The position numbers and the translations under genes are program-made. 51,900 nucleotides of DNA from Coriobacteriaceae bacterium AM48-5. Lineage in GTDB: Bacteria > Actinomycetota > Coriobacteriia > Coriobacteriales > Coriobacteriaceae. The DNA lies in NCBI GenBank assembly GCA_027669525.1, contig JAQEDJ010000012.1, positions 1 through 51,900 on the forward strand, written 5' to 3'. A model generated the notes under the pieces. It saw only the letters and a program-made list of their open reading frames with translations. It was not told the DNA's origin and searched no databases. Numbering within the stretch: the first letter of the stretch is position 1; every line of letters starts with the position of its first letter. Of the stretch, positions 1 through 51,900 are shown piece by piece.

Positions 1-1
1 C

Positions 2-847
2 TATACGGGGGGCGACGTCGTTTGTCGCGTGGTTCTTGGGCACGGCGCACGAGGCAACTCTGCCTACTTTGCCACGGCGGCGACGCTCGCGTTTCGATCT
101 CAGGGAATTCCCGCGCGCTATGTCGAGGGCTATCGGGCAGCAGATGATCAGCTGGCCGCTGCTGTTGGGGCAGGCGTGGCGCTCAACTTGACGGCTGCCG
201 ATGCGCACGCGTGGACCGAGATCTACCTTGACGGTCAGGGATGGACGCCCGTGGAGGTCACCCCTGGATACTATAGCCAGACGCTCGATGCCGATAAGAT
301 TATCGATGTGGGCGAGGCATGGAGCAACGGCGCCAACGATAAGACGCTCGATGCGGGCTCGGTTGCAGGACAGGCCGAGGATAAGCATCGCGAGGATGTG
401 CCGGTAATGTATAACATCCCCGTTGTGGCCAAAGTTGGGGTCAGTTTGATCGGCACGGCGATCGCCGCCCTGCTCGCTCTGTTTGTTCGCAGGTTTGTCT
501 TGCGCGCTCGGCGCACGCGGGCTATCGAGAGCGATGAGCAGGATATATGCGTGCCGGCGCTCTACGGCTATCTTGCCCTTGTGATGAACCAAAGCGGTCT
601 CGACGCCTTTGACGAGACCAAGCCGCTCGATTGCCTGGACACCTTTGCCGCGGTGTTCCCCCAGATCGACCCGTGGGAATACCGCCGAGCGATTCAACTC
701 CATCAAGCCTATGCGTTTGGTGGGCGCCAGCTTAAGCCAAACGAGTTGCGCACGCTCCGTCGTTTTACCGAACGCCTGCATCGGAGCATGCCGGTTCCGC
801 AAACTGTTATTGAACGCTTCCGCCGCTACATGCTGCACGCGTTGTAG
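2..847 (+). CDS. Transglutaminase-like membrane protein, C-terminal part (5' end outside window)
   Basis: The reading frame is open to the left edge, so the N-terminus is missing. The first ~75 residues match the bacterial transglutaminase core: the FATAA.LAFR..GIPARYVEGY block, then DAHAWTEIYLDGQGW and PVEVTPGYY. The position that normally holds the nucleophilic Cys (G-x-C-x-x-F-A) reads G-N-S-A-Y-F-A, so Ser stands there; the His of HAW is present. About 55 residues further on is one hydrophobic segment (VVAKVGVSLIGTAIAALLALFV) followed by Arg-rich cytoplasmic sequence and a helical C-terminal domain like the tail of membrane-bound transglutaminases. The core would face outward. The next gene starts 15 bp downstream, so the two are probably cotranscribed. 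Fold assignment is confident; activity is doubtful because of the Ser. Confidence 0.75.
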   Translation, partial: YTGGDVVCRVVLGHGARGNSAYFATAATLAFRSQGIPARYVEGYRAADDQLAAAVGAGVALNLTAADAHAWTEIYLDGQGWTPVEVTPGYYSQTLDADKIIDVGEAWSNGANDKTLDAGSVAGQAEDKHREDVPVMYNIPVVAKVGVSLIGTAIAALLALFVRRFVLRARRTRAIESDEQDICVPALYGYLALVMNQSGLDAFDETKPLDCLDTFAAVFPQIDPWEYRRAIQLHQAYAFGGRQLKPNELRTLRRFTERLHRSMPVPQTVIERFRRYMLHAL

Positions 848-862
848 AGGGAGTAGGTCTAC

Positions 863-3800
863 GTGTTTTCTAAATATCCTCAACATATGGCTTCGCACAA
901 GAACGCGGCGTCGGCCAAATTAAAAGGCCCGCGGAATGCGTCCGCGCGCGTTCAGCATGCCGCTAAAAATATGTATCGCGCCAAGCCTTTGGCTGCAACG
1001 CGCGTTGTGGCAGCGGCGGTTTCGGTTGCTGCGGTCGGCGTATTTGGCGCGGTCGCCTTTGAGTTGGCTCAGAGTAATCTGAGCTTCGATCCTTCGGGGT
1101 ATATCGCTGCATACAGTCACGGTGACGCGGAGTCCGGCGAGGCGTATCGGATCAGTCCGCTCTCGACGGATGCCGAGGCAAATCTCATGACGAGGATAGC
1201 GACAGCCGGGACACGAGCGCACGTGAGCAGCAGGCGCGGCTCGATAATGCGCAGGGACAGGTAAATCTGACGGGGCAAAGCGGCACGACCGCCTACAACG
1301 TTACCGGCAGCGCCGATGGAACGGGCGTAGGAGTTGCGGGTGGTTCGGGCAGCGGCGCGGGCGGCGCTGGCGGCTCGGGCGCGGGACAGAACGTCCCCGT
1401 CATTAATGGGGGTGGAGCGTCTGGCGGCAATGCCGGCGGCGGTGCGGGTGGAAACGGTTCGGGCGGTAACGGCGGTAGTGGCGGCTCGGCCACCTCGACG
1501 GCCAATTCCTACAAGTATCTTCTTGCGGACCCCGCGCCCCAAAAGGGTGCCCCCATGGGAGACACAACGTTCTTTACGCAGTTTAACGGTGCAAATGGAT
1601 TGATCGATCCCCATGAGGTGCAGATTTCACCCATGGAGGATGCAATCTACGATGGCAGATGCTCGACGCCTGGACGCTGTTCTGCGCCATGGATGTCCAC
1701 TGGAGTGACGACAAAGGCCTCTACTATCTTGCCTGCACCAAGGACGAGTTCGCCTCGTTTCCGTATCTCCGCATCGACTCGTGGACCAATGCCGCGGGCG
1801 AGCAGAATCCGGCGCTGTGCTCGAGCCAGCCGCTCACGGTAAGCGTCTCGCTGCGCTTGTCGCAGGATACGGCGTGGACGACGCGTAACGTTACCATCCA
1901 ACCGGCGCGGTCGCGCCTGTTTGTGGTCGGCCAGCCCGATTCGATGGGCCAGCGAAGCGTGATTTGGAGCACGCTGAGCTCCAAGGAGAACCTGCTGGGT
2001 GTCAACACACAAGAAGCCTTTATGAAGCAGGCGGGCCATGTCGATTCGGGGGGCTACCTCAATGCCTTGTTGCTGGGGTGGCGCGAGAACGAGGCGGCCG
2101 TCCCGTATTTCTACACGCTGACACCCGGTCGCCATGTGGTGGTTCCCGGCGACATCGTGTCCATCGACCCCGCCTACAAGGTGCGTTTTCAGGGTTATGC
2201 TCTCGACGAGGACTATCGCTTTGACGACGACCCTACCAGCCTCAATAACTCACGCCTGCAGACGCTTGTCGATGTGGATGAGTCGGCCGTGTCGGTCGAT
2301 GGCGGGGGCGAGACGCTCAGCGTTCCGCAGGGTGTGCAGGCGGTCGACGCCTATACCGACAGTCGTCAGCGTGAAGTCTTTACGTGGCAGATCAACAATC
2401 TAGAGCTACCGTCCTCGGTGTACTACGTCAACGTCAATGCGGGCTTTCAAGTGCTCGATGCCTACCGTGTCGCGTCGGATAACCCCGTCTATGCCGCAAC
2501 GGATGAGGGTATCTTGACCTCTCGCGATGGCAAGGAGTATCTGGGCGTTCCCTACCATACGCGCGAGCTCGATGTTCCCGCCGATATTGCCCATGTCGTC
2601 ATTCCCGATCGCAATAAGCTCGATCGTATTGTTCTGCACGCGTCCCAAGAGGGCGAGTTGCCCCAGATTGACGTGAGTAAGCTGCAGGACTGTACCCTGG
2701 TCGTTGACGATGCCGCGCTGCTCGATTTTATTACCGAGCACGCGGACGAACTAGAGAATGCCTACGGCGTATACGTGTCGCCCGCGACCAACCCCAGTGT
2801 CCAACTCACGTACTCACAGGGGCTGGTGTACAACATTAATTCGCAGCTCGAAAGCGACCTGTGCTATGTGCTCGATACGGGTTCCAATATTGCCCTGGTG
2901 CAGATTTCCAACACCATCAAGAAGGGTGCCTTTGCGGGCAACACGTCGGTTGACACGCTGGTACTCATGCCGTGGTTTGACGATAAGGTGACGCTCGAGG
3001 ACGGCAGTCTTGAGGGCGGTTCCGTGCGGACCATCGTGTGCGCAACCGACGAGCAGGTCGCGTATGTCGAGCAGCATAAGGCTGCTGCCGGTGCACCCGA
3101 TGCGCGCGTGATCAAGATGAGCCTGTCTCAAGATGGGTACTTGTATTACGCCAACGCCGACAAGACGATTTTGCTGTCCGCTGCAGGCGATGAGGATGGC
3201 AACCTGTCCGCGACCTTTGACGGCACCTTGCTTACGGATGGCGGCAAGCAGCTCCAAGTAGATTCCATCGCACCGTATGCTTTCTCGGGCGATGCGGAGC
3301 TCAGGTTTGTCAATCTGGGCGAGAAGACGAGTGCCATCGGCCGTAACGCGTTTGAGAACTGCCAAAACCTTCAAGGTGTGTTTATCGGCACGCCTGATAG
3401 CATCGAGGTGGGGGCGGATGCCTTTAAGGGCTGCACGGGCCTGGGCTTTGTGGCGTCGCGTGCTAAAAAGGCTGTCTTTGCCACGACCGAGAATCCCAAT
3501 CCGGCCGGCTGCACCTGGTATGCGCCCGATGGCGAGCTGCAGGGCTACGACAGCCGCTTTGTCACTGTCGACGGCATTTACGATTTTGCTTGCGATGCCC
3601 AAAGCGACGACGCGCCCCTTCTCTACGGCTATTACGATGGCGACGAGGAAGGCAAGCCAAGCATCCTGCTCGGTGCGCCCTCGATGCTCAACGGTACGAT
3701 TGAGCTGCTGCCGAGTACGATTGAGATCTTTGGCGGCTATTCCTTGTCTGGCGCCAAGGACCTGCCTGGTGCCTTTGAGGGGACCGGAGGCGCGTGGGAT

Positions 3801-5107
3801 GTCGATTGGGCTTCGGCTCCCAAGCTGGCATATATCGATCGCTATGCCTTCAGGAATTCCGGCATCGCCGGCGACCTGAACATCGATCTTCCCGATAACG
3901 ATATCTACGTCGGCGTGTCGGCGTTCGAAGGCTGTACGAATCTTGTCTCGGCGTCTGTGCACGCGGCAACGATCGAAATCAGCGATCAGGCATTCATGGA
4001 CTGCCCGAGGCTCGCGAGTGCATCGTTTGTGGCGGATACCAATGGCGACTACGACGCAGCTACGGGTGCGGGCTCTCGAAACTACCTGGCGTCATCGGTG
4101 TTTGGCAACGATGCCAACTTTACGAACTTGACGGTCGGCGCCGGTATCGCGACGCTGGGCTATCCGTCGCCAGGTGTGGGCTTCTTCTTGGACGGCGCAA
4201 CCGATGTCCAAGAGGAGGCCAGCCGCATTCGCCTGTCGGTGCCCAGTGGCATGGAGCAGGACTATCTCAATGCATGGGTCTACGGACTCATTGGCTACGA
4301 CGACTACGACACGTATTATGGCGTTGTGGAATTTGGCATGCTCTCCGATTGGTTTATGGGGGAGGGTCCGGAGCCGACGGCCGATGCGGTTAGGGCGCAG
4401 ATGGCTCAGAACCTATTGGAGCCCGAGAATCGCCTGCGAACCATGATGGGGCTGCCGCTGGTCGAGGCTTCTACGGTAATACAGGCGGGTGGCGATGCGG
4501 CCGAGAGCCATGAATGGGAGATAGAGGACAACGGTGACGGTACTGCCACGCTGGTCTCGGCGCCGTCTGATATCGAACGGGCCGATTTAGCGAGTGTGTT
4601 GACGGGACCGACCGTAATCGACTCGAACGCCTTCTCGCACTGTTCGAACCTCACCGAGATTGCACTGTGCGATAAGGTGGTCGGCATCCAGAGCGGTGCG
4701 TTTGCGGGCTGTAGCGGCGTGACGGTGACGCTGCCTACTGGCTGTCCGCTGCCGGAGTTGCTGGGCGGGATGGAGAGCATGCCGTTCTCGTTTGGCGGCA
4801 ACGTAGTGCTCGATATCGCCGAGGCCGATCGCGAATCGCTGCTCAAGACGTGGCCTCGTCAGATGCTGGGGGTTGCTACAGACGACGAGGAGGCCGGCTA
4901 TGTCGAGAGCAAGTGGTTCGGCAACGTCAATATGGATACGTTTGAGTCGCCGACGTTCGATGTGCTCAATAAGGCCGTAAATGAGCCCATCATGGAGTGC
5001 GAGAATCGCTTGCGCTCGCTGATGGGCATGGAGGCATAAGCGATATCGGCGAGCTCGGCGACCCCATTGATATCAATAAGTATCCGCAGTATTGGATTGC
5101 CGGCTAG
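863..5107 (+). CDS. Giant BspA-like leucine-rich-repeat surface protein (three frameshifts as read)
   Basis: Corrected length about 1415 aa. The GTG start at 863 has GAGGGAG ten bases upstream. Residues ~43-67 form a signal peptide or anchor ([21 protein letters not shown]). A ~70-residue Gly/Ser/Asn-rich linker follows (about 1320-1500). The long C-terminal part carries BspA-type LRR_5 units such as [40 protein letters not shown] and [13 protein letters not shown]. Two copies of an NRLR(T/S)(M/L)MG(L/M) motif lie at ~4432 and ~5008. No LPxTG-type anchor is seen. As read the gene is split by lost G residues at 1189, 1654-1655 and 5033-5034; restoring them gives one frame ending in ..[10 protein letters not shown]. 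The first two junctions join naturally ([11 protein letters not shown] and AIYDG-QMLDAW). BspA-like proteins are typically adhesins or host-binding proteins; that role is inferred. Confidence 0.7.
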
Positions 5108-5841
5108 GCAGGTTATGAGACGAGGCGGCCCAGTCGATGGGGCTGCTGCCGTTTTGCTCGAGCAACTCGTTGGCAGTGGAGAAGGGGCGCGACCCCATAA
5201 AAGCGGGAAGTTCTGCCGTGGCGCGATTTGCCGAAAGCGGCGAGGGGTGCGTAGAGGCTAAACAGAACTTGCTGCTTTCCCTGCCCGCGCCGGTCGCGGC
5301 GAGCTTGCCCTCGACCATCTGCTGGGCAAAGCGGCCCCATGCCAAAAAAGACGACCGGCTGGGGCAGCTGGCAGCAGCGCTCGATAACGTAGTCGGTGAG
5401 CGTGTTCCAGCCCAGCTTGGCGTGCGAGTTTGCGGCATGCTCGCGTACGGTGAGCGTCGTGTTGAGGAGTAGGACGCCCTGCTGCGCCCAAGGGGTTAGG
5501 TCTCCCGTGGCGGGAACGGGGCAGCCCAGATCGGCTTTGAGCTCCTTGTAGATGTTGCGCAGGCTCGGCGGCAACTTGGTTTGCGTCGCAGGCACCGAGA
5601 ACGACAGACCCATGGCCTGGTTGGGTCCGTGATAGGGGTCTTGGCCCAAGATGACTACCTTGACCAGGTCGGCCGGTGTGTAGGCGAGGGCATTGAGGAT
5701 ATCGTCTTGTGCCGGGTAGATGGTCTGCTCGGCACGCAGAAGGGCGATGCACTCGAGCAGCTGGTTCGTAGCGTTACATACCGGCTGCGGCGCATCGCCC
5801 AACCAAGTTGCTATGTTGCGGTCGCGAGTTGCAGCGTCCAT
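5073..5841 (-). CDS. ung: Uracil-DNA glycosylase, family 1 (one frameshift as read)
   Basis: Removes uracil from DNA in base-excision repair. The family-1 motif [18 protein letters not shown], with the water-activating Asp, lies at residues ~65-82. The C-terminal motif HPSPLSA, with the catalytic His, is in another frame after a break in the A-run 5344-5349: six A are present, and five would restore [11 protein letters not shown]. The corrected protein is ~255 aa, near the usual 220-240 with a short tail. The start at 5841 is preceded by AAAGGAG at the right distance. Its 3' end overlaps the corrected end of the convergent surface-protein gene by about 35 bp. This is the only break here that is a base gain. 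Identity is secure. Confidence 0.93.
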
Positions 5842-5926
5842 GGAACTCCTTTAGGCAGATGCTTTGTCGGCATCTATTGTAAAGGCGTCAGAGACCTTTA
5901 TGCCGCGGCTGTATGAGGAGTGGGGT

Positions 5927-6828
5927 CTACGAGACGTGCTCGGGCGCTGCCGCCATATGAGCATGCCCATGTGCGCGAAGGCGCGGAAGCTCGGCAGTTG
6001 CCACCATGACGCCGGTGAGGATGAGGCAGCGCCAAGGAAAGCGATGGGGCTCAGGACCTCGCCGACCAGGAAAAACGAGAAGACGGCGGAGCAGACCGGC
6101 TCGAGCGAGAAGGCGAAGCCAGTGGTTTCGGCAGGTACGTGGGGCTGCACGAGCGTCTGGGTGATAAAGCCGTAGGCAGAGCAGATGAGTGCGAGCGCAA
6201 CGATAACGACGATCTCGCTCGGCGTGCTGGGAAGCGTGAAGCCGCCAAAGGTAAATGCGGCGATACCCGAGAACAAGCCGCCGAAGCCCAGCTGCCAAAC
6301 GCCCAGAGCCAGCGGATCGACTTCTTCGACAAAGCGCTTGGCGATGATAATGTGGCCGGCATAGATAAAGGCCGAGAGCAGCATGATGATCGCGCCGGGA
6401 TTCAGGCTGGTAAAGTCGGCGCCCGAGAGCAGCAACATGCCGCAGGTGACGATGGCGGTGCCGATGAGCACCTTGCGCTCGGGAGCGCGACGCAGCAGGG
6501 CCGCGTTGGCAAACGGCACGATTACGACCGTCAGGCTCTGCAAAAAGCCGGCGGTGGAGGCGGAGGTGAGGCTGGAGCCCAGGCACATGCAGGTGATCTC
6601 GGTTGCCATGATGGCGCCGATGATGGCGGCGCGGACCATCAGGTCACGGTTGATGCGCACCGCGTGCTTGTGGAAGAGCAGCAGGCAGGCCGCAAAGGCG
6701 ATGATGCAGCGCAGCGCGACGATGCTCGTGGCGTTCATGCTGTCCATGCCGATCTTCATGAGGGGGTACGAAAAGCCCCATGCGACGGGAACGGAAAATG
6801 AGAGCGCGATTGCTTTTTTGCGATCCAT
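5927..6828 (-). CDS. EamA/DMT-family transporter (one frameshift as read)
   Basis: About 300 aa with ten hydrophobic segments in two EamA repeats. The first begins at SFSVPVAWGFSYPLMKIGM; the second is around NPGAIIMLLSAFIYAGHIIIAKRF. Proteins of this superfamily export small metabolites, often amino acids; the substrate cannot be read from sequence. A break at the GG run 6025-6026 (GGG expected) hides the true end: restoring a base gives SPIAFLGAALILTGVMVATAELPRL and a stop at 5927. The gene is divergent from a LysR-type regulator beginning at 6987, a common regulator-exporter arrangement that is repeated with paralogues at 46.8-48.7 kb. Confidence 0.85.
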
Positions 6829-6908
6829 GGGACTCCTTTTGTTACAGAACGGTTTCGCAAAAAGGATTCTGCTCCCAGATGTGGATGTAGTAAAGCGAAT
6901 GTATCTTC

Positions 6909-6927
6909 AGTATGATTAAGAAATACT
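6909..6927. promoter_or_regulatory. Candidate LysR-type operator between divergent genes
   Basis: AGTAT, nine bases, then ATACT forms an inverted repeat in the intergenic space between the EamA gene (start 6828) and the LysR gene (start 6987). The size and AT-rich centre resemble the T-N11-A boxes bound by LysR-type regulators. The surrounding sequence is markedly AT-rich. No direct evidence of binding. Confidence 0.35.
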
Positions 6928-6986
6928 AATGTTGCTAGAAAAAGCGCTGGCAAAACGTTTTACGGCTACATCGATGTGGAGGCACG

Positions 6987-7853
6987 ATGGCATCGCGATA
7001 TCAGATTGTATGTATGGTGGTCGATTGCGGCAGTCTGAAGGGCGCGGCCGACGAGCTGGGCTATACGCAAAGCGCGGTGAGCCAGGCCGTCAAGGCGCTC
7101 GAGCGCGAGCTGGGCACCACGATTATCGAGCGCGGTAAGCAGGGCGTATCGCTTACGCGCGACGGCAAACAGTATCTGCCGTATCTGCGCCAGATTGTAA
7201 CTGCCGAGGCCGAGCTTGAGGGCAAGCGTCAGGAGTTGCTGGGGCTTTCGTCGACTGACATTCGCATTGCGACGTTTACCAACGTGAGTCGTACCGTGCT
7301 GCCGCGCGTGATCCGCGACTTTGGGGCCCTGCACCCGGGCGTTCACTTTACGCTCAAGCAGGGCGATTACACGCGCAATGCCCAGTGGGTGCACGATGGC
7401 ATGGTCGACTTTTGCTTTACAGCGCGTGGATTTACCGAGGGGCTCGAGAAACGCGTGGTCTATCACGACGAGCTGGTGGCGCTGTTGCCAGCCGTCCATC
7501 CACTGGCGGCAAAGGAAAAGGTGACGCTTGCCGACCTGGCGTCCGAACCGTTTGTGCTGCTGGATGAGGGCGAACAGAGTCTGGTGCTCGATGCGTTTGC
7601 CGCGCACGGGCTATCGCCGCATGTGACGAGTGAGGTCACCGATGACTACACCATTATGGCGATGGTGGAGGAGGGCCTCGGTGTGAGCATGCTCTACCGC
7701 CGTACCGTCGAGGGCATGCGGGCCGATATTTGTGTGCGCCCCATCGTGCATGCTCCCTCGCGCGACGTCGTGGCGGCTTGGCGCAGCTGGGACACCATGC
7801 CTATCGCCACGAGGCGCTTTATCGACTATATGAGCTCGCATATTGTCAATTAA
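6987..7853 (+). CDS. LysR-family transcriptional regulator
   Basis: 288 aa, intact. An N-terminal winged helix-turn-helix (CGSLKGAADELGYTQSAVSQAVKALERELG, residues ~11-40) is followed by a periplasmic-binding-protein-like effector domain from ~90. The C-terminal part contains DDYTIMAMVEEGLGVSMLYRR, almost the same as DDYAIMAMVEDGLGVSILP in the LysR protein at 47867. It lies divergent from an EamA transporter and probably controls it together with its own synthesis. The effector is unknown. A MATE gene converges on its 3' end with only 27 bp between. Confidence 0.9.
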   Translation: MASRYQIVCMVVDCGSLKGAADELGYTQSAVSQAVKALERELGTTIIERGKQGVSLTRDGKQYLPYLRQIVTAEAELEGKRQELLGLSSTDIRIATFTNVSRTVLPRVIRDFGALHPGVHFTLKQGDYTRNAQWVHDGMVDFCFTARGFTEGLEKRVVYHDELVALLPAVHPLAAKEKVTLADLASEPFVLLDEGEQSLVLDAFAAHGLSPHVTSEVTDDYTIMAMVEEGLGVSMLYRRTVEGMRADICVRPIVHAPSRDVVAAWRSWDTMPIATRRFIDYMSSHIVN

Positions 7854-7880
7854 TGACTGGCGTGGCGTTGAGTGTGGTGA

Positions 7881-9263
7881 TTAGCGGGCTGTCGCTTTGG
7901 CTTGCGCCAGACGGTAGGTGCGTGCCGGATGGCAGAGCAATACCGCCACGACCATAAAGAACGCTGTGGTGCCCAGGCTGATGGGATAGACCATCACGAT
8001 GTTCGCAAAGGTGCGGAAGTTCGGGAACACACAGAAGACCCAATAGAAGCGGATGCCGCAGACGCAGATCATGGTGATGAGGGCGGGCATAAGCGAGATG
8101 CCAAATCCGCGCAGGTAGCCGGACATGTTTTCGTAGAACATGCTAAAGGCGTATGCCGGGAAGATCGAGCACACGCGGATATAGCCGATCGAGACGATGT
8201 TGGGGTCGCTGTTGAACAGCGCCAGGATCTCGCGCCCCAGACCGACGATGATGACGATGGTGGTGAGTGCAACGATGCCGCCTTCGACCAGGCAGACCTT
8301 GAGCGTCTTGGTGCAGCGGTCGATCTGGCGCGCGCCGTGGTTTTGTCCCACAAAGGTAGTGCAAGCCTGACTAAAGCTGTTGAGCAGGTTGTAACACACA
8401 TACTCCAGGCTCATGGCAGCGCTGGATGCCGCCATGACCTCGGTGCCCAAGCTGTTGATGGCGGACTGGATGATGATGTTAGCGACGGCAAAGACGGCGC
8501 TTTGGATGCCGGCGGGCAGGCCGATCTTAACGATGCGCTTGAGGGCGACGGGGTCTAAGCCTAAGTCGCGTGGGGTGACGCGGACGACGGAGTCGGTCTT
8601 GAGCAGGTGGACAAAGAGCGTGCCGGCGCTGACGGTGTAGGCGATGGCGGTGGCGATGGCGACGCCCGCGACGCCCCAGTGGAGCACAGGGACAAAGATA
8701 AGGTCCAGTCCAATGTTGAGGACGGTGGACACGGCAAGCGCCTGTAGCGGCATGCGGGTGATGCCGACGGAGCGGAAGATCGCGGCCTCAAAGTTGTAGA
8801 GCAAGATCGAGGGCATGCTGAGCAAAAAGACGCGTAGGTAGAGCGAAGCGAGCGGCATGGTTTCGGCGGGAACGTTGAGCGCGGCGAGCATGGGCTCGGC
8901 AAAGATCTCGCCCAGCGCGATGACGACAAAGCCCACGAGCGCCATTAAAATCGAGGTATGGACGGCGCGTTTGACCATGTTCTGATCGTTGCGGCCGATA
9001 GCGTTGGCGATGACCACGTTGGAGCCAAGCGACAGGCCAATAAACAGGTTGAGCATAAGACTGGTAAGCGGAACGTTGGAGCCGACCGCTGCCATGGCGA
9101 GGGTTCCCTGGTCGCCCGAGAAATTACCGATGATGACCGTGGCGATGAGGTTCGACAGCTGCTCCAAGATGCTCGTGGCGGCCACGGGGAAGGCGAACAG
9201 GGGAATATTGCGCCACAGCGAGCCGGTGGTCATGTCAATGTGCTTAGATGCGGTGTCTGCCAT
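7881..9263 (-). CDS. MATE-family multidrug/metabolite exporter
   Basis: 460 aa, intact, with twelve predicted transmembrane segments in two MatE repeats. It begins MTTGSLWRNIPLFAFPVAATSILEQLSNLIATVIIG, with the second repeat from ~GLPAGIQSAVFAVANIIIQSAI. MATE proteins are cation-coupled antiporters that expel organic cations, drugs or metabolites; the substrate here is not predictable. The sequence is closest to the NorM/DinF-like MATE proteins of Gram-positive gut bacteria. No operon partner: the neighbours point the other way on both sides. Confidence 0.9.
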   Translation of the reverse strand: MADTASKHIDMTTGSLWRNIPLFAFPVAATSILEQLSNLIATVIIGNFSGDQGTLAMAAVGSNVPLTSLMLNLFIGLSLGSNVVIANAIGRNDQNMVKRAVHTSILMALVGFVVIALGEIFAEPMLAALNVPAETMPLASLYLRVFLLSMPSILLYNFEAAIFRSVGITRMPLQALAVSTVLNIGLDLIFVPVLHWGVAGVAIATAIAYTVSAGTLFVHLLKTDSVVRVTPRDLGLDPVALKRIVKIGLPAGIQSAVFAVANIIIQSAINSLGTEVMAASSAAMSLEYVCYNLLNSFSQACTTFVGQNHGARQIDRCTKTLKVCLVEGGIVALTTIVIIVGLGREILALFNSDPNIVSIGYIRVCSIFPAYAFSMFYENMSGYLRGFGISLMPALITMICVCGIRFYWVFCVFPNFRTFANIVMVYPISLGTTAFFMVVAVLLCHPARTYRLAQAKATAR

Positions 9264-9327
9264 ACGCTCTCAATCTCTAACATGCTCATTCGTGCTTATT
9301 AGCGCAGACGATGATACTCCTAATCGA

Positions 9328-9358
9328 CTAGTCATTTAAGAACGTCCCCAATGACTAG
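9328..9358. repeat. Intergenic palindrome with GGGGACG-type centre
   Basis: CTAGTCATT (9328-9336) and AATGACTAG (9350-9358) are perfect 9-bp arms. On the minus strand the centre begins GGGGACGTTCTT. It lies between the divergent MATE and rlmA genes. It looks like a member of the same family as the palindromes at 10229, 15104, 18830, 20054 and 20704, with different arms and a variant centre. Confidence 0.55.
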
Positions 9359-9414
9359 GTGGGGAAGGCGTGCGACAATGGTGGGCGTTGTGTTGTCCGC
9401 GCTAAGGAGTTGCC

Positions 9415-10227
9415 ATGTTGTTGTGTCCCGTTTGCCATGAGCCGTTGGTGGACGACGAGCGCGGTGCTGCATGCGCGGGCGGACATCGGTTTGACCGTGC
9501 GCGCGAGGGCTATCTGTATCTGCTGCGCTCGTCCAAGAGCGGCGACTCCATGGGCGATCCCAAGTCGCAGGCGCGCAGCCGTCGTGACTTTCTGAACCGC
9601 GGTTACTATGCGCCGTTGCGCGATGCGATGGTCGAGCTGGTGCGCGCGCGGGCGGCAGAGCACGGGGTGTCTACGGACAAGCAGCTGACCTTGCTCGATA
9701 TTTGCTGTGGCGAGGGCTATTACACCAGCGCTATGGGCGCGGTGCCGGGTGCGGATGTTTACGGGTTCGATTTGGGCAAAGAGATGGTGCGCCTGGCTGC
9801 CAAGCGCGGCGATGCGACCTACTTCGTGGCCAACATGAAGGACATCCCCGTGGCTGATGGCGCTTTCGATATGGTGACCGAGCTTTTTGCCCCCTTTAAC
9901 GAGCGCGAGTTTGCCCGCGTGCTGGCACCCGAGGGCTCGCTCTACACCGTGGTGCCGGGTGCGCGGCATCTGTTTGGGCTCAAGGAGGTGCTCTACGACA
10001 CGCCGTATCTCAACGACGAGAAGTTGCCGCAGACAACCGAGCTCGAGTTGGTTGGCACGAAACGGGTGTCTGCGAACATTACGCTCCAGACGCAGGCCGA
10101 TATCGAGGCGGTGTTTCAGATGACGCCGTACTACTACCGCACGCGCCCTGCCGACAAAGAGCGCCTGGCAAACCTGGACACCCTTCAGACCGATATCGAC
10201 TTCATCATCGCCGAGTACCGCCACTAA
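9415..10227 (+). CDS. rlmA: 23S rRNA (guanine-N1)-methyltransferase RlmA
   Basis: 270 aa, intact; AAGGAG lies just upstream of the ATG. The N-terminal zinc ribbon is visible as CPVC (residues 4-7) with a second half C-x3-H near residues 20-24, as in RlmA/TlrB. A Rossmann SAM-binding domain follows: LLDICCGEGYYT (~92-103), VYGFDLGKEM and a motif-IV-like ELFAPFN. RlmA(I) methylates G745 and RlmA(II) G748 of 23S rRNA near the macrolide tunnel. Gram-positive members are usually the G748 type, which in some organisms affects tylosin susceptibility. Which position is modified here is not resolved. Confidence 0.88.
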   Translation: MLLCPVCHEPLVDDERGAACAGGHRFDRAREGYLYLLRSSKSGDSMGDPKSQARSRRDFLNRGYYAPLRDAMVELVRARAAEHGVSTDKQLTLLDICCGEGYYTSAMGAVPGADVYGFDLGKEMVRLAAKRGDATYFVANMKDIPVADGAFDMVTELFAPFNEREFARVLAPEGSLYTVVPGARHLFGLKEVLYDTPYLNDEKLPQTTELELVGTKRVSANITLQTQADIEAVFQMTPYYYRTRPADKERLANLDTLQTDIDFIIAEYRH

Positions 10228-10228
10228 C

Positions 10229-10259
10229 CTACCAAAAAGGGACAGGTTTATTTTGGCAG
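10229..10259. repeat. Intergenic palindrome with AGGGACAG centre
   Basis: CCAAAA (10232-10237) and TTTTGG (10251-10256), extendable to CCT..AGG with one mismatch, flank AGGGACAGGTTTA. It sits two bases after the rlmA stop codon. It is one of six such elements in the window: variable arms around a GGGACAG-like centre. Confidence 0.5.
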
Positions 10260-10278
10260 GTTTTATCTGGGCAAATGC

Positions 10279-10318
10279 AAAGGGCCGACCGCGGAGATGT
10301 GCGATCGGCCCTTTTTAG
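10279..10318. terminator. Bidirectional rho-independent terminator
   Basis: AAAGGGCCGA (10279-10288) pairs with TCGGCCCTTT (10305-10314) and is followed by a T-run on the plus strand and preceded by A residues. It lies between the convergent rlmA and the membrane-protein gene ending at 10353, so it can serve both. Confidence 0.8.
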
Positions 10319-10352
10319 TTGCTTGGCTGCAGAGGCTATGAGAAGCGAGCGC

Positions 10353-10754
10353 TTACAGGCGGTCCTTGTTCTCGGCCTTGACGGCGTGGGCCTGCTGAAC
10401 AAAGAACAGGTCGTACACCACGATGACAAAGGCGCCAAAGTTGATGGCGTCGCCGCCAAACGCGGGAAGCGTGAGCACCGCCTGGGCAAGCGTGGCGACT
10501 GCAGCAACGATACCGAGCTTAAACGCGCCGTCAACCTGCGAAGGCTTGTTGGCACCCTTGATGCCCGCAACGCCCGCGGCAAGATCGATGAGGCCCTTGG
10601 CGATAATCACGGCCGCGGCGAGCATGGCGTTCGATCCGTAGGTGGACTCGAACTTGCCGGTCGCGATGCCGGCGATTCCAATGACGAGACTGGCGATGCC
10701 CAGAACAAAATAAATCAGGGCAAGGATTTTGAGAGTCTTGCGAGTGAAGCTCAT
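10353..10754 (-). CDS. Small four-helix membrane protein of unknown function
   Basis: 133 aa from the ATG at 10754 (MSFTRKTLKILALIYF), chosen because AAAGGA lies eight bases upstream. Four hydrophobic segments are visible: ILALIYFVLGIASLVIGIAGIA, AMLAAAVIIAKGLIDLAAGVAGI, LGIVAAVATLAQAVLTLP and FGAFVIVVYDLFFVQQA. The short charged tail is KAENKDRL. The pattern resembles small membrane proteins of unknown function common in Actinobacteria and Firmicutes. It stands alone between a terminator and a divergent small membrane-protein gene. Confidence 0.75.
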   Translation of the reverse strand: MSFTRKTLKILALIYFVLGIASLVIGIAGIATGKFESTYGSNAMLAAAVIIAKGLIDLAAGVAGIKGANKPSQVDGAFKLGIVAAVATLAQAVLTLPAFGGDAINFGAFVIVVYDLFFVQQAHAVKAENKDRL

Positions 10755-10980
10755 GGCTGGTCCTTTCGATACGAGTACGCCAACCTGGCGCACCCTATGT
10801 ACTGCACATATGGTGAAGCACATTGTAGTTCAACGCGGCGATGCATGCGCCTGAAAGCGTCTCTTGCCTGCACGGTCCAACCTTTCAAAAAGGAAAGCTG
10901 GACGTAAGTCAAATCGATGGCAGCTCATGTGCGGCGCTGCGATGATGAGGCGTAACAAGGAGTTGGTCTAAGGAGGAGCC

Positions 10981-11124
10981 ATGATGTATGGAACAGGGCA
11001 AGCGCGTGAGCCGCGGTCGTTGGGAAGGCGCATGAGCGATTCCATGATCGCTGCCGTGTGCACGGGATTGATGGCGGTGCTTTGCATTGGGATGTTGTGG
11101 GCCATGTCGCATGTGGGACAATAG
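10981..11124 (+). CDS. Single-span membrane microprotein (47 aa)
   Basis: A short open frame encodes 47 residues: a basic N-terminal half (AREPRSLGRRMSDS) and one hydrophobic segment (MIAAVCTGLMAVLCIGMLWAM). A strong ribosome binding site, AAGGAGGAGCC, directly precedes the ATG pair. It lies 63 bp before rsmJ on the same strand. The N-in, one-helix layout and strong RBS argue that it is translated. No family is recognised. Confidence 0.6.
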   Translation: MMYGTGQAREPRSLGRRMSDSMIAAVCTGLMAVLCIGMLWAMSHVGQ

Positions 11125-11187
11125 CGGACGGTTGGGTGCCGACACCAACGGCGCCCGCGTATCCGTTTTGCTTGTTAAGGAGTGCCC

Positions 11188-11892
11188 ATGGGCGTCGTTG
11201 ATCCCTTTTCTGTTGCTCGGGCCGCGGGGCTTGGGCTGATTGGGAAGCCCGAGGGCCTCACGCTCACCGACGGCGCGATGGAGCTGCGTGCCGATTTTGC
11301 CCGCATGCTTCCACGGCTCAAGCAGGGCCGTCTGCAGCAAGAGCTACTGGTGAAGGCTGCGCGCACAAAAGGCATCGAGCAACCATGGGCGATTGACGCC
11401 ACGGCAGGCTTTGGCGAGGATTCGCTGCTGCTGGCGGCAGCGGGCTTTACCGTCGATCTGTATGAACAGGACTGCGTGATCGCGGCGCTCCTTCAGGATG
11501 CCCTGGATCGCGCGGCAGATGATCCGGCGCTTGCGGCTGCCGTGGCGCGCATGCGCTTACATGCGGGCGAGGACAGTGTTGGCGGCCTTCGCCATACGGC
11601 TGAGCTGGTCGAGCGTGGTGAGTTCGCGGCTCCCGATGTGGTGTATCTGGATCCCATGTTTCCCGAGCGCACCAAGAGCGCAGCGGTTAAAAAGAAGTTC
11701 CAGCTCTTGCACCATTTGGAGCAGCCGTGCGCCGATGAGGAGGCGCTGGTCGAGGCTGCGCTTGCACCGCACCCGCGCAAGGTCGTTATCAAGCGGCCGG
11801 TGAAGGGCCCATTGCTTGCCGGCGTTAAGCCGAGCTATCAGCTTGCGGGCAAAGCCGTTCGCTACGATGTTTTGGTGCCGCCGCGCCCGTAG
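11188..11892 (+). CDS. rsmJ: 16S rRNA (guanine-N2)-methyltransferase RsmJ-like
   Basis: 234 aa, intact. The ATG at 11188 is preferred over the GTG at 11182 because TAAGGAG ends at 11182. The SAM-binding motif is AIDATAGFGEDSLLLAAAGF and the catalytic motif is VVYLDPMFPERTKSAAVKK; DPMFP followed by K-S-A-x-V-K-K is characteristic of RsmJ (YhiQ), which makes m2G1516 in 16S rRNA. The N-terminal block EGLTLTDGAMELRADFARMLPRLKQGR is also typical. It acts on the assembled small subunit. Function by family; specificity untested. Confidence 0.85.
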   Translation: MGVVDPFSVARAAGLGLIGKPEGLTLTDGAMELRADFARMLPRLKQGRLQQELLVKAARTKGIEQPWAIDATAGFGEDSLLLAAAGFTVDLYEQDCVIAALLQDALDRAADDPALAAAVARMRLHAGEDSVGGLRHTAELVERGEFAAPDVVYLDPMFPERTKSAAVKKKFQLLHHLEQPCADEEALVEAALAPHPRKVVIKRPVKGPLLAGVKPSYQLAGKAVRYDVLVPPRP

Positions 11893-11940
11893 TTTGCGTG
11901 CGATTGCCGGTGCTTTGCCAGCGCCGTGCCGACGCGGAGC

Positions 11941-12237
11941 CTATTTCCAAGGGTGTGACGTCAGGTGCCAGCCACCGCAGTATTCGCATTTGTAGCAGGT
12001 CAAACCACGCCGCCCGCGGTTTTCGCAGTCGGCCATAACTGCCTCGGCCTCGGCGCGTGTGTCGTAACGGTTTTTGCGCTCGCACGATTTGTAGCGCCAG
12101 ACTTCATCGCGCTCGGCGTCCAGGGCGTCGCGGCGCTCGTCCTCGCGCGCAAACAGGTCGCTCATATCGCCGCCGGTAGCAGCGCCCAAAAACTCGCTTT
12201 TGGCCTTTGACCAGGCGGCTCGCTTTTTGCTTCCCAT
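11941..12237 (-). CDS. Zinc-ribbon protein of unknown function
   Basis: 98 aa. The N-terminal half is charged and helical (KKRAAWSKAKSEF; REDERRDALDAERDEVWRY). The C-terminal half carries C-x(n)-C then CYKCEYCGGWHLTSHPWK, a compact zinc-ribbon ending with the W-H-L-T-S signature seen in many small phage and bacterial zinc proteins. It is divergent from an acetyltransferase gene, with a strong inverted repeat between them. The role is unknown; a nucleic-acid- or ribosome-binding role is only a guess from the ribbon. Confidence 0.7.
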   Translation of the reverse strand: MGSKKRAAWSKAKSEFLGAATGGDMSDLFAREDERRDALDAERDEVWRYKSCERKNRYDTRAEAEAVMADCENRGRRGLTCYKCEYCGGWHLTSHPWK

Positions 12238-12261
12238 CTGCTTCGCGCCCTTCTCAAAACG

Positions 12262-12293
12262 TTGGTATCATTGCCCAATCAATGTGATACCAA
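12262..12293. promoter_or_regulatory. Inverted repeat, candidate operator
   Basis: TTGGTATCA (12262-12270) and TGATACCAA (12285-12293) are perfect 9-bp arms, with TTG/CAA extending inside. It lies between the divergent zinc-ribbon and GNAT genes and is placed to act on either promoter. Confidence 0.45.
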
Positions 12294-12314
12294 TAAACGT
12301 GAGGTTGCCGCGTG

Positions 12315-12802
12315 ATGATCAGAAAAACCCTCGATACCGACATTCCCGCCGTCATGGCTATCTATGACGCCGCCCGCGCCTTTATGCGTGCGCATGGCAA
12401 CGCCACGCAGTGGCCCGAGGGCACGCCTTCTGCCGAGCAGCTGGCTGCCGATATCGCCGCCGGTGGCAGCTATGTGTGCGAAGTCGACGGCCGCGTGGTG
12501 GCGACGTTTGCCTTTTACGGTCCGGCGACGAGTGCTATGACGTCATCGAGGACGGTCAGTGGCACAGCGACACTCCGTACGCCGTACTGCACCGCGTGGC
12601 GTCCGACGGCACCGTGCACGGTATCGCGGCCGCGATGTTTGCCTTTGCCAAGGAGCGTGCCGACCACCTGCGTATCGATACGCATGCGGACAACCTGCCC
12701 ATGCAGGGCGCGAGCATGAAAGCGGGGTTCGAGCGTGTCGGCATTATCCATGTGTCGGACGGCACGCCGCGTGTTGCGTTTGACTGGCTGCGCGAGGCAT
12801 AA
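12315..12802 (+). CDS. GNAT-family N-acetyltransferase (one frameshift as read)
   Basis: About 162 aa after correction. The N-terminus is MIRKTLDTDIPAVMAIYDAARAFM, typical of GNAT domains. The second half carries HRVASDGTVHGIAAAMFAFAKERADHLRIDTHADNLPMQ, the acetyl-CoA-binding region, with the DTHxxNxxMQ pattern of uncharacterised GNATs in low-GC and actinobacterial gut species. A break at the GG run 12524-12525 (GGG expected) separates the halves; with the base restored the join reads AFYGPGDECYDVIEDGQW. The substrate is unknown. A strong terminator follows at 12836. Confidence 0.8.
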
Positions 12803-12835
12803 AGGCCGAGTCACATACCAGCGTTTCATCGAAAT

Positions 12836-12863
12836 GAAAATGGCCCCGAGTGGGGCCATTTTT
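12836..12863 (+). terminator. Rho-independent terminator
   Basis: AAAATGGCCCC, a short loop, then GGGGCCATTTTT: a perfect GC-rich stem with a T-run, 34 bp after the GNAT stop. Confidence 0.85.
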
Positions 12864-13106
12864 GGTAAAACGCGTTGTTGTGGGGCTCGCGTTGTTACTG
12901 CCCCAGATGAACCAGGGCAGACAAAAGGGGAGGTGCCGGCTTTCGCAAGGCGCGAACCTGCGAAAATCGCCGCGCGGCAACGCGGGGCGATGAGCTCGGT
13001 CGGGGGATAGGGCCCGCTTCGCCCGCCGGCCCGTAAATTGTATCATCCAGTGTGGAACGAGAGCGTCCGTTGCCGCGTGCGACGGGCTTGCAATAAGAGG
13101 AGAGCC
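12864..13106. other. Intergenic region upstream of the EF-G-like GTPase
   Basis: About 240 bases with no convincing gene. It is GC-rich. A possible -10 element (TATCAT, ~13040) lies before the GTPase start, and AAGAGGAGAG provides its ribosome binding site. I see no leader peptide or attenuator that I can support. Confidence 0.4.
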
Positions 13107-15109
13107 ATGTCGAAGCAAGCGGTCGTTGGAATCTTAGCGCACGTCGATGCCGGCAAGACCACGCTGGCCGAGGCCATGCTGTTTAACGCGGGTCGCATTC
13201 GCAAGCGCGGCCGCGTGGACGATGGCGATTCGCATCTGGACACTAACGCGATCGAGCGCGAGCGCGGCATTACGATTTTCTCGTCGTAGGCCGTGCTCGA
13301 CCATGGCGATACCCACGTCATGCTCGTTGATGCGCCGGGGCATGTCGATTTTTCTGCCGAGGCGGAGCGCACATTGCGCGCACTCGACTACGCGATTTTG
13401 GTTGTGGGCGCCAACGACGGCGTGCAGGGGCACACCGAAACCCTGTGGCGCCTGCTTGCGCGCTATGACATTCCGACGTTCATCTATATCAACAAAATCG
13501 ATTTGGAGCATCCCGGCCGCGAGGTTTTGCTGGCACAACTTGGGCAACGTCTTTCCGAGGCTGCCTGGATGCCAGCGAACTGCTGGCGGGCGGCGCCGTT
13601 CAGGAGGACGCTGCTGCGTTGGACGAGGCGGCGCTCGAGGAGTTTCTTGAGGCGGGCGAGCTTTCTGTTGCAACGCTGTCGCGCATGGTTGCCGAGCGCA
13701 AGCTCTTTCCCTGCTTTGCCGGCTCGGCGCTCAAGGACCAAGGCGTTGACGAGCTGCTGGATGGCATATGCGCGCTGATGCGTGAACAGGCGTGGCTCCC
13801 GGAGTTTGCTGCGCGCGTCTATCGTGTCAGCCGCGGGGATCGTGGCGAGCGCTTGGCTTGGGTTAAAGTGACCGGCGGCACGCTGCGTGCAAAACAGATG
13901 ATTGACGGACGCTCCGGTGCCGAGGTATGGGAGCAGAAGGTCGATCAGGTGCGCATCTATAACGGCGAGAAGCACGAGCTTGCCCAGGAAGTTGCTGCTG
14001 GCGGTATCTGTGCCGTGACGGGTCTTGCGCACGTTCTCCCGGGGGACGCCTTGGGTGCGGAGCCCGGGTGCGATGCACCCGTCATTGCGCCGGTTCTCAC
14101 CTATACGGTGCTACCGGGTGAACACGATGTCCATGCGGTGTTCAAAGCACTGACTGAGCTGGCGGACGAAGATCCCATGCTCGGCGTAAGCTGGAATACT
14201 CATCTGGAGCAGATTCACCTGCAGCTGATGGGCGCCGTGCAACTCGAGGTCGTGCAGCGAGTGTTGGCCGATCGCTTTTGCCTTTCGATTGCGTTTGAGC
14301 CTGGCGGCATTCTCTATAAGGAGACTATTTCGCAGCCGGTCGAGGGCGTGGGCCACTTTGAGCCGTTGCGCCACTATGCCGAGGTGCATCTGCGTCTGGA
14401 GCCGTTGCCAGCGGGTTCGGGCGTGCAGTTTGGCACCGTGACCTCGACCGACGAGCTCGATCTTAACTGGCAGCGCCTGGCACTCACCAACGCCATGGAG
14501 CGCGATCACCTGGGCGTGTTGACCGGCTCGCCCATTACCGATGTGCGTATTACGCTCACGGGCGGCCGTGCGCATGCCAGGCACACCGAGGGCGGTGACT
14601 TTCGTCAGGCAACGTACCGCGCGATTCGCCAAGGTTTGATGCAGGCGCGCGAGGCCGGCGCGGCGGTGCTGTTGGAGCCGTGGTACCACTTTGAGCTCGA
14701 GGTGCCGGGGGAGTGCGTGGGCCGGGCGCTCTCGGATGCCACGCGCATGGGTGCCGAGTACGAGCCGCCGGCAATGACGGGTGACCGGGCGAAGCTTGTG
14801 GGTCGCGTGCCGGCATCCGAGGCGCAGGATTACGCGCTGGAGGTGGCTGCCTACACGAGCGGCCGCGGACATCTGTACCTGGAGTTTGCCGGTTATGCGG
14901 CTTGCCATGATGCCGAGCGCGTCATCGAGACGGCCGCCTACGAGCCCGAGGCCGATCTGCCTAACACGCCCGATTCGGTTTTTTGCGCCCACGGCGCCGG
15001 CTATACGGTCAAATGGTACGACGTGCCCGCCGCGGCACACGTAAAGATCGATCCCGCCACCTTCCGCCCCTATCGCCCCGCCGACGCGGAATTTTTCGGC
15101 CACATGTGA
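13107..15109 (+). CDS. EF-G-like translational GTPase of the TetM/ribosomal-protection type (amber codon and one frameshift as read)
   Basis: About 667 aa. GTPase motifs: AHVDAGKTT (G1, residue ~10), RERGITIF (switch I), DAPGHVDF (G3), NKID (G4) and [13 protein letters not shown] (G5). EF-G-like domains II-V follow, ending [18 protein letters not shown]. Length and architecture match Tet(M)/Tet(O)-type ribosomal protection proteins and their chromosomal relatives; the sequence does not show whether it confers tetracycline resistance. Two defects: codon 61 is TAG (13287-13289, IFSS*AVLDHG, where Gln CAG would fit), and a G is missing at 13559-13560 (restored: [14 protein letters not shown]). 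The stop codon lies inside a palindromic element, which supplies the last Met and TGA. Confidence 0.8.
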
Positions 15110-15134
15110 CAAAGGGACAGTCCCTTTGTCACAT
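15104..15134. repeat. Perfect 14-bp palindrome, GGGACAG family, copy 1
   Basis: Arms 15104-15117 and 15121-15134 (ATGTGACAAAGGGA and its complement) flank CAG. It overlaps the stop codon of the EF-G-like gene and lies 69 bp before the start of the ATPase gene at 15203. Near-identical copies lie at 18830 and 20054. It may act as a terminator despite lacking a T-run. Confidence 0.9.
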
Positions 15135-15140
15135 TCAGTT

Positions 15141-15167
15141 GGTATAACTCGGTATAAGTTGGTATAA
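15141..15167 (+). promoter_or_regulatory. Three GGTATAA direct repeats with exact 10-bp period
   Basis: GGTATAA begins at 15141, 15151 and 15161. The array lies 35-60 bp upstream of the ATPase start at 15203, where a promoter would sit, so it is a candidate regulator-binding array or a promoter-overlapping iteron. Confidence 0.5.
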
Positions 15168-15202
15168 CTATTATCAGCGTTTGCCAATCCGAGGAGGCCG
15201 AC

Positions 15203-16320
15203 ATGAATCCAAATCCCTTTAAGCCAACGGCTGGTAAGCGACCTCCGGTGCTCATCGGTCGCGAGTCGGTCATCGAAGATTTTGAGGAAGGGCTCGATAA
15301 CGGTGCCGGAGCGCCGGGCAGACTCATGCTCATTACAGGAAACCGCGGCTGTGGCAAAACGGTTCTCCTGCGGGAGCTGCAACGTCAGGCCAGTGAGCGC
15401 GGATGGGCGGTTGTCTCCGATTCCGCTTCGCTTGGCTTATGCGACCGCTTGGTCGATGCGCTTCGCTCGAATAAGCCCGTTGTGACGTCAATGGAGTTTG
15501 GTCCGTCATTTGGCCGAATGTCGGTTGAGGCGGCGCGAACAAAAGGCGAGACGTTGCGAGGGCTGGTCAACGAGAGGCTCAAGAAGCTCGGTCCAGGTAA
15601 GGGCATCCTGTTTGCGATTGACGAGGCGCAATCTGCGTCTATCGAGGAACTGGCGGCTCTTGCCGTTCTCTATCAGCAGGTGCTCGGAGATCAGGACGCC
15701 ACGGGCTTGTCCGATAGCGACCAGCGTGGTCTTGCGCTGGTCTTTGCCGGCTTGCCCAGCATGGTTGACGATCTGCTCGAAGAGCCGAGCGTGACGTTTT
15801 TGCGGCGCGCCCAGCAGCGTACGTTGGGGGCGATTTCTTTGCCCCAGGTGCGCGATTCATATATCCAGACGGTCGAATGTGCTGGTCTTTGCATTGATGC
15901 GGGGACGGCGGACCTTGCGGCGCACAAGAGCATGGGACATCCCTATATGGTTCAGCTGGTGGGATATTACATGTGGCGGTCTGCTGTCCAGCGTGGCTCG
16001 CAGGTCATTGAAAGGCGCGATGTCGAGGATGGCCATGCGGATGCCGTCTCTGAGTCTACGAAGCGGTTGACGTGCCTCTGTATTACGGGCTGCGCACCCC
16101 ACAGCGCCTCTTTATCGAGGCTATGGCGGTTGACGAGGGCAAGCTGACGCGCATGGCGGATATCATTGAGCGCTGCGACCGCACCCAGAGCTGGGCGAGT
16201 AAATATCGCGCAAGCCTGATTCGCGATCGCGTCATCGAGGCTGCCGGATACGGTCTCGTCCGGTTTACCGTGCCCATGCTGGGCGAGTACATTCGCGATC
16301 GCATTTTATGGCACGAGTAG
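15203..16320 (+). CDS. NPF-type AAA ATPase with C-terminal winged helix (one frameshift as read)
   Basis: About 372 aa. The N-terminal signature [20 protein letters not shown] is followed by Walker A GNRGCGKT (~48-55), Walker [11 protein letters not shown] (~135), a sensor-like LALVFAGLP and FLRRAQQ. The C-terminus ([33 protein letters not shown]) is a winged-helix-like module. These AAA_16/archaeal-ATPase-like proteins are frequent in Actinobacteria, and their function is not established. A lost G at 16069 separates the winged helix; restoring it gives STKRLDVPLYYG. A UvrA paralogue starts directly after the stop, so the two are probably cotranscribed. A paralogue with the same layout lies at 18868-19968 on the other strand. 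Confidence 0.8.
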
Positions 16321-16321
16321 G

Positions 16322-18825
16322 GTGATAAAGGTGACGGAAAATAAGATGAGCCCGCAGGCTATCGAGGTACGTGGCGCACGTGTCCATAACCTCAAGGACA
16401 TCGATATCGACATTCCGCTGGGAAGGCTCGTGGGCATTGCCGGTGTGTCGGGTTCGGGCAAGAGCTCGCTGGCACTGGGAGTTCTTTATGCCGAGGCTCG
16501 CGCCGTTACCTGGAGGCGCTCAGCACCTATACTCGACGTCGCCTGACGCAGGCCGAGCACGCACAGGTGGACGAGGTGCTGCACGTGCCGGCGGCGCTCG
16601 CATTGCATCAGCGTCCTAGTGTGCCAGGCGTGCGCTCGACCTTTGGCACCATGACCGAGCTCAACAACAGCCTGCGCCTGCTCTTTAGCCGCTGCGCCCA
16701 TCACGTGTGCCCGCATTGCGGGACGCGTGTGGAGCCGAGCCTTAACGTGGCCGCGGGCCTGTCGCTCACGTGCCCCGCATGCGGCCGCGAGTTCTATGCG
16801 CCGGGTGCCGAGGACCTTGCCTTTAACAGTGGCGGCGCGTGTCCTACCTGCGGAGGCACCGGCGTCATGCGCGAGGTGGACGAGGCGAGCCTGGTGCCCG
16901 ACGAGTCAAAGACCATCAACGAGGGTGCGGTGCTTCCCTGGGGCACGCTCATGTGGGATCTGATGAAGCAGGTGGCCGACGAGATGGGCGTGCGCACCGA
17001 CGTGCCGTTTAGCCAGCTCACGCCTCAAGAGCGCGACATCGTGTTCCATGGTCCGGCGGTTAAGAAGCACATTCTCTACGTTCCCAAAAATGGCGAGGGC
17101 GCCACGCCGCTCGACTTTACCTATTACAACGCCGTCTATACCGTCGAGAATGCGCTCGCCAAGGTTAAGGACGACAAGGGCCTTAAACGCGTGGCACGCT
17201 TTTTGTGCGAGGGGCCGTGTCGCGATTGCGGCGGTACGCGTCTTTCCGACGCCGCGCGCCAGCCCCAGGTGCGCGGTATCAATCTGGCGCAGGCGGCGGC
17301 CATGACGCTGGGCGAGGCGATTGAGTGGGTGCGCGGAGTGCCCGCATCCTTGCCGACCGAGATGCAGCCCATGGCGACGGATATCTGCGATTCGTTTTTG
17401 AGCACGGCCCGTCGCCTGGTCGATCTGGGTCTCGACTACCTTTCGCTCGACCGCGCCGGCGCCACGCTTTCCACGGGTGAGCGCCAGCGCGTACAGCTTG
17501 CCCGCGTGGTGCGCAACCGATCGACGGGCGTGCTGTATGTGCTGGACGAGCCTTCGATCGGCTTGCATCCTGCCAATGTCGACGGCTTGGTGGGCGTGAT
17601 GCGCGATCTGGTGGTCGACGGCAATACCGTGGTTGTTGTCGACCACGACACGCGCGTGCTGGCAGAAGCCGACTATCTGGTCGAGATGGGCCCCGTTGCG
17701 GGAGCAGGCGGCGGCCATGTAATCGCCGCCGGTACGGTAGACGAGGTCGAACAATCGCAGGGCAGCCGCATCGCGCCGTTCTTGCGCTCGGACCCCAAGC
17801 GTCTGCGCCCGCAGGTGGCTGACGACGAAATGTTCGACCTAGGCCATATCCGCATGGCGACCGATGCCATCCATACCGTCAAACCACTCGAAGTCGATAT
17901 CCCGCGCGGCCGCCTTGTCGCGGTGACGGGTGTTTCGGGTTCGGGCAAGACGACACTGGTGCTCGAGACGCTCATCCCGGCGCTCAAGGCGCAAGCGGCC
18001 GGCGAGCGCCTGCCAAGGCACGTGCGTTGGGTCGATGCCGAGGGCATCGCGCGCGCCAACCTGATTGACGCCACGCCCATCGGCGCCAACGTACGCTCGA
18101 CGGTAGCGACCTATGCCGACATCCATGATGAGCTGCGCCGCGCCTTCGCCCGTACGCCCGAGGCCAAGGCGGCGGGGTATAAGGCGGGTGCCTTTAGCTA
18201 CAACACCGGTGCCTTGCGATGCCCCACGTGCGATGGCACGGGCTCGATATCGCTTGACGTGCAGTTTTTGCCCGATGTCGAGATCGTCTGTCCTGCATGT
18301 CGTGGCTCGCGTTATGCGGATGCCGCCTCGCATATCCATCGCGAGGGCAAGGACGGCAGTCTGCTTACGTTGCCGCAACTTATGGATATGAGCGTGGACG
18401 AGGCACTCGATGCCACGGTAGGACTCAAGAAAGTCCAGGCGCGCCTGCAGACCTTGCGCGACCTGGGGCTGGGATACCTGACACTTGGCGAGCCCACGCC
18501 GGCGCTCTCGGGCGGCGAGGCGCAGAGACTTAAACTTGCGAGCGAGATGGGCCGCGTGCAGGACGATGCCGTATTCGTGTTCGACGAGCCCACCATCGGC
18601 CTGCATCCGCTCGATGTTCAGGTACTGCTGAGTGTGTTTGACGGCCTCGTTGCCAAGGGCGCCACGGTCATCGTGATCGAGCACGACCTCGACCTTATCC
18701 GTAACGCCGATTACGTGATCGACATGGGCCCGGGCGGTGGCGACGCCGGCGGGCAAATCGTCTGTACCGGTACGCCGGGCGACATCACGGCCTGCTCCAA
18801 GAGCATTACCGGTCGCTACCTATAA
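16322..18825 (+). CDS. UvrA-family ABC ATPase, UvrA paralogue (one frameshift as read)
   Basis: About 834 aa, shorter than canonical UvrA (~940). Two ABC modules are present: Walker [10 protein letters not shown] and GVSGSGKTT, signatures [14 protein letters not shown] and [14 protein letters not shown], Walker [13 protein letters not shown] and [12 protein letters not shown]. Zinc-binding Cys pairs are abundant ([34 protein letters not shown]). The short length suggests a UvrA2-type protein rather than the UvrABC damage sensor. UvrA2 proteins are linked to DNA-damage tolerance and drug resistance in actinobacteria. A lost G at 16495-16496 splits the gene after the first Walker A; restored it reads [18 protein letters not shown], the usual UvrA continuation. 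It follows the ATPase gene without a gap. The start is uncertain (GTG 16322 or 16331, ATG 16346). Confidence 0.88.
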
Positions 18826-18829
18826 CCGA

Positions 18830-18860
18830 ATGTGACAAAGGGACAGTTCCTTTGTCACAT
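18830..18860. repeat. 14-bp palindrome, GGGACAG family, copy 2
   Basis: ATGTGACAAAGG followed by GACAGTT and CCTTTGTCACAT. It has the same arms as the copy at 15104, with one change near the centre. It lies between the convergent UvrA paralogue (stop 18825) and the ATPase gene ending at 18868, so it could end transcription from both sides. Confidence 0.9.
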
Positions 18861-18867
18861 CCGATGC

Positions 18868-19968
18868 CTATTTCACGCATTGAGCGGCGAGATAGTCGCG
18901 GAAGAACGGTAATTCAAAAGCGACGATTCCGCGCCCGCGTTCTCCAATGATGCCGGCGTCTATCATGCGGCGTCGGTAGCGGGAGACCTGTTGCGGCGAA
19001 CGCTTAAGGCGCTCGACAAGGTCAGCGGTGGTGGACTCTTCCTCGTCATCGAGCATGGCGATGAGAAATCGCTTGTCCTCTGCAGTGAGTTCCCGGTAAG
19101 TCGCTGCGAGGATTCGGTCGTCCATCTCGTCGCGCGCGATTTTGATCCCCAGGTCAAAGTCGCGTGACGAGATTTCCTTCGAATTGCTTGTGAGATCCCA
19201 GGCACGGTAGCCTACGAGTTGCAATAGGAAAGGAAAGCCCGAAATCGAGCGAACGGCCTTATCGATTCCCTCGGCATCCGCCAAACGGTCGTTTTCCTGG
19301 ATCGTTCGGATCAAGGCCTCGCGTACATCGTAGTCGGCGATACGCCCCAGATGATATTGCTGGGCGCGACGAAGGAACGAGACCGTCTTGTGGTTCAGCA
19401 ACGTCGAGACGTTGTTAGGAAGTCCCGCCATGAGTAGGGCGACGCGTTTCCCATCGGTCACAAAGTGCTGATACGTGGCTGCGAGCTGGATCATCTCGTC
19501 GAGCGTCGGGTCGACCTCATCAACCGTGACGAGCAGGCCGGTGCCCGTTTCGTTGAGCTGGTCGATGATATCGCTCATGCGATAACGCCAGGTTGAGGCA
19601 TCGTGAACGCGATTGACCTCGATACTGCCGAGCGGCGCGATTCCGAGACCGGTGACTTCGAAGTTGTTAGACGGGTCGATGAGATGGCCTGCAGCACGTT
19701 TCGCCCCGAGCTCGATTTCCTCAAGCATTCCCGAGAGCGCGGTCGTCTTTACCGCTATCCAGCCGTGGGATTCCGCCCTTGTCGCGAGCGACGACATGAG
19801 AGCGGTTTTACCGGTTCCACGCGCGCCTGAGAAGATCGAGGTCAATTCCGGGCGTCTACGCTGGCTCAAGAAGGCACGGTCCAAATCCCGAATAATCTGT
19901 TGTCTGCCGGCGAGATGGGCAGGAACCTCACCAAAACTGGGAGTAAACGGGTTCTCGAGATATTCCAC
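18868..19968 (-). CDS. NPF-type AAA ATPase with C-terminal winged helix, second paralogue
   Basis: 366 aa from the GTG at 19968. That start is chosen because AAAGGAG lies six bases before it; an ATG at 19986 would place the RBS inside the gene. The N-terminus ENPFTPSFGEVPAHLAGRQ parallels [20 protein letters not shown] of the first paralogue. Walker A GARGTGKT, Walker B GLLVTVDEVDP, VALLMAGLP and FLRRAQQYHLG follow. The C-terminal winged helix is DKRFLIAMLDDEEESTTADLVERLKRSPQQVSRYRRRMI. Intact. Sequence-specific DNA binding through the winged helix is plausible; the cellular role is unknown. Confidence 0.82.
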   Translation of the reverse strand: MEYLENPFTPSFGEVPAHLAGRQQIIRDLDRAFLSQRRRPELTSIFSGARGTGKTALMSSLATRAESHGWIAVKTTALSGMLEEIELGAKRAAGHLIDPSNNFEVTGLGIAPLGSIEVNRVHDASTWRYRMSDIIDQLNETGTGLLVTVDEVDPTLDEMIQLAATYQHFVTDGKRVALLMAGLPNNVSTLLNHKTVSFLRRAQQYHLGRIADYDVREALIRTIQENDRLADAEGIDKAVRSISGFPFLLQLVGYRAWDLTSNSKEISSRDFDLGIKIARDEMDDRILAATYRELTAEDKRFLIAMLDDEEESTTADLVERLKRSPQQVSRYRRRMIDAGIIGERGRGIVAFELPFFRDYLAAQCVK

Positions 19969-20053
19969 AAGGCTCTCCTTTCGCATCGCCGTTTAACTTT
20001 ATTTTATTCTAGTAAATCCTGATTAAAAGCGATGGCTCGTTATTTGGTGCATC

Positions 20054-20086
20054 AATGTGACAAAGGGGCGGTCCCTTTGTCACATT
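20054..20086. repeat. Palindrome, GGGACAG family, copy 3
   Basis: AATGTGACAAAGG...CCTTTGTCACATT with centre GGCGGTC. The trmL stop codon (TGA, 20080-20082 on the minus strand) lies inside it. It is about 85 bp upstream of the ATPase GTG start at 19968 (68 bp from the upstream ATG), matching the position of copy 1 relative to the other ATPase. Confidence 0.9.
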
Positions 20087-20679
20087 CCCGGAAAGCCTGT
20101 TTGGCGCAGAGCTTCGTAGAGGACGATGGCGGCGCTGTTGGAGAGGTTGAGTGCGCTGATGCGGTAGTCGTCCGGGTTGACGAAATTGCCGCAGATATCC
20201 TGCCGAAGGATGGCCTCGTGGCTGTCCTCGGTATGTCCCAGCGATTCCTCGTGGGCTTCCCAGGCCTCGGCGTTGTCGAGTGAGTCACAATCGCGCAGCA
20301 TGGGGATGCGCTCGCAGCGCTCGGGCGCCGCGGCGAGCAGTGGCTCGGGAATGCCCGAGCTTTCGCTGCCAAAGACCAAGTAGTCGCCATCGCGGTAGGT
20401 ACTCTGCGCATAGGTGCGGCGTGCCTTTTTGGTCAACAGATGCAGGCGCTCGTCGGCGGGGGAGAGGCCGTTGCGCGCAAGGAAATCCTCCCAGCCGGTA
20501 TAGGTCGTCACGTCCAGGTTTTGCCAGTAGCCCAGACCGGCGCGACGCACCGTCTTGTCGTCGAGCGAAAAGCCCAGCGGCTCTACCAGGTGCAAATGGG
20601 CACCGGTGACCACGCAGGTGCGGCCGATATTACCCGTATTGGCCGGAATCTCGGGCGCGTACAGCACGATATTGAACAT
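20080..20679 (-). CDS. trmL: tRNA (cytidine/uridine-2'-O)-methyltransferase TrmL
   Basis: SPOUT-class enzyme that 2'-O-methylates the wobble base 34 of leucine tRNAs. The start at 20679 (MFNIVLYAPEIPANTGNIGRTC) has AAGGAG just upstream. Family blocks: PEIPANTGNIGRTC, HLVEPLGFSLDDKTVRRAGLGYW, YLVFGSESSGIPEPLL and the knot-forming NFVNPDDYRISALNLSNSAAIVLYEALRQ. At 199 aa it is longer than the usual ~155-160, because of inserted sequence between the SESSGIPE block and the C-terminal knot. Its last residue and stop come from a palindromic repeat. Confidence 0.92.
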   Translation of the reverse strand: MFNIVLYAPEIPANTGNIGRTCVVTGAHLHLVEPLGFSLDDKTVRRAGLGYWQNLDVTTYTGWEDFLARNGLSPADERLHLLTKKARRTYAQSTYRDGDYLVFGSESSGIPEPLLAAAPERCERIPMLRDCDSLDNAEAWEAHEESLGHTEDSHEAILRQDICGNFVNPDDYRISALNLSNSAAIVLYEALRQTGFPGM

Positions 20680-20703
20680 GAATCTCCTTGGCTCAGAATG
20701 AAA

Positions 20704-20739
20704 AACCACCACGAAGGGGACAGGCACCTCGTGGTGGTT
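20704..20739. repeat. Palindrome with GGGGACAGGCACC centre
   Basis: Arms AACCACCACGA (20704-20714) and TCGTGGTGGTT (20729-20739) pair perfectly over 11 bp around AGGGGACAGGCACC. It lies between the COG0523 GTPase (end 20778) and trmL (start 20679), in the 5' region of trmL. Arm sequence unlike the other copies, same centre. Confidence 0.75.
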
Positions 20740-20777
20740 AGGCGGTTACGTGGGCGGAAAACGCCCGCTTTGATAAC

Positions 20778-21908
20778 CTAGGCGCGGTGCCAGTCGGTCA
20801 GGCAGGCATCGAGGGAGGCGATGAGCGCATCCTTGTCCATGTGACGGCCGATGATGCACAGGCTCGTCATGCGGTCGCCCGTCTCGTCGTCCCAAATCTG
20901 CATGATCTCGGGGTTCTCGTCGATGATCTTCTGCTTCTCGCCCTCGGGCGCGGAGTCAACGAACAGACCGTTCTCCATCAGGCGCATTTGGTGGCCGGCC
21001 TGCTCGAACATGTAGCACATGTCCGGATCGCCGGTCTGCCACAGCGGACCCTTGACGCGGATGACCTCGTCGGGCCACTCCTGCTCAACAAAATCGGTGA
21101 ACTTCTGCAGGTCAAACGGCTTGCGGCGCGAGTACACAAAGGTCTCGATGTCGTACTCGAGCACCTCGGGGTCGTCGTGCTCCTCGGGATGCTCCATGGC
21201 CTCGATCCAGGCGGCGGAGTTGTAGGCGCGCATAAAGTCGAAGCGGTCGGTGTCGAGCAGCTCCTCCATGGGGACCTCGCCGTTTTGGGCCTCGACAATC
21301 ACGGCGTCCTTCTGCAGGCTGCGCACGATAGCCTTGAGCTCGGCGATCTGCTCAGGGCTCACGGTATCGGTCTTGTTGAGGATCAGCGTGGAGCAGAACT
21401 CGATCTGCTGGATGAGCAGGCTCTCGATGTCGTCCTCGTCGATATCCTCGGCCAGCAGGTCGCGACCGCCGTTGAACTCGTCGTACATGCGGGCGCAGTC
21501 GACCACAGCCACGATGTTGTCGAGTGCAAGCTTGGGCTCGCCGCCCACCTTGGCCTCGTCGCAGAAGCTCGAGATGGTGTAGGCGATGGGGATGGGCTCG
21601 CAAATGCCCGATGCCTCGATGATGATGTAGTCGAACTTGCCCGAATCGGCGATGCCCTGCAGCTGGTTGGCCAGGTCATCCGAAAGCGTACAGCAGATGC
21701 AGCCGTTGGTGAGCGGGATGAGGTCGTCGGTCTCGGAAAGGCCGCCGTCGGCGATGAGGCTGGCGTCGACGTTGATCTCGCCGATATCGTTGACGATCAC
21801 GGCGGCGCGGATGCCGCCGTCGTTAGCGAGGATGTGGTTGAGCAGCGTGGTCTTGCCGGCACCGAGGTATCCGGTAAGCATGATGATCTTCACGGGTTTG
21901 TTGGGCAT
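20778..21908 (-). CDS. COG0523/CobW-family metal-chaperone GTPase
   Basis: 376 aa, intact. G1 is GYLGAGKTTLLNHIL (~12-26), followed by the hallmark metal-binding CICC (LTNGCICCTL, ~66-75), a Walker-B-like YIIIEASGICEP and NKTD (G4). A CobW C-terminal domain ends the protein, from roughly EVLEYDIETFVYSRRKPFDLQKF. Family members deliver zinc, cobalt or other metals under GTP control. The metal here cannot be assigned: there is no Zur box or cobalamin context. The Asp/Glu-rich segment DEDDIESLL is seen in related proteins. It lies upstream of trmL on the same strand. Confidence 0.88.
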   Translation of the reverse strand: MPNKPVKIIMLTGYLGAGKTTLLNHILANDGGIRAAVIVNDIGEINVDASLIADGGLSETDDLIPLTNGCICCTLSDDLANQLQGIADSGKFDYIIIEASGICEPIPIAYTISSFCDEAKVGGEPKLALDNIVAVVDCARMYDEFNGGRDLLAEDIDEDDIESLLIQQIEFCSTLILNKTDTVSPEQIAELKAIVRSLQKDAVIVEAQNGEVPMEELLDTDRFDFMRAYNSAAWIEAMEHPEEHDDPEVLEYDIETFVYSRRKPFDLQKFTDFVEQEWPDEVIRVKGPLWQTGDPDMCYMFEQAGHQMRLMENGLFVDSAPEGEKQKIIDENPEIMQIWDDETGDRMTSLCIIGRHMDKDALIASLDACLTDWHRA

Positions 21909-21993
21909 GTGCCTCCTTTGTTAGACATGGCTTACAGTTGAATCTTATGCCAAACGCCTGCTCTTATACCCACGCGCCGGCAAATAACACAGG

Positions 21994-22335
21994 CTACTCC
22001 CAGGCTCCCCATACATCGGGGCAATAACCGACGGTGGCCTTTTTGCCGTTGCGCACGATGGGCTCGGCTAGAACCTGCTGGTTCTCGAGCAACTTGTCGA
22101 AGCGCTGGCTAGGGGTGAGGTGCTGGATGAGCGCGAGCGTCTCCTCGTCCTTGGCCTTGGGGTTGAGCAGCTTGTCGATGCCGCCGACCGCCTGCATCAC
22201 GCTCGTGAGCTCGCCTTTGCTCATCTCCTTTTCCTTAAGGTCGATAAACTGCACCTTGATGCGGCGCTCCTTAAAATAGCGCTGGGCCTTCTTGGTATCG
22301 AAGGACTTCTTGGTGCCGAAGATTTGCACGTTCAT
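21994..22335 (-). CDS. ArsC/Spx-family thioredoxin-fold protein
   Basis: 113 aa starting MNVQIFGTKKSFDTKKAQRYFKERRIKVQFIDLKE. The usual redox position C-x(n) near residue 10 reads GTKKSFD, so the catalytic Cys of arsenate reductase is absent; the fold and the helix after it fit the YffB/ArsC-like group. The C-terminal PIVRNGKKATVGYCPDVWGAWE is typical. It lies 17 bp behind the FMN reductase gene on the same strand, suggesting a redox-related operon. Arsenate reduction is unlikely. Confidence 0.75.
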   Translation of the reverse strand: MNVQIFGTKKSFDTKKAQRYFKERRIKVQFIDLKEKEMSKGELTSVMQAVGGIDKLLNPKAKDEETLALIQHLTPSQRFDKLLENQQVLAEPIVRNGKKATVGYCPDVWGAWE

Positions 22336-22341
22336 ATTTAT

Positions 22342-22360
22342 GTTCCGCCGTTCTACCGAA
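22342..22360. repeat. 19-nt sequence shared with 50589-50607
   Basis: GTTCCGCCGTTCTACCGAA here is exactly the complement of 50589-50607. It overlaps the stop codon of the FMN reductase gene. At 50.6 kb the same sequence forms half of a full hairpin at the end of another gene. Confidence 0.5.
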
Positions 22361-22976
22361 TAAAGTTGGTTCGCTCGCGATCGGCCTCGGGGGCTTCGAT
22401 GCCGGCGGCCTTTCCCGCCTCGATGCAACGCAGCAGCCAGGCCATGTTTTTACCGATGTTTCGCATGGTGGCAAGGCCCTCGGCGTCCTGGGCGGCCTCG
22501 CCCGGCATGGCACCGAAGACGTTGTTCCAGTAGGTGGATGCTACCACGGGCATCTGGTTGATGGTGAAGTACTTGTTGAGCACGTCGAAGGTGGTCGACG
22601 TGCCGCCGCGACGGGCAACGGCGACAGCGGCGCCCGGCTTGTGCGTAAAGGCCTTGCTGCCTGCATAGAATGCGCGGTCGAGTGCCGAGAGGATGCGTCC
22701 GCTGGGATGTGCGTAGTAGACGGGCGAGCCAAAGACAAAGCCGTCTGCCTGCTCGGCAGCGGCAATCAGCTCGTTGACCACATCGTCGTCAAAGGTGCAA
22801 CGGCAATCGAGCTTGCCGCACTGGCCGCAACCAATGCAATCGCGAATGGGCTTGGCGCCCAGCTGAAACATCTCGGCCTCGATGCCTTCGGCGTTAAGCT
22901 GCTCGGCGACCTCGGCGAGTGCGCGGGCCGTGTTGCCGTTTGCCTTGGGGCTGCCATTGACCAAAAGAACCTTCAT
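22353..22976 (-). CDS. NAD(P)H-dependent FMN reductase / flavodoxin-fold oxidoreductase
   Basis: 207 aa from the ATG at 22976 (MKVLLVNGSPKANGNTARAL). GSPKxxGNT is the FMN phosphate-binding loop. CIGCGQCGKLDCRCTFDDD (~49-67) is the Cys-rich block common in this group, and FGSPVYYAHPSGRILSALDRAF the second flavin-binding block. It transfers electrons from NAD(P)H to FMN or an acceptor; the acceptor is unknown. AGGGAG precedes the start. It is the first gene of a two-gene unit with the ArsC-like protein. Confidence 0.88.
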   Translation of the reverse strand: MKVLLVNGSPKANGNTARALAEVAEQLNAEGIEAEMFQLGAKPIRDCIGCGQCGKLDCRCTFDDDVVNELIAAAEQADGFVFGSPVYYAHPSGRILSALDRAFYAGSKAFTHKPGAAVAVARRGGTSTTFDVLNKYFTINQMPVVASTYWNNVFGAMPGEAAQDAEGLATMRNIGKNMAWLLRCIEAGKAAGIEAPEADRERTNFIR

Positions 22977-23219
22977 CACAAACTCCCTCTGCTGTCGGTG
23001 ACTTCTGCAGAGGATTATCGCACGAGCGGGCAGATGGCGTGGGGCACGATGCCGGCCCCGAGGGCCCACGGCAGGCACGCTTACCAGGTACGAGCGGGAT
23101 ACGGTCCAGAGGATGTTGGAGTGCGGGGCCTCGTGCGAGCAGATTGTAAGGGGTCTGGGCGGGTCGCCCTCGATGGCGAGCTTTGAGCCTTGGAAGGCGG
23201 GCTGCTGCGGCGGCTATGG

Positions 23220-23900
23220 TTTATACTAAGGCGGTTGCTATCGAGTAATTCATACTTGGTTTGATTCGATTGTGAATGCGTAACTAGGATGGAAAGCAAA
23301 GGAAACTCTATGGAAACAGAGGATGCTGTTTGCTTGATGACTTCGATTGCCTTGATTGTCCTTTCAATCCAATACCGAAGAGGAAGATGGCTCTGCTCAA
23401 TTGCTGGATATGATGTCACAAAAAGGGAGAGCGAGATTGATATACGCCCTTACGCAAAGCTGATTTCTTCTGTGACGTTATGGATGGGGCTGCTGTTTTT
23501 CTTGTGGGCGGTAGAGGGCTGGGTACGCGATTGGAATACCAGCGTTTTTGAAGTTTTGGTTCTACTTCTGTTCAGCTTGGCCTCTTTGTCGTTCGTGCGG
23601 CTCGTTAGGTTTGTGTTTATGAGGCGATAGCCAGCGGAAGTGGCTGGACGACAAAATGGACCAATGCAGCCAATTGTCAATAGAATTTGATAGGCTCGGC
23701 TTAACAGATTTACTCGAGGGCATATCCGTGGCGGGGGATAGGTTCTATCTTGTTGAGCACTTATTTGCATCAGGCAAAGTAAACCAAGAGTATCGAAACG
23801 GTGCCCCCGGGCCCCGGGAGGGACTGAGGGGACGTTCGGCTAACTGCGGGTACGACCTATTTGCCCAATGTGTTCGGTTGAGATCGGAAATTAACCATCA
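23220..23900. other. AT-richer patch with one small gene
   Basis: Base composition is visibly lower in GC than the flanks, especially 23220-23760. It holds the DUF3784-like gene and then a stretch (23631-23914) without a convincing gene, apart from a doubtful 99-codon frame at 23656. The GC-rich palindrome CCCCCGGGCCCCGGG near 23803 breaks the AT-rich run. It may be acquired DNA or a remnant. Confidence 0.45.
23310..23630 (+). CDS. DUF3784-like small membrane protein
   Basis: 106 aa from the ATG at 23310, chosen because AAAGGA lies just upstream; an in-frame ATG at 23289 gives seven more residues. Hydrophobic segments: VCLMTSIALIVLSIQYRR, LISSVTLWMGLLFFLWAVEGW and VFEVLVLLLFSLASLSFVRLVRFVF. 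Between the first two lies a hydrophilic block, GRWLCSIAGYDVTKRESEIDIRPY, resembling the G-x-LIAGYN-(S/T)-x-E-E pattern of DUF3784 proteins. The function of that family is unknown. Codon use is AT-richer than the neighbours. Confidence 0.6.
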   Translation: METEDAVCLMTSIALIVLSIQYRRGRWLCSIAGYDVTKRESEIDIRPYAKLISSVTLWMGLLFFLWAVEGWVRDWNTSVFEVLVLLLFSLASLSFVRLVRFVFMRR

Positions 23901-23914
23901 TGCGCCCCATAACG

Positions 23915-25446
23915 CTAGTCCAGCTTGGTGCCCGGTACCTGCGGCGCCTCTTTAATCAGCGCATTAAGTTCGTTCAAAATGGAAACGGGCTGTCGGTCGA
24001 CGGCGTCCAGATGAAGCGTCGCCACGCGAAGGGGCGGCTGATATTCAAATGAGCCAAGGAGCACGGGCGATCCCAAGAACCGTTCGATTTCGTCTGCAAC
24101 CGCGTCGGTCTCTTCGGGATCAAAGTCGTCGAAGAGCGCCACGAACATCGGTCCGGTCGAGCGGAACAGACGACCCTTGCCGCGCGAGCAATCCATGAGG
24201 CAGGCGGCGCTTTCTGCCAAAACGCGGTCGCCTGCATCAAAGCCAAAGCGGGCATTGACCTGTGCGATTTCGTCGATTTTAATGGCGATCAAGCCCGCGT
24301 TTCGTGCCACGCGACGCATCTCGCCAATGGCGTTGACCAGGGCGTGGATATCGCCCAGACCGGTCACGGAATCGGTCGTATCTGCCAAGCTTCGGTTGGT
24401 GACAATGCCCACATACATGTTGGGCTCGGTATCGGTGCCGTCCAGGCGGTAACCCGTGCAGTCGCAAAGCGCGTATTTTCCGGCGGTATTCATGACGCGA
24501 TACTGCATGCAGTGGAAGTGCCACGTGCCGTTTACCACCATATCGAGCTCGGCACGTACGTTGTCGCGGTCCTCGGGGTGAACACGGGCAAGCCATATAT
24601 CGAGCGAGTTGTAGGGATGCTGGGAGGGTAGGTCAAAATCGCGCACGGCATTAACCGACCATTGCGATTCGCCGGTGTCGAGGTTAATGATGAACGGATA
24701 GCGTGTCTCGGAGCTCATGGAGATCGCTTGAAACACTCGGTCGTTGCAGGGGGGGGGTTGTTCGGTGATCGGGCGTTGCAGCGCATCGCCTTCTTCCGGT
24801 TGTTGCACACGGTACATGAGCTTGTAGCGATACATTTTGCGGTCGGCGTCCTTTGTCATCTGGCGACGCGTATCGCCTGCAAGCGGGTCGACGCGCGAGC
24901 AGCCAAAGCTAAAGCTGGCGATCATGGGCGCCTTGCCGTCCGATGTTGCTCGATAAGATTGGCACGCGTCCACTCCAGGCGCTGCTCGAGCTCGGCTTCG
25001 TTTGTCGTGGGGGATATAAGTACAAATTCGTCTCCACCGATACGGAACAGCAACTCATCGTGCTCCATTGTCTCGGTGAGTGCGCGGCAGATGCTCAGAA
25101 TGTAGCGATTGCCCTCGGCGTGGCCAAACTTATCGTTGCAATGCTTGAGGCGATCGATGTCAATATAGGCACAGGTGAAGGGGGTGCCTTTGCGCCAGAG
25201 CTGATCGACATGGCGGTCGAGTCCGCCACGGTTGCCAAGATTGGTGAGCGAGTCGATATAGGCGCCGTGCTCAAGCAACTCACGTTCTTGTTGCAGGATG
25301 GCGAGCGTTTTCTGCAGTTGCTCACCGATGGCACGCAGCTCCGGGGGCAGCGCGGCAACATCGAGCTCGGTGGTTGAGGCCCCGTTCGCAAGTCGCTGAA
25401 GATGAGCGATGATTGATTGCTCGCCCAGGCGATACGACTCGTTCAT
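23915..25446 (-). CDS. GGDEF diguanylate cyclase with PAS and degenerate second GGDEF (one frameshift as read)
   Basis: About 510 aa from 25446 (MNESYRLGEQSI), with AAGGAGG upstream. The order is a short coiled segment, a GGDEF domain (DSLTNLGNRGGLDRHV; active-site RIGGDEFVLIS at ~140), a PAS-like domain (FIINLDTGESQWSVNAVRDFDLP; VHPEDRDNVRAELD), then a second GGDEF-like domain with no GGDEF motif (RSTGPMFVALFDD). The Arg-x-x-Asp inhibitory site before GGDEF is absent. No membrane segments, so it is cytoplasmic. The break at CC 24940-24941 (CCC expected) cuts the first GGDEF near its end; restored it reads LIEQHRDGKAPMIASFSFG. Predicted to make c-di-GMP. It is a paralogue of the upstream gene 25573-28289. 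Confidence 0.85.
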
Positions 25447-25572
25447 GATGGATTGCCTCCTTGGATGGAACAATGGTTTGTATCTTACTCCCAATTCGGT
25501 TTAGATTGGAGTATTAGTTAGCTCATGGGAACAAACGCTCCCCTCGACGGTGGCGTTTTGCGTGCGAGCGTA

Positions 25573-28289
25573 TTAGTTGTCGTTGCCACCATCGAGCAAT
25601 GCCTCAAAAACCTCCGCCTGCATGGGGCGGTAGTAGAGGAATCCCTGAGCGTAGCGGGCGCCCATGTGGCGCAGCATGTTTGCCTGCTTGTCCGTCTCGA
25701 CGCCTTCGATCACGACGGGCAGATGGAGTGACTGCGCCATCTCGAGCATTGATGAGATGATTTGCACGCTGCGGCCCTCATCGCCGTTATCGGGCACAAA
25801 CGTGCGATCGAGCTTGATGACGTCGACGTTGACGTTCTTGAGCATCGCGAGCGTGGACTGGCCGGTGCCAAAATCGTCCATATAGGTCGAGAAGCCGCGG
25901 GTGTGCAGGTCGGCCGTTAGTTTATCCACGGCCTCGGACTCTCCCGTATAAGCTGTCTCGGTGATCTCGATGCGCATGAGCTCGGGCGGCAGGTTGTATT
26001 GGGCGGCGAGCGCTCCCATATGCTCGGCAACGTTGCAGGCGAGGATATCCACGCGCGACACATTAAGCGAGATCGGAACCACGCGAAGCCCCCGATTGAT
26101 GCGCTCGCGCAGCCACAAGGCAACGCCCTGCCAAACGTATTTGTCGAGCGTCACCACAAAACCGCTTTCTTCGAGAGCGGGGATAAAGGTGGCGGGCGAA
26201 ATGAGGGAGCCATCCTTGTCGATCCAGCGCGTGAGCGCTTCGGCGCCAATGATCTCGCCGGTTTCCATGTCGACCTGGGGCTGCAGGTAGTAGGTAATAC
26301 GGCCGTTGGAGAGCGCGTACTGGAATTCGGTCAGCGTGCGGTGGAACGCGATTTCGCGCTCGTACTCCTCGGGGCGGAAAATGGCAATGCGCTCCTTAAA
26401 GTCGTTTTTTGCGCGCCGATTGGTAAACATGGCCTTGGCCTGCGCATCGATGGTGATTTTCTCGTTGGAGTCGATGGGGTAGACGCCCATGGACGGCCAG
26501 AATCCCACGCCGTCATCATACTTGGCCACGGCCTGGCGAACGCGGCTATAGATCTGATGGACGGTGTCGTGTTCAAAGGGGATGAGTATGCAAAAGTCGT
26601 CTTGGCCCCAGTACCCTGCGACGCCCATGTTGGCATTCTCGATGTCCTTGAGGACCGTGCCCACATCGGCGAGCATGCGGTCGCCCTCGGCCTGTCCGTG
26701 CCATTCGTTGAACAGTCGCATGTGTCCCATATCGACGGTGGCGATACACCAGGCGCCGTTGCGCCTTGTCTCGAGAAATTCGTTGGCGCGGCGCATAAAC
26801 TCGCTGGGTCGATAGAGACCCGTGAGCGAATCGATGCGTTCGGCGATGGCGCTTTTGCGCTCCACCTCGGGTATGGGGAGGCTGTCGTTGGGAACAAGCC
26901 CGCCGGCCGTGCGAATGCGACGGTCGAGTTCGCCTAAAACGGCGGCCGTTTGATTGGTCAGGTGCTCGTAAAAGGCCGGAACGACAAGACAGACGGGGGT
27001 AATGGTGTCGTCCGCGATTCGAACGGGAGCGAAAACGGCCTCTTTGAGATGTTGGATCAGTTGCTCGAATGCTTCGTGATCCAAATTGTTGCTAAGCACG
27101 ACGAACTGGGCGTTGCGTGAGCGGAAGACGCGACTCCTGCCGCGAGTAATCGACAGCATGCGGCCTGCGTATTCGGCGAGCATGTTGTCGACGGCCTCGG
27201 CCCCGTAGAGCTCGTTGAGCTTTGCCGTGCCACGAACGCGCACCGCTATAAGCCCCGTCTGGCAACGGTCGCGACGGCAGGCATCGATAGCGTTGGCCAG
27301 CATGCGCTGCGTCCCGAGGCCCGTGGCGGCGTCGACGGTCTCGGCAAGCGAGTGGTTGACGAGCTCGCCGACATAGAGCGAGGGGACATTTCCGTCGCCG
27401 TCGATACGAAACCCGCGAGCACGGCCGAGGATGTAGTCGCCGGCGGCATTGCGCACGCGGTACTGCATGACGTGGCGATGTTTGGAGCCGTCATAGATTT
27501 GGTCGATGTCGTTGGTATAGGCCTCAAGGTCATCGGGATGGACACGCGTTTTCCAGTAATCGTGGCAGTTGTCTATATGCTCCGAAGGAAGACCAAGATC
27601 GCGCAAGGCGCCTTGTGACCAAAGGGTTCGATGTTTGTCCAAGTTCTCGATAAAGAAATATCGGCCTCGTTGAGCATCGAAAGGGCGTCGAAAATGCGAT
27701 CGCTTATTTCGAAGTCGTCGGTGTGGGCTTGTGCGATATTGCGTCGATCAAGGTGCACGGCATGACGTAGCTTGTAGTCGTACATGCGATGGTCGGCATC
27801 GTTCGTCAAGCGTTTGGGGGCTTCGCCCAGGGCGGGGTCGGCGTGTGCCACTCCGTAGCTAAACGAGTGAGGCATCTTGGAAGCGTTGTTTTCGAGCAGT
27901 ACCGTTCGGCAGTGTTCCAGACGTTCGGCAAGGTCGTCCTCGGTCGCAATCGTAGATAGGATGGCGAACTCGTCGCCCCCCAGACGAAATGCCGCCTCGT
28001 CCACCTTCATATACAGTTTGAGATAGAGGCTCACCTGCAAGATATAGCGGTTGCCCTCGTCATGTCCAAAGATGTCGTTGCAGTGCTTAAGGTTATCGAT
28101 GTCGATAAACGCCATGGTCACGGGCAGTTCCTGCTCCCAGAGTTCCTCTAAGGAACGGGTAAAGCCGCCGCGGTTGCCAAGTCCGGTGAGCTCGTCGGTA
28201 AAGGCGGTCCTGATCAGATCGTCCTGACGCTCCAGAAGGTCACGGATGGTCTTTTCGAGCGTTTCGGTATTATTGCTGGCGTTATCCAT
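25573..28289 (-). CDS. c-di-GMP enzyme with GGDEF-PAS-pseudoGGDEF-pseudoGGDEF-EAL layout (one frameshift as read)
   Basis: About 905 aa. An intact GGDEF (DELTGLGNRGGFTRSL; RLGGDEFAILS) is followed by a PAS-like domain (VHPDDLEAYTNDIDQIYDG), a degenerate GGDEF (RSRNAQFVVLSNN), another degenerate one (DSLTGLYRPSEFMRRA; YWGQDDFCILI) and a C-terminal EAL domain. EAL catalytic residues look complete: GAEALTRW, ISLNVSR, RIEITE, YMDDFGTG, KLDRTF, VIEGVE and QGFLYYRPM, so both synthesis and hydrolysis are possible. A lost T/A at 27652-27654 splits it; restored it reads NEADISFIENLDKHRTLW. The start at 28289 (MDNASNNTETLEK) lacks a clear RBS and is tentative. The downstream gene begins 127 bp later on the same strand. 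Confidence 0.85.
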
Positions 28290-28608
28290 ACTGTAAGCGG
28301 CTTTCTGAGGTCGGGGCGGATTGCGTCGGGCGAGCTCGTTGTGCACATGCGTTGCTGCTCAACGCCTTGCGTGTTTCCAAGCCCCCGCCTTGCTGCGTCG
28401 TTGGGTTTATTTGTCGGTTCGTGCTCTCGGCTGATAACTACTGAGTAGTATAAACAAGTGTATGGAATTATGTAGGGGTGCCCATGTTGCGGGCGGCCAT
28501 TATTCGCCAAACGGTAACGCGACGATGTTCGATGAAAATGCGACTGAGACGATATTTGTTGATGGGTATACTTGTTCCGTTTTAAAACGCAGGAACGGAG
28601 ATGGTCGC

Positions 28609-29478
28609 ATGGCACAGTCAAATATGACGAGCACGGTGGGGCTGGCGCTCGAGGGAGGCGGCTACCGCGGTATGTATACGGCGGGCGTGCTCGACGTTTG
28701 GATGGAGCACGGTTTGACCTGCGACCATATGGTGGGCGTCTCGGCGGGCGCGGCATTTGGCTACAACTTTAAATCGCGCCAGATCGGCCGCGCCATTCGC
28801 TATAACAAGGTCTATTGCACCGACAAACGCTATGCGAGCGTGACCAGCTGGCTGCGAACCGGCGATATGTTCAATGCCGATTTTGCCTATCACGAGGTGC
28901 CCATCGAGCGCGATCCCATCGACCTGGAGGCGTATCGCGCCTGCCCCATGCGGTTTACGTGCGTGTGTACCGATATCGAGACGGGCAAGGCCGTCTACCA
29001 CGACCTGCCCTATGGCGACGAGCGGGATATCGAGTGGATCCGGGCATCGTCGGCGATTCCCGTGGCGACGCGTCCCGTTGCTATTGACGGGCATAAGTAT
29101 CTGGATGGTGGCGTGGCCGATTCTATTCCCAGTGCATGGCTGTTTGCGCAGGGGTATGACCGCAATATCGTGGTGCTCACGCAGCCGGCGGGCTTTGTGA
29201 AGCAGCCCAACAGCGTGATGCCCATGCTGCGTCGCGTGTTCCGTCACTATCCGGAGTTTGTCGCAGCGCTTGAGCGTCGACATGAGGTCTACAATGCCAC
29301 GCTCGATGACCTGGCACGTCGCGAGGCTGCCGGCGAGATCTTTGTGGTGCGGCCGAGCGAATCGGTGAAGGTGCCGTCGCTGTGTCGCGAGCCCGATGAA
29401 CTTGAACGCATCTACCAGATTGGTCGCCGCGATGCGGAGGCGACCTTGCCGGCGTTGGAATCGTATCTGGCGGGGTAA
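28609..29478 (+). CDS. Patatin-like phospholipase
   Basis: 289 aa, intact. The oxyanion motif is GLALEGGGYRGMYTAGVLD (residues ~11-29), the nucleophile elbow GVSAG (~44-48), and the catalytic Asp is in YLDGGVADSIPS (~165). This Ser-Asp dyad hydrolyses acyl esters of phospholipids or related lipids. The ATG at 28609 is chosen from the conserved start just before the oxyanion motif and a GGAG ten bases upstream. A longer frame from 28462 exists but lacks family similarity. It is divergent from the c-di-GMP gene. Like other bacterial COG4667 patatins, it shows no signal peptide. Confidence 0.88.
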   Translation: MAQSNMTSTVGLALEGGGYRGMYTAGVLDVWMEHGLTCDHMVGVSAGAAFGYNFKSRQIGRAIRYNKVYCTDKRYASVTSWLRTGDMFNADFAYHEVPIERDPIDLEAYRACPMRFTCVCTDIETGKAVYHDLPYGDERDIEWIRASSAIPVATRPVAIDGHKYLDGGVADSIPSAWLFAQGYDRNIVVLTQPAGFVKQPNSVMPMLRRVFRHYPEFVAALERRHEVYNATLDDLARREAAGEIFVVRPSESVKVPSLCREPDELERIYQIGRRDAEATLPALESYLAG

Positions 29479-29487
29479 GGGCTGCTA

Positions 29488-29659
29488 CGGAAAGCGCATT
29501 CCGGAATATGCGCTCAGACTGGGATGCGGTTTCCGCGAGGGGGCGGTCGCGGAAACCGCATCCCAAAATTTGCGCTTGGAATGGGATGCGTTTTCCGCTG
29601 GCCCTCTATATGGAAAGCGCATCCCAGAATGGACGTCCAAACTGGGATGCGCTTTCCGC
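29488..29659. repeat. Array of six alternating inverted arms forming three hairpins, ~62-bp period
   Basis: Six copies of GCGGAAANCGCATCCCA in alternating orientation: 29488-29504, 29520-29537, 29548-29565, 29582-29598, 29612-29627 and 29642-29659. Units repeat every 61-62 bp. Arms 2/3 pair perfectly over 18 bp and arms 5/6 over about 16 bp; 1/2, 3/4 and 4/5 pair with mismatches, so two alternative foldings exist. It lies between the patatin stop and the end of thiE, in converging transcription units. No gene. Confidence 0.85.
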
Positions 29660-29691
29660 TGTCGAAGGTATGAGCTGCGGAGCAGCTGCTC

Positions 29692-29707
29692 GGCATAGGC
29701 CTATGCC
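29692..29707. repeat. Perfect 16-bp palindrome at the thiE stop codon
   Basis: GGCATAGGCCTATGCC includes the minus-strand TAG stop of thiE (29701-29703). It could be part of a weak terminator; no T-run follows. Confidence 0.5.
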
Positions 29708-30394
29708 TGCTGCCAGGTGTCGACAAGGTCCTTGGCTGCGGCATGGGGGTCGTCGGCGCTGCAGACGGCGCTTACCACAAAGAAGCCGTCGACGCCGGTG
29801 GCCTTAAGCTGCGGCAAGTCGGCCGTCTTAACGCCGCCACCCACCACGATGGGCACGGGGCTTGCCGCGTGGAGTGCGGCAAGGTCCTCAAAGCTCTTGG
29901 TGATGATAGAGCCGTCGGCCGCGCGTCCGCAGTCGCGCTTGGTCTCGGTCTCGTGGAGCGGGCCGATGCCAGGTAGTCGACCAGGCTCATGTCGGCGGTC
30001 TTGACGTACTCGAGCATCTCCTCGCAACGGGCCGAAAGGCCCACAATGGCATCGGGGCCCAGCAGCTTGCGGCAGACCTCGACGGGAATGTCGCTCTGGC
30101 CTACGTGCACGCCATCGACGGCAATGCCCTGCTCGCGCGCGGCAAGCACGCAGTCCAGACGGTCATCGATTAACAGGCGACCTGACCGGTCTTGCCGGCC
30201 TGTGCGATTGCCTGCGCGGCGTCGTCGGTCAGCGCAATGATCTCGCGGGCGCTTGCCACCTTGGAGCGCACCTGGATGCAGGTAAAGCCGGCGTCGAGTG
30301 CCTGGGCCACCACATCGCCCACGGGGCGTCCGAGGGTGTTTTCGGGGCCGAGTACCAGATAGGCCGAGATATCAAGGTTGTCGCGGATGCTCAT
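29701..30394 (-). CDS. thiE: Thiamine-phosphate synthase ThiE (two frameshifts as read)
   Basis: Joins HMP-pyrophosphate and thiazole phosphate to make thiamine monophosphate. About 231 aa after correction: AYLVLGPENTLGRP, TCIQVRSKVASAREI, GQVALLIDDRLDCVLAAREQGIAVDGVHVGQSDIPV, AIVGLSARCEEML, YLGIGPLHETETKRDCG and PIVVGGGVKTADLPQLKATGVDGFFVVSAV, the usual ThiE blocks in order. Breaks at GG 30176-30177 and CC 29969-29970 each lack one base. The start at 30394 overlaps the previous stop (ATGA) and has AGGAGG upstream. It is the last gene of the TPP-riboswitch operon. Confidence 0.9.
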
Positions 30395-30732
30395 TGTGCT
30401 TCCTCCTGCTTTTTGATCTGTGCTTCCATGCGCTTGAGTTTGCCGGTCATGGTGTCGGTAAATCCGGGTCGAATATCGGCTTTGAGCACGACTTCGGTGC
30501 GGATGCCCTTGCTCGCCAACACAAAGGTCGCGTCGCGCACGACCTGCATGACCTCGTCCCAGTCGCCCTCGATCTCGGTGAACATCGAGGTGGTGCGGTT
30601 GGGAAGGCCGCTCTCGCGAATGACGCGCACGACCTCGGCGACCTCGGCGGACAGCTCGTCGCCGGTGCCGCATGGGGCGATGGCCACGGCGACGAGCGTG
30701 TTCATGCCGGCATTGGTTGCGGGTTCGGACAT
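30391..30732 (-). CDS. MTH1187/YkoF-type thiamine-binding protein
   Basis: 113 aa. It matches the DUF77/MTH1187 family: TLVAVAIAPCGTGDELSAEVAEVVRVIRESGLPNRTTSMFTEIEGDWDEVMQVVRDA, followed by VVLKADIRPGFTDTMTGKL. Family members bind thiamine or its pyrimidine moiety, and in other genomes sit in thiamine or HMP operons. It lies between thiM and thiE: four bases separate it from the thiM stop and it overlaps the thiE start by an ATGA. It probably buffers or delivers a thiamine intermediate in the cytoplasm. Intact. Confidence 0.85.
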   Translation of the reverse strand: MSEPATNAGMNTLVAVAIAPCGTGDELSAEVAEVVRVIRESGLPNRTTSMFTEIEGDWDEVMQVVRDATFVLASKGIRTEVVLKADIRPGFTDTMTGKLKRMEAQIKKQEEAQ

Positions 30733-30735
30733 GGC

Positions 30736-31575
30736 TTATGCCTCCTCGAGCTCGAGTCGGTTGTCGGCAATATCCTGGGCGGTTGCGCGGTAGAGCTCGT
30801 CGATAAAGGCGACCTTAAAGCTTGCCGGGGCATCGGCGACGGCGGCGGCACGCGTGCCGGCAACGTTGTAGACGGCGGTGCCGCAGACTGCTGCCGTAAA
30901 CGGATCGGTAGCACAGGCGTACACGGCCAGCACGCCGCCCTGCGAGCAACCGCAGCCGGTGATCTTGGACATGAGCGGGCTGCCGCCGTGGGATTTGGCC
31001 ACGGTCGTGCCGTCGGTAATCAGGTCGACTTCGCCCGAGACCACAACGGCGCCGCCGGTGTAGCGAGCGAGCGCCACGGCGGCATCGCGGGCGGCATCGA
31101 CCGTGTCGGTGGTATCGACACCGCGCACGCGGCTCAGATCGGCTGCCTCGCCCTCAAGACCCCACAGGCCGGCAAGCGCGATGATCTCGGAGGCGTTGCC
31201 GCGCACGATGGCGGGCTTGTACTGCTTGAGCTCGTTTACCAGCTGGGTGCGCAGGCTGCCGATGCCCAGGCCCACCGGGTCGAGCACCCAGGGCTTGCCG
31301 GCGTCGTGTGCCGCCTTGGCCGCGCGGGGAATCGTCTGCTCGTAGATGGGGAAGAGCGTGCCCATGTTGAGATAGATGGCGCCGCCGCCGGCAACGAGCG
31401 CCTCGCCCTCGTCGGGCAGATAGACCATGGCGGCCGAACCGCCCACGGCGAGCTGCGCGTTGGCGACAAAGTCGATCGTCACCGTGTTGGTGATGGAGCC
31501 GGCCATCGGATTGGTGGCTCGAATCTCCTCTACGGCCTTGACCACGTTTTGCTTGAGCTGTTTCGAATCGATCAC
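30736..31575 (-). CDS. thiM: Hydroxyethylthiazole kinase ThiM
   Basis: 279 aa, intact. Phosphorylates 4-methyl-5-(2-hydroxyethyl)thiazole in thiamine salvage. Family motifs: ITNTVTIDFVANAQLAVGGSAAMVYLPDE, GTLFPIYEQTIPRAAKAAHDAGKPWVLDPVGLGIGSLRT, AIVRGNASEIIALAG and the ATP-site SKITGCGCSQGGVLA, where the CGC Cys is typical. It is the first gene after the TPP riboswitch, with AAGGAGG before the start. ThiD and thiamine transport genes are not in the window. Confidence 0.93.
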   Translation of the reverse strand: MIDSKQLKQNVVKAVEEIRATNPMAGSITNTVTIDFVANAQLAVGGSAAMVYLPDEGEALVAGGGAIYLNMGTLFPIYEQTIPRAAKAAHDAGKPWVLDPVGLGIGSLRTQLVNELKQYKPAIVRGNASEIIALAGLWGLEGEAADLSRVRGVDTTDTVDAARDAAVALARYTGGAVVVSGEVDLITDGTTVAKSHGGSPLMSKITGCGCSQGGVLAVYACATDPFTAAVCGTAVYNVAGTRAAAVADAPASFKVAFIDELYRATAQDIADNRLELEEA

Positions 31576-31596
31576 TGCACATGCCTCCTTGGCATA

Positions 31597-31629
31597 GAAA
31601 AGGGGCGCTGTGCATAGACAGCGCCCCTA
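31597..31629 (-). terminator. Expression-platform terminator of the TPP riboswitch
   Basis: On the minus strand AGGGGCGCTGT and ACAGCGCCCCT form a perfect 11-bp stem followed by TTTTC. It lies between the aptamer and the thiM ribosome binding site, as expected for ligand-controlled transcription termination. Confidence 0.85.
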
Positions 31630-31633
31630 AAAA

Positions 31634-31730
31634 GGCGGCATGCTCCCTACGCCAGCATTAACTGACAGGTTCAAAGGATTGGGCCCCATGCCCTCTCAGC
31701 CTTGTGGTTTGCACCGCCGGCACTCCCGCA
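31634..31730 (-). promoter_or_regulatory. TPP (THI-box) riboswitch aptamer
   Basis: The minus strand contains the diagnostic CTGAGAGGG, then CCTTTGAACCTG, GTTAATGCTGGCGTAGGGAG, in the right order and spacing. It precedes thiM, the thiamine-binding gene and thiE. With the hairpin at 31597 it would stop transcription when thiamine pyrophosphate is plentiful. Confidence 0.95.
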
Positions 31731-31798
31731 TCGAATCTGTTGTTCCCTATACTAGCGCATCGGTACAATGGTTACGATGAAAACGACTGGGGGACCCT

Positions 31799-32707
31799 AT
31801 GATCAAACTTGTGCTGACCGATATGGACGATACGCTGATTCCGGCCGGGCATGACGGCGCCAGCGACTATGCCATCGAGGGCATTCATGCCATGCAGGCG
31901 GCGGGTCTGCACTTTGGTCCGGTTTCGGGTCGTCAGCCGTCTGCGATGGGCTGGATGTTTAAAAATCGTTCCGAGTGCTATTCGACCGGCGCATTCTGTA
32001 ACGGCCAGGTCATGTTTGTCGACGGCGAGGCGGTCGCCTCGCGTGCGACCGATAGCGACGCACTAATGCGTTTAGCCGCCTATCTGGAAGAAGAAACCGA
32101 CGATACCTATCTGAAGGTCTACAGCTTAGGTGATGACTTTTGGGATAACGATGCCTATTGCGTGACACGTGATGCCGAGCGTGTGCGTCGCGCTATGGAA
32201 TCGGGCGGCAATGCGTGGCTCAAGGGCGAAGAGGCCCCGTGCCGCCCTGTCGTCGATGATGCGCCGGTGTTCAAGGCGAATATCTGGAGCGCCCGTTCGC
32301 GTGAGGAGCTCGCGGAGCTACGCGAGCGCGTTGCCGCCGAGGTGCCGGAGCTCTCGCTTGTGTTTCCCAACAACCGTGTGCGCCTGTTCGACATCCTTCC
32401 GGCTGGTTGGGACAAGGGCTGCGCTGCGCTGGAGCTGGCGCGCGCTTTGGGCCTAACGCCCGACGAGGTGGCCGTATTTGGCGATTCCGATAACGACCTG
32501 CCCATGATCGATGCCGTCCCCAACTCCGTTGCGGTCGCCAATGCCAACGAGGCCGTCACGGCTGCCGCACGCTGGCATATCGGCGCTGCGGCAGACGATG
32601 CGGTTGGCGCAGCGCTGCATCAGATTGCCGCCTGCGCCGCGACGGGGGAGATGCCGTCGTTTATGCGTCAGATGAGCACGACGGGTTTCGACGTCACGAA
32701 CGTCTAG
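31799..32707 (+). CDS. HAD-superfamily Cof-type phosphatase
   Basis: 302 aa, intact. Motif I is LTDMDDTLI (nucleophile Asp and general-acid Asp), motif II GPVSGRQPSAM, and motif IV KGCAALELARALGLTPDEVAVFGDSDNDLPMI. The C2-type cap lies between. Cof/YidA-like enzymes dephosphorylate sugar phosphates and cofactor precursors; the substrate here is unknown. It is divergent from the TPP riboswitch operon and is followed 10 bp later by a LysR gene, probably in the same transcript. Confidence 0.88.
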   Translation: MIKLVLTDMDDTLIPAGHDGASDYAIEGIHAMQAAGLHFGPVSGRQPSAMGWMFKNRSECYSTGAFCNGQVMFVDGEAVASRATDSDALMRLAAYLEEETDDTYLKVYSLGDDFWDNDAYCVTRDAERVRRAMESGGNAWLKGEEAPCRPVVDDAPVFKANIWSARSREELAELRERVAAEVPELSLVFPNNRVRLFDILPAGWDKGCAALELARALGLTPDEVAVFGDSDNDLPMIDAVPNSVAVANANEAVTAAARWHIGAAADDAVGAALHQIAACAATGEMPSFMRQMSTTGFDVTNV

Positions 32708-32717
32708 GGAGAAGGCT

Positions 32718-33614
32718 ATGAAGCTTCAGCAGCTCAGGTATGTTGTCAAGGTTGCCGAATGCGGTAGCATCACCGAGGCCTCGCGCCGACTCTTTGTGTC
32801 GCAGCCTTCGATTACCGCGTCGATTCGCGACCTCGAAAACGAGATGGACGTGCGCATCTTTGAGCGCACCAACAAGGGCGTCATTGTGTCCGAGGAAGGC
32901 GAGACCTTCTTGGGCTACGCGCGCCAGGTACTCGACCAGGCCGACCTGCTCGAGGGCAAGTACAAGGGCGCATCCGAGCAGGTGCCGCACTTTAGTGTGA
33001 GCTGTCAGCATTATTCCTTTGCCGTTAACGCGTTTGTTGACGTGATCCGCGAGTTCGATGCCGCGCGCTACGACTTTACCCTGCGCGAGGAGCAAACCCA
33101 CGAGATTATCGAGGACGTCGCGCACATGAAAAGCGAGCTCGGCATCCTGTATCTGTCGGAGCACAATCGCGAGGTCATCGAGCGCATGTTGGCGGCCAAC
33201 GAGCTCGTGTTCGAAGGACTCTTCTGCGCTACGCCGCATGTCTTTGTGTGCTCCGACCATCCGCTGGCGGGTCGCTCGAGTGTGACGCTCGAGGACTTGG
33301 AAGACTACCCGTTCCTGTCCTATGAGCAGGGCAGCTACAACTCGTTTTACTATTCCGAGGAGCTGACCTCGACCTTTGAGCGCCGCAAGAATATCCGCGT
33401 GCGCGACCGTGCGACGCTGTTCAACCTAGCTATGGGCCTTAACGGTTACACGGTGTGTTCGGGCGTGATCAGCCATGAACTTAACGGCCCCGGCATTATC
33501 TCCATTCCGCTCGATGTAGACGAGTACATGGAGATCGGCATCATCACGCGCAAGAACACGACACTTACGCGCTACGGGCAGGCCTATATCGAAGCGATTC
33601 GTCAGCACATCTAG
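32718..33614 (+). CDS. LysR-family transcriptional regulator
   Basis: 298 aa, intact. The N-terminal HTH is GSITEASRRLFVSQPSITASIRDLENEMDVRIFER; the effector domain covers ~92-298. It belongs to a LysR group common beside sulfur and methionine genes, and here it lies directly upstream of a MetE-like methyltransferase (33770), which may be its target. That link is inferred from position. It overlaps no gene and follows the HAD gene by 10 bp. Confidence 0.9.
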   Translation: MKLQQLRYVVKVAECGSITEASRRLFVSQPSITASIRDLENEMDVRIFERTNKGVIVSEEGETFLGYARQVLDQADLLEGKYKGASEQVPHFSVSCQHYSFAVNAFVDVIREFDAARYDFTLREEQTHEIIEDVAHMKSELGILYLSEHNREVIERMLAANELVFEGLFCATPHVFVCSDHPLAGRSSVTLEDLEDYPFLSYEQGSYNSFYYSEELTSTFERRKNIRVRDRATLFNLAMGLNGYTVCSGVISHELNGPGIISIPLDVDEYMEIGIITRKNTTLTRYGQAYIEAIRQHI

Positions 33615-33769
33615 ACTGCTGCGTTCTGCACGGGTCAAATCTCTTTATGGCAGTCCCAACTAATATAGGAAGCATCTATATCAAACTGTTATAAACGCAT
33701 ATTTTACGATGTCCATATGAGCGCTCATACTCTGTCCCAGTAAAGCAACCAATGCAAAGGGAGATATCT

Positions 33770-34903
33770 ATGAGCACTTCGATTCAACCGAACGCGCCGT
33801 TTCGTGCCGATATCGTCGGCAGTTTTCTTCGTCCGCAGGCTGTAAAGGACGCCCGTGCCGCCTATGTCGCGGGTAAACTCGACGCTTCCGGCCTTAAGGC
33901 CGTCGAGGACGAGGCCATCCGCGACTTAGTGGCCAAGCAGAAGGCTGCCGGCCTGCAGGTGATTACCGATGGCGAGTTCCGCCGCAGCTACTGGCACCTC
34001 GATTTTATGTGGGGCCTCAACGGCATTGAGCGCCGCGCCTCGCGCACGGGCTACATGTTCCACGATGAGGAGACTACCGCCGACACCGCCGTGGTAACCG
34101 GTCCCATTAGCGGTGAGAATCATCCGTTCGTCGAGCACTTCAAATTTATCAAGTCGCTCGAGGGAGAGGGCCAGGTCGCGCGCCAGACCATTCCGGCGCC
34201 GATCCAGACGTTCTCCGAAGTCACACTCGACCGCTGCGATGGCCAGCAGGAGAGTCTGCACGCCGTCTACAAGACCGACGAAGAACTCGTCGATGCCATT
34301 GCCGCAGCATACCGCACCGTGATTGCTGACCTGTATGCCGCGGGCTGCCGCAACATCCAGTTTGATGACTGCACCTGGGGCATCTACTGCGATACCGATT
34401 TTGTTGCCAAAACCGGCATGAGCCCGGTCGACCTGCAAAAGGTAAGCGAGCTGGGCGTGGCGCTCAACAATGCCGCCATCGAGGGCAAGCCCGACGATCT
34501 GGTTATCAACACGCATGTATGCCGCGGCAACTACCACTCCACCTACGCTTTTGAGGGCGGCTACGACCCCATCGCGCCGTACCTGTTTGCGCATGAGGAC
34601 GTTGACGCGTTCTATCTGGAGTTCGACACGCCCCGCGCCGGTGGTTTTGAGCCGCTCAAGTACGTTGCTCCCGGCAAGAAGGTCGTGCTGGGCTTGGTGA
34701 CCACCAAGGCGGCAGAGCTCGAGAACGAGGATGTTATCGTCGAGCGCATCCGCGAGGCGGCAAAGTACGTGCCGCTCGAGAACCTGTATCTGTCTCCGCA
34801 GTGTGGCTTTGCCAGCTGCGAGATTGGCAATAAGCTGACCGAGGACGAGCAGTGGGCAAAGATTGCGCTGGTCAGGCGTATTGCCGAGCGCGTTTGGAAA
34901 TAG
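33770..34903 (+). CDS. MetE C-terminal-like methionine synthase (YxjG/YxjH type)
   Basis: 377 aa, intact. The ATG at 33770 is chosen over one at 33752 because AAAGGGAG lies between them. It resembles the cobalamin-independent methionine synthase C-terminal domain: FRADIVGSFLRPQAVKDARAAY, ITDGEFRRSYWHLDF, FDDCTWGIYCD, INTHVCRGNYHSTYAFEGGYD and LSPQCGFAS. The zinc ligands (His/Cys of HVCRGN, Glu, Cys of QCGF) are visible. Such stand-alone proteins methylate homocysteine using a folate or other methyl donor. No SAM or T-box riboswitch is seen upstream; the preceding LysR protein may regulate it. Confidence 0.88.
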   Translation: MSTSIQPNAPFRADIVGSFLRPQAVKDARAAYVAGKLDASGLKAVEDEAIRDLVAKQKAAGLQVITDGEFRRSYWHLDFMWGLNGIERRASRTGYMFHDEETTADTAVVTGPISGENHPFVEHFKFIKSLEGEGQVARQTIPAPIQTFSEVTLDRCDGQQESLHAVYKTDEELVDAIAAAYRTVIADLYAAGCRNIQFDDCTWGIYCDTDFVAKTGMSPVDLQKVSELGVALNNAAIEGKPDDLVINTHVCRGNYHSTYAFEGGYDPIAPYLFAHEDVDAFYLEFDTPRAGGFEPLKYVAPGKKVVLGLVTTKAAELENEDVIVERIREAAKYVPLENLYLSPQCGFASCEIGNKLTEDEQWAKIALVRRIAERVWK

Positions 34904-35025
34904 CGCTAGCGTTTGCAGGTGGCGGCGCGTGCGAGGTACTGCATATCGCGTACAATGGTTCGGATCGTATCGTTCGGGCAGGTTATCCGATATGCCTGAT
35001 CGCCCTTCCATTCGAAAGGACTTCC

Positions 35026-36360
35026 ATGTCCCAATCCTCGACGCCCGCCGTCACCGATGCCATCTACGATGCATCGTCGCTCGGCCGTCCACGCATGTTC
35101 GTGTTGGGTTTGCAACACATGTTTGCGATGTTCGGAGCCACGGTGCTCGTGCCCGTGCTCACCGGCCTTTCCGTTTCGACGACGCTTCTGTTCGCCGGCA
35201 TCGGCACACTGCTGTTTCATTTTCTATCGCGCGGTAAGGTGCCCGCGTTCCTGGGCTCGTCGTTTGCCTTTATCGCGGGTTATGCCGCCATTGCACCCAA
35301 CGGCGAGGCCGAGCTTTTGCCCTACGCTTGTCTGGGCGTTGCCTGCGCCGGCCTGCTCTATCCGGTGCTGGCAGCGCTGTTCCGCGCCTTTGGCGCCAAG
35401 CGCATCATGCGCTTCTTCCCGCCGGTGGTGACCGGTCCCATCGTCATTTCCATCGGTCTGATCTTGGCAAGCTCTGCTATCGCCAACTGCCAGACCAACT
35501 GGTTTGTTGCTGCTATTGCCGTTGCCGTGATCATCATCTGCAACATTTGGGGCTGCGGCATGGTCAAGATCGTGCCGATTCTGCTGGGCGTTGTGGTGAG
35601 CTATGCCGTTGCGGCCGCGCTGGGCGAGGTCGACTTCTCTGGCGTCGCAGCCGCCCCCTGGGTTGGCTTGCCCGTCGTGTGGGACAACACCGTGTTTGCG
35701 CTCTTTGGACCGCAGTTCGATAGCAGTCTTGCCACGACGGCCATTATCACCATCATGCCACTGGCCTTTGCGACCATGATTGAGCACATTGGCGATATCT
35801 CCGCCATCGGATCGACTTGTGAGCGCAACTACATTGCCGATCCCGGCCTGCACCGTACCCTGCTCGGCGATGGCCTGGCGACCATCTTGGCATCGCTCTT
35901 TGGCGCTCCTGCCAATACGACGTATGGCGAGAACACCGGCGTGCTTGCCTTGACGCGTGTGTTCGACCCGCGTGTGATTCGCATTGCCGCCTGCTGCGCC
36001 ATTGTGCTTTCGTTCTGCCCCAAGTTTGCTGCGGTGATTGCCGCCATGCCGGCATGCGTTATCGGCGGTGTGTCGCTCGTGCTCTACGGCATGATCAGCG
36101 CCGTTGGTGTACGTAACCTCATCGAGAACCAGGTTGATTTCCAGAACAACCGCAACGTGCTGGTGGCGGCTCTGGTGCTCGTGCTTTCGCTCGGCATTGC
36201 CTACAGTACCGCCGGTGCCATCGTGCTGGAGCTGGGCGGCGTGACGATTTCGCTTTCGGGCCTTGCCGTGGGCTCGCTGGTGGGCATTGTGCTCAACGCC
36301 ATCCTGCCAGGTAATGACTTTGAGTTCGATACTTCCGAGCTTGAGGAGACTGCTGAATAG
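35026..36360 (+). CDS. Uracil/xanthine permease (NCS2 family, UraA-like)
   Basis: 444 aa, intact, about 14 hydrophobic segments. The start at 35026 (MSQSSTPAVTDAIYDASSLGRP) has GAAAGGA upstream. Family motifs: LGLQHMFAMFGATVLVPVLTGL, FLGSSFAFIAG, FFPPVVTGPIVISIGLIL, MIEHIGDISAIGSTCERNY and GAPANTTYGENTGVLALTRV, the last being close to the NCS2 signature. It takes up uracil by proton symport, although xanthine cannot be excluded. It follows the MetE-like gene by 122 bp and ends at a strong terminator. Confidence 0.9.
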   Translation: MSQSSTPAVTDAIYDASSLGRPRMFVLGLQHMFAMFGATVLVPVLTGLSVSTTLLFAGIGTLLFHFLSRGKVPAFLGSSFAFIAGYAAIAPNGEAELLPYACLGVACAGLLYPVLAALFRAFGAKRIMRFFPPVVTGPIVISIGLILASSAIANCQTNWFVAAIAVAVIIICNIWGCGMVKIVPILLGVVVSYAVAAALGEVDFSGVAAAPWVGLPVVWDNTVFALFGPQFDSSLATTAIITIMPLAFATMIEHIGDISAIGSTCERNYIADPGLHRTLLGDGLATILASLFGAPANTTYGENTGVLALTRVFDPRVIRIAACCAIVLSFCPKFAAVIAAMPACVIGGVSLVLYGMISAVGVRNLIENQVDFQNNRNVLVAALVLVLSLGIAYSTAGAIVLELGGVTISLSGLAVGSLVGIVLNAILPGNDFEFDTSELEETAE

Positions 36361-36380
36361 TAGCTGCGTTCAGCCAAATT

Positions 36381-36425
36381 AAAAATGGCGTCCATGCGTA
36401 TGTACGCGTGGGCGCCATTTTTAAT
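36381..36425. terminator. Bidirectional rho-independent terminator
   Basis: AAAAATGGCG (36381-36390) pairs with CGCCATTTTT (36413-36422), and the inner GCGTA/TACGC bases extend the stem. It lies between the convergent permease and esterase genes; the esterase stop codon is inside its outer arm. Confidence 0.85.
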
Positions 36426-37086
36426 GCGTCAGTATCCAGTGGATGCCGCGCGCCATGCGCAGGTCAGTTTGGGCAAAGTGATTGCCGGGGTTGAGCTCCA
36501 GCATTGTTGGAATGTCACGCTCGATAAACAGCTCTTCCATCGCGCGCGTATCGTCGAGTACGTGCCGCATCATGCGGTTGGGCGTCTTGGTTTCCTTTTT
36601 ACCGAGTGACAGATAGACGGCGTCGGGCGTAGCTGTCATCGTGCGCTCGCGCGCGTAGTCGATAAAGCCGGGGAACCACAGCGACCCCGATGCACTTGCC
36701 GCGCGCTCAAAGACATCTGTTTGCCAAAGTGCCCACAGTGCAAAAAGACCCGCCAAGGAGTAGCCGGCAACGCCGCGCCAGGCGGGCGGTTGCGGGAGCG
36801 ATGATTCGGCCTCTGGGATTATCTGCTTCAACAACTCGTCAAGAAAACCAGCGGCCTGTCCACCAAAGGGCTCGGCATCGCGCACGGTTCCGTCGCATCC
36901 CCAGGGGCTCAGCTCGCGATTCCAGTTGAGGCTGCCAATGCCGACAAGCGTGAAGGGCGGGCAGTTGAGCTCTCGGCAGCGTTCATAAACCTCCGTGCCA
37001 TCGCCCATGACCACGGGAAGATAGATGACTGGTGCGCTTTCGGCATGCTGTGCATGAACGGTTATCTGCTTTTGATGCGCTTCCAT
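36421..37086 (-). CDS. Alpha/beta-hydrolase of the esterase D / Fes-like family
   Basis: 221 aa from the ATG at 37086 (MEAHQKQITVHAQHAESAPVIYLPVV). The nucleophile elbow is GVAGYSLAGLFALWALWQ (G-Y-S-L-A-G, Ser ~122), with GSLWFPGFIDYA after it and the catalytic His in NPGNHFAQ. PF00756-type esterases include siderophore and acyl esterases. There is no signal peptide, so it acts in the cytoplasm. A longer frame upstream lacks similarity. The substrate is unknown. Confidence 0.85.
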   Translation of the reverse strand: MEAHQKQITVHAQHAESAPVIYLPVVMGDGTEVYERCRELNCPPFTLVGIGSLNWNRELSPWGCDGTVRDAEPFGGQAAGFLDELLKQIIPEAESSLPQPPAWRGVAGYSLAGLFALWALWQTDVFERAASASGSLWFPGFIDYARERTMTATPDAVYLSLGKKETKTPNRMMRHVLDDTRAMEELFIERDIPTMLELNPGNHFAQTDLRMARGIHWILTH

Positions 37087-37198
37087 GACGGGCTTCTCTC
37101 GGCGTTGTGATATCGACGGCCCCCATTGTCGCACGCCGGCTCATGCAGGTTGGGCTAGACCAAAGACAATCTCGTGCATACCCTGCGGACGCATATGG

Positions 37199-37240
37199 AA
37201 AACGCACCGCCGGAGGGGAGCTCGGCGGTGGCGTTGTTAA
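37199..37240 (-). terminator. Terminator of the first surface-protein cassette
   Basis: AACGC(C)ACCGCCG pairs with CGGCGGTGGCGTT around GAGGGGAGCT, followed on the minus strand by GTTTTCC. An almost identical hairpin lies at 39288-39326 behind the second cassette. The left arm here lacks one C. Confidence 0.8.
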
Positions 37241-37292
37241 ACGGTGCTGGGACTCGGGGCCTTCGCGGGAGCTGCCATGTGCGCAGAGGCGT

Positions 37293-39081
37293 CTAAGAGC
37301 GCTTGCGGCTCGCCATGGTGCCTGCGGCGATAGCGGCTGTTCCCGCAAGGACGGTTGCCACGATGGCCGCACCCGAGGTGTCGCCGGTTGCCGCGAGCAC
37401 GCCGGTAGTCTTGGCTTTCGTGATTGAAGCCGCAACGGCCTTGGTCGGCTTTGAGCCTCAGGCTTGGGGTTCTGCTTGGACTCCGCGGGCTTGCTTTCTG
37501 CGGGCTTGGTCTCGTCGGGCTTGGGGTCTTCCGGCTTGGCTACCTCGGGAGGTGCGATGACCATGCTCTTGGCGACAGCTTCGTTATAGGGGGAGTCGAT
37601 CACAGCGTCGCCCGTGCCGATGGCTTGGCCTGCCTCGTAGATGCCGTCACGGAGCTTGCGATAGTCAATGACCTTGCCGCCTTCGGGCGTCTGGATGGCG
37701 GCGTTCTCAATCTTGATGGTGCCGATTGTCTTGCCGTCAGCGCTCATGGCACGGGCAAAGATTGCCGCTGTATCTCCTTCGGCCGTTACCTTGCTGCGGA
37801 TGATCGAGATGACTGCGGGTGTGACGCCCTCGCTGGTCTGGGCGATGATGCCGATGTTCTCGCCTTGGGGCTCGGGGCTCGTCTCACCATCTTGGTTTTC
37901 GCTGTAGGGGATGGGGCCGTCGCCGTTCTCGACATAGCGGGCTATGGCCTTGACAACGGAGTCGCTGATGTAGATGTGGCCACCCTCCTCGTTGGGTCGA
38001 TCGTTTCTGGTGGAGAATGCAGCCGAAACCTCGCCTTCCGCAAACGCGTCCACGGTGGAGCCGTTCTTGACGACGATATCGTCTTGGTAGGTGAAGAGGG
38101 CAATGGCGCCACCGTATCTGCCTTTACTTGCGCGGACTGTCACGTTTGCATGATCGAGTGTGATGCCCTTGTGGGCATAGACGCCATATTCAACACCGTT
38201 TGCGTTGAGGGAGGCGTTTGTGGCTGCGAGGCTGCCCTTGGCCTCGACGGCGGCGTCTTTCTCGGAGCTCGCCTTGACCTGGCTGCCGTCCGAGATATTG
38301 ATGTTGCCGCCGCTCCAAATGGCCTCACCATCAGCTGAGCTTGCCTCGACTGTGCCGCCACCCTTGATGGTGAGGTTCTTGTCGGTTCCGATACCCTTGT
38401 CCTTGGTAGCCCTGGCGGTGACGGCCCCGCTGTCGTCAATCGTGATATTGCCGTTTGCCTGATGCCATCCGATACGCCCGTGGCGTTGACGTTGCCCGAA
38501 CCTTTGATAGCGAGATCGCCCTCGGCGTCGATGGCATCAAACCCAGCGCTCGTGGCGTTGACGGATCCGGCTCCGTCGATGTTGATATTACCCGTGGAGA
38601 GGATAGCGTCCTCAGTGGATGTCACGCTGAGCGTGCTGCCCGCGTCGCCTTGGATATTGAGCTCGGCGTTCTCATTCTTGCCATGAGAAGCCTTGATGCC
38701 TTCGATCCAGTCGGCAGTGACGATGTTGTTTCCCGAGTAATTCACGTTGAGCTTGCCTGCGGCCTGGATCTCGCCGCCGTTATAGTTGTTGAGCTTCAAG
38801 TCGTCGGCGCCGTCCCACGACCAGGTGCCGGTCTCGTTGCCCGCCGCAGTGCCGGCGTTGTATTTGGTTTCGCCGACCTTGACCCATTCCGCCGCGAGCG
38901 AGACGCTCGGCATGAGCAGCGAGCTCACCGTGAGCGCGCACACGGCGCCTACGACGATGCGGCGCGTCACGCGGCGCCAGCTGCTGTGCGCGAGTCCTAT
39001 GCGACGGCGAACGTCGGGTTCGGCAACATGGGTTCCGGCGGTAGTGTCATTGCGTTTGGGGGTCGTGAACAAGGCTGCCAT
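37293..39081 (-). CDS. Sortase-anchored beta-helix surface protein, copy 1 (two frameshifts as read)
   Basis: About 596 aa. Start MAALFTTPKRN at 39081 (GGGAG upstream). A long signal peptide (RRIVVGAVCALTVSSLLMPSVSLAAEW) is followed by about ten ~25-residue repeats of the type GNINIDGAGSVNATSxxxDAI, predicting a right-handed beta-helix like DUF4353/carbohydrate-binding surface proteins. A Pro/Lys/Glu spacer (KPEDPKPDETKPAESKP) then leads to a sorting signal: LAATGD, a hydrophobic stretch AAIVATVLAGTAAIAAGTM and the tail SRKRS. LAxTG is the motif known for class E sortases. Breaks: CC 38458-38459 and CC 37456-37457 each lack one base; restored joins are DGIRANGNITIDD and PEGSKPTKAVAAS. It is a tandem paralogue of 39383-41143. 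Confidence 0.8.
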
Positions 39082-39121
39082 GGTTGCTCCCGTTCTCATA
39101 GGCCTATACGGCTAGATTCAG

Positions 39122-39290
39122 CATATCTGCAGGATGTAGCCGGCGGTAGTGCCGTTTGGAGGGCAAAATGTCCAAAATCCGGAAGAGGAATAAGCTGCGC
39201 ACCTACGCGTTGTCGGGCATTAATCACAAAGCGCGGAGCCGCCTGTTGCGACTCCGCTCGCGTGTGCGCCATACGAGTGCAAACAGGAAA
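39122..39290 (-). promoter_or_regulatory. Duplicated upstream region of surface-protein copy 1
   Basis: The block 39122-39176 (from ATATCTGCAGG to AAATGTCCAAAA) is practically identical to 41183-41237 before copy 2, so it probably holds the promoter. It is followed by a degraded copy (39228-39262) of the hairpin that is perfect at 41289-41325. Confidence 0.6.
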
Positions 39291-39326
39291 CGCCACCGCC
39301 GGAGGGGAGCTCGGCGGTGGCGTTGC
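39288..39326 (-). terminator. Terminator of the second surface-protein cassette
   Basis: AACGCCACCGCCG and CGGCGGTGGCGTT form a perfect 13-bp stem around GAGGGGAGCT. It is the counterpart of 37199-37240. Confidence 0.8.
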
Positions 39327-39382
39327 TAAACGGTGCGCGGACTAGGCGGCTTTAAAAGTGTCGGTTCGTGTATGAAGGGCGT

Positions 39383-41143
39383 CTATGAGCGCTTGCGGCT
39401 CACCACGGCGCCGCGGCGATGGCGGCTGTTCCCGCAAGGGCGGCTGCCACGATGGCTGCGCTCGAGGCGTCGCCGGTCGCTGCGAGTTTGCCGGCGATCT
39501 TGGCTCCCGTGACTGCAACTGCAACGGTCTTGGTCGTCTTCGCGCTCTTAGACTTGGAACCCGGCTTGGTCTCGCCGGGCTTTTCCCCGGGTTTGGTCTC
39601 TTCGGGAGGCGCGATGACCGTGCTCTTGGCGACAGCTTCGTTATAGGGGGAGTCGATCACAGCGTCGCCCGTGCCGATGGTTTGACCCGCCTCGTAGACG
39701 ATGCCGTCGCTGAGTTCTTCCTTGTTGCGATAGTCAATGACCTTGCCGCCTTCAGGCGTCTGGATGGTGGCTCCTTCGATTTCGATGGTGCCAATCGCCT
39801 TACCATCCGCGCTCATGGCAAGGGCGAAGATTGCCGCCGTGTCTCCCTCGGCCGTGACCTTGCTGCGGAGAATCGAGATGGTCGCGGGCGTGATGCCCTC
39901 CTTGGTCCGGGCAAAGATGCCGAAGTTCACGCCCCTGCGCTCAGGGGCGATCTCGCCATCCTGGTCTCCACTGTAGTGGTCGGGGCCGTCGCCGCCGGTC
40001 TCGGCATAGCGGGCTATGGCCTTGACAACGGAGTCGCTGATGTAGATATGGCCACCCGCTTCGCCGGAGTAGAAATTACTGGTGGAGATTGCAACCGAGA
40101 ACCTGCCTTCTGCGAGCGCATCCACAGTCGAGCCGTTCTTGATGACGATGTCGTCCTCATCGGTGAAGAGTGCGCTGACTTCCCCGCCATCTGAGCTTGC
40201 GCGGACCGTCACGGTCGCGCCATCGAGCGTGATGCCCTTGTAGACATAGATGCCATACCCAACGCCACTTGCGTTGAGGGAAGCGTTCGTGACCGTGAGG
40301 CTGTTTTTACCGTCGATGGCGGCGTCTTCCTCGGAGCTTGCCTTGACCTGGCTGCCATCCGAGATCTCGATGTTGCCGTCGGCCCAAATCGCATTGTCTT
40401 TGATAGAGCTTGCCTCTACCTTGCCGCCGCCCTTTATGATGAGGTTCTCGTTAGCATCGATACCCTGATCCTCGGTGGCCTTGGCGGTGACGGTTCCGCT
40501 GTTGTCGATCGTGATGTTGCCGTCGGCCCTGATGCCATCCGAATCGCCCGTGGCGTTAACGTTTCCCGAGCCCTTGATGGCGACATCGCCCCCGGCATCG
40601 ATGGCATCGTGCTCGGTGCTCGTGGCGTTGACAGTGCCAGCGCCGTCGATGTTGATGTTGCCGACGGAAGTGATGGCGTCACGAGAAGATGCCACGTTGA
40701 GCGTGCTGGACGCGTCGCCTGAATATTAAGCTCGGCGTTCTCGTTCGCGCCATCCTTAACCTTGATGCCGCGGCCGTCGTCGTTAGTGACGGTGTTGTTG
40801 CCCTCGTAGCTCACGTTGAGCTTGCCCGCTGCCTCGATCGCGCCGCCGTTATAGCCGTTGAGCTCATGTCGTCGGCGCCGTCCCAGGCCCAGGTGCCGGC
40901 CTCGTCGCCTGCTGCAGTGTTGTACTGAGTGCCGCCGACGTTGACCCACTCGGCCGCGAGTGAGACGCTCGGCATGAGCAGCGAGCTTGCCGTGAGCGCG
41001 CATACGGCGCCCACGACGATGCGGTGTGTCACGCGGCGCCAGCTGCCGTGTGCGAGCAGCGTGCGACGGCGTGCGTCGGGCTCGATAAAATGGGCTCCAG
41101 AGGTTTTGTCATTGCGCTTGGGGGTCGTGAACAGGGCGGCCAT
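39383..41143 (-). CDS. Sortase-anchored beta-helix surface protein, copy 2 (three frameshifts as read)
   Basis: About 587 aa from 41143 (MAALFTTPKRNDKTSG), with the same layout as copy 1: signal peptide (RIVVGAVCALTASSLLMPSVSLAAEW), a beta-helix of GNINIDGAGTVNATSTEHDAI-type repeats, a GGHIYISDSVVKAIARYAE block shared almost unchanged with copy 1, a Lys/Pro spacer, then LAATGD, hydrophobic AAIVAAALAGTAAIAA and SRKRS. Breaks: T 40864 (TT expected), CC 40718-40719 (CCC) and C 39406 (CC). All three losses sum to a corrected length divisible by three. Predicted to be covalently attached to the cell wall by a sortase; ligand unknown. Confidence 0.8.
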
Positions 41144-41179
41144 GGTTGCTCCCATCCTCATAGGGCCTATGCGATTACG

Positions 41180-41325
41180 CCCAGCATATCTGCAGGATGT
41201 AGCCGGCGGTAGTGCCGTTTGGAGGGCAAAATGTCCAAAACTTGGGAAGCAATACATCGCGCGTCCGTGCGTTGCCTGGCTTTAAAAGAAAAGCGCGGAG
41301 CCGCTCGATGCGACTCCGCGCTTTT
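41180..41325 (-). promoter_or_regulatory. Upstream region and terminator hairpin of surface-protein copy 2
   Basis: It contains the ~55-bp block conserved before copy 1. Further upstream (41289-41325) lies AAAAGCGCGGAG...CTCCGCGCTTTT, a perfect 12-bp stem ending in T on both strands. The hairpin also ends the purine permease gene that stops at 41352. Confidence 0.7.
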
Positions 41326-41351
41326 GTGTTCTGCTTTGGCAGACTGTGCCG

Positions 41352-42662
41352 TTACGCCACGAAGAAGTAGACGAGGAAGGCAAGGGCTGCAATCCACATG
41401 AGCGGCTTGATCTTGGAGGCCTCGCCCTTAAAGAGCGCGACGATCACGTAGGCGATAAAGCCCAGGCCAATGCCGGCAGAGATGGAGTAGGTGAAGGGTA
41501 CGCCGGCGACAATCATGAACGCCGGGAAACCCTGCGACACGTCGGACCAGTCGATCTCGGAGGCCTCGCTCATCATGAGGTAGCCAACGTAGACCAGAGC
41601 ACCGCAGGTGGCGGCGCTGGAAACGATGGTGACGATGGGGGAGAAGAACGCGGCGAGAATGAACAGCACGCCGGTGGTGACGGAGGTGAGGCCCGTGCGG
41701 CCACCGTCGGCGGCGCCGGAAGTGGACTCGACGAAGGTGGTGATGGAGGAGACGCCCATGAAACCGCCCACAGCAGCGGCGGCGGAGTCGACGATCAGGA
41801 TCTCCTTGATATTCTCGACGTTGCCGTCGTCGGTGAGGAACTCGCCCTGCTTGGCCACGGCCATCGCGGTGCCCATGGTGTCGAAGAAGTCACTCATGAG
41901 CAGCGAGAACGAGATGACGAGGAGCGTGGGGTCGGTAAGGACCTTGACGATGGCGGGCACGCCGCCGGCGTCGGCGATGGGGCCGCCGATGCTCGAGAAG
42001 TCGAGCGGGGCGATGATGCCGGTCGGAGCCTGGGTCACACCCAGGGGGATACCGGCGATAACGGCGACGATGATGCCGATGAGCAGCGAGCCGGGGACGT
42101 TGCGGCAGGCGAGGGCGACCGTCACCAGGATGGAGATGATGCCGACGATGAAGGTGGGGGAGGTGATGTCGCCCAGACCGACGAGTGTACCGGCGCCAGC
42201 GGTGATAATGCCGGCATCGCACAGGCCAATCATGGCGATGAACAGGCCCAGACCCACCGAGATGGCGTGACGCAGGACAACCGGGATGGCGTCCATGATG
42301 GCCTCGCGCAGGCCACAAAGCACGAGCAGCAAGATGACGACGCCCTCAAGGAAGATGACGCTCATGGCCACGTGCCAGTCACCGCCGCAGACGGTGGTGG
42401 TGATTCCAGCGATCATCGCGTTGACGCCTAAGCCCGACGCGCAGGCGAGCGGGCGGTTGGCGAAGATGCCCATGCAGATGGTCATGATGCCGGCGCCCAG
42501 GCAGGTGGCGCAGGCGAGCGCTCCCGCATCGATGCCAGCGCCCGAGAGCACCGCGGGGTTGACGGCGATGATGTAGGCCATCGCCAGGAATGTTGTCAGT
42601 CCAGCGCGGAGTTCGGTCCCGATTGTGGACTTGCGCTCACTGACGTGAAATAGTTCGTCCAT
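41352..42662 (-). CDS. Adenine/guanine/hypoxanthine permease (AzgA-like, NCS2-like)
   Basis: 436 aa, intact. The start at 42662 (MDELFHVSERKSTIGTELRAGLTTFLAMAYIIAVNP) has AAGGAAAGGG upstream. The opening block, with a TFLAMAYII-NP signature, is diagnostic for the AzgA/PbuG group. MSDFFDTMGTAMAVAKQGEFL and FMGVSSITTFVESTSGAADGGRTGLTSVTTG are the conserved substrate-site regions. It imports purine bases with protons. No purine riboswitch is visible upstream. It is divergent from a peptide-deformylase-like gene. Confidence 0.9.
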   Translation of the reverse strand: MDELFHVSERKSTIGTELRAGLTTFLAMAYIIAVNPAVLSGAGIDAGALACATCLGAGIMTICMGIFANRPLACASGLGVNAMIAGITTTVCGGDWHVAMSVIFLEGVVILLLVLCGLREAIMDAIPVVLRHAISVGLGLFIAMIGLCDAGIITAGAGTLVGLGDITSPTFIVGIISILVTVALACRNVPGSLLIGIIVAVIAGIPLGVTQAPTGIIAPLDFSSIGGPIADAGGVPAIVKVLTDPTLLVISFSLLMSDFFDTMGTAMAVAKQGEFLTDDGNVENIKEILIVDSAAAAVGGFMGVSSITTFVESTSGAADGGRTGLTSVTTGVLFILAAFFSPIVTIVSSAATCGALVYVGYLMMSEASEIDWSDVSQGFPAFMIVAGVPFTYSISAGIGLGFIAYVIVALFKGEASKIKPLMWIAALAFLVYFFVA

Positions 42663-42855
42663 GCATACCCTTTCCTTGTTCGGCCCCGAGTTTAGGCCGA
42701 TTGACACGAACTCACCCACTATATCGCCTTTGTGAAGTTGGTGTTCCTCACATGTTGATGTTCGGCGGTTTGTAACGGACGGGCGGTATCTTTCGCATGA
42801 AATTGTGTAGGTACCGTATACTTAAGCGGTTACAACGACCCCTATGGAGGAACGT

Positions 42856-43275
42856 ATGATTAAAGAGCTCTGCCGCGACGAGGCTATCCTGTCTCAGCGT
42901 TGCGAGGTTGCGACTGTCGAGGACGAGTCGGTCGCTCAGGATCTGATTGATACCATCAAGTCGCTCGATGATGCCGGCTGCTTGGCCGCCAACCAGATCG
43001 GCGTCACCAAGAAGGTCTGCGTCTATCTGGACGACGCCGGCGAGCCCCACGTACTCTACAACCCCCGTCTGGTGTTTGGCCTGGGCGCCAGCAAGATGGA
43101 GGAGAGCTGCCTGACGCACGAGGAGGTCACCAAGTCCACGCGCTATATCAAGTGCAAGGTTGCTTATGACGTGATCGTTGACGGCAAGATGCGCGAGCGC
43201 AAGCAGGACTTCGTCGGCTTCGAGGCGCAGATGGTCCAGCATATGATCGATCACTGTCTTGGAAAGTTGGTCTAA
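42856..43275 (+). CDS. Peptide-deformylase-like protein with altered catalytic motif
   Basis: 139 aa; the ATG at 42856 is chosen because GGAGG precedes it. Motif 1 is GCLAANQIG (normal GxGxAAxQxG). Motif 2 is EESCLT where EGCLS is usual. Motif 3 is QHMIDHCLG where active enzymes have HEIDH. The metal ligands (Cys and both His) remain, but the general-base Glu is Met. Either a non-hydrolytic relative or an altered activity. A second family member lies at 50607-51017 with an intact HEIDH. The name by fold is secure, the activity is not. Confidence 0.8.
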   Translation: MIKELCRDEAILSQRCEVATVEDESVAQDLIDTIKSLDDAGCLAANQIGVTKKVCVYLDDAGEPHVLYNPRLVFGLGASKMEESCLTHEEVTKSTRYIKCKVAYDVIVDGKMRERKQDFVGFEAQMVQHMIDHCLGKLV

Positions 43276-43406
43276 GGGGACCAAAGCACCACACTTCGTC
43301 TCTTATGGTCCGGGCGTGACATTGTTGCCATGTCCGGGCTTTTGTGTTTAGCGCCTTTTTGTTTGGTGACAATAACCTTAGCAGGAACGTAAAGCTAGGA
43401 GGCGCT

Positions 43407-44371
43407 ATGTGTACGAGCATTCGATTTACCGATAATTCTGGCCACATGTATCTAGGCCGCAACCTCGACTGGAGCTTTGACTACGGCCAACAGGTTCGCG
43501 TGATGCCGCGCGGGTTCCACATTCCGTATTCGTTTATCGACGACGCGACAGCGGCACACGCGGTGATCGGTATGTGCATCGATTACAAGAACTATCCCAT
43601 GTTTTTCGATTGCGGTAACGATGCGGGTCTGGCTGTGGCGGGGCTCAACTTTCCCGGTTATGCCGAGTATGCCAAGGGGCCGGTTGATGGAAAGACCAAT
43701 ATCGCGGCCTATGAGTTTCCCCTGTGGGTGGCAGCGACGTTCTCGACGGTCGATGAGGTCGAGGCCGCGCTGCGCGATACGGTGATTGTTGCCAAATCTG
43801 CAGGAGAGGGGCTGGGCGTGTCGCTGCTCCATTGGATTATCGGCGACAGCCAGCGCAGCATCGTGGTCGAGATGATGGCTGACGGCCTGCATGTATACGA
43901 CGATCCGGTCGACACCCTTGCCAATCAGCCCACCTTCCCGTGGCACATGGAAAACCTGCGCACCTATATCACGGCCACAAGCGATTTTCCGCAGACGGCG
44001 ACATGGCGTGGCGCCGAGCTCAAGCCTATGGCGCGGGTGCCGGCATGCGCGGTATTCCGGGTGACTGCTATTCGCCGAGCCGTTTTGTAAAGGCGTCGTA
44101 CCTCAATGCCAATTACCCGCAAAAGGAGAGCGAGACCGAAAACGTCGTCCGCATGTTCCGTTCACTCGAGGGCGTGGTGATGATTGAAGGGGCGTCCAGG
44201 ATGGGCGATGGCAAGTTCGAGAAGACTATCTATACCGGATGCTTTAGCGCGCGCACGGGCAATTATTACTACGCGATGTATGGGGATCCGTCGATTCGCT
44301 ACGTGAGCCTGATGGATGCCGAGGGCGCGAGCCCCGATAGGCTCGTGGTTCCCGAGCCGCGTCGTTCGTAG
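43407..44371 (+). CDS. bsh: Choloylglycine hydrolase / bile salt hydrolase (one frameshift as read)
   Basis: About 321 aa, Ntn-hydrolase. The protein begins M-C-T-S-I-R; Met removal exposes the Cys2 nucleophile. Conserved residues: LGRNLDWSFDYG (Arg, Asp), GLAVAGLNFPGYAEY (the Asn-Phe-Pro typical of bile salt hydrolases rather than penicillin V acylases), LGVSLLHWIIGD, SIVVEMM and ASRMGDGKFEKTIYTGCF. A lost C at 44025-44026 breaks the C-terminal third; restored it reads LKPYGAGAGMRGIPGDCYSPSRFVK. The RBS AGGAGG is six bases before ATG. It cleaves taurine/glycine from conjugated bile acids in the cytoplasm, which points to a gut habitat. Confidence 0.88.
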
Positions 44372-44393
44372 CCGATAGCTTTACTGCAATGCA

Positions 44394-44430
44394 AAGCGGC
44401 CTGCATCTCCCGTGAGGTGCAGGGCCGCTG
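44394..44430. terminator. Bidirectional hairpin between bile salt hydrolase and Kup genes
   Basis: AGCGGCC-TGCATCTC pairs with GAGGTGCAGGGCCGCT, with one unpaired base in the longer arm. It lies between two convergent genes. Confidence 0.65.
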
Positions 44431-44449
44431 TCGTTGATACGCGACGTCG

Positions 44450-46697
44450 CTAGAAGTTGGCGTCGTTGAGTTGTTCGCTCTCGAGGCCGTCGAGCTGTTG
44501 CTGTTCGGGCGTATCGGCGACGCTCTCGAGCAACTCGGTGGGGTCGACGTTCATGTTCCTGCCGGCTTCGTTGCCGTTGACCAGGTCGTCCGAGAAGATA
44601 TCGACTTCCATTTCCTCGGCTTCCTCGATCTGGACTTCGAGCGGCACATGGGTGCGTACGAGTTTGACCGCCGGGCGCATGCGGGCAAAGAGGGGCACGT
44701 ACTCGATGATGATGGCCGAGTTCTCAAGACCGTACCAGCGTGCCGGGCTTCCGCAGGCGCGGCGGACGGCGTACTTGATGGCCATCACGCGGTGGTCGTT
44801 GCGGTTGATGTCCGTTTCGGGGGCAAGCATCTTGCGCAGCATGCAAAAGCGGAAGTCGCCCACGTTGCCGCGTGTCTCGTAGATGGAGTAGGTGTGATGC
44901 TGCGGCGGCAGCTCGCCCGATGCCATCAAGTCGCCGACGATCTGGCGCAGATAGGCGTTGATGCGCTGGTTGACCTTAAAGCCCAGGTCCAGGCGTACGC
45001 GGAACAAAAAGTCCGTGCCAAAGGTCTCGACGGAATACTCGTGCGTATAGGGCTCATCGGTAACGTGTACGTTGATGAACCAGTATGCCTTGGCGCGCTT
45101 GGGATGTTTGTCCAGGATGGAATAGAGCACGTCGCGGTCGAGTGTGAGCGGGTCGGGGCTGTTGGTGAGAAATACCAGATTGTCGGCGAGCACGGGATAG
45201 GTCTCGTCATTGCGCAGGCGATTGAGCTGGTCGATGTACTTGGAGACGGGCAGCAGAATCGTCTGCGTGCGCTCGATGGCGGTGCCGCGACGCCACACAT
45301 ACATAAGGCCAAACAGCAGTGCGGCCAAGAAGATCATCACATAGCCGCCGTCAAAGAACATGGTGAGGCACGAGGCGAAAAAGCACAGCTCAATGGCGCC
45401 GAAGAGCAGGGCGAAGACGCAGGCGCCCAGCTTGTGCTTGAGAATGCCGGCGATATAGCTCGTCAAAAGCGTGGTGGTCATAAGCATGGTCACGGTAATG
45501 GCGAGGCCGTAGGCACTCTCCATGCGCTCGGAGTTTTGGAACAGCAGCACGATGAAGATGCAGCCGACCCACATGATGTTATTGACGAGCGGAATATAGA
45601 GCTGGCCCTTGGTGTCGCTGGGGTAGTGGATGCGCAGGTGCGGCATAAGGTTGAGACGCGTTGCCTCGGATACCAGCGAGAACGAGCCGGTGATGAGCGC
45701 CTGTGAGGCGATGATGGCCGCCACGGCCGAAAGCACGATGGCAAAGGGGCGTAGGGGCTCGGGGAGCATCATATAGAACGGGTTGACGATATCCATCGCG
45801 AGCATCTGGGGGTTGGAGTTATTGGCGAGTAGCCAAGCTCCCTGACCCAGATAGTTGAGGATAAGGCCGCCTTAACAAATGGCCAGGATGCATAGATGTT
45901 TGCCTTGCCCACGTGGCCCATGTCCGAGTAGAGCGCTTCGGCACCGGTTGTCGACAGGAAGACAAAGCCGAGCACCATAATGCCCGAATGGTTGATGGGC
46001 GAGAACAGGAACATAATGCCGCGGATGGGGTTGAGCGCGCGCAAGATGGACAGGTTGTCGAGCATGTTGAACAGACCGGCGCCTGCCAGGAACAGGAACC
46101 ACAGCGTCATGAGCGGGCCGAAGAGCTTGCCGATTGACGAGGTACCGGCGCGCTGCATGGCAAATAGGCCGCAGATAATGATGATGGTGATGATGATGAC
46201 GTTGGTCTGGCCGTCGCCCAGCAGCGCATGGCCCCATTCGATGGTGCGCAGACCCTCGATGGCTGTGGTGACCGTGACGGCGGGGGTGAGGATGCCGTCG
46301 GCAAGCAGTGCCGCACCGCCGATCATGGCGGGCAGAATCAGCATGGTGCCACCTTGCGTACGAGGCTGAACAGGGCGAAGATGCCGCCTTCGTTGTGGTT
46401 GTCGGCCTTCATGGCGATTATCACGTACTTGACCGTGGTCACGAGCGTCATGGTCCAGATGACGAGCGAAAGCGCGCCCAGGATCATGTCCTCGCTGACG
46501 GTACCGATGCCGCCGTTGTTGGCGACGATTGATTTCATGGTGTACATGGGGCTCGTGCCGATGTCGCCATAGACGACGCCGAGCGTTACGAGCAGCATGC
46601 CAGCGGAGAGGGGGATGGCTCCGTGCCCGCCTTGCCCGCGCTGGTCTTGGAGGTTTGCCTCCAGTTTGTTGTGTGCCACGAGGACTCCCTTAGACAT
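44450..46697 (-). CDS. kup: Kup-family potassium uptake transporter (two frameshifts as read)
   Basis: About 749 aa. N-terminal TM region: [26 protein letters not shown], the Kup signature GDIGTSP. Next blocks are [40 protein letters not shown] and [27 protein letters not shown] large C-terminal cytoplasmic domain is rich in Glu/Asp ([15 protein letters not shown]). Breaks: C 46342 (restored [14 protein letters not shown]) and GG 45865-45866 (restored [23 protein letters not shown]). Proton-coupled K+ uptake at low external K+. No c-di-AMP riboswitch was recognised upstream. The start at 46697 has a weak RBS. Confidence 0.9.
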
Positions 46698-46778
46698 CCG
46701 GTTATCTGTCTAGGACAAAAAACTTTATGCCGTCTTTATACATACAAGAGCAGTTTGGCACATCGGGTTATTTTAGAC

Positions 46779-46802
46779 AATAATCCTCAGCTGGGGATTA
46801 TT
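46779..46802. promoter_or_regulatory. 24-bp near-perfect palindrome upstream of kup
   Basis: AATAATCCTCAG and CTGGGGATTATT pair except for one wobble. It lies about 80 bp upstream of the kup start and 35 bp after the EamA stop. No T-run follows on the minus strand, so it could be an operator or a weak terminator. Confidence 0.4.
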
Positions 46803-46836
46803 TATCTACGCAGGTAGCATTTCAAAGCAGGGGCTT

Positions 46837-47748
46837 TTAAGCACGTGCTGTCTGGGCGATGCCAGCCTTGGCGTTTGCGCGTTTGCCGGCGAGTTCGCAA
46901 AAAATCGCGCCGCCGATGATAAGCGCGGCGCCCATCAGGCGGACCGGTGTTATGGCTTCACCCAAAAGGGCGGCCGAGAACACGACCGCCGAAAGCGGCT
47001 CGAGGTAGCCGACGACGGCGACGGTCTGGACGGGCAGCTTGGCGACGGCGCTAAAGTAGAGCAGGCAACCAATGCCGGTGTTGACGACGCCGAGCATAGC
47101 GACGGCGCGCCAATCAATGCTGGCGGCGACGCCGGCGGACGGGAACGAGGGAGCGCCCTGCGTGATGAGCGTGAGGGCCAGTGCGGTCACAAAGGCGGCG
47201 CTCACTTGGAGTGCGGAGTTCTCGAGGCCCTCGATGTGCGGCGCACCCTTGCTGGCGATGACCATCAATGCATAGCAGAAGGCCGAGGCGATTCCACAGA
47301 CGATGCCCGCAATGGGCATATTGCCGCCTAGACCTTGCGCTGCAATGAGAAAAGCACCGCAGGCGACGGCGACAAAGCCAGCGATTTTGCCGCCGGTCAG
47401 CTTTTCGCCAAAAATGAGCGGGGAGAGGGCCATAACGATGATGGGGCCACAGTAATACAACAGCGAGGAGATACCAACGCCGATCGTCTGATAGGCGCGG
47501 AACAGGAAAATCCAGCTGGCGCCCAGCGCGGCGCCCGAGACGATGAGCGCTGCGGCCTCGCGGGGGCGAGACGGAGCCTGCAGGTTATGGCACTTGGTTA
47601 TGAAGAGGATGGCGGCAAGGGTGAGAGCGCCCAAAAACGTGCGCAACAGTACGATATCGGAGCTCGGCAGCGCGATGGCAGCGGCGATGATGCCGTTGGA
47701 GCCAAACAATAGCAATGCTGCTAAGTACGTAAACAATCCGTTGTTCAT
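46837..47748 (-). CDS. EamA/DMT-family transporter
   Basis: 303 aa, intact, ten TM segments in two EamA repeats. It begins NNGLFTYLAALLLFGSNGIIAAAIAL; the second repeat starts near GIVCGIASAFCYALMVIASKG, with the conserved GYLEPLSAVVFSAALLGE at ~245-262. It is divergent from a LysR regulator, as in the pair at 5927/6987. The substrate is unknown; an exporter role is inferred from the family. Confidence 0.88.
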   Translation of the reverse strand: MNNGLFTYLAALLLFGSNGIIAAAIALPSSDIVLLRTFLGALTLAAILFITKCHNLQAPSRPREAAALIVSGAALGASWIFLFRAYQTIGVGISSLLYYCGPIIVMALSPLIFGEKLTGGKIAGFVAVACGAFLIAAQGLGGNMPIAGIVCGIASAFCYALMVIASKGAPHIEGLENSALQVSAAFVTALALTLITQGAPSFPSAGVAASIDWRAVAMLGVVNTGIGCLLYFSAVAKLPVQTVAVVGYLEPLSAVVFSAALLGEAITPVRLMGAALIIGGAIFCELAGKRANAKAGIAQTARA

Positions 47749-47777
47749 GTGCTGACATCCCCTCTATATCCGAGCAT

Positions 47778-47794
47778 GTTCACTATGGGTGAAC
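47778..47794. promoter_or_regulatory. Inverted repeat, candidate LysR operator
   Basis: GTTCAC-N5-GTGAAC, perfect, between the divergent EamA and LysR genes. A second 19-bp inverted repeat, ACATGA-N7-TCATGT (47831-47849), lies nearer the LysR start. A consensus -10 TATAAT (47816-47821) on the plus strand lies between them. Confidence 0.5.
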
Positions 47795-47866
47795 TGGCTT
47801 TAGAAGAAAAGCGAATATAATGCATGGATAACATGACAAAAACTCATGTAAAGGTGGAGGGGTGCC

Positions 47867-48724
47867 GTGGAAACGAATATTCAAAAGATGCAGGTGCTGC
47901 TCGAGACCGTGCGGGCCGGCAGTTTTACGCGCGCCGCCGAGCGGCTGAGCTATTCGCAGTCGGGCGTGAGCCGCATGGTGGGCGACCTTGAGACCGATTG
48001 GGGTTTTAAGGTGCTCGACCGCAGCCGCGAGGGTGTGGTGCTTTCTGCCGATGGGCGGCAGATCATGCCGGCGGTTGAGGCGCTCTGCGAGGAGTTTGGC
48101 CGCCTGCAGCGACACGTGGACGAGATGCGTGGGCTCATGCGCGGCAAGATCTGCATTGGTACGTTTTCGAGTGTGGCGACCCATGTACTGCCGCCGGTGA
48201 TTGCGCGCTTTCGCGCCGATCATCCGGATGTCGATTACGAGCTGCTGATGGGTGATTACTCCGAGATTGAGCAATGGGTGGCGGAAGGCCGCTGCGACCT
48301 GGGCTTTATTCCGCGCGAGCCACGCGGCGCCGGCATGGCGTCGCGACCGTTGGTGCAAGACGAGTTGATGGCCGTGGTGCCAGCGGACTCCTCGCTTGCC
48401 ACGGCGGAGGTCGTTTCTCTTGCCGATTTAGCCAACGAGCAGTTTATTCTGCTAGAACGCGGCACTGATGACGAGATTACGCCGCTATTCCGTCGGGCGG
48501 GGCTGGCGGTGCGCTCAAAACTGTCGACTTGGGATGACTATGCGATTATGGCTATGGTCGAGGATGGCCTGGGCGTGAGCATTCTTCCCGCGCTCATCTT
48601 GCGTCGCTGCCAGTTCGATGTTGCTGTGCGTCCGCTCGAAGGGCATCCCCATCGGCAGATCAACGCCATATATCGAACGGCCGATGTTTCGCTTGCCGCC
48701 GCTCGTTTCCTCGAATACCTCTAA
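47867..48724 (+). CDS. LysR-family transcriptional regulator
   Basis: 285 aa, intact, GTG start with GGAGGGG-type RBS. HTH: AGSFTRAAERLSYSQSGVSRMVGDLETDWGFKVLDRS. Effector domain from ~90 (KICIGTFSSVATHVLPPVIARF). C-terminal DDYAIMAMVEDGLGVSILP closely parallels the LysR protein at 6987. Two inverted repeats of LysR-box size lie upstream. It probably regulates the divergent EamA gene; effector unknown. Confidence 0.9.
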   Translation: METNIQKMQVLLETVRAGSFTRAAERLSYSQSGVSRMVGDLETDWGFKVLDRSREGVVLSADGRQIMPAVEALCEEFGRLQRHVDEMRGLMRGKICIGTFSSVATHVLPPVIARFRADHPDVDYELLMGDYSEIEQWVAEGRCDLGFIPREPRGAGMASRPLVQDELMAVVPADSSLATAEVVSLADLANEQFILLERGTDDEITPLFRRAGLAVRSKLSTWDDYAIMAMVEDGLGVSILPALILRRCQFDVAVRPLEGHPHRQINAIYRTADVSLAAARFLEYL

Positions 48725-48784
48725 ATGCGTGCACGTCGTTATCGCCTTGGGATAAATCTCGAGGTCTTGCTCATTTTATTTTTG

Positions 48785-48869
48785 AAATTGAACTTTTCGA
48801 AATAGCACGGCGCTATACTGCTGCCTAAATTGAACTCAGGTTCAATTCGTGTCCTATAAATTGAACTTT
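48785..48869 (+). promoter_or_regulatory. Three phased AAATTGAACT repeats plus one inverted half-site
   Basis: AAATTGAACT begins at 48785, 48827 and 48858, with a converging GGTTCAATT at 48839-48847. Spacings of 42 and 31 bp are close to four and three DNA turns, so the sites lie on one face. A TATACT -10 candidate (48814-48819) sits between the first two. Predicted operator for the HTH domain of the downstream protein. Confidence 0.6.
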
Positions 48870-48887
48870 GCCAGCAAGGAGGTTCCT

Positions 48888-50407
48888 GTGGCCCAAGAGA
48901 CGTTTAGCGATCGCCTGCGACAGGCTATGTCCGATCGCGACGTTCGCCAGTCGGACGTGATCCGCGCATCGGAGATGCTCGGCAAAAAACTCGGCAAGAG
49001 TCAGATGAGCCAATATGTGAGCGGCAAGACGATTCCGCGGCGTGATGTGGCAGAGCTGCTCGCCCGTATTTTGGAGGTCGATGTTACCTGGCTGCTCGCC
49101 GGTGACGCCGATCAAGGCGAGACGTCCTCGTCCCATAACGTTGCCAAATTCGAACCTAGTCCTTCAGCTCAAATTCCAAGGAGCACCACCATGCGTACTT
49201 TTTCTAAATCCACCAAGCTCGATAACGTCCTGTATGACGTGCGCGGTCCCGTCGTCGACGAGGCTGCCCGTATGGAGGACGAGGGCGAGCGCATCCTCAA
49301 GCTCAACATCGGTAATCCGGCGCCCTTTGGTTTCCGCACGCCCGATGAGGTCATTAAGGACATGCGCCAGCAGCTGCCCGACTGCGAAGGCTATTCCAAC
49401 TCGCGCGGCCTGTTCTCCGCGCGCAAGGCGATCATGCAGTACTCGCAGATCAAGGGCCTGCCCAATGTTCAGATGGAGCACATCTACACGGGCAACGGCG
49501 TGTCCGAGCTCATCCAGCTTTCGATGAACGCGCTGCTCGACAATGGCGACGAGATTCTGATCCCCAGCCCCGACTATCCGCTCTGGACGGCGTGCGCAAC
49601 CCTTGCCGGTGGTCATCCCGTGCACTATCTGTGCGATGAGCAGGCGGATTGGTATCCCGACCTGGAGGATATGGAGTCCAAGATCACGAGCGCGACCAAG
49701 GCCCTCGTCATCATCAACCCCAACAACCCCACGGGTTCCGTCTATCCGCGCGAGGTGCTCGAGGGCATCGTCGAGGTTGCACGCAGGCATCAGCTGATGA
49801 TCTTTGCTGATGAGATCTACGACCGCCTGTGCATGGACGGCTACGAGCACGTCTCGATTGCCTCGCTCGCTCCCGATCTGCCCTGCGTCACCTTTAGCGG
49901 TCTGTCCAAGTCGCACATGATCGCGGGCTATCGTATTGGCTGGATGGTGCTTTCGGGCAACCAGCGCTGCATGAGCGACTTCATCATGGGCATCAACATG
50001 CTCTCTAACATGCGCCTGTGCTCTAACGTACCGGCTCAGTCGATCGTCCAGACGGCACTCGGCGGCCATCAGTCGGTCAACGACTACATCCGCCCCGGCG
50101 GTCGTGTCTACGAGCAGCGCAACTTTGTGTACGAGGCGCTCAGCAAGATCGACGGCATCTCGGTGGTCAAGCCGCGTGCGGCGTTCTATATCTTCCCCAA
50201 GATGGATGTTAAAAAGTTCAACATCACCGACGACGAGCAGTTTGCCCTCGACCTGCTGCACGAGAAGAAGATCCTCATCACGCGTGGCGGCGGCTTTAAC
50301 TGGGGCGAGCCGACCACTTCCGCATCGTGTACCTGCCGCGCATGGAAGTGCTCAAAGAGTCGCTCGAAGACCTCGCCGACTTCTTTGACCATTACCGTCA
50401 ATCGTAG
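48888..50407 (+). CDS. HTH domain fused to an AlaT-like class I/II aminotransferase (one frameshift as read)
   Basis: About 506 aa. The GTG start at 48888 has AAGGAGG immediately upstream. Residues ~5-70 are a Cro/C1-type HTH (RLRQAMSDRDVRQSDVIRASEMLG; QMSQYVSGKTIPRRDVAELLARIL; VTWLLAG). From ~105 it is a fold-type I PLP aminotransferase: ILKLNIGNPAPFGF, YTGNGVSELIQL, NPNNPTGSVYP, FADEIYDRL, the PLP lysine in FSGLSKSHMIAGYRIGW and RPRAAFYIFPK-like AFYIFPKMD. It resembles alanine/valine transaminases (AlaT). A lost C at 50310-50311 shifts the end; restored it reads GEPDHFRIVYLPRMEVLKESLEDLADFFDHYRQS. It may be an enzyme-regulator, analogous to MocR/PdxR proteins but with an XRE-type HTH. Confidence 0.85.
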
Positions 50408-50499
50408 GGGATTAGGTGTCTGCCGCCACAAGAATCGAGGCGTAGCAGGATAGACATACGACAGCGAGCGAGCCGCATTTGCGCCAAGGTGACGTGAAA

Positions 50500-50531
50500 T
50501 GAGAGGGCGCTGACCTTTTGGTCGCGCCCTC
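50500..50531. terminator. Hairpin after the HTH-aminotransferase
   Basis: GAGGGCGCTGACC and GGTCGCGCCCTC form a stem with one bulge around TTTT. It lies about 95 bp after the corrected stop. No T-run follows, so termination is uncertain. Confidence 0.45.
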
Positions 50532-50582
50532 GAAATTGAACGTCAGATTGGCGTGAATGCGGCTCGCGCAGCGTCAAGTGGT

Positions 50583-50609
50583 CCGCCGTTCGGTAGAACG
50601 GCGGAACTA
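50583..50609. repeat. Hairpin at the end of the peptide deformylase gene
   Basis: CCGCCGTTC, GGTA, GAACGGCGG form a perfect 9-bp stem. Its 19-nt right part equals the complement of 22342-22360, where it also meets a stop codon. Candidate dispersed element. Confidence 0.55.
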
Positions 50610-51017
50610 GATCACAATTCCGTTGCAGTGGTCGATTTCGTGTTGGATGATCTCGGCGGTGTAGCCCGAGAAGTTTTTGATGCGGTGGACAAAGTTCTCG
50701 TCCAAATACTCAACCTTAATGCGGCGATAGCGGGTGCAGGGACGCTCACCGGCCAGCGAGAGGCATCCTTCGCTCGTCTGGTAGGCGTTGACCTGCTCAA
50801 GAATCTGCGGGTTGTACATAAGCAGCGCCCTGTTGCCGTCCTTTACGCAGATGATGCGCTTGCGTACGCCGATCATGTTGGCGGCAAGCCCCACGCACTC
50901 GTGCTCGTGTTCGTGCAGCGTGTCCAGAAGATCCTGCCCGGTCGCGGCGTCGTCGGGCCCCGCGTCTTCGGAAGGCAGGCGCAAAAAGAACTCGGATTTC
51001 ATGATGGGCTTAATCAT
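50607..51017 (-). CDS. def: Peptide deformylase (short type)
   Basis: 136 aa, intact; AAGGAG lies before the ATG at 51017. Motif 1 is ECVGLAANMIG (Gln of the usual AAxQxG is Met), motif 2 TSEGCLSLAG and motif 3 QHEIDHCNG: the Cys and both His ligands and the catalytic Glu are present. It removes formyl groups from nascent proteins. Short PDFs of this type, with AANMIG, are familiar from Firmicutes and Coriobacteria. Compare the altered relative at 42856. Confidence 0.85.
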   Translation of the reverse strand: MIKPIMKSEFFLRLPSEDAGPDDAATGQDLLDTLHEHEHECVGLAANMIGVRKRIICVKDGNRALLMYNPQILEQVNAYQTSEGCLSLAGERPCTRYRRIKVEYLDENFVHRIKNFSGYTAEIIQHEIDHCNGIVI

Positions 51018-51231
51018 GGCGGGCTCCTTAAGGTGGATGCGTTTGGTTCAGGCCATGATACCGCGACATGTCGCATTAATGTGTGCACATAGATTCTGCA
51101 GCTAGATTGGATGGCGACACCATAAACTAATGGACGTTTTGCCGAGAGGCATGAATGTTTAAAGCGCAAAGAGTGCGCGACGGGCCCCGCGAATGGGGCG
51201 ATGATGCCCGAGAGGGCCAAGAAGGAGTCTC

Positions 51232-51900
51232 ATGTCCGAGAACGAAGAGATCATGAACGAGACCGAGAACGAGACCATGGCTGCCGAGGTTGAGGCAGTC
51301 GAGACCGTGGAGACCGAAGCTGCCGAGGTTGAGGCTGCTGACGAGGTTTCTGCCGAGGAGGAGGCCGAGGTTGTCGAGGCCGCCGCTGATTACGATGACG
51401 AAGAGCTGATGGACAAGATGCAGAAGGCCGCCCGCCTGCTGCGTAGCCGTCGCTTTGCTATTTCCAAGGAGGAGGAGGCCAAGGCCGAGCGCATGGCGAA
51501 CATCGAGCGCGCCATCAAGCTCCTTGACCTCAAGCCCAAGATGGAGCAGAAGGAAATGTCCGACCTGCTGGGCATGCGCCTTCGTGAGCTCGATGGCCTG
51601 ATGGCCGAGGCCGAGGCTGCCGATCTGGTCGGCCGCATCGACGACGCCGAGGGCGATATGCGCAAGATTGTCGTCTTCGCTGCCGAGGATGCTGCTGAGG
51701 GCCTGGTCGAGCTTGCCAACAAGAAGGAGAAGCTCCTGCCCGAGCTTTCTTACGAGGAGGCCACCGAGCTGATGGCCGCTCTCGATAAGGTCATCGCTCC
51801 GCTCGTCGCCATGGGCCTGGACGAGGACCGCGGTCCTCGCGGTGGCCGTGACGATCGTGGCGGCCGTGGCGGCGACCGTGGCGGCCGCGGCGGCTTTGGC
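51232..51900 (+). CDS. Acidic-N, winged-helix, RGG-tailed protein (3' end outside window)
   Basis: Open to the right edge (223 codons seen). AAGGAG precedes the ATG. Residues 1-58 are Glu/Ala/Val-rich and strongly acidic. Residues ~60-200 include a MarR-like winged-helix region (ELMDKMQKAARLLRSRRFA; EQKEMSDLLGMRLRELDGLMAEAEAADLVGRI). From ~205 the tail is RGG-type (RGPRGGRDDRGGRGGDRGGRGG), as in RNA-binding proteins. Related RGG-tailed MarR-like proteins occur in Coriobacteria. DNA or RNA regulation is plausible; function unknown. Confidence 0.75.
   Translation, partial: MSENEEIMNETENETMAAEVEAVETVETEAAEVEAADEVSAEEEAEVVEAAADYDDEELMDKMQKAARLLRSRRFAISKEEEAKAERMANIERAIKLLDLKPKMEQKEMSDLLGMRLRELDGLMAEAEAADLVGRIDDAEGDMRKIVVFAAEDAAEGLVELANKKEKLLPELSYEEATELMAALDKVIAPLVAMGLDEDRGPRGGRDDRGGRGGDRGGRGGFG

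Follow-up and report, generated by a model that had tools for sequence, protein, structure and literature searches.

Solo palindromes with a GGGACAG-type centre in a Coriobacteriaceae contig as probable terminal-repeat copies of REP-associated-type Y1 transposases

The six palindromes described here lie in a 51,900-nucleotide stretch of Coriobacteriaceae bacterium AM48-5 (assembly GCA_027669525.1, contig JAQEDJ010000012.1, positions 1 to 51,900; the window), whose genus is probably Collinsella. They are very probably copies, solo or at times paired, of the end repeats of Y1 transposases of the REP-associated type (TIRYT; RAYT group 1 / subclass 2.1). Each transposase lineage would carry at its two ends repeats in inverted orientation that often form hairpins, with a lineage-specific stem and, between the arms, a GGG(G)AC(A/G)-type word common to the lineages. 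Several lineages would have crossed these genomes and left hairpins behind, and several stems would therefore stand around one centre in a single window. The association of such repeats with Y1 genes, the change of stem by lineage, the insertion polymorphism of two Y1 units and a Y1 unit placed behind a hairpin that is gene-free in congeners were all observed.

Six palindromes in the window

All six palindromes, reported by a sequence-only reading to have matched arms that differ between elements, were located, and their arms were found to form four families:

9328-9358, minus strand: solo hairpin CTAGTCATT, GGGGACGTTCTTA, AATGACTAG; arm family CTAGTCATT, centre GGGGACGTTCTTA; folding z-score -5.8
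10226-10262, plus strand: solo hairpin AACCTACCAAAA, AGGGACAGGTTTA, TTTTGGCAGGTT; arm family CCTGCCAAAA (CCAAAA), centre AGGGACAGGTTTA
15104-15134, plus strand: solo hairpin; arm family ATGTGACAAA, centre GGGACAGTCCC
18830-18860, plus strand: solo hairpin between convergent ORF ends; arm family ATGTGACAAA
20054-20086, plus strand: solo hairpin with ATGTGACAAA arms (arm family AATGTGACAAA), centre GGGGCGGTCCC
20704-20739, plus strand: solo hairpin AACCACCACGA, AGGGGACAGGCACC, TCGTGGTGGTT; arm family AACCACCACGA, centre AGGGGACAGGCACC

The arms of the 10226-10262 element were 12 nt long with one mismatch, exceeding the length first reported. The centre of the 20054 element is GGGGCGG and not GGGACAG. 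The strict consensus GGGGWSAS was present in one of the six elements (20704), the other five being close variants. In the 15104, 18830 and 20054 elements C or T stands opposite the G-run and pairs with it, and the centre word is therefore partly stem. Folding of the six as single-stranded DNA gave z-scores of -2.6 to -8.9. As read from a mechanical ORF list, which carries no gene annotation, all six were between likely genes or at gene ends; several were overlapped by shorter ORFs, and the TGA stop codon of the ORF at 13619-15109 comes from the 15104 element. When positions 9000-21000 were searched against Rfam with E up to 1, no element was matched and nothing exceeded its gathering score; one sub-threshold Histone3 match was seen at 12817-12862.

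Non-overlapping hairpins with a GGG[AG]C centre and a stem score of at least 9 numbered 8 in the window compared to a mean of 0.4 and a maximum of 2 in 60 first-order Markov shuffles, which bears out the enrichment over shuffled sequence that had been proposed as a check. The eight comprised the six elements and hairpins at 29520 and 30654, and the sequences of these last two look unrelated. In a more demanding control, seven pattern sets of other 5-mers from the real window (162-523 sites each) yielded 0 to 5 hairpins, compared to 8 hairpins from 185 sites for GGG[AG]C. Against this control the excess inside the single window is real but modest. Stronger evidence was provided by the recurrence of the arm families in congeners and by such repeats flanking transposase genes.

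Repeats and hairpins beside Y1 genes

No Y1 gene was found in the window. Genes matching Y1_Tnp, IS200-type genes included, were present in 26 of 39 relatives and in 22 of 24 same-genus genomes, and thus the Y1 transposase that the sequence-only reading had suggested looking for does occur in the genus. In an alignment of 16 Y1 proteins of relatives, HxH and the N and P of Y---NP were invariant and the Tyr was present in 90% or more. Among four proteins tested, Pfam PF01797 was over its cut-off in all four, and NCBIfam REP_Tyr_transpos reached E values of 1e-18 to 3e-9 yet stayed under its cut-off in all four. A match to PDB 4er8 (TnpArep) was obtained at E 1e-6. As a check for an HTH-like C-terminal extension, HTH-type profiles gave matches in three of the four, with E values from 1e-4 to 0.06 that were all under curated cut-offs.

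Flanks were then compared at 80 named Coriobacteriia loci carrying Y1 genes of the REP-associated type, these being the best 80 of 468 relatives, closest to the query; six of the 80 had a short flank. A flank-to-flank inverted repeat was found at 74 of the 80 loci, and at 66 it contained a GGG(G)AC-type motif, counted in the looser form GGG[AGT][CG] or GGGG[AT]. The repeat was missing in 6 of these best 80 loci and the motif in 8 of the 74 repeats. Mismatched flank pairs gave a repeat in 22 of 400 cases (19 with motif) and pseudo-genes in 1 of 400 (none with motif). The motif at 66 of the best 80 of 468 loci lends support, by association, to the earlier suggestion that a transposase may recognise the centre.

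A motif hairpin, in which arms with a stem score of at least 6 enclose the motif, was present on at least one side at 59 of the best 80 of 468 loci, compared to 56 of 400 pseudo-genes. Motif hairpins with like arms stood on both sides at 27 of the 80, compared to 6 of 400 among mismatched pairs and none of 400 pseudo-genes; they were missing at the remaining 53 of these best 80 loci, and the hairpin form is thus not universal. The figure of 27 supersedes a looser count of 41 of 80, in which any stem near the repeat on both sides was accepted, motif enclosed or not. In a de novo search on the predicted strand of the same best 80 of 468, GGGAC occupied hairpin centres in 19 upstream and 22 downstream flanks, compared to 0 and 1 in shuffles and, for the opposite strand, 5 and 5.

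Arm types of the window were also found beside Y1 genes. The 10226 (CCAAAA) element flanked a Y1 gene on either side in G001 (L159) and in G004 (L162), and ATGTGACAAA-like arms adjoined Y1 genes of Olsenella and relatives, a near match to the ATGTGACAAA solo arms of the window. Hairpins with TGAGACAAA or TTGTGACAAA flanked Y1 genes at L261, L274, L277, L292 and L305. None of the Y1 loci scanned was flanked by CTAGTCATT or AACCACCAC arms, a Y1 type common in the group (MQRVW...) was without a flanking repeat in the loci examined, and when the TGAGACAAA-type Y1 was searched for among proteins of the genus, no full-length match above 49% identity was obtained. The Y1 gene at L159 was seen to be cut short, and the flanks of L162 were oppositely oriented in most congeners. 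Counting against an origin from transposases, the G006 genome, which had no Y1 match, carried GGGACA in 4 of 63 hairpin centres compared to 9 of 122 in G024.

Pairs among the 52 loci with a stem score of at least 6 were compared for stem and centre. The 9 nt before the G-run were 29-34% identical where the proteins were below 60% identity and 76-98% identical where they were at 70% or more, whereas the 3 nt after the G-run were 69% or more identical, with approximately 44% expected from the search pattern alone. Among Collinsella Y1 loci, the stem was CTGCCATT in L169 and CCTGCCAAAA in L162. These findings show that the stems follow the transposase lineage and that the centre stays.

Sites in congeners and origin of the hairpins

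Two Y1 units had gene-free sites in congeners, demonstrating insertion polymorphism. In G011 the Y1 unit lay directly behind a hairpin whose sequence is followed by AAATA, and the hairpin of that site was present without the gene in all 19 congeners fetched (16 recognisable and 3 decayed). The left hairpin of G011 agreed with the site hairpin at 28-31 of 33 bases in 15 of the 19 congeners, at 26 in G024 and at 22 in three, and with its own right hairpin at 26 of 33 bases.

The Y1 enzyme probably recognises and cuts a folded single strand, to which it would bind. The centre would then identify the class and the stem the particular paralogue, and the enzyme may move or pair hairpins. The solo copies, which we infer to have come from the enzyme, would outlast it and then decay, keep pairing or act as landing places. 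Tentatively, a two-part code may be envisaged, in which the Y1 class would read the constant word between the arms of a single-stranded hairpin together with the lineage-specific stem, each new paralogue would rewrite both arms and keep the centre, and a gene could land behind a solo hairpin of its own kind and make its second end from it.

The CTAGTCATT and AACCACCACGA arms were scattered over many sites that are not related to one another, in 22 of 43 genus genomes, and several arm types were repeated within one genome sample (G024). Since the arms recur as dispersed families, they are not copies of local flanks, which speaks against the proposal that copying of flanking sequence makes new palindromes. 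Hairpins in the genus occurred as singles and as head-to-head dimers. Among seven congeners, a monomer stood at the 9328 site in G011 and head-to-head dimers in G015, G024 and G042; G040 and G001 had an element with different arms there, and G008 had both such an element and the monomer. The 10226 element was kept in all 23 aligned loci (22 genomes), and 21 of 43 genus genomes gave no match. Orthologous sites also exist for the 15104 element, and its palindrome was decayed in several.

At the 18830 site, arms varied between orthologues, contrary to the refuting condition set by the sequence-only reading, and did so on both sides together, with 9 doubly changed cells compared to 0-1 in slid controls. 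The covariation analysis used 10 distinct rows of 15 aligned (the window and 14 loci); 12 more loci had one anchor only. Three of five measures were above every shuffle. The other two were not exceptional: 39 of 500 shuffles reached as many pairs changed on both sides, and 288 of 500 reached as many further pair types. The joint change of the arms fits retained pairing and does not amount to a demonstration of copying.

At the 20704 site, the centre was short of six bases with the arms intact in 11 of 21 congeners. When a tree was used to ask about gain or loss of the centre, 6 changes were needed, and 275 of 500 shuffles needed as few; support was good at 2 of the 16 inner branches, and the tree omits three short-state rows (G011, G015 and G013). 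Recombination between strains could give the same pattern. In G012, outside the 21, an IS-like insert was seen in the loop of the 20704 element.

The window elements were mostly at the same place in congeners, which gives no sign of recent movement of a solo copy. In the synteny comparison of 7 congeners, none of the sites listed was cleanly empty of a solo element.

An unlikely alternative is that the hairpins are two-way transcription terminators under selection between genes, with a centre common by chance or descent. The reading of all six as intergenic, one of them between convergent ORF ends, the pairing retained at the 18830 orthologous site and the persistence of the 20704 arms where the centre is missing would accord with it. 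None of the six, however, was among the 8 terminator-like matches of the region, a search that required a T run and accepted loops of 3-8 only, so that long-loop elements could not be listed. Moreover, no T run directly followed the stem at any of the six, and similar hairpins flank Y1 genes as inverted pairs. As copies of transposase ends, the hairpins may still have a secondary terminator role.

Less likely still is the birth of the palindromes in place by template switching at the GGGACAG word, with a flank copied across the fixed centre. The joint arm change at 18830 and the presence or absence of the 20704 centre with the arms kept could arise in this way, but the arms are dispersed rather than local and like stems adjoin Y1 genes. 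Among the sites compared, no palindrome-free site with one arm was recognised, save that G044 carries TTAGCTAC, equal to one arm, at the place of the AGTAGCTAA Y1 unit, which was taken for chance.

Scarcely credible is an assignment to the canonical GTAG or CGTC super-families of REPs moved by other RAYT groups, since, despite the short intergenic hairpins as singles and head-to-head dimers and the Y1 genes in the genus, GTAG/GTGG was absent within 2 nt 5' of the stem on both strands and terminal CGTC absent from the ends in all six elements, and the kept word is central.

Relation to known systems

Interpreted as terminal repeats of Y1 transposases, the palindromes resemble TIRYTs/TIRtrons, in which, according to the available text of De Nocera et al. 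(2013; PMC3733652), a Y1 gene lies between inverted repeats with a common GGGG-containing word (GGGGWSAS), and single, dimeric and clustered repeats are described as well, some of them partly or wholly self-complementary. That text gives the repeats as TIRs of which only some are palindromic, whereas in the Coriobacteriia arms surrounded the word on at least one side at 59 and, with like arms, on both sides at 27 of the best 80 of 468 loci. Moreover, the Coriobacteriia stem changes by lineage, unlike in the TIRYT description there, and the main text of the 2013 paper holds no mention of coriobacter or collinsella. Literature searches gave nothing related by title for the motif letters, and nothing plainly on topic for Collinsella with palindromes, among the matches listed.

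In the available text of Quentin et al. (2018; PMC6006769), subclass 2.1 TnpA-Y1 corresponds to RAYT group 1, with HUH and Y---NP motifs, long proteins and a C-terminal stretch resembling an HTH, and is tied to TIRYT and the word GGGG[AT][CG]A[CG]. The same text gives no REP-like sequences beside subclass 2.1 genes. In contrast, REP-like hairpins were found beside the genes of many relatives.

The description of the palindromes as unlike REP copies was correct as to the missing GTAG foot, and was not upheld in that REP-like single and paired hairpins are tied to RAYT-type genes. Like GTAG REPs/REPINs, they are non-coding hairpins that occur as singles and inverted pairs and are tied to a Y1 gene. 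In GTAG REPs the GTAG foot is outside the stem, whereas the window hairpins keep their word between the arms. Y1 enzymes of IS200/IS605 act on subterminal hairpins (available text of PMC6006769), and the present repeats share with IS200/IS605 ends the combination of Y1 enzymes and hairpins. They differ in that the four IS200-type loci compared (L001-L004) had no GGG[AG]C hairpin of score at least 9; IS200-type genes (167-204 aa frames, strongest Pfam matches) were found in G008, G012, G015 and G024.

In Coriobacteriia, the ends of group-1-type elements often take the form of hairpins whose centre is fixed and whose stems can be exchanged, which offers a testable substrate for the class, the largest of five RAYT groups compared (292 sequences; available text of PMC6006769). 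The centre would be what the class may need and the stem what the paralogue may need, so that co-evolution of RAYT and repeat becomes testable via stem and centre swaps, and a class of repeats that had been puzzling in common gut bacteria would be explained. Outside the Coriobacteriia, among 14 loci (8 viral contigs of unknown host and 6 plasmid loci of 13 plasmid matches, several truncated), the repeat was found in 5, with the motif in all 5 and a perfect stem near the repeat on both sides in 1.

Palindromes of the window and their excess over chance

The sequence-only reading had placed six palindromes in the window, starting at 9328, 10229, 15104, 18830, 20054 and 20704, and all six were found there. 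When folded as single-stranded DNA, they gave z-scores of -2.6 to -8.9. Four arm families are represented among them. In one, ATGTGACAAA (15104, 18830 and 20054), the G-run was base-paired across the hairpin and the GGG(G)AC-type word therefore lies partly inside the stem. In the other arm families the word was found within a loop of 13-14 nt.

When hairpins with a stem score of at least 9 around a GGG[AG]C centre were counted, the window contained 8, six of them being the six palindromes, compared to a mean of 0.4 and a maximum of 2 in 60 Markov shuffles. The excess was smaller when compared to other 5-mers in the real window, where seven pattern sets gave 0 to 5 hairpins. Three other features of the window were recorded. 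Three palindromic repeats of approximately 51 nt and of TGCGGTTTCCGC type, spaced 61-62 nt apart, occur at 29486-29659 and are apparently not related to the GGGACAG elements. At 37324-41328 the sequence is tandemly duplicated, the period being approximately 2.07 kb and the pieces 61-92% alike. On the minus strand at 12817-12862, a match to the Rfam Histone3 stem-loop scored 24.2 bits against a gathering score of 34, and is probably due to chance.

Arms of the AACCACCACGA and CTAGTCATT elements were dispersed in congeners. In 22 of 43 genomes of the genus, the same 22 for both, these elements were matched at at least 14 to 18 and 15 to 26 places per genome, respectively (10 in one exception); these counts are lower bounds because few candidates were scored. 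The other genomes of the genus had at most two such places. In a 400 kb sample of the congener genome G024, GGGACA and CTGTCC were the commonest 6-mers in hairpin centres, each in 9 of 122 hairpins, and the shuffled sample contained 23 hairpins. In a 205 kb stretch of G006, a genome without a Y1 match, GGGACA was present in 4 of 63 hairpin centres and did not rank first. When the G024 sample was scanned with looser criteria, 38 hairpins were obtained, and crude ORF calls placed 23 of these mostly between genes. Twenty were read as superfamily members, comprising six stem types in one genome, and the centre was absent from two of the 20.

Inverted repeats flanking Y1 transposase genes

Pfam Y1_Tnp matches were found in 26 of 39 relatives and in 22 of the 24 of the same genus. 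When the flanks of non-IS200 Y1 genes were read, many, though not all, carried inverted hairpin pairs, with one stem per Y1 gene and a centre of the same kind. A genome collection was then searched with an alignment of 16 such proteins, and the best 80 of 468, all of them named loci, were analyzed. An inverted repeat joined the flanks in 74 of the 80, with the motif present in 66, compared to 22 of 400 mismatched flank pairs and 1 of 400 pseudo-genes; the motif was in 19 of those 22, which would follow from a word common to the loci. At a score of at least 6, a stem enclosed the motif on one side or both in 59 of 80 loci and on both sides in 31, compared to 56 and 3 of 400 pseudo-genes, respectively. 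Both-sided stems with like arms occurred in 27 of 80 loci; the controls, 400 of each kind, gave 6 for mismatched pairs and 0 for pseudo-genes. The hairpin form is thus common, but not universal. When the repeat was not presupposed, GGGAC occupied hairpin centres in 19 of 80 upstream and 22 of 80 downstream flanks on the predicted strands; the corresponding counts were 5 and 5 on the opposite strand, and 0 and 1 after shuffling.

Arms of some window elements were found beside such genes. Hairpins with AACCTGCCAAAA, the arms of the 10229 element, flank Y1 genes of G001 (gene cut short) and G004. The ATGTGACAAA-like TGAGACAAA hairpins flank Y1 genes L261, L274, L277 and L292, and TTGTGACAAA is found in L305; the hosts are Tractidigestivibacter, Olsenella and a Coriobacteriaceae MAG. 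In L413, from the genus genome G045, ATGTGACAAA arms like those of the window accompany the Y1 gene, with an altered centre that lacks GGG (AAGACGACAGG). None of the Y1 loci scanned had CTAGTCATT or AACCACCAC arms. A Y1 type beginning MQRVW, found in many genomes of the group (12 of the flank-read loci, then L409 and L410), had no flanking inverted repeat in the loci looked at, among them L160, L166, L171, L409 and L410, and this protein is perhaps domesticated. In L422 (G048), long inverted repeats (score 163) enclose the Y1 gene, and each of the two contains a candidate tRNA gene, by its look, and a GTTTGGGGACAGGTCCCAAAC hairpin.

Stem and centre across transposase lineages

The stem follows the transposase lineage and the centre does not. 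Pairwise protein identity was compared with hairpin identity in 52 of the 66 motif loci (stem score at least 6), excluding the G-run, which the search itself selects. The 9 bases before the G-run were 29-34% identical in protein pairs below 60%, approximately the level of unrelated DNA, and 76-98% identical in pairs at 70% or above. In the 3 bases after it, identity was 69-75% for protein pairs below 60% and 92-100% for those above, where the search pattern alone predicts approximately 44%. These figures are blurred by a small number among the 52 hairpins that are probably the wrong element (L255, L273 and L294 appear doubtful).

De Nocera 2013 (PMC3733652) describes TIRYT genes whose TIRs have GGGGWSAS in common, some being self-complementary, and Quentin 2018 (PMC6006769) equates subclass 2.1, which includes 20 of the 26 De Nocera TIRYT genes, with RAYT group 1 and reports that REP-like sequences beside these genes were not identified. 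Searches on TIRYT, TIRtron and GGGGWSAS found no further literature, and the matches listed for REP-type elements in Coriobacteria included nothing on such hairpins. The enzyme kind and the word are the same as in TIRYT, but here the word is frequently enclosed in a hairpin with a lineage-specific stem; we therefore regard the elements as a variant of a known system. Very probably, the window hairpins are solo or paired copies of terminal repeats of REP-associated-type Y1 transposases, with a stem for each lineage and a shared centre. By inference, the Y1 enzyme would bind, cut and copy them.

Mobility of Y1 units and turnover at orthologous sites

The Y1 unit with AGTAGCTAA hairpins comprises 1,105 bases in G024. 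It is also present in G041 and, more diverged, in G013, and 13 congeners have 9-11 bases instead; the site is split over contigs in G050, and its flanks are on two contigs in G011. In G015 and G042 the same flanks are occupied by another Y1 gene. The two different units lie between the same flanks at:
G024, contig C1, 2059899-2061799
G015, contig C1, 706124-707785

Elsewhere in G011, a hairpin is directly followed by a Y1 unit of 942 bases, and all 19 fetched congeners have this hairpin without the gene (recognisable in 16, decayed in 3). On the simplest reading, the Y1 gene would have come in together with a second hairpin, behind a solo hairpin of its own kind; that all other congeners lost the unit is less likely.

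Among the orthologous sites compared, none was cleanly empty of a solo element. The 10229 element (10226-10262) was present at 23 of 23 aligned loci from 22 genomes. At the 18830 site both arms change jointly, with 95.7% of cells paired and 9 doubly changed cells compared to 0-1 with slid partners, two of five covariation measures being indistinguishable from shuffles. At the 9328 site, congeners carry a monomer, a head-to-head dimer or an other-armed element, and at the 20704 site six centre bases are missing in 11 of 21 congeners with the arms retained. Arms and centre therefore turn over at fixed places. That flanking sequence is copied across a fixed centre, making new palindromes in place, is very improbable; copies of Y1 terminal repeats remain the preferred reading. 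In G012 (C1, approximately 632838-634264; L081), an IS-like insert of approximately 1.4 kb lies in the loop of the 20704 orthologue with CAG on either side; the middle of the insert is given as N. Two AACCACCAC-family hairpins of G024 (C1, 908013 and 909963) are without the GGGACA centre, like the 20704 site in some congeners.
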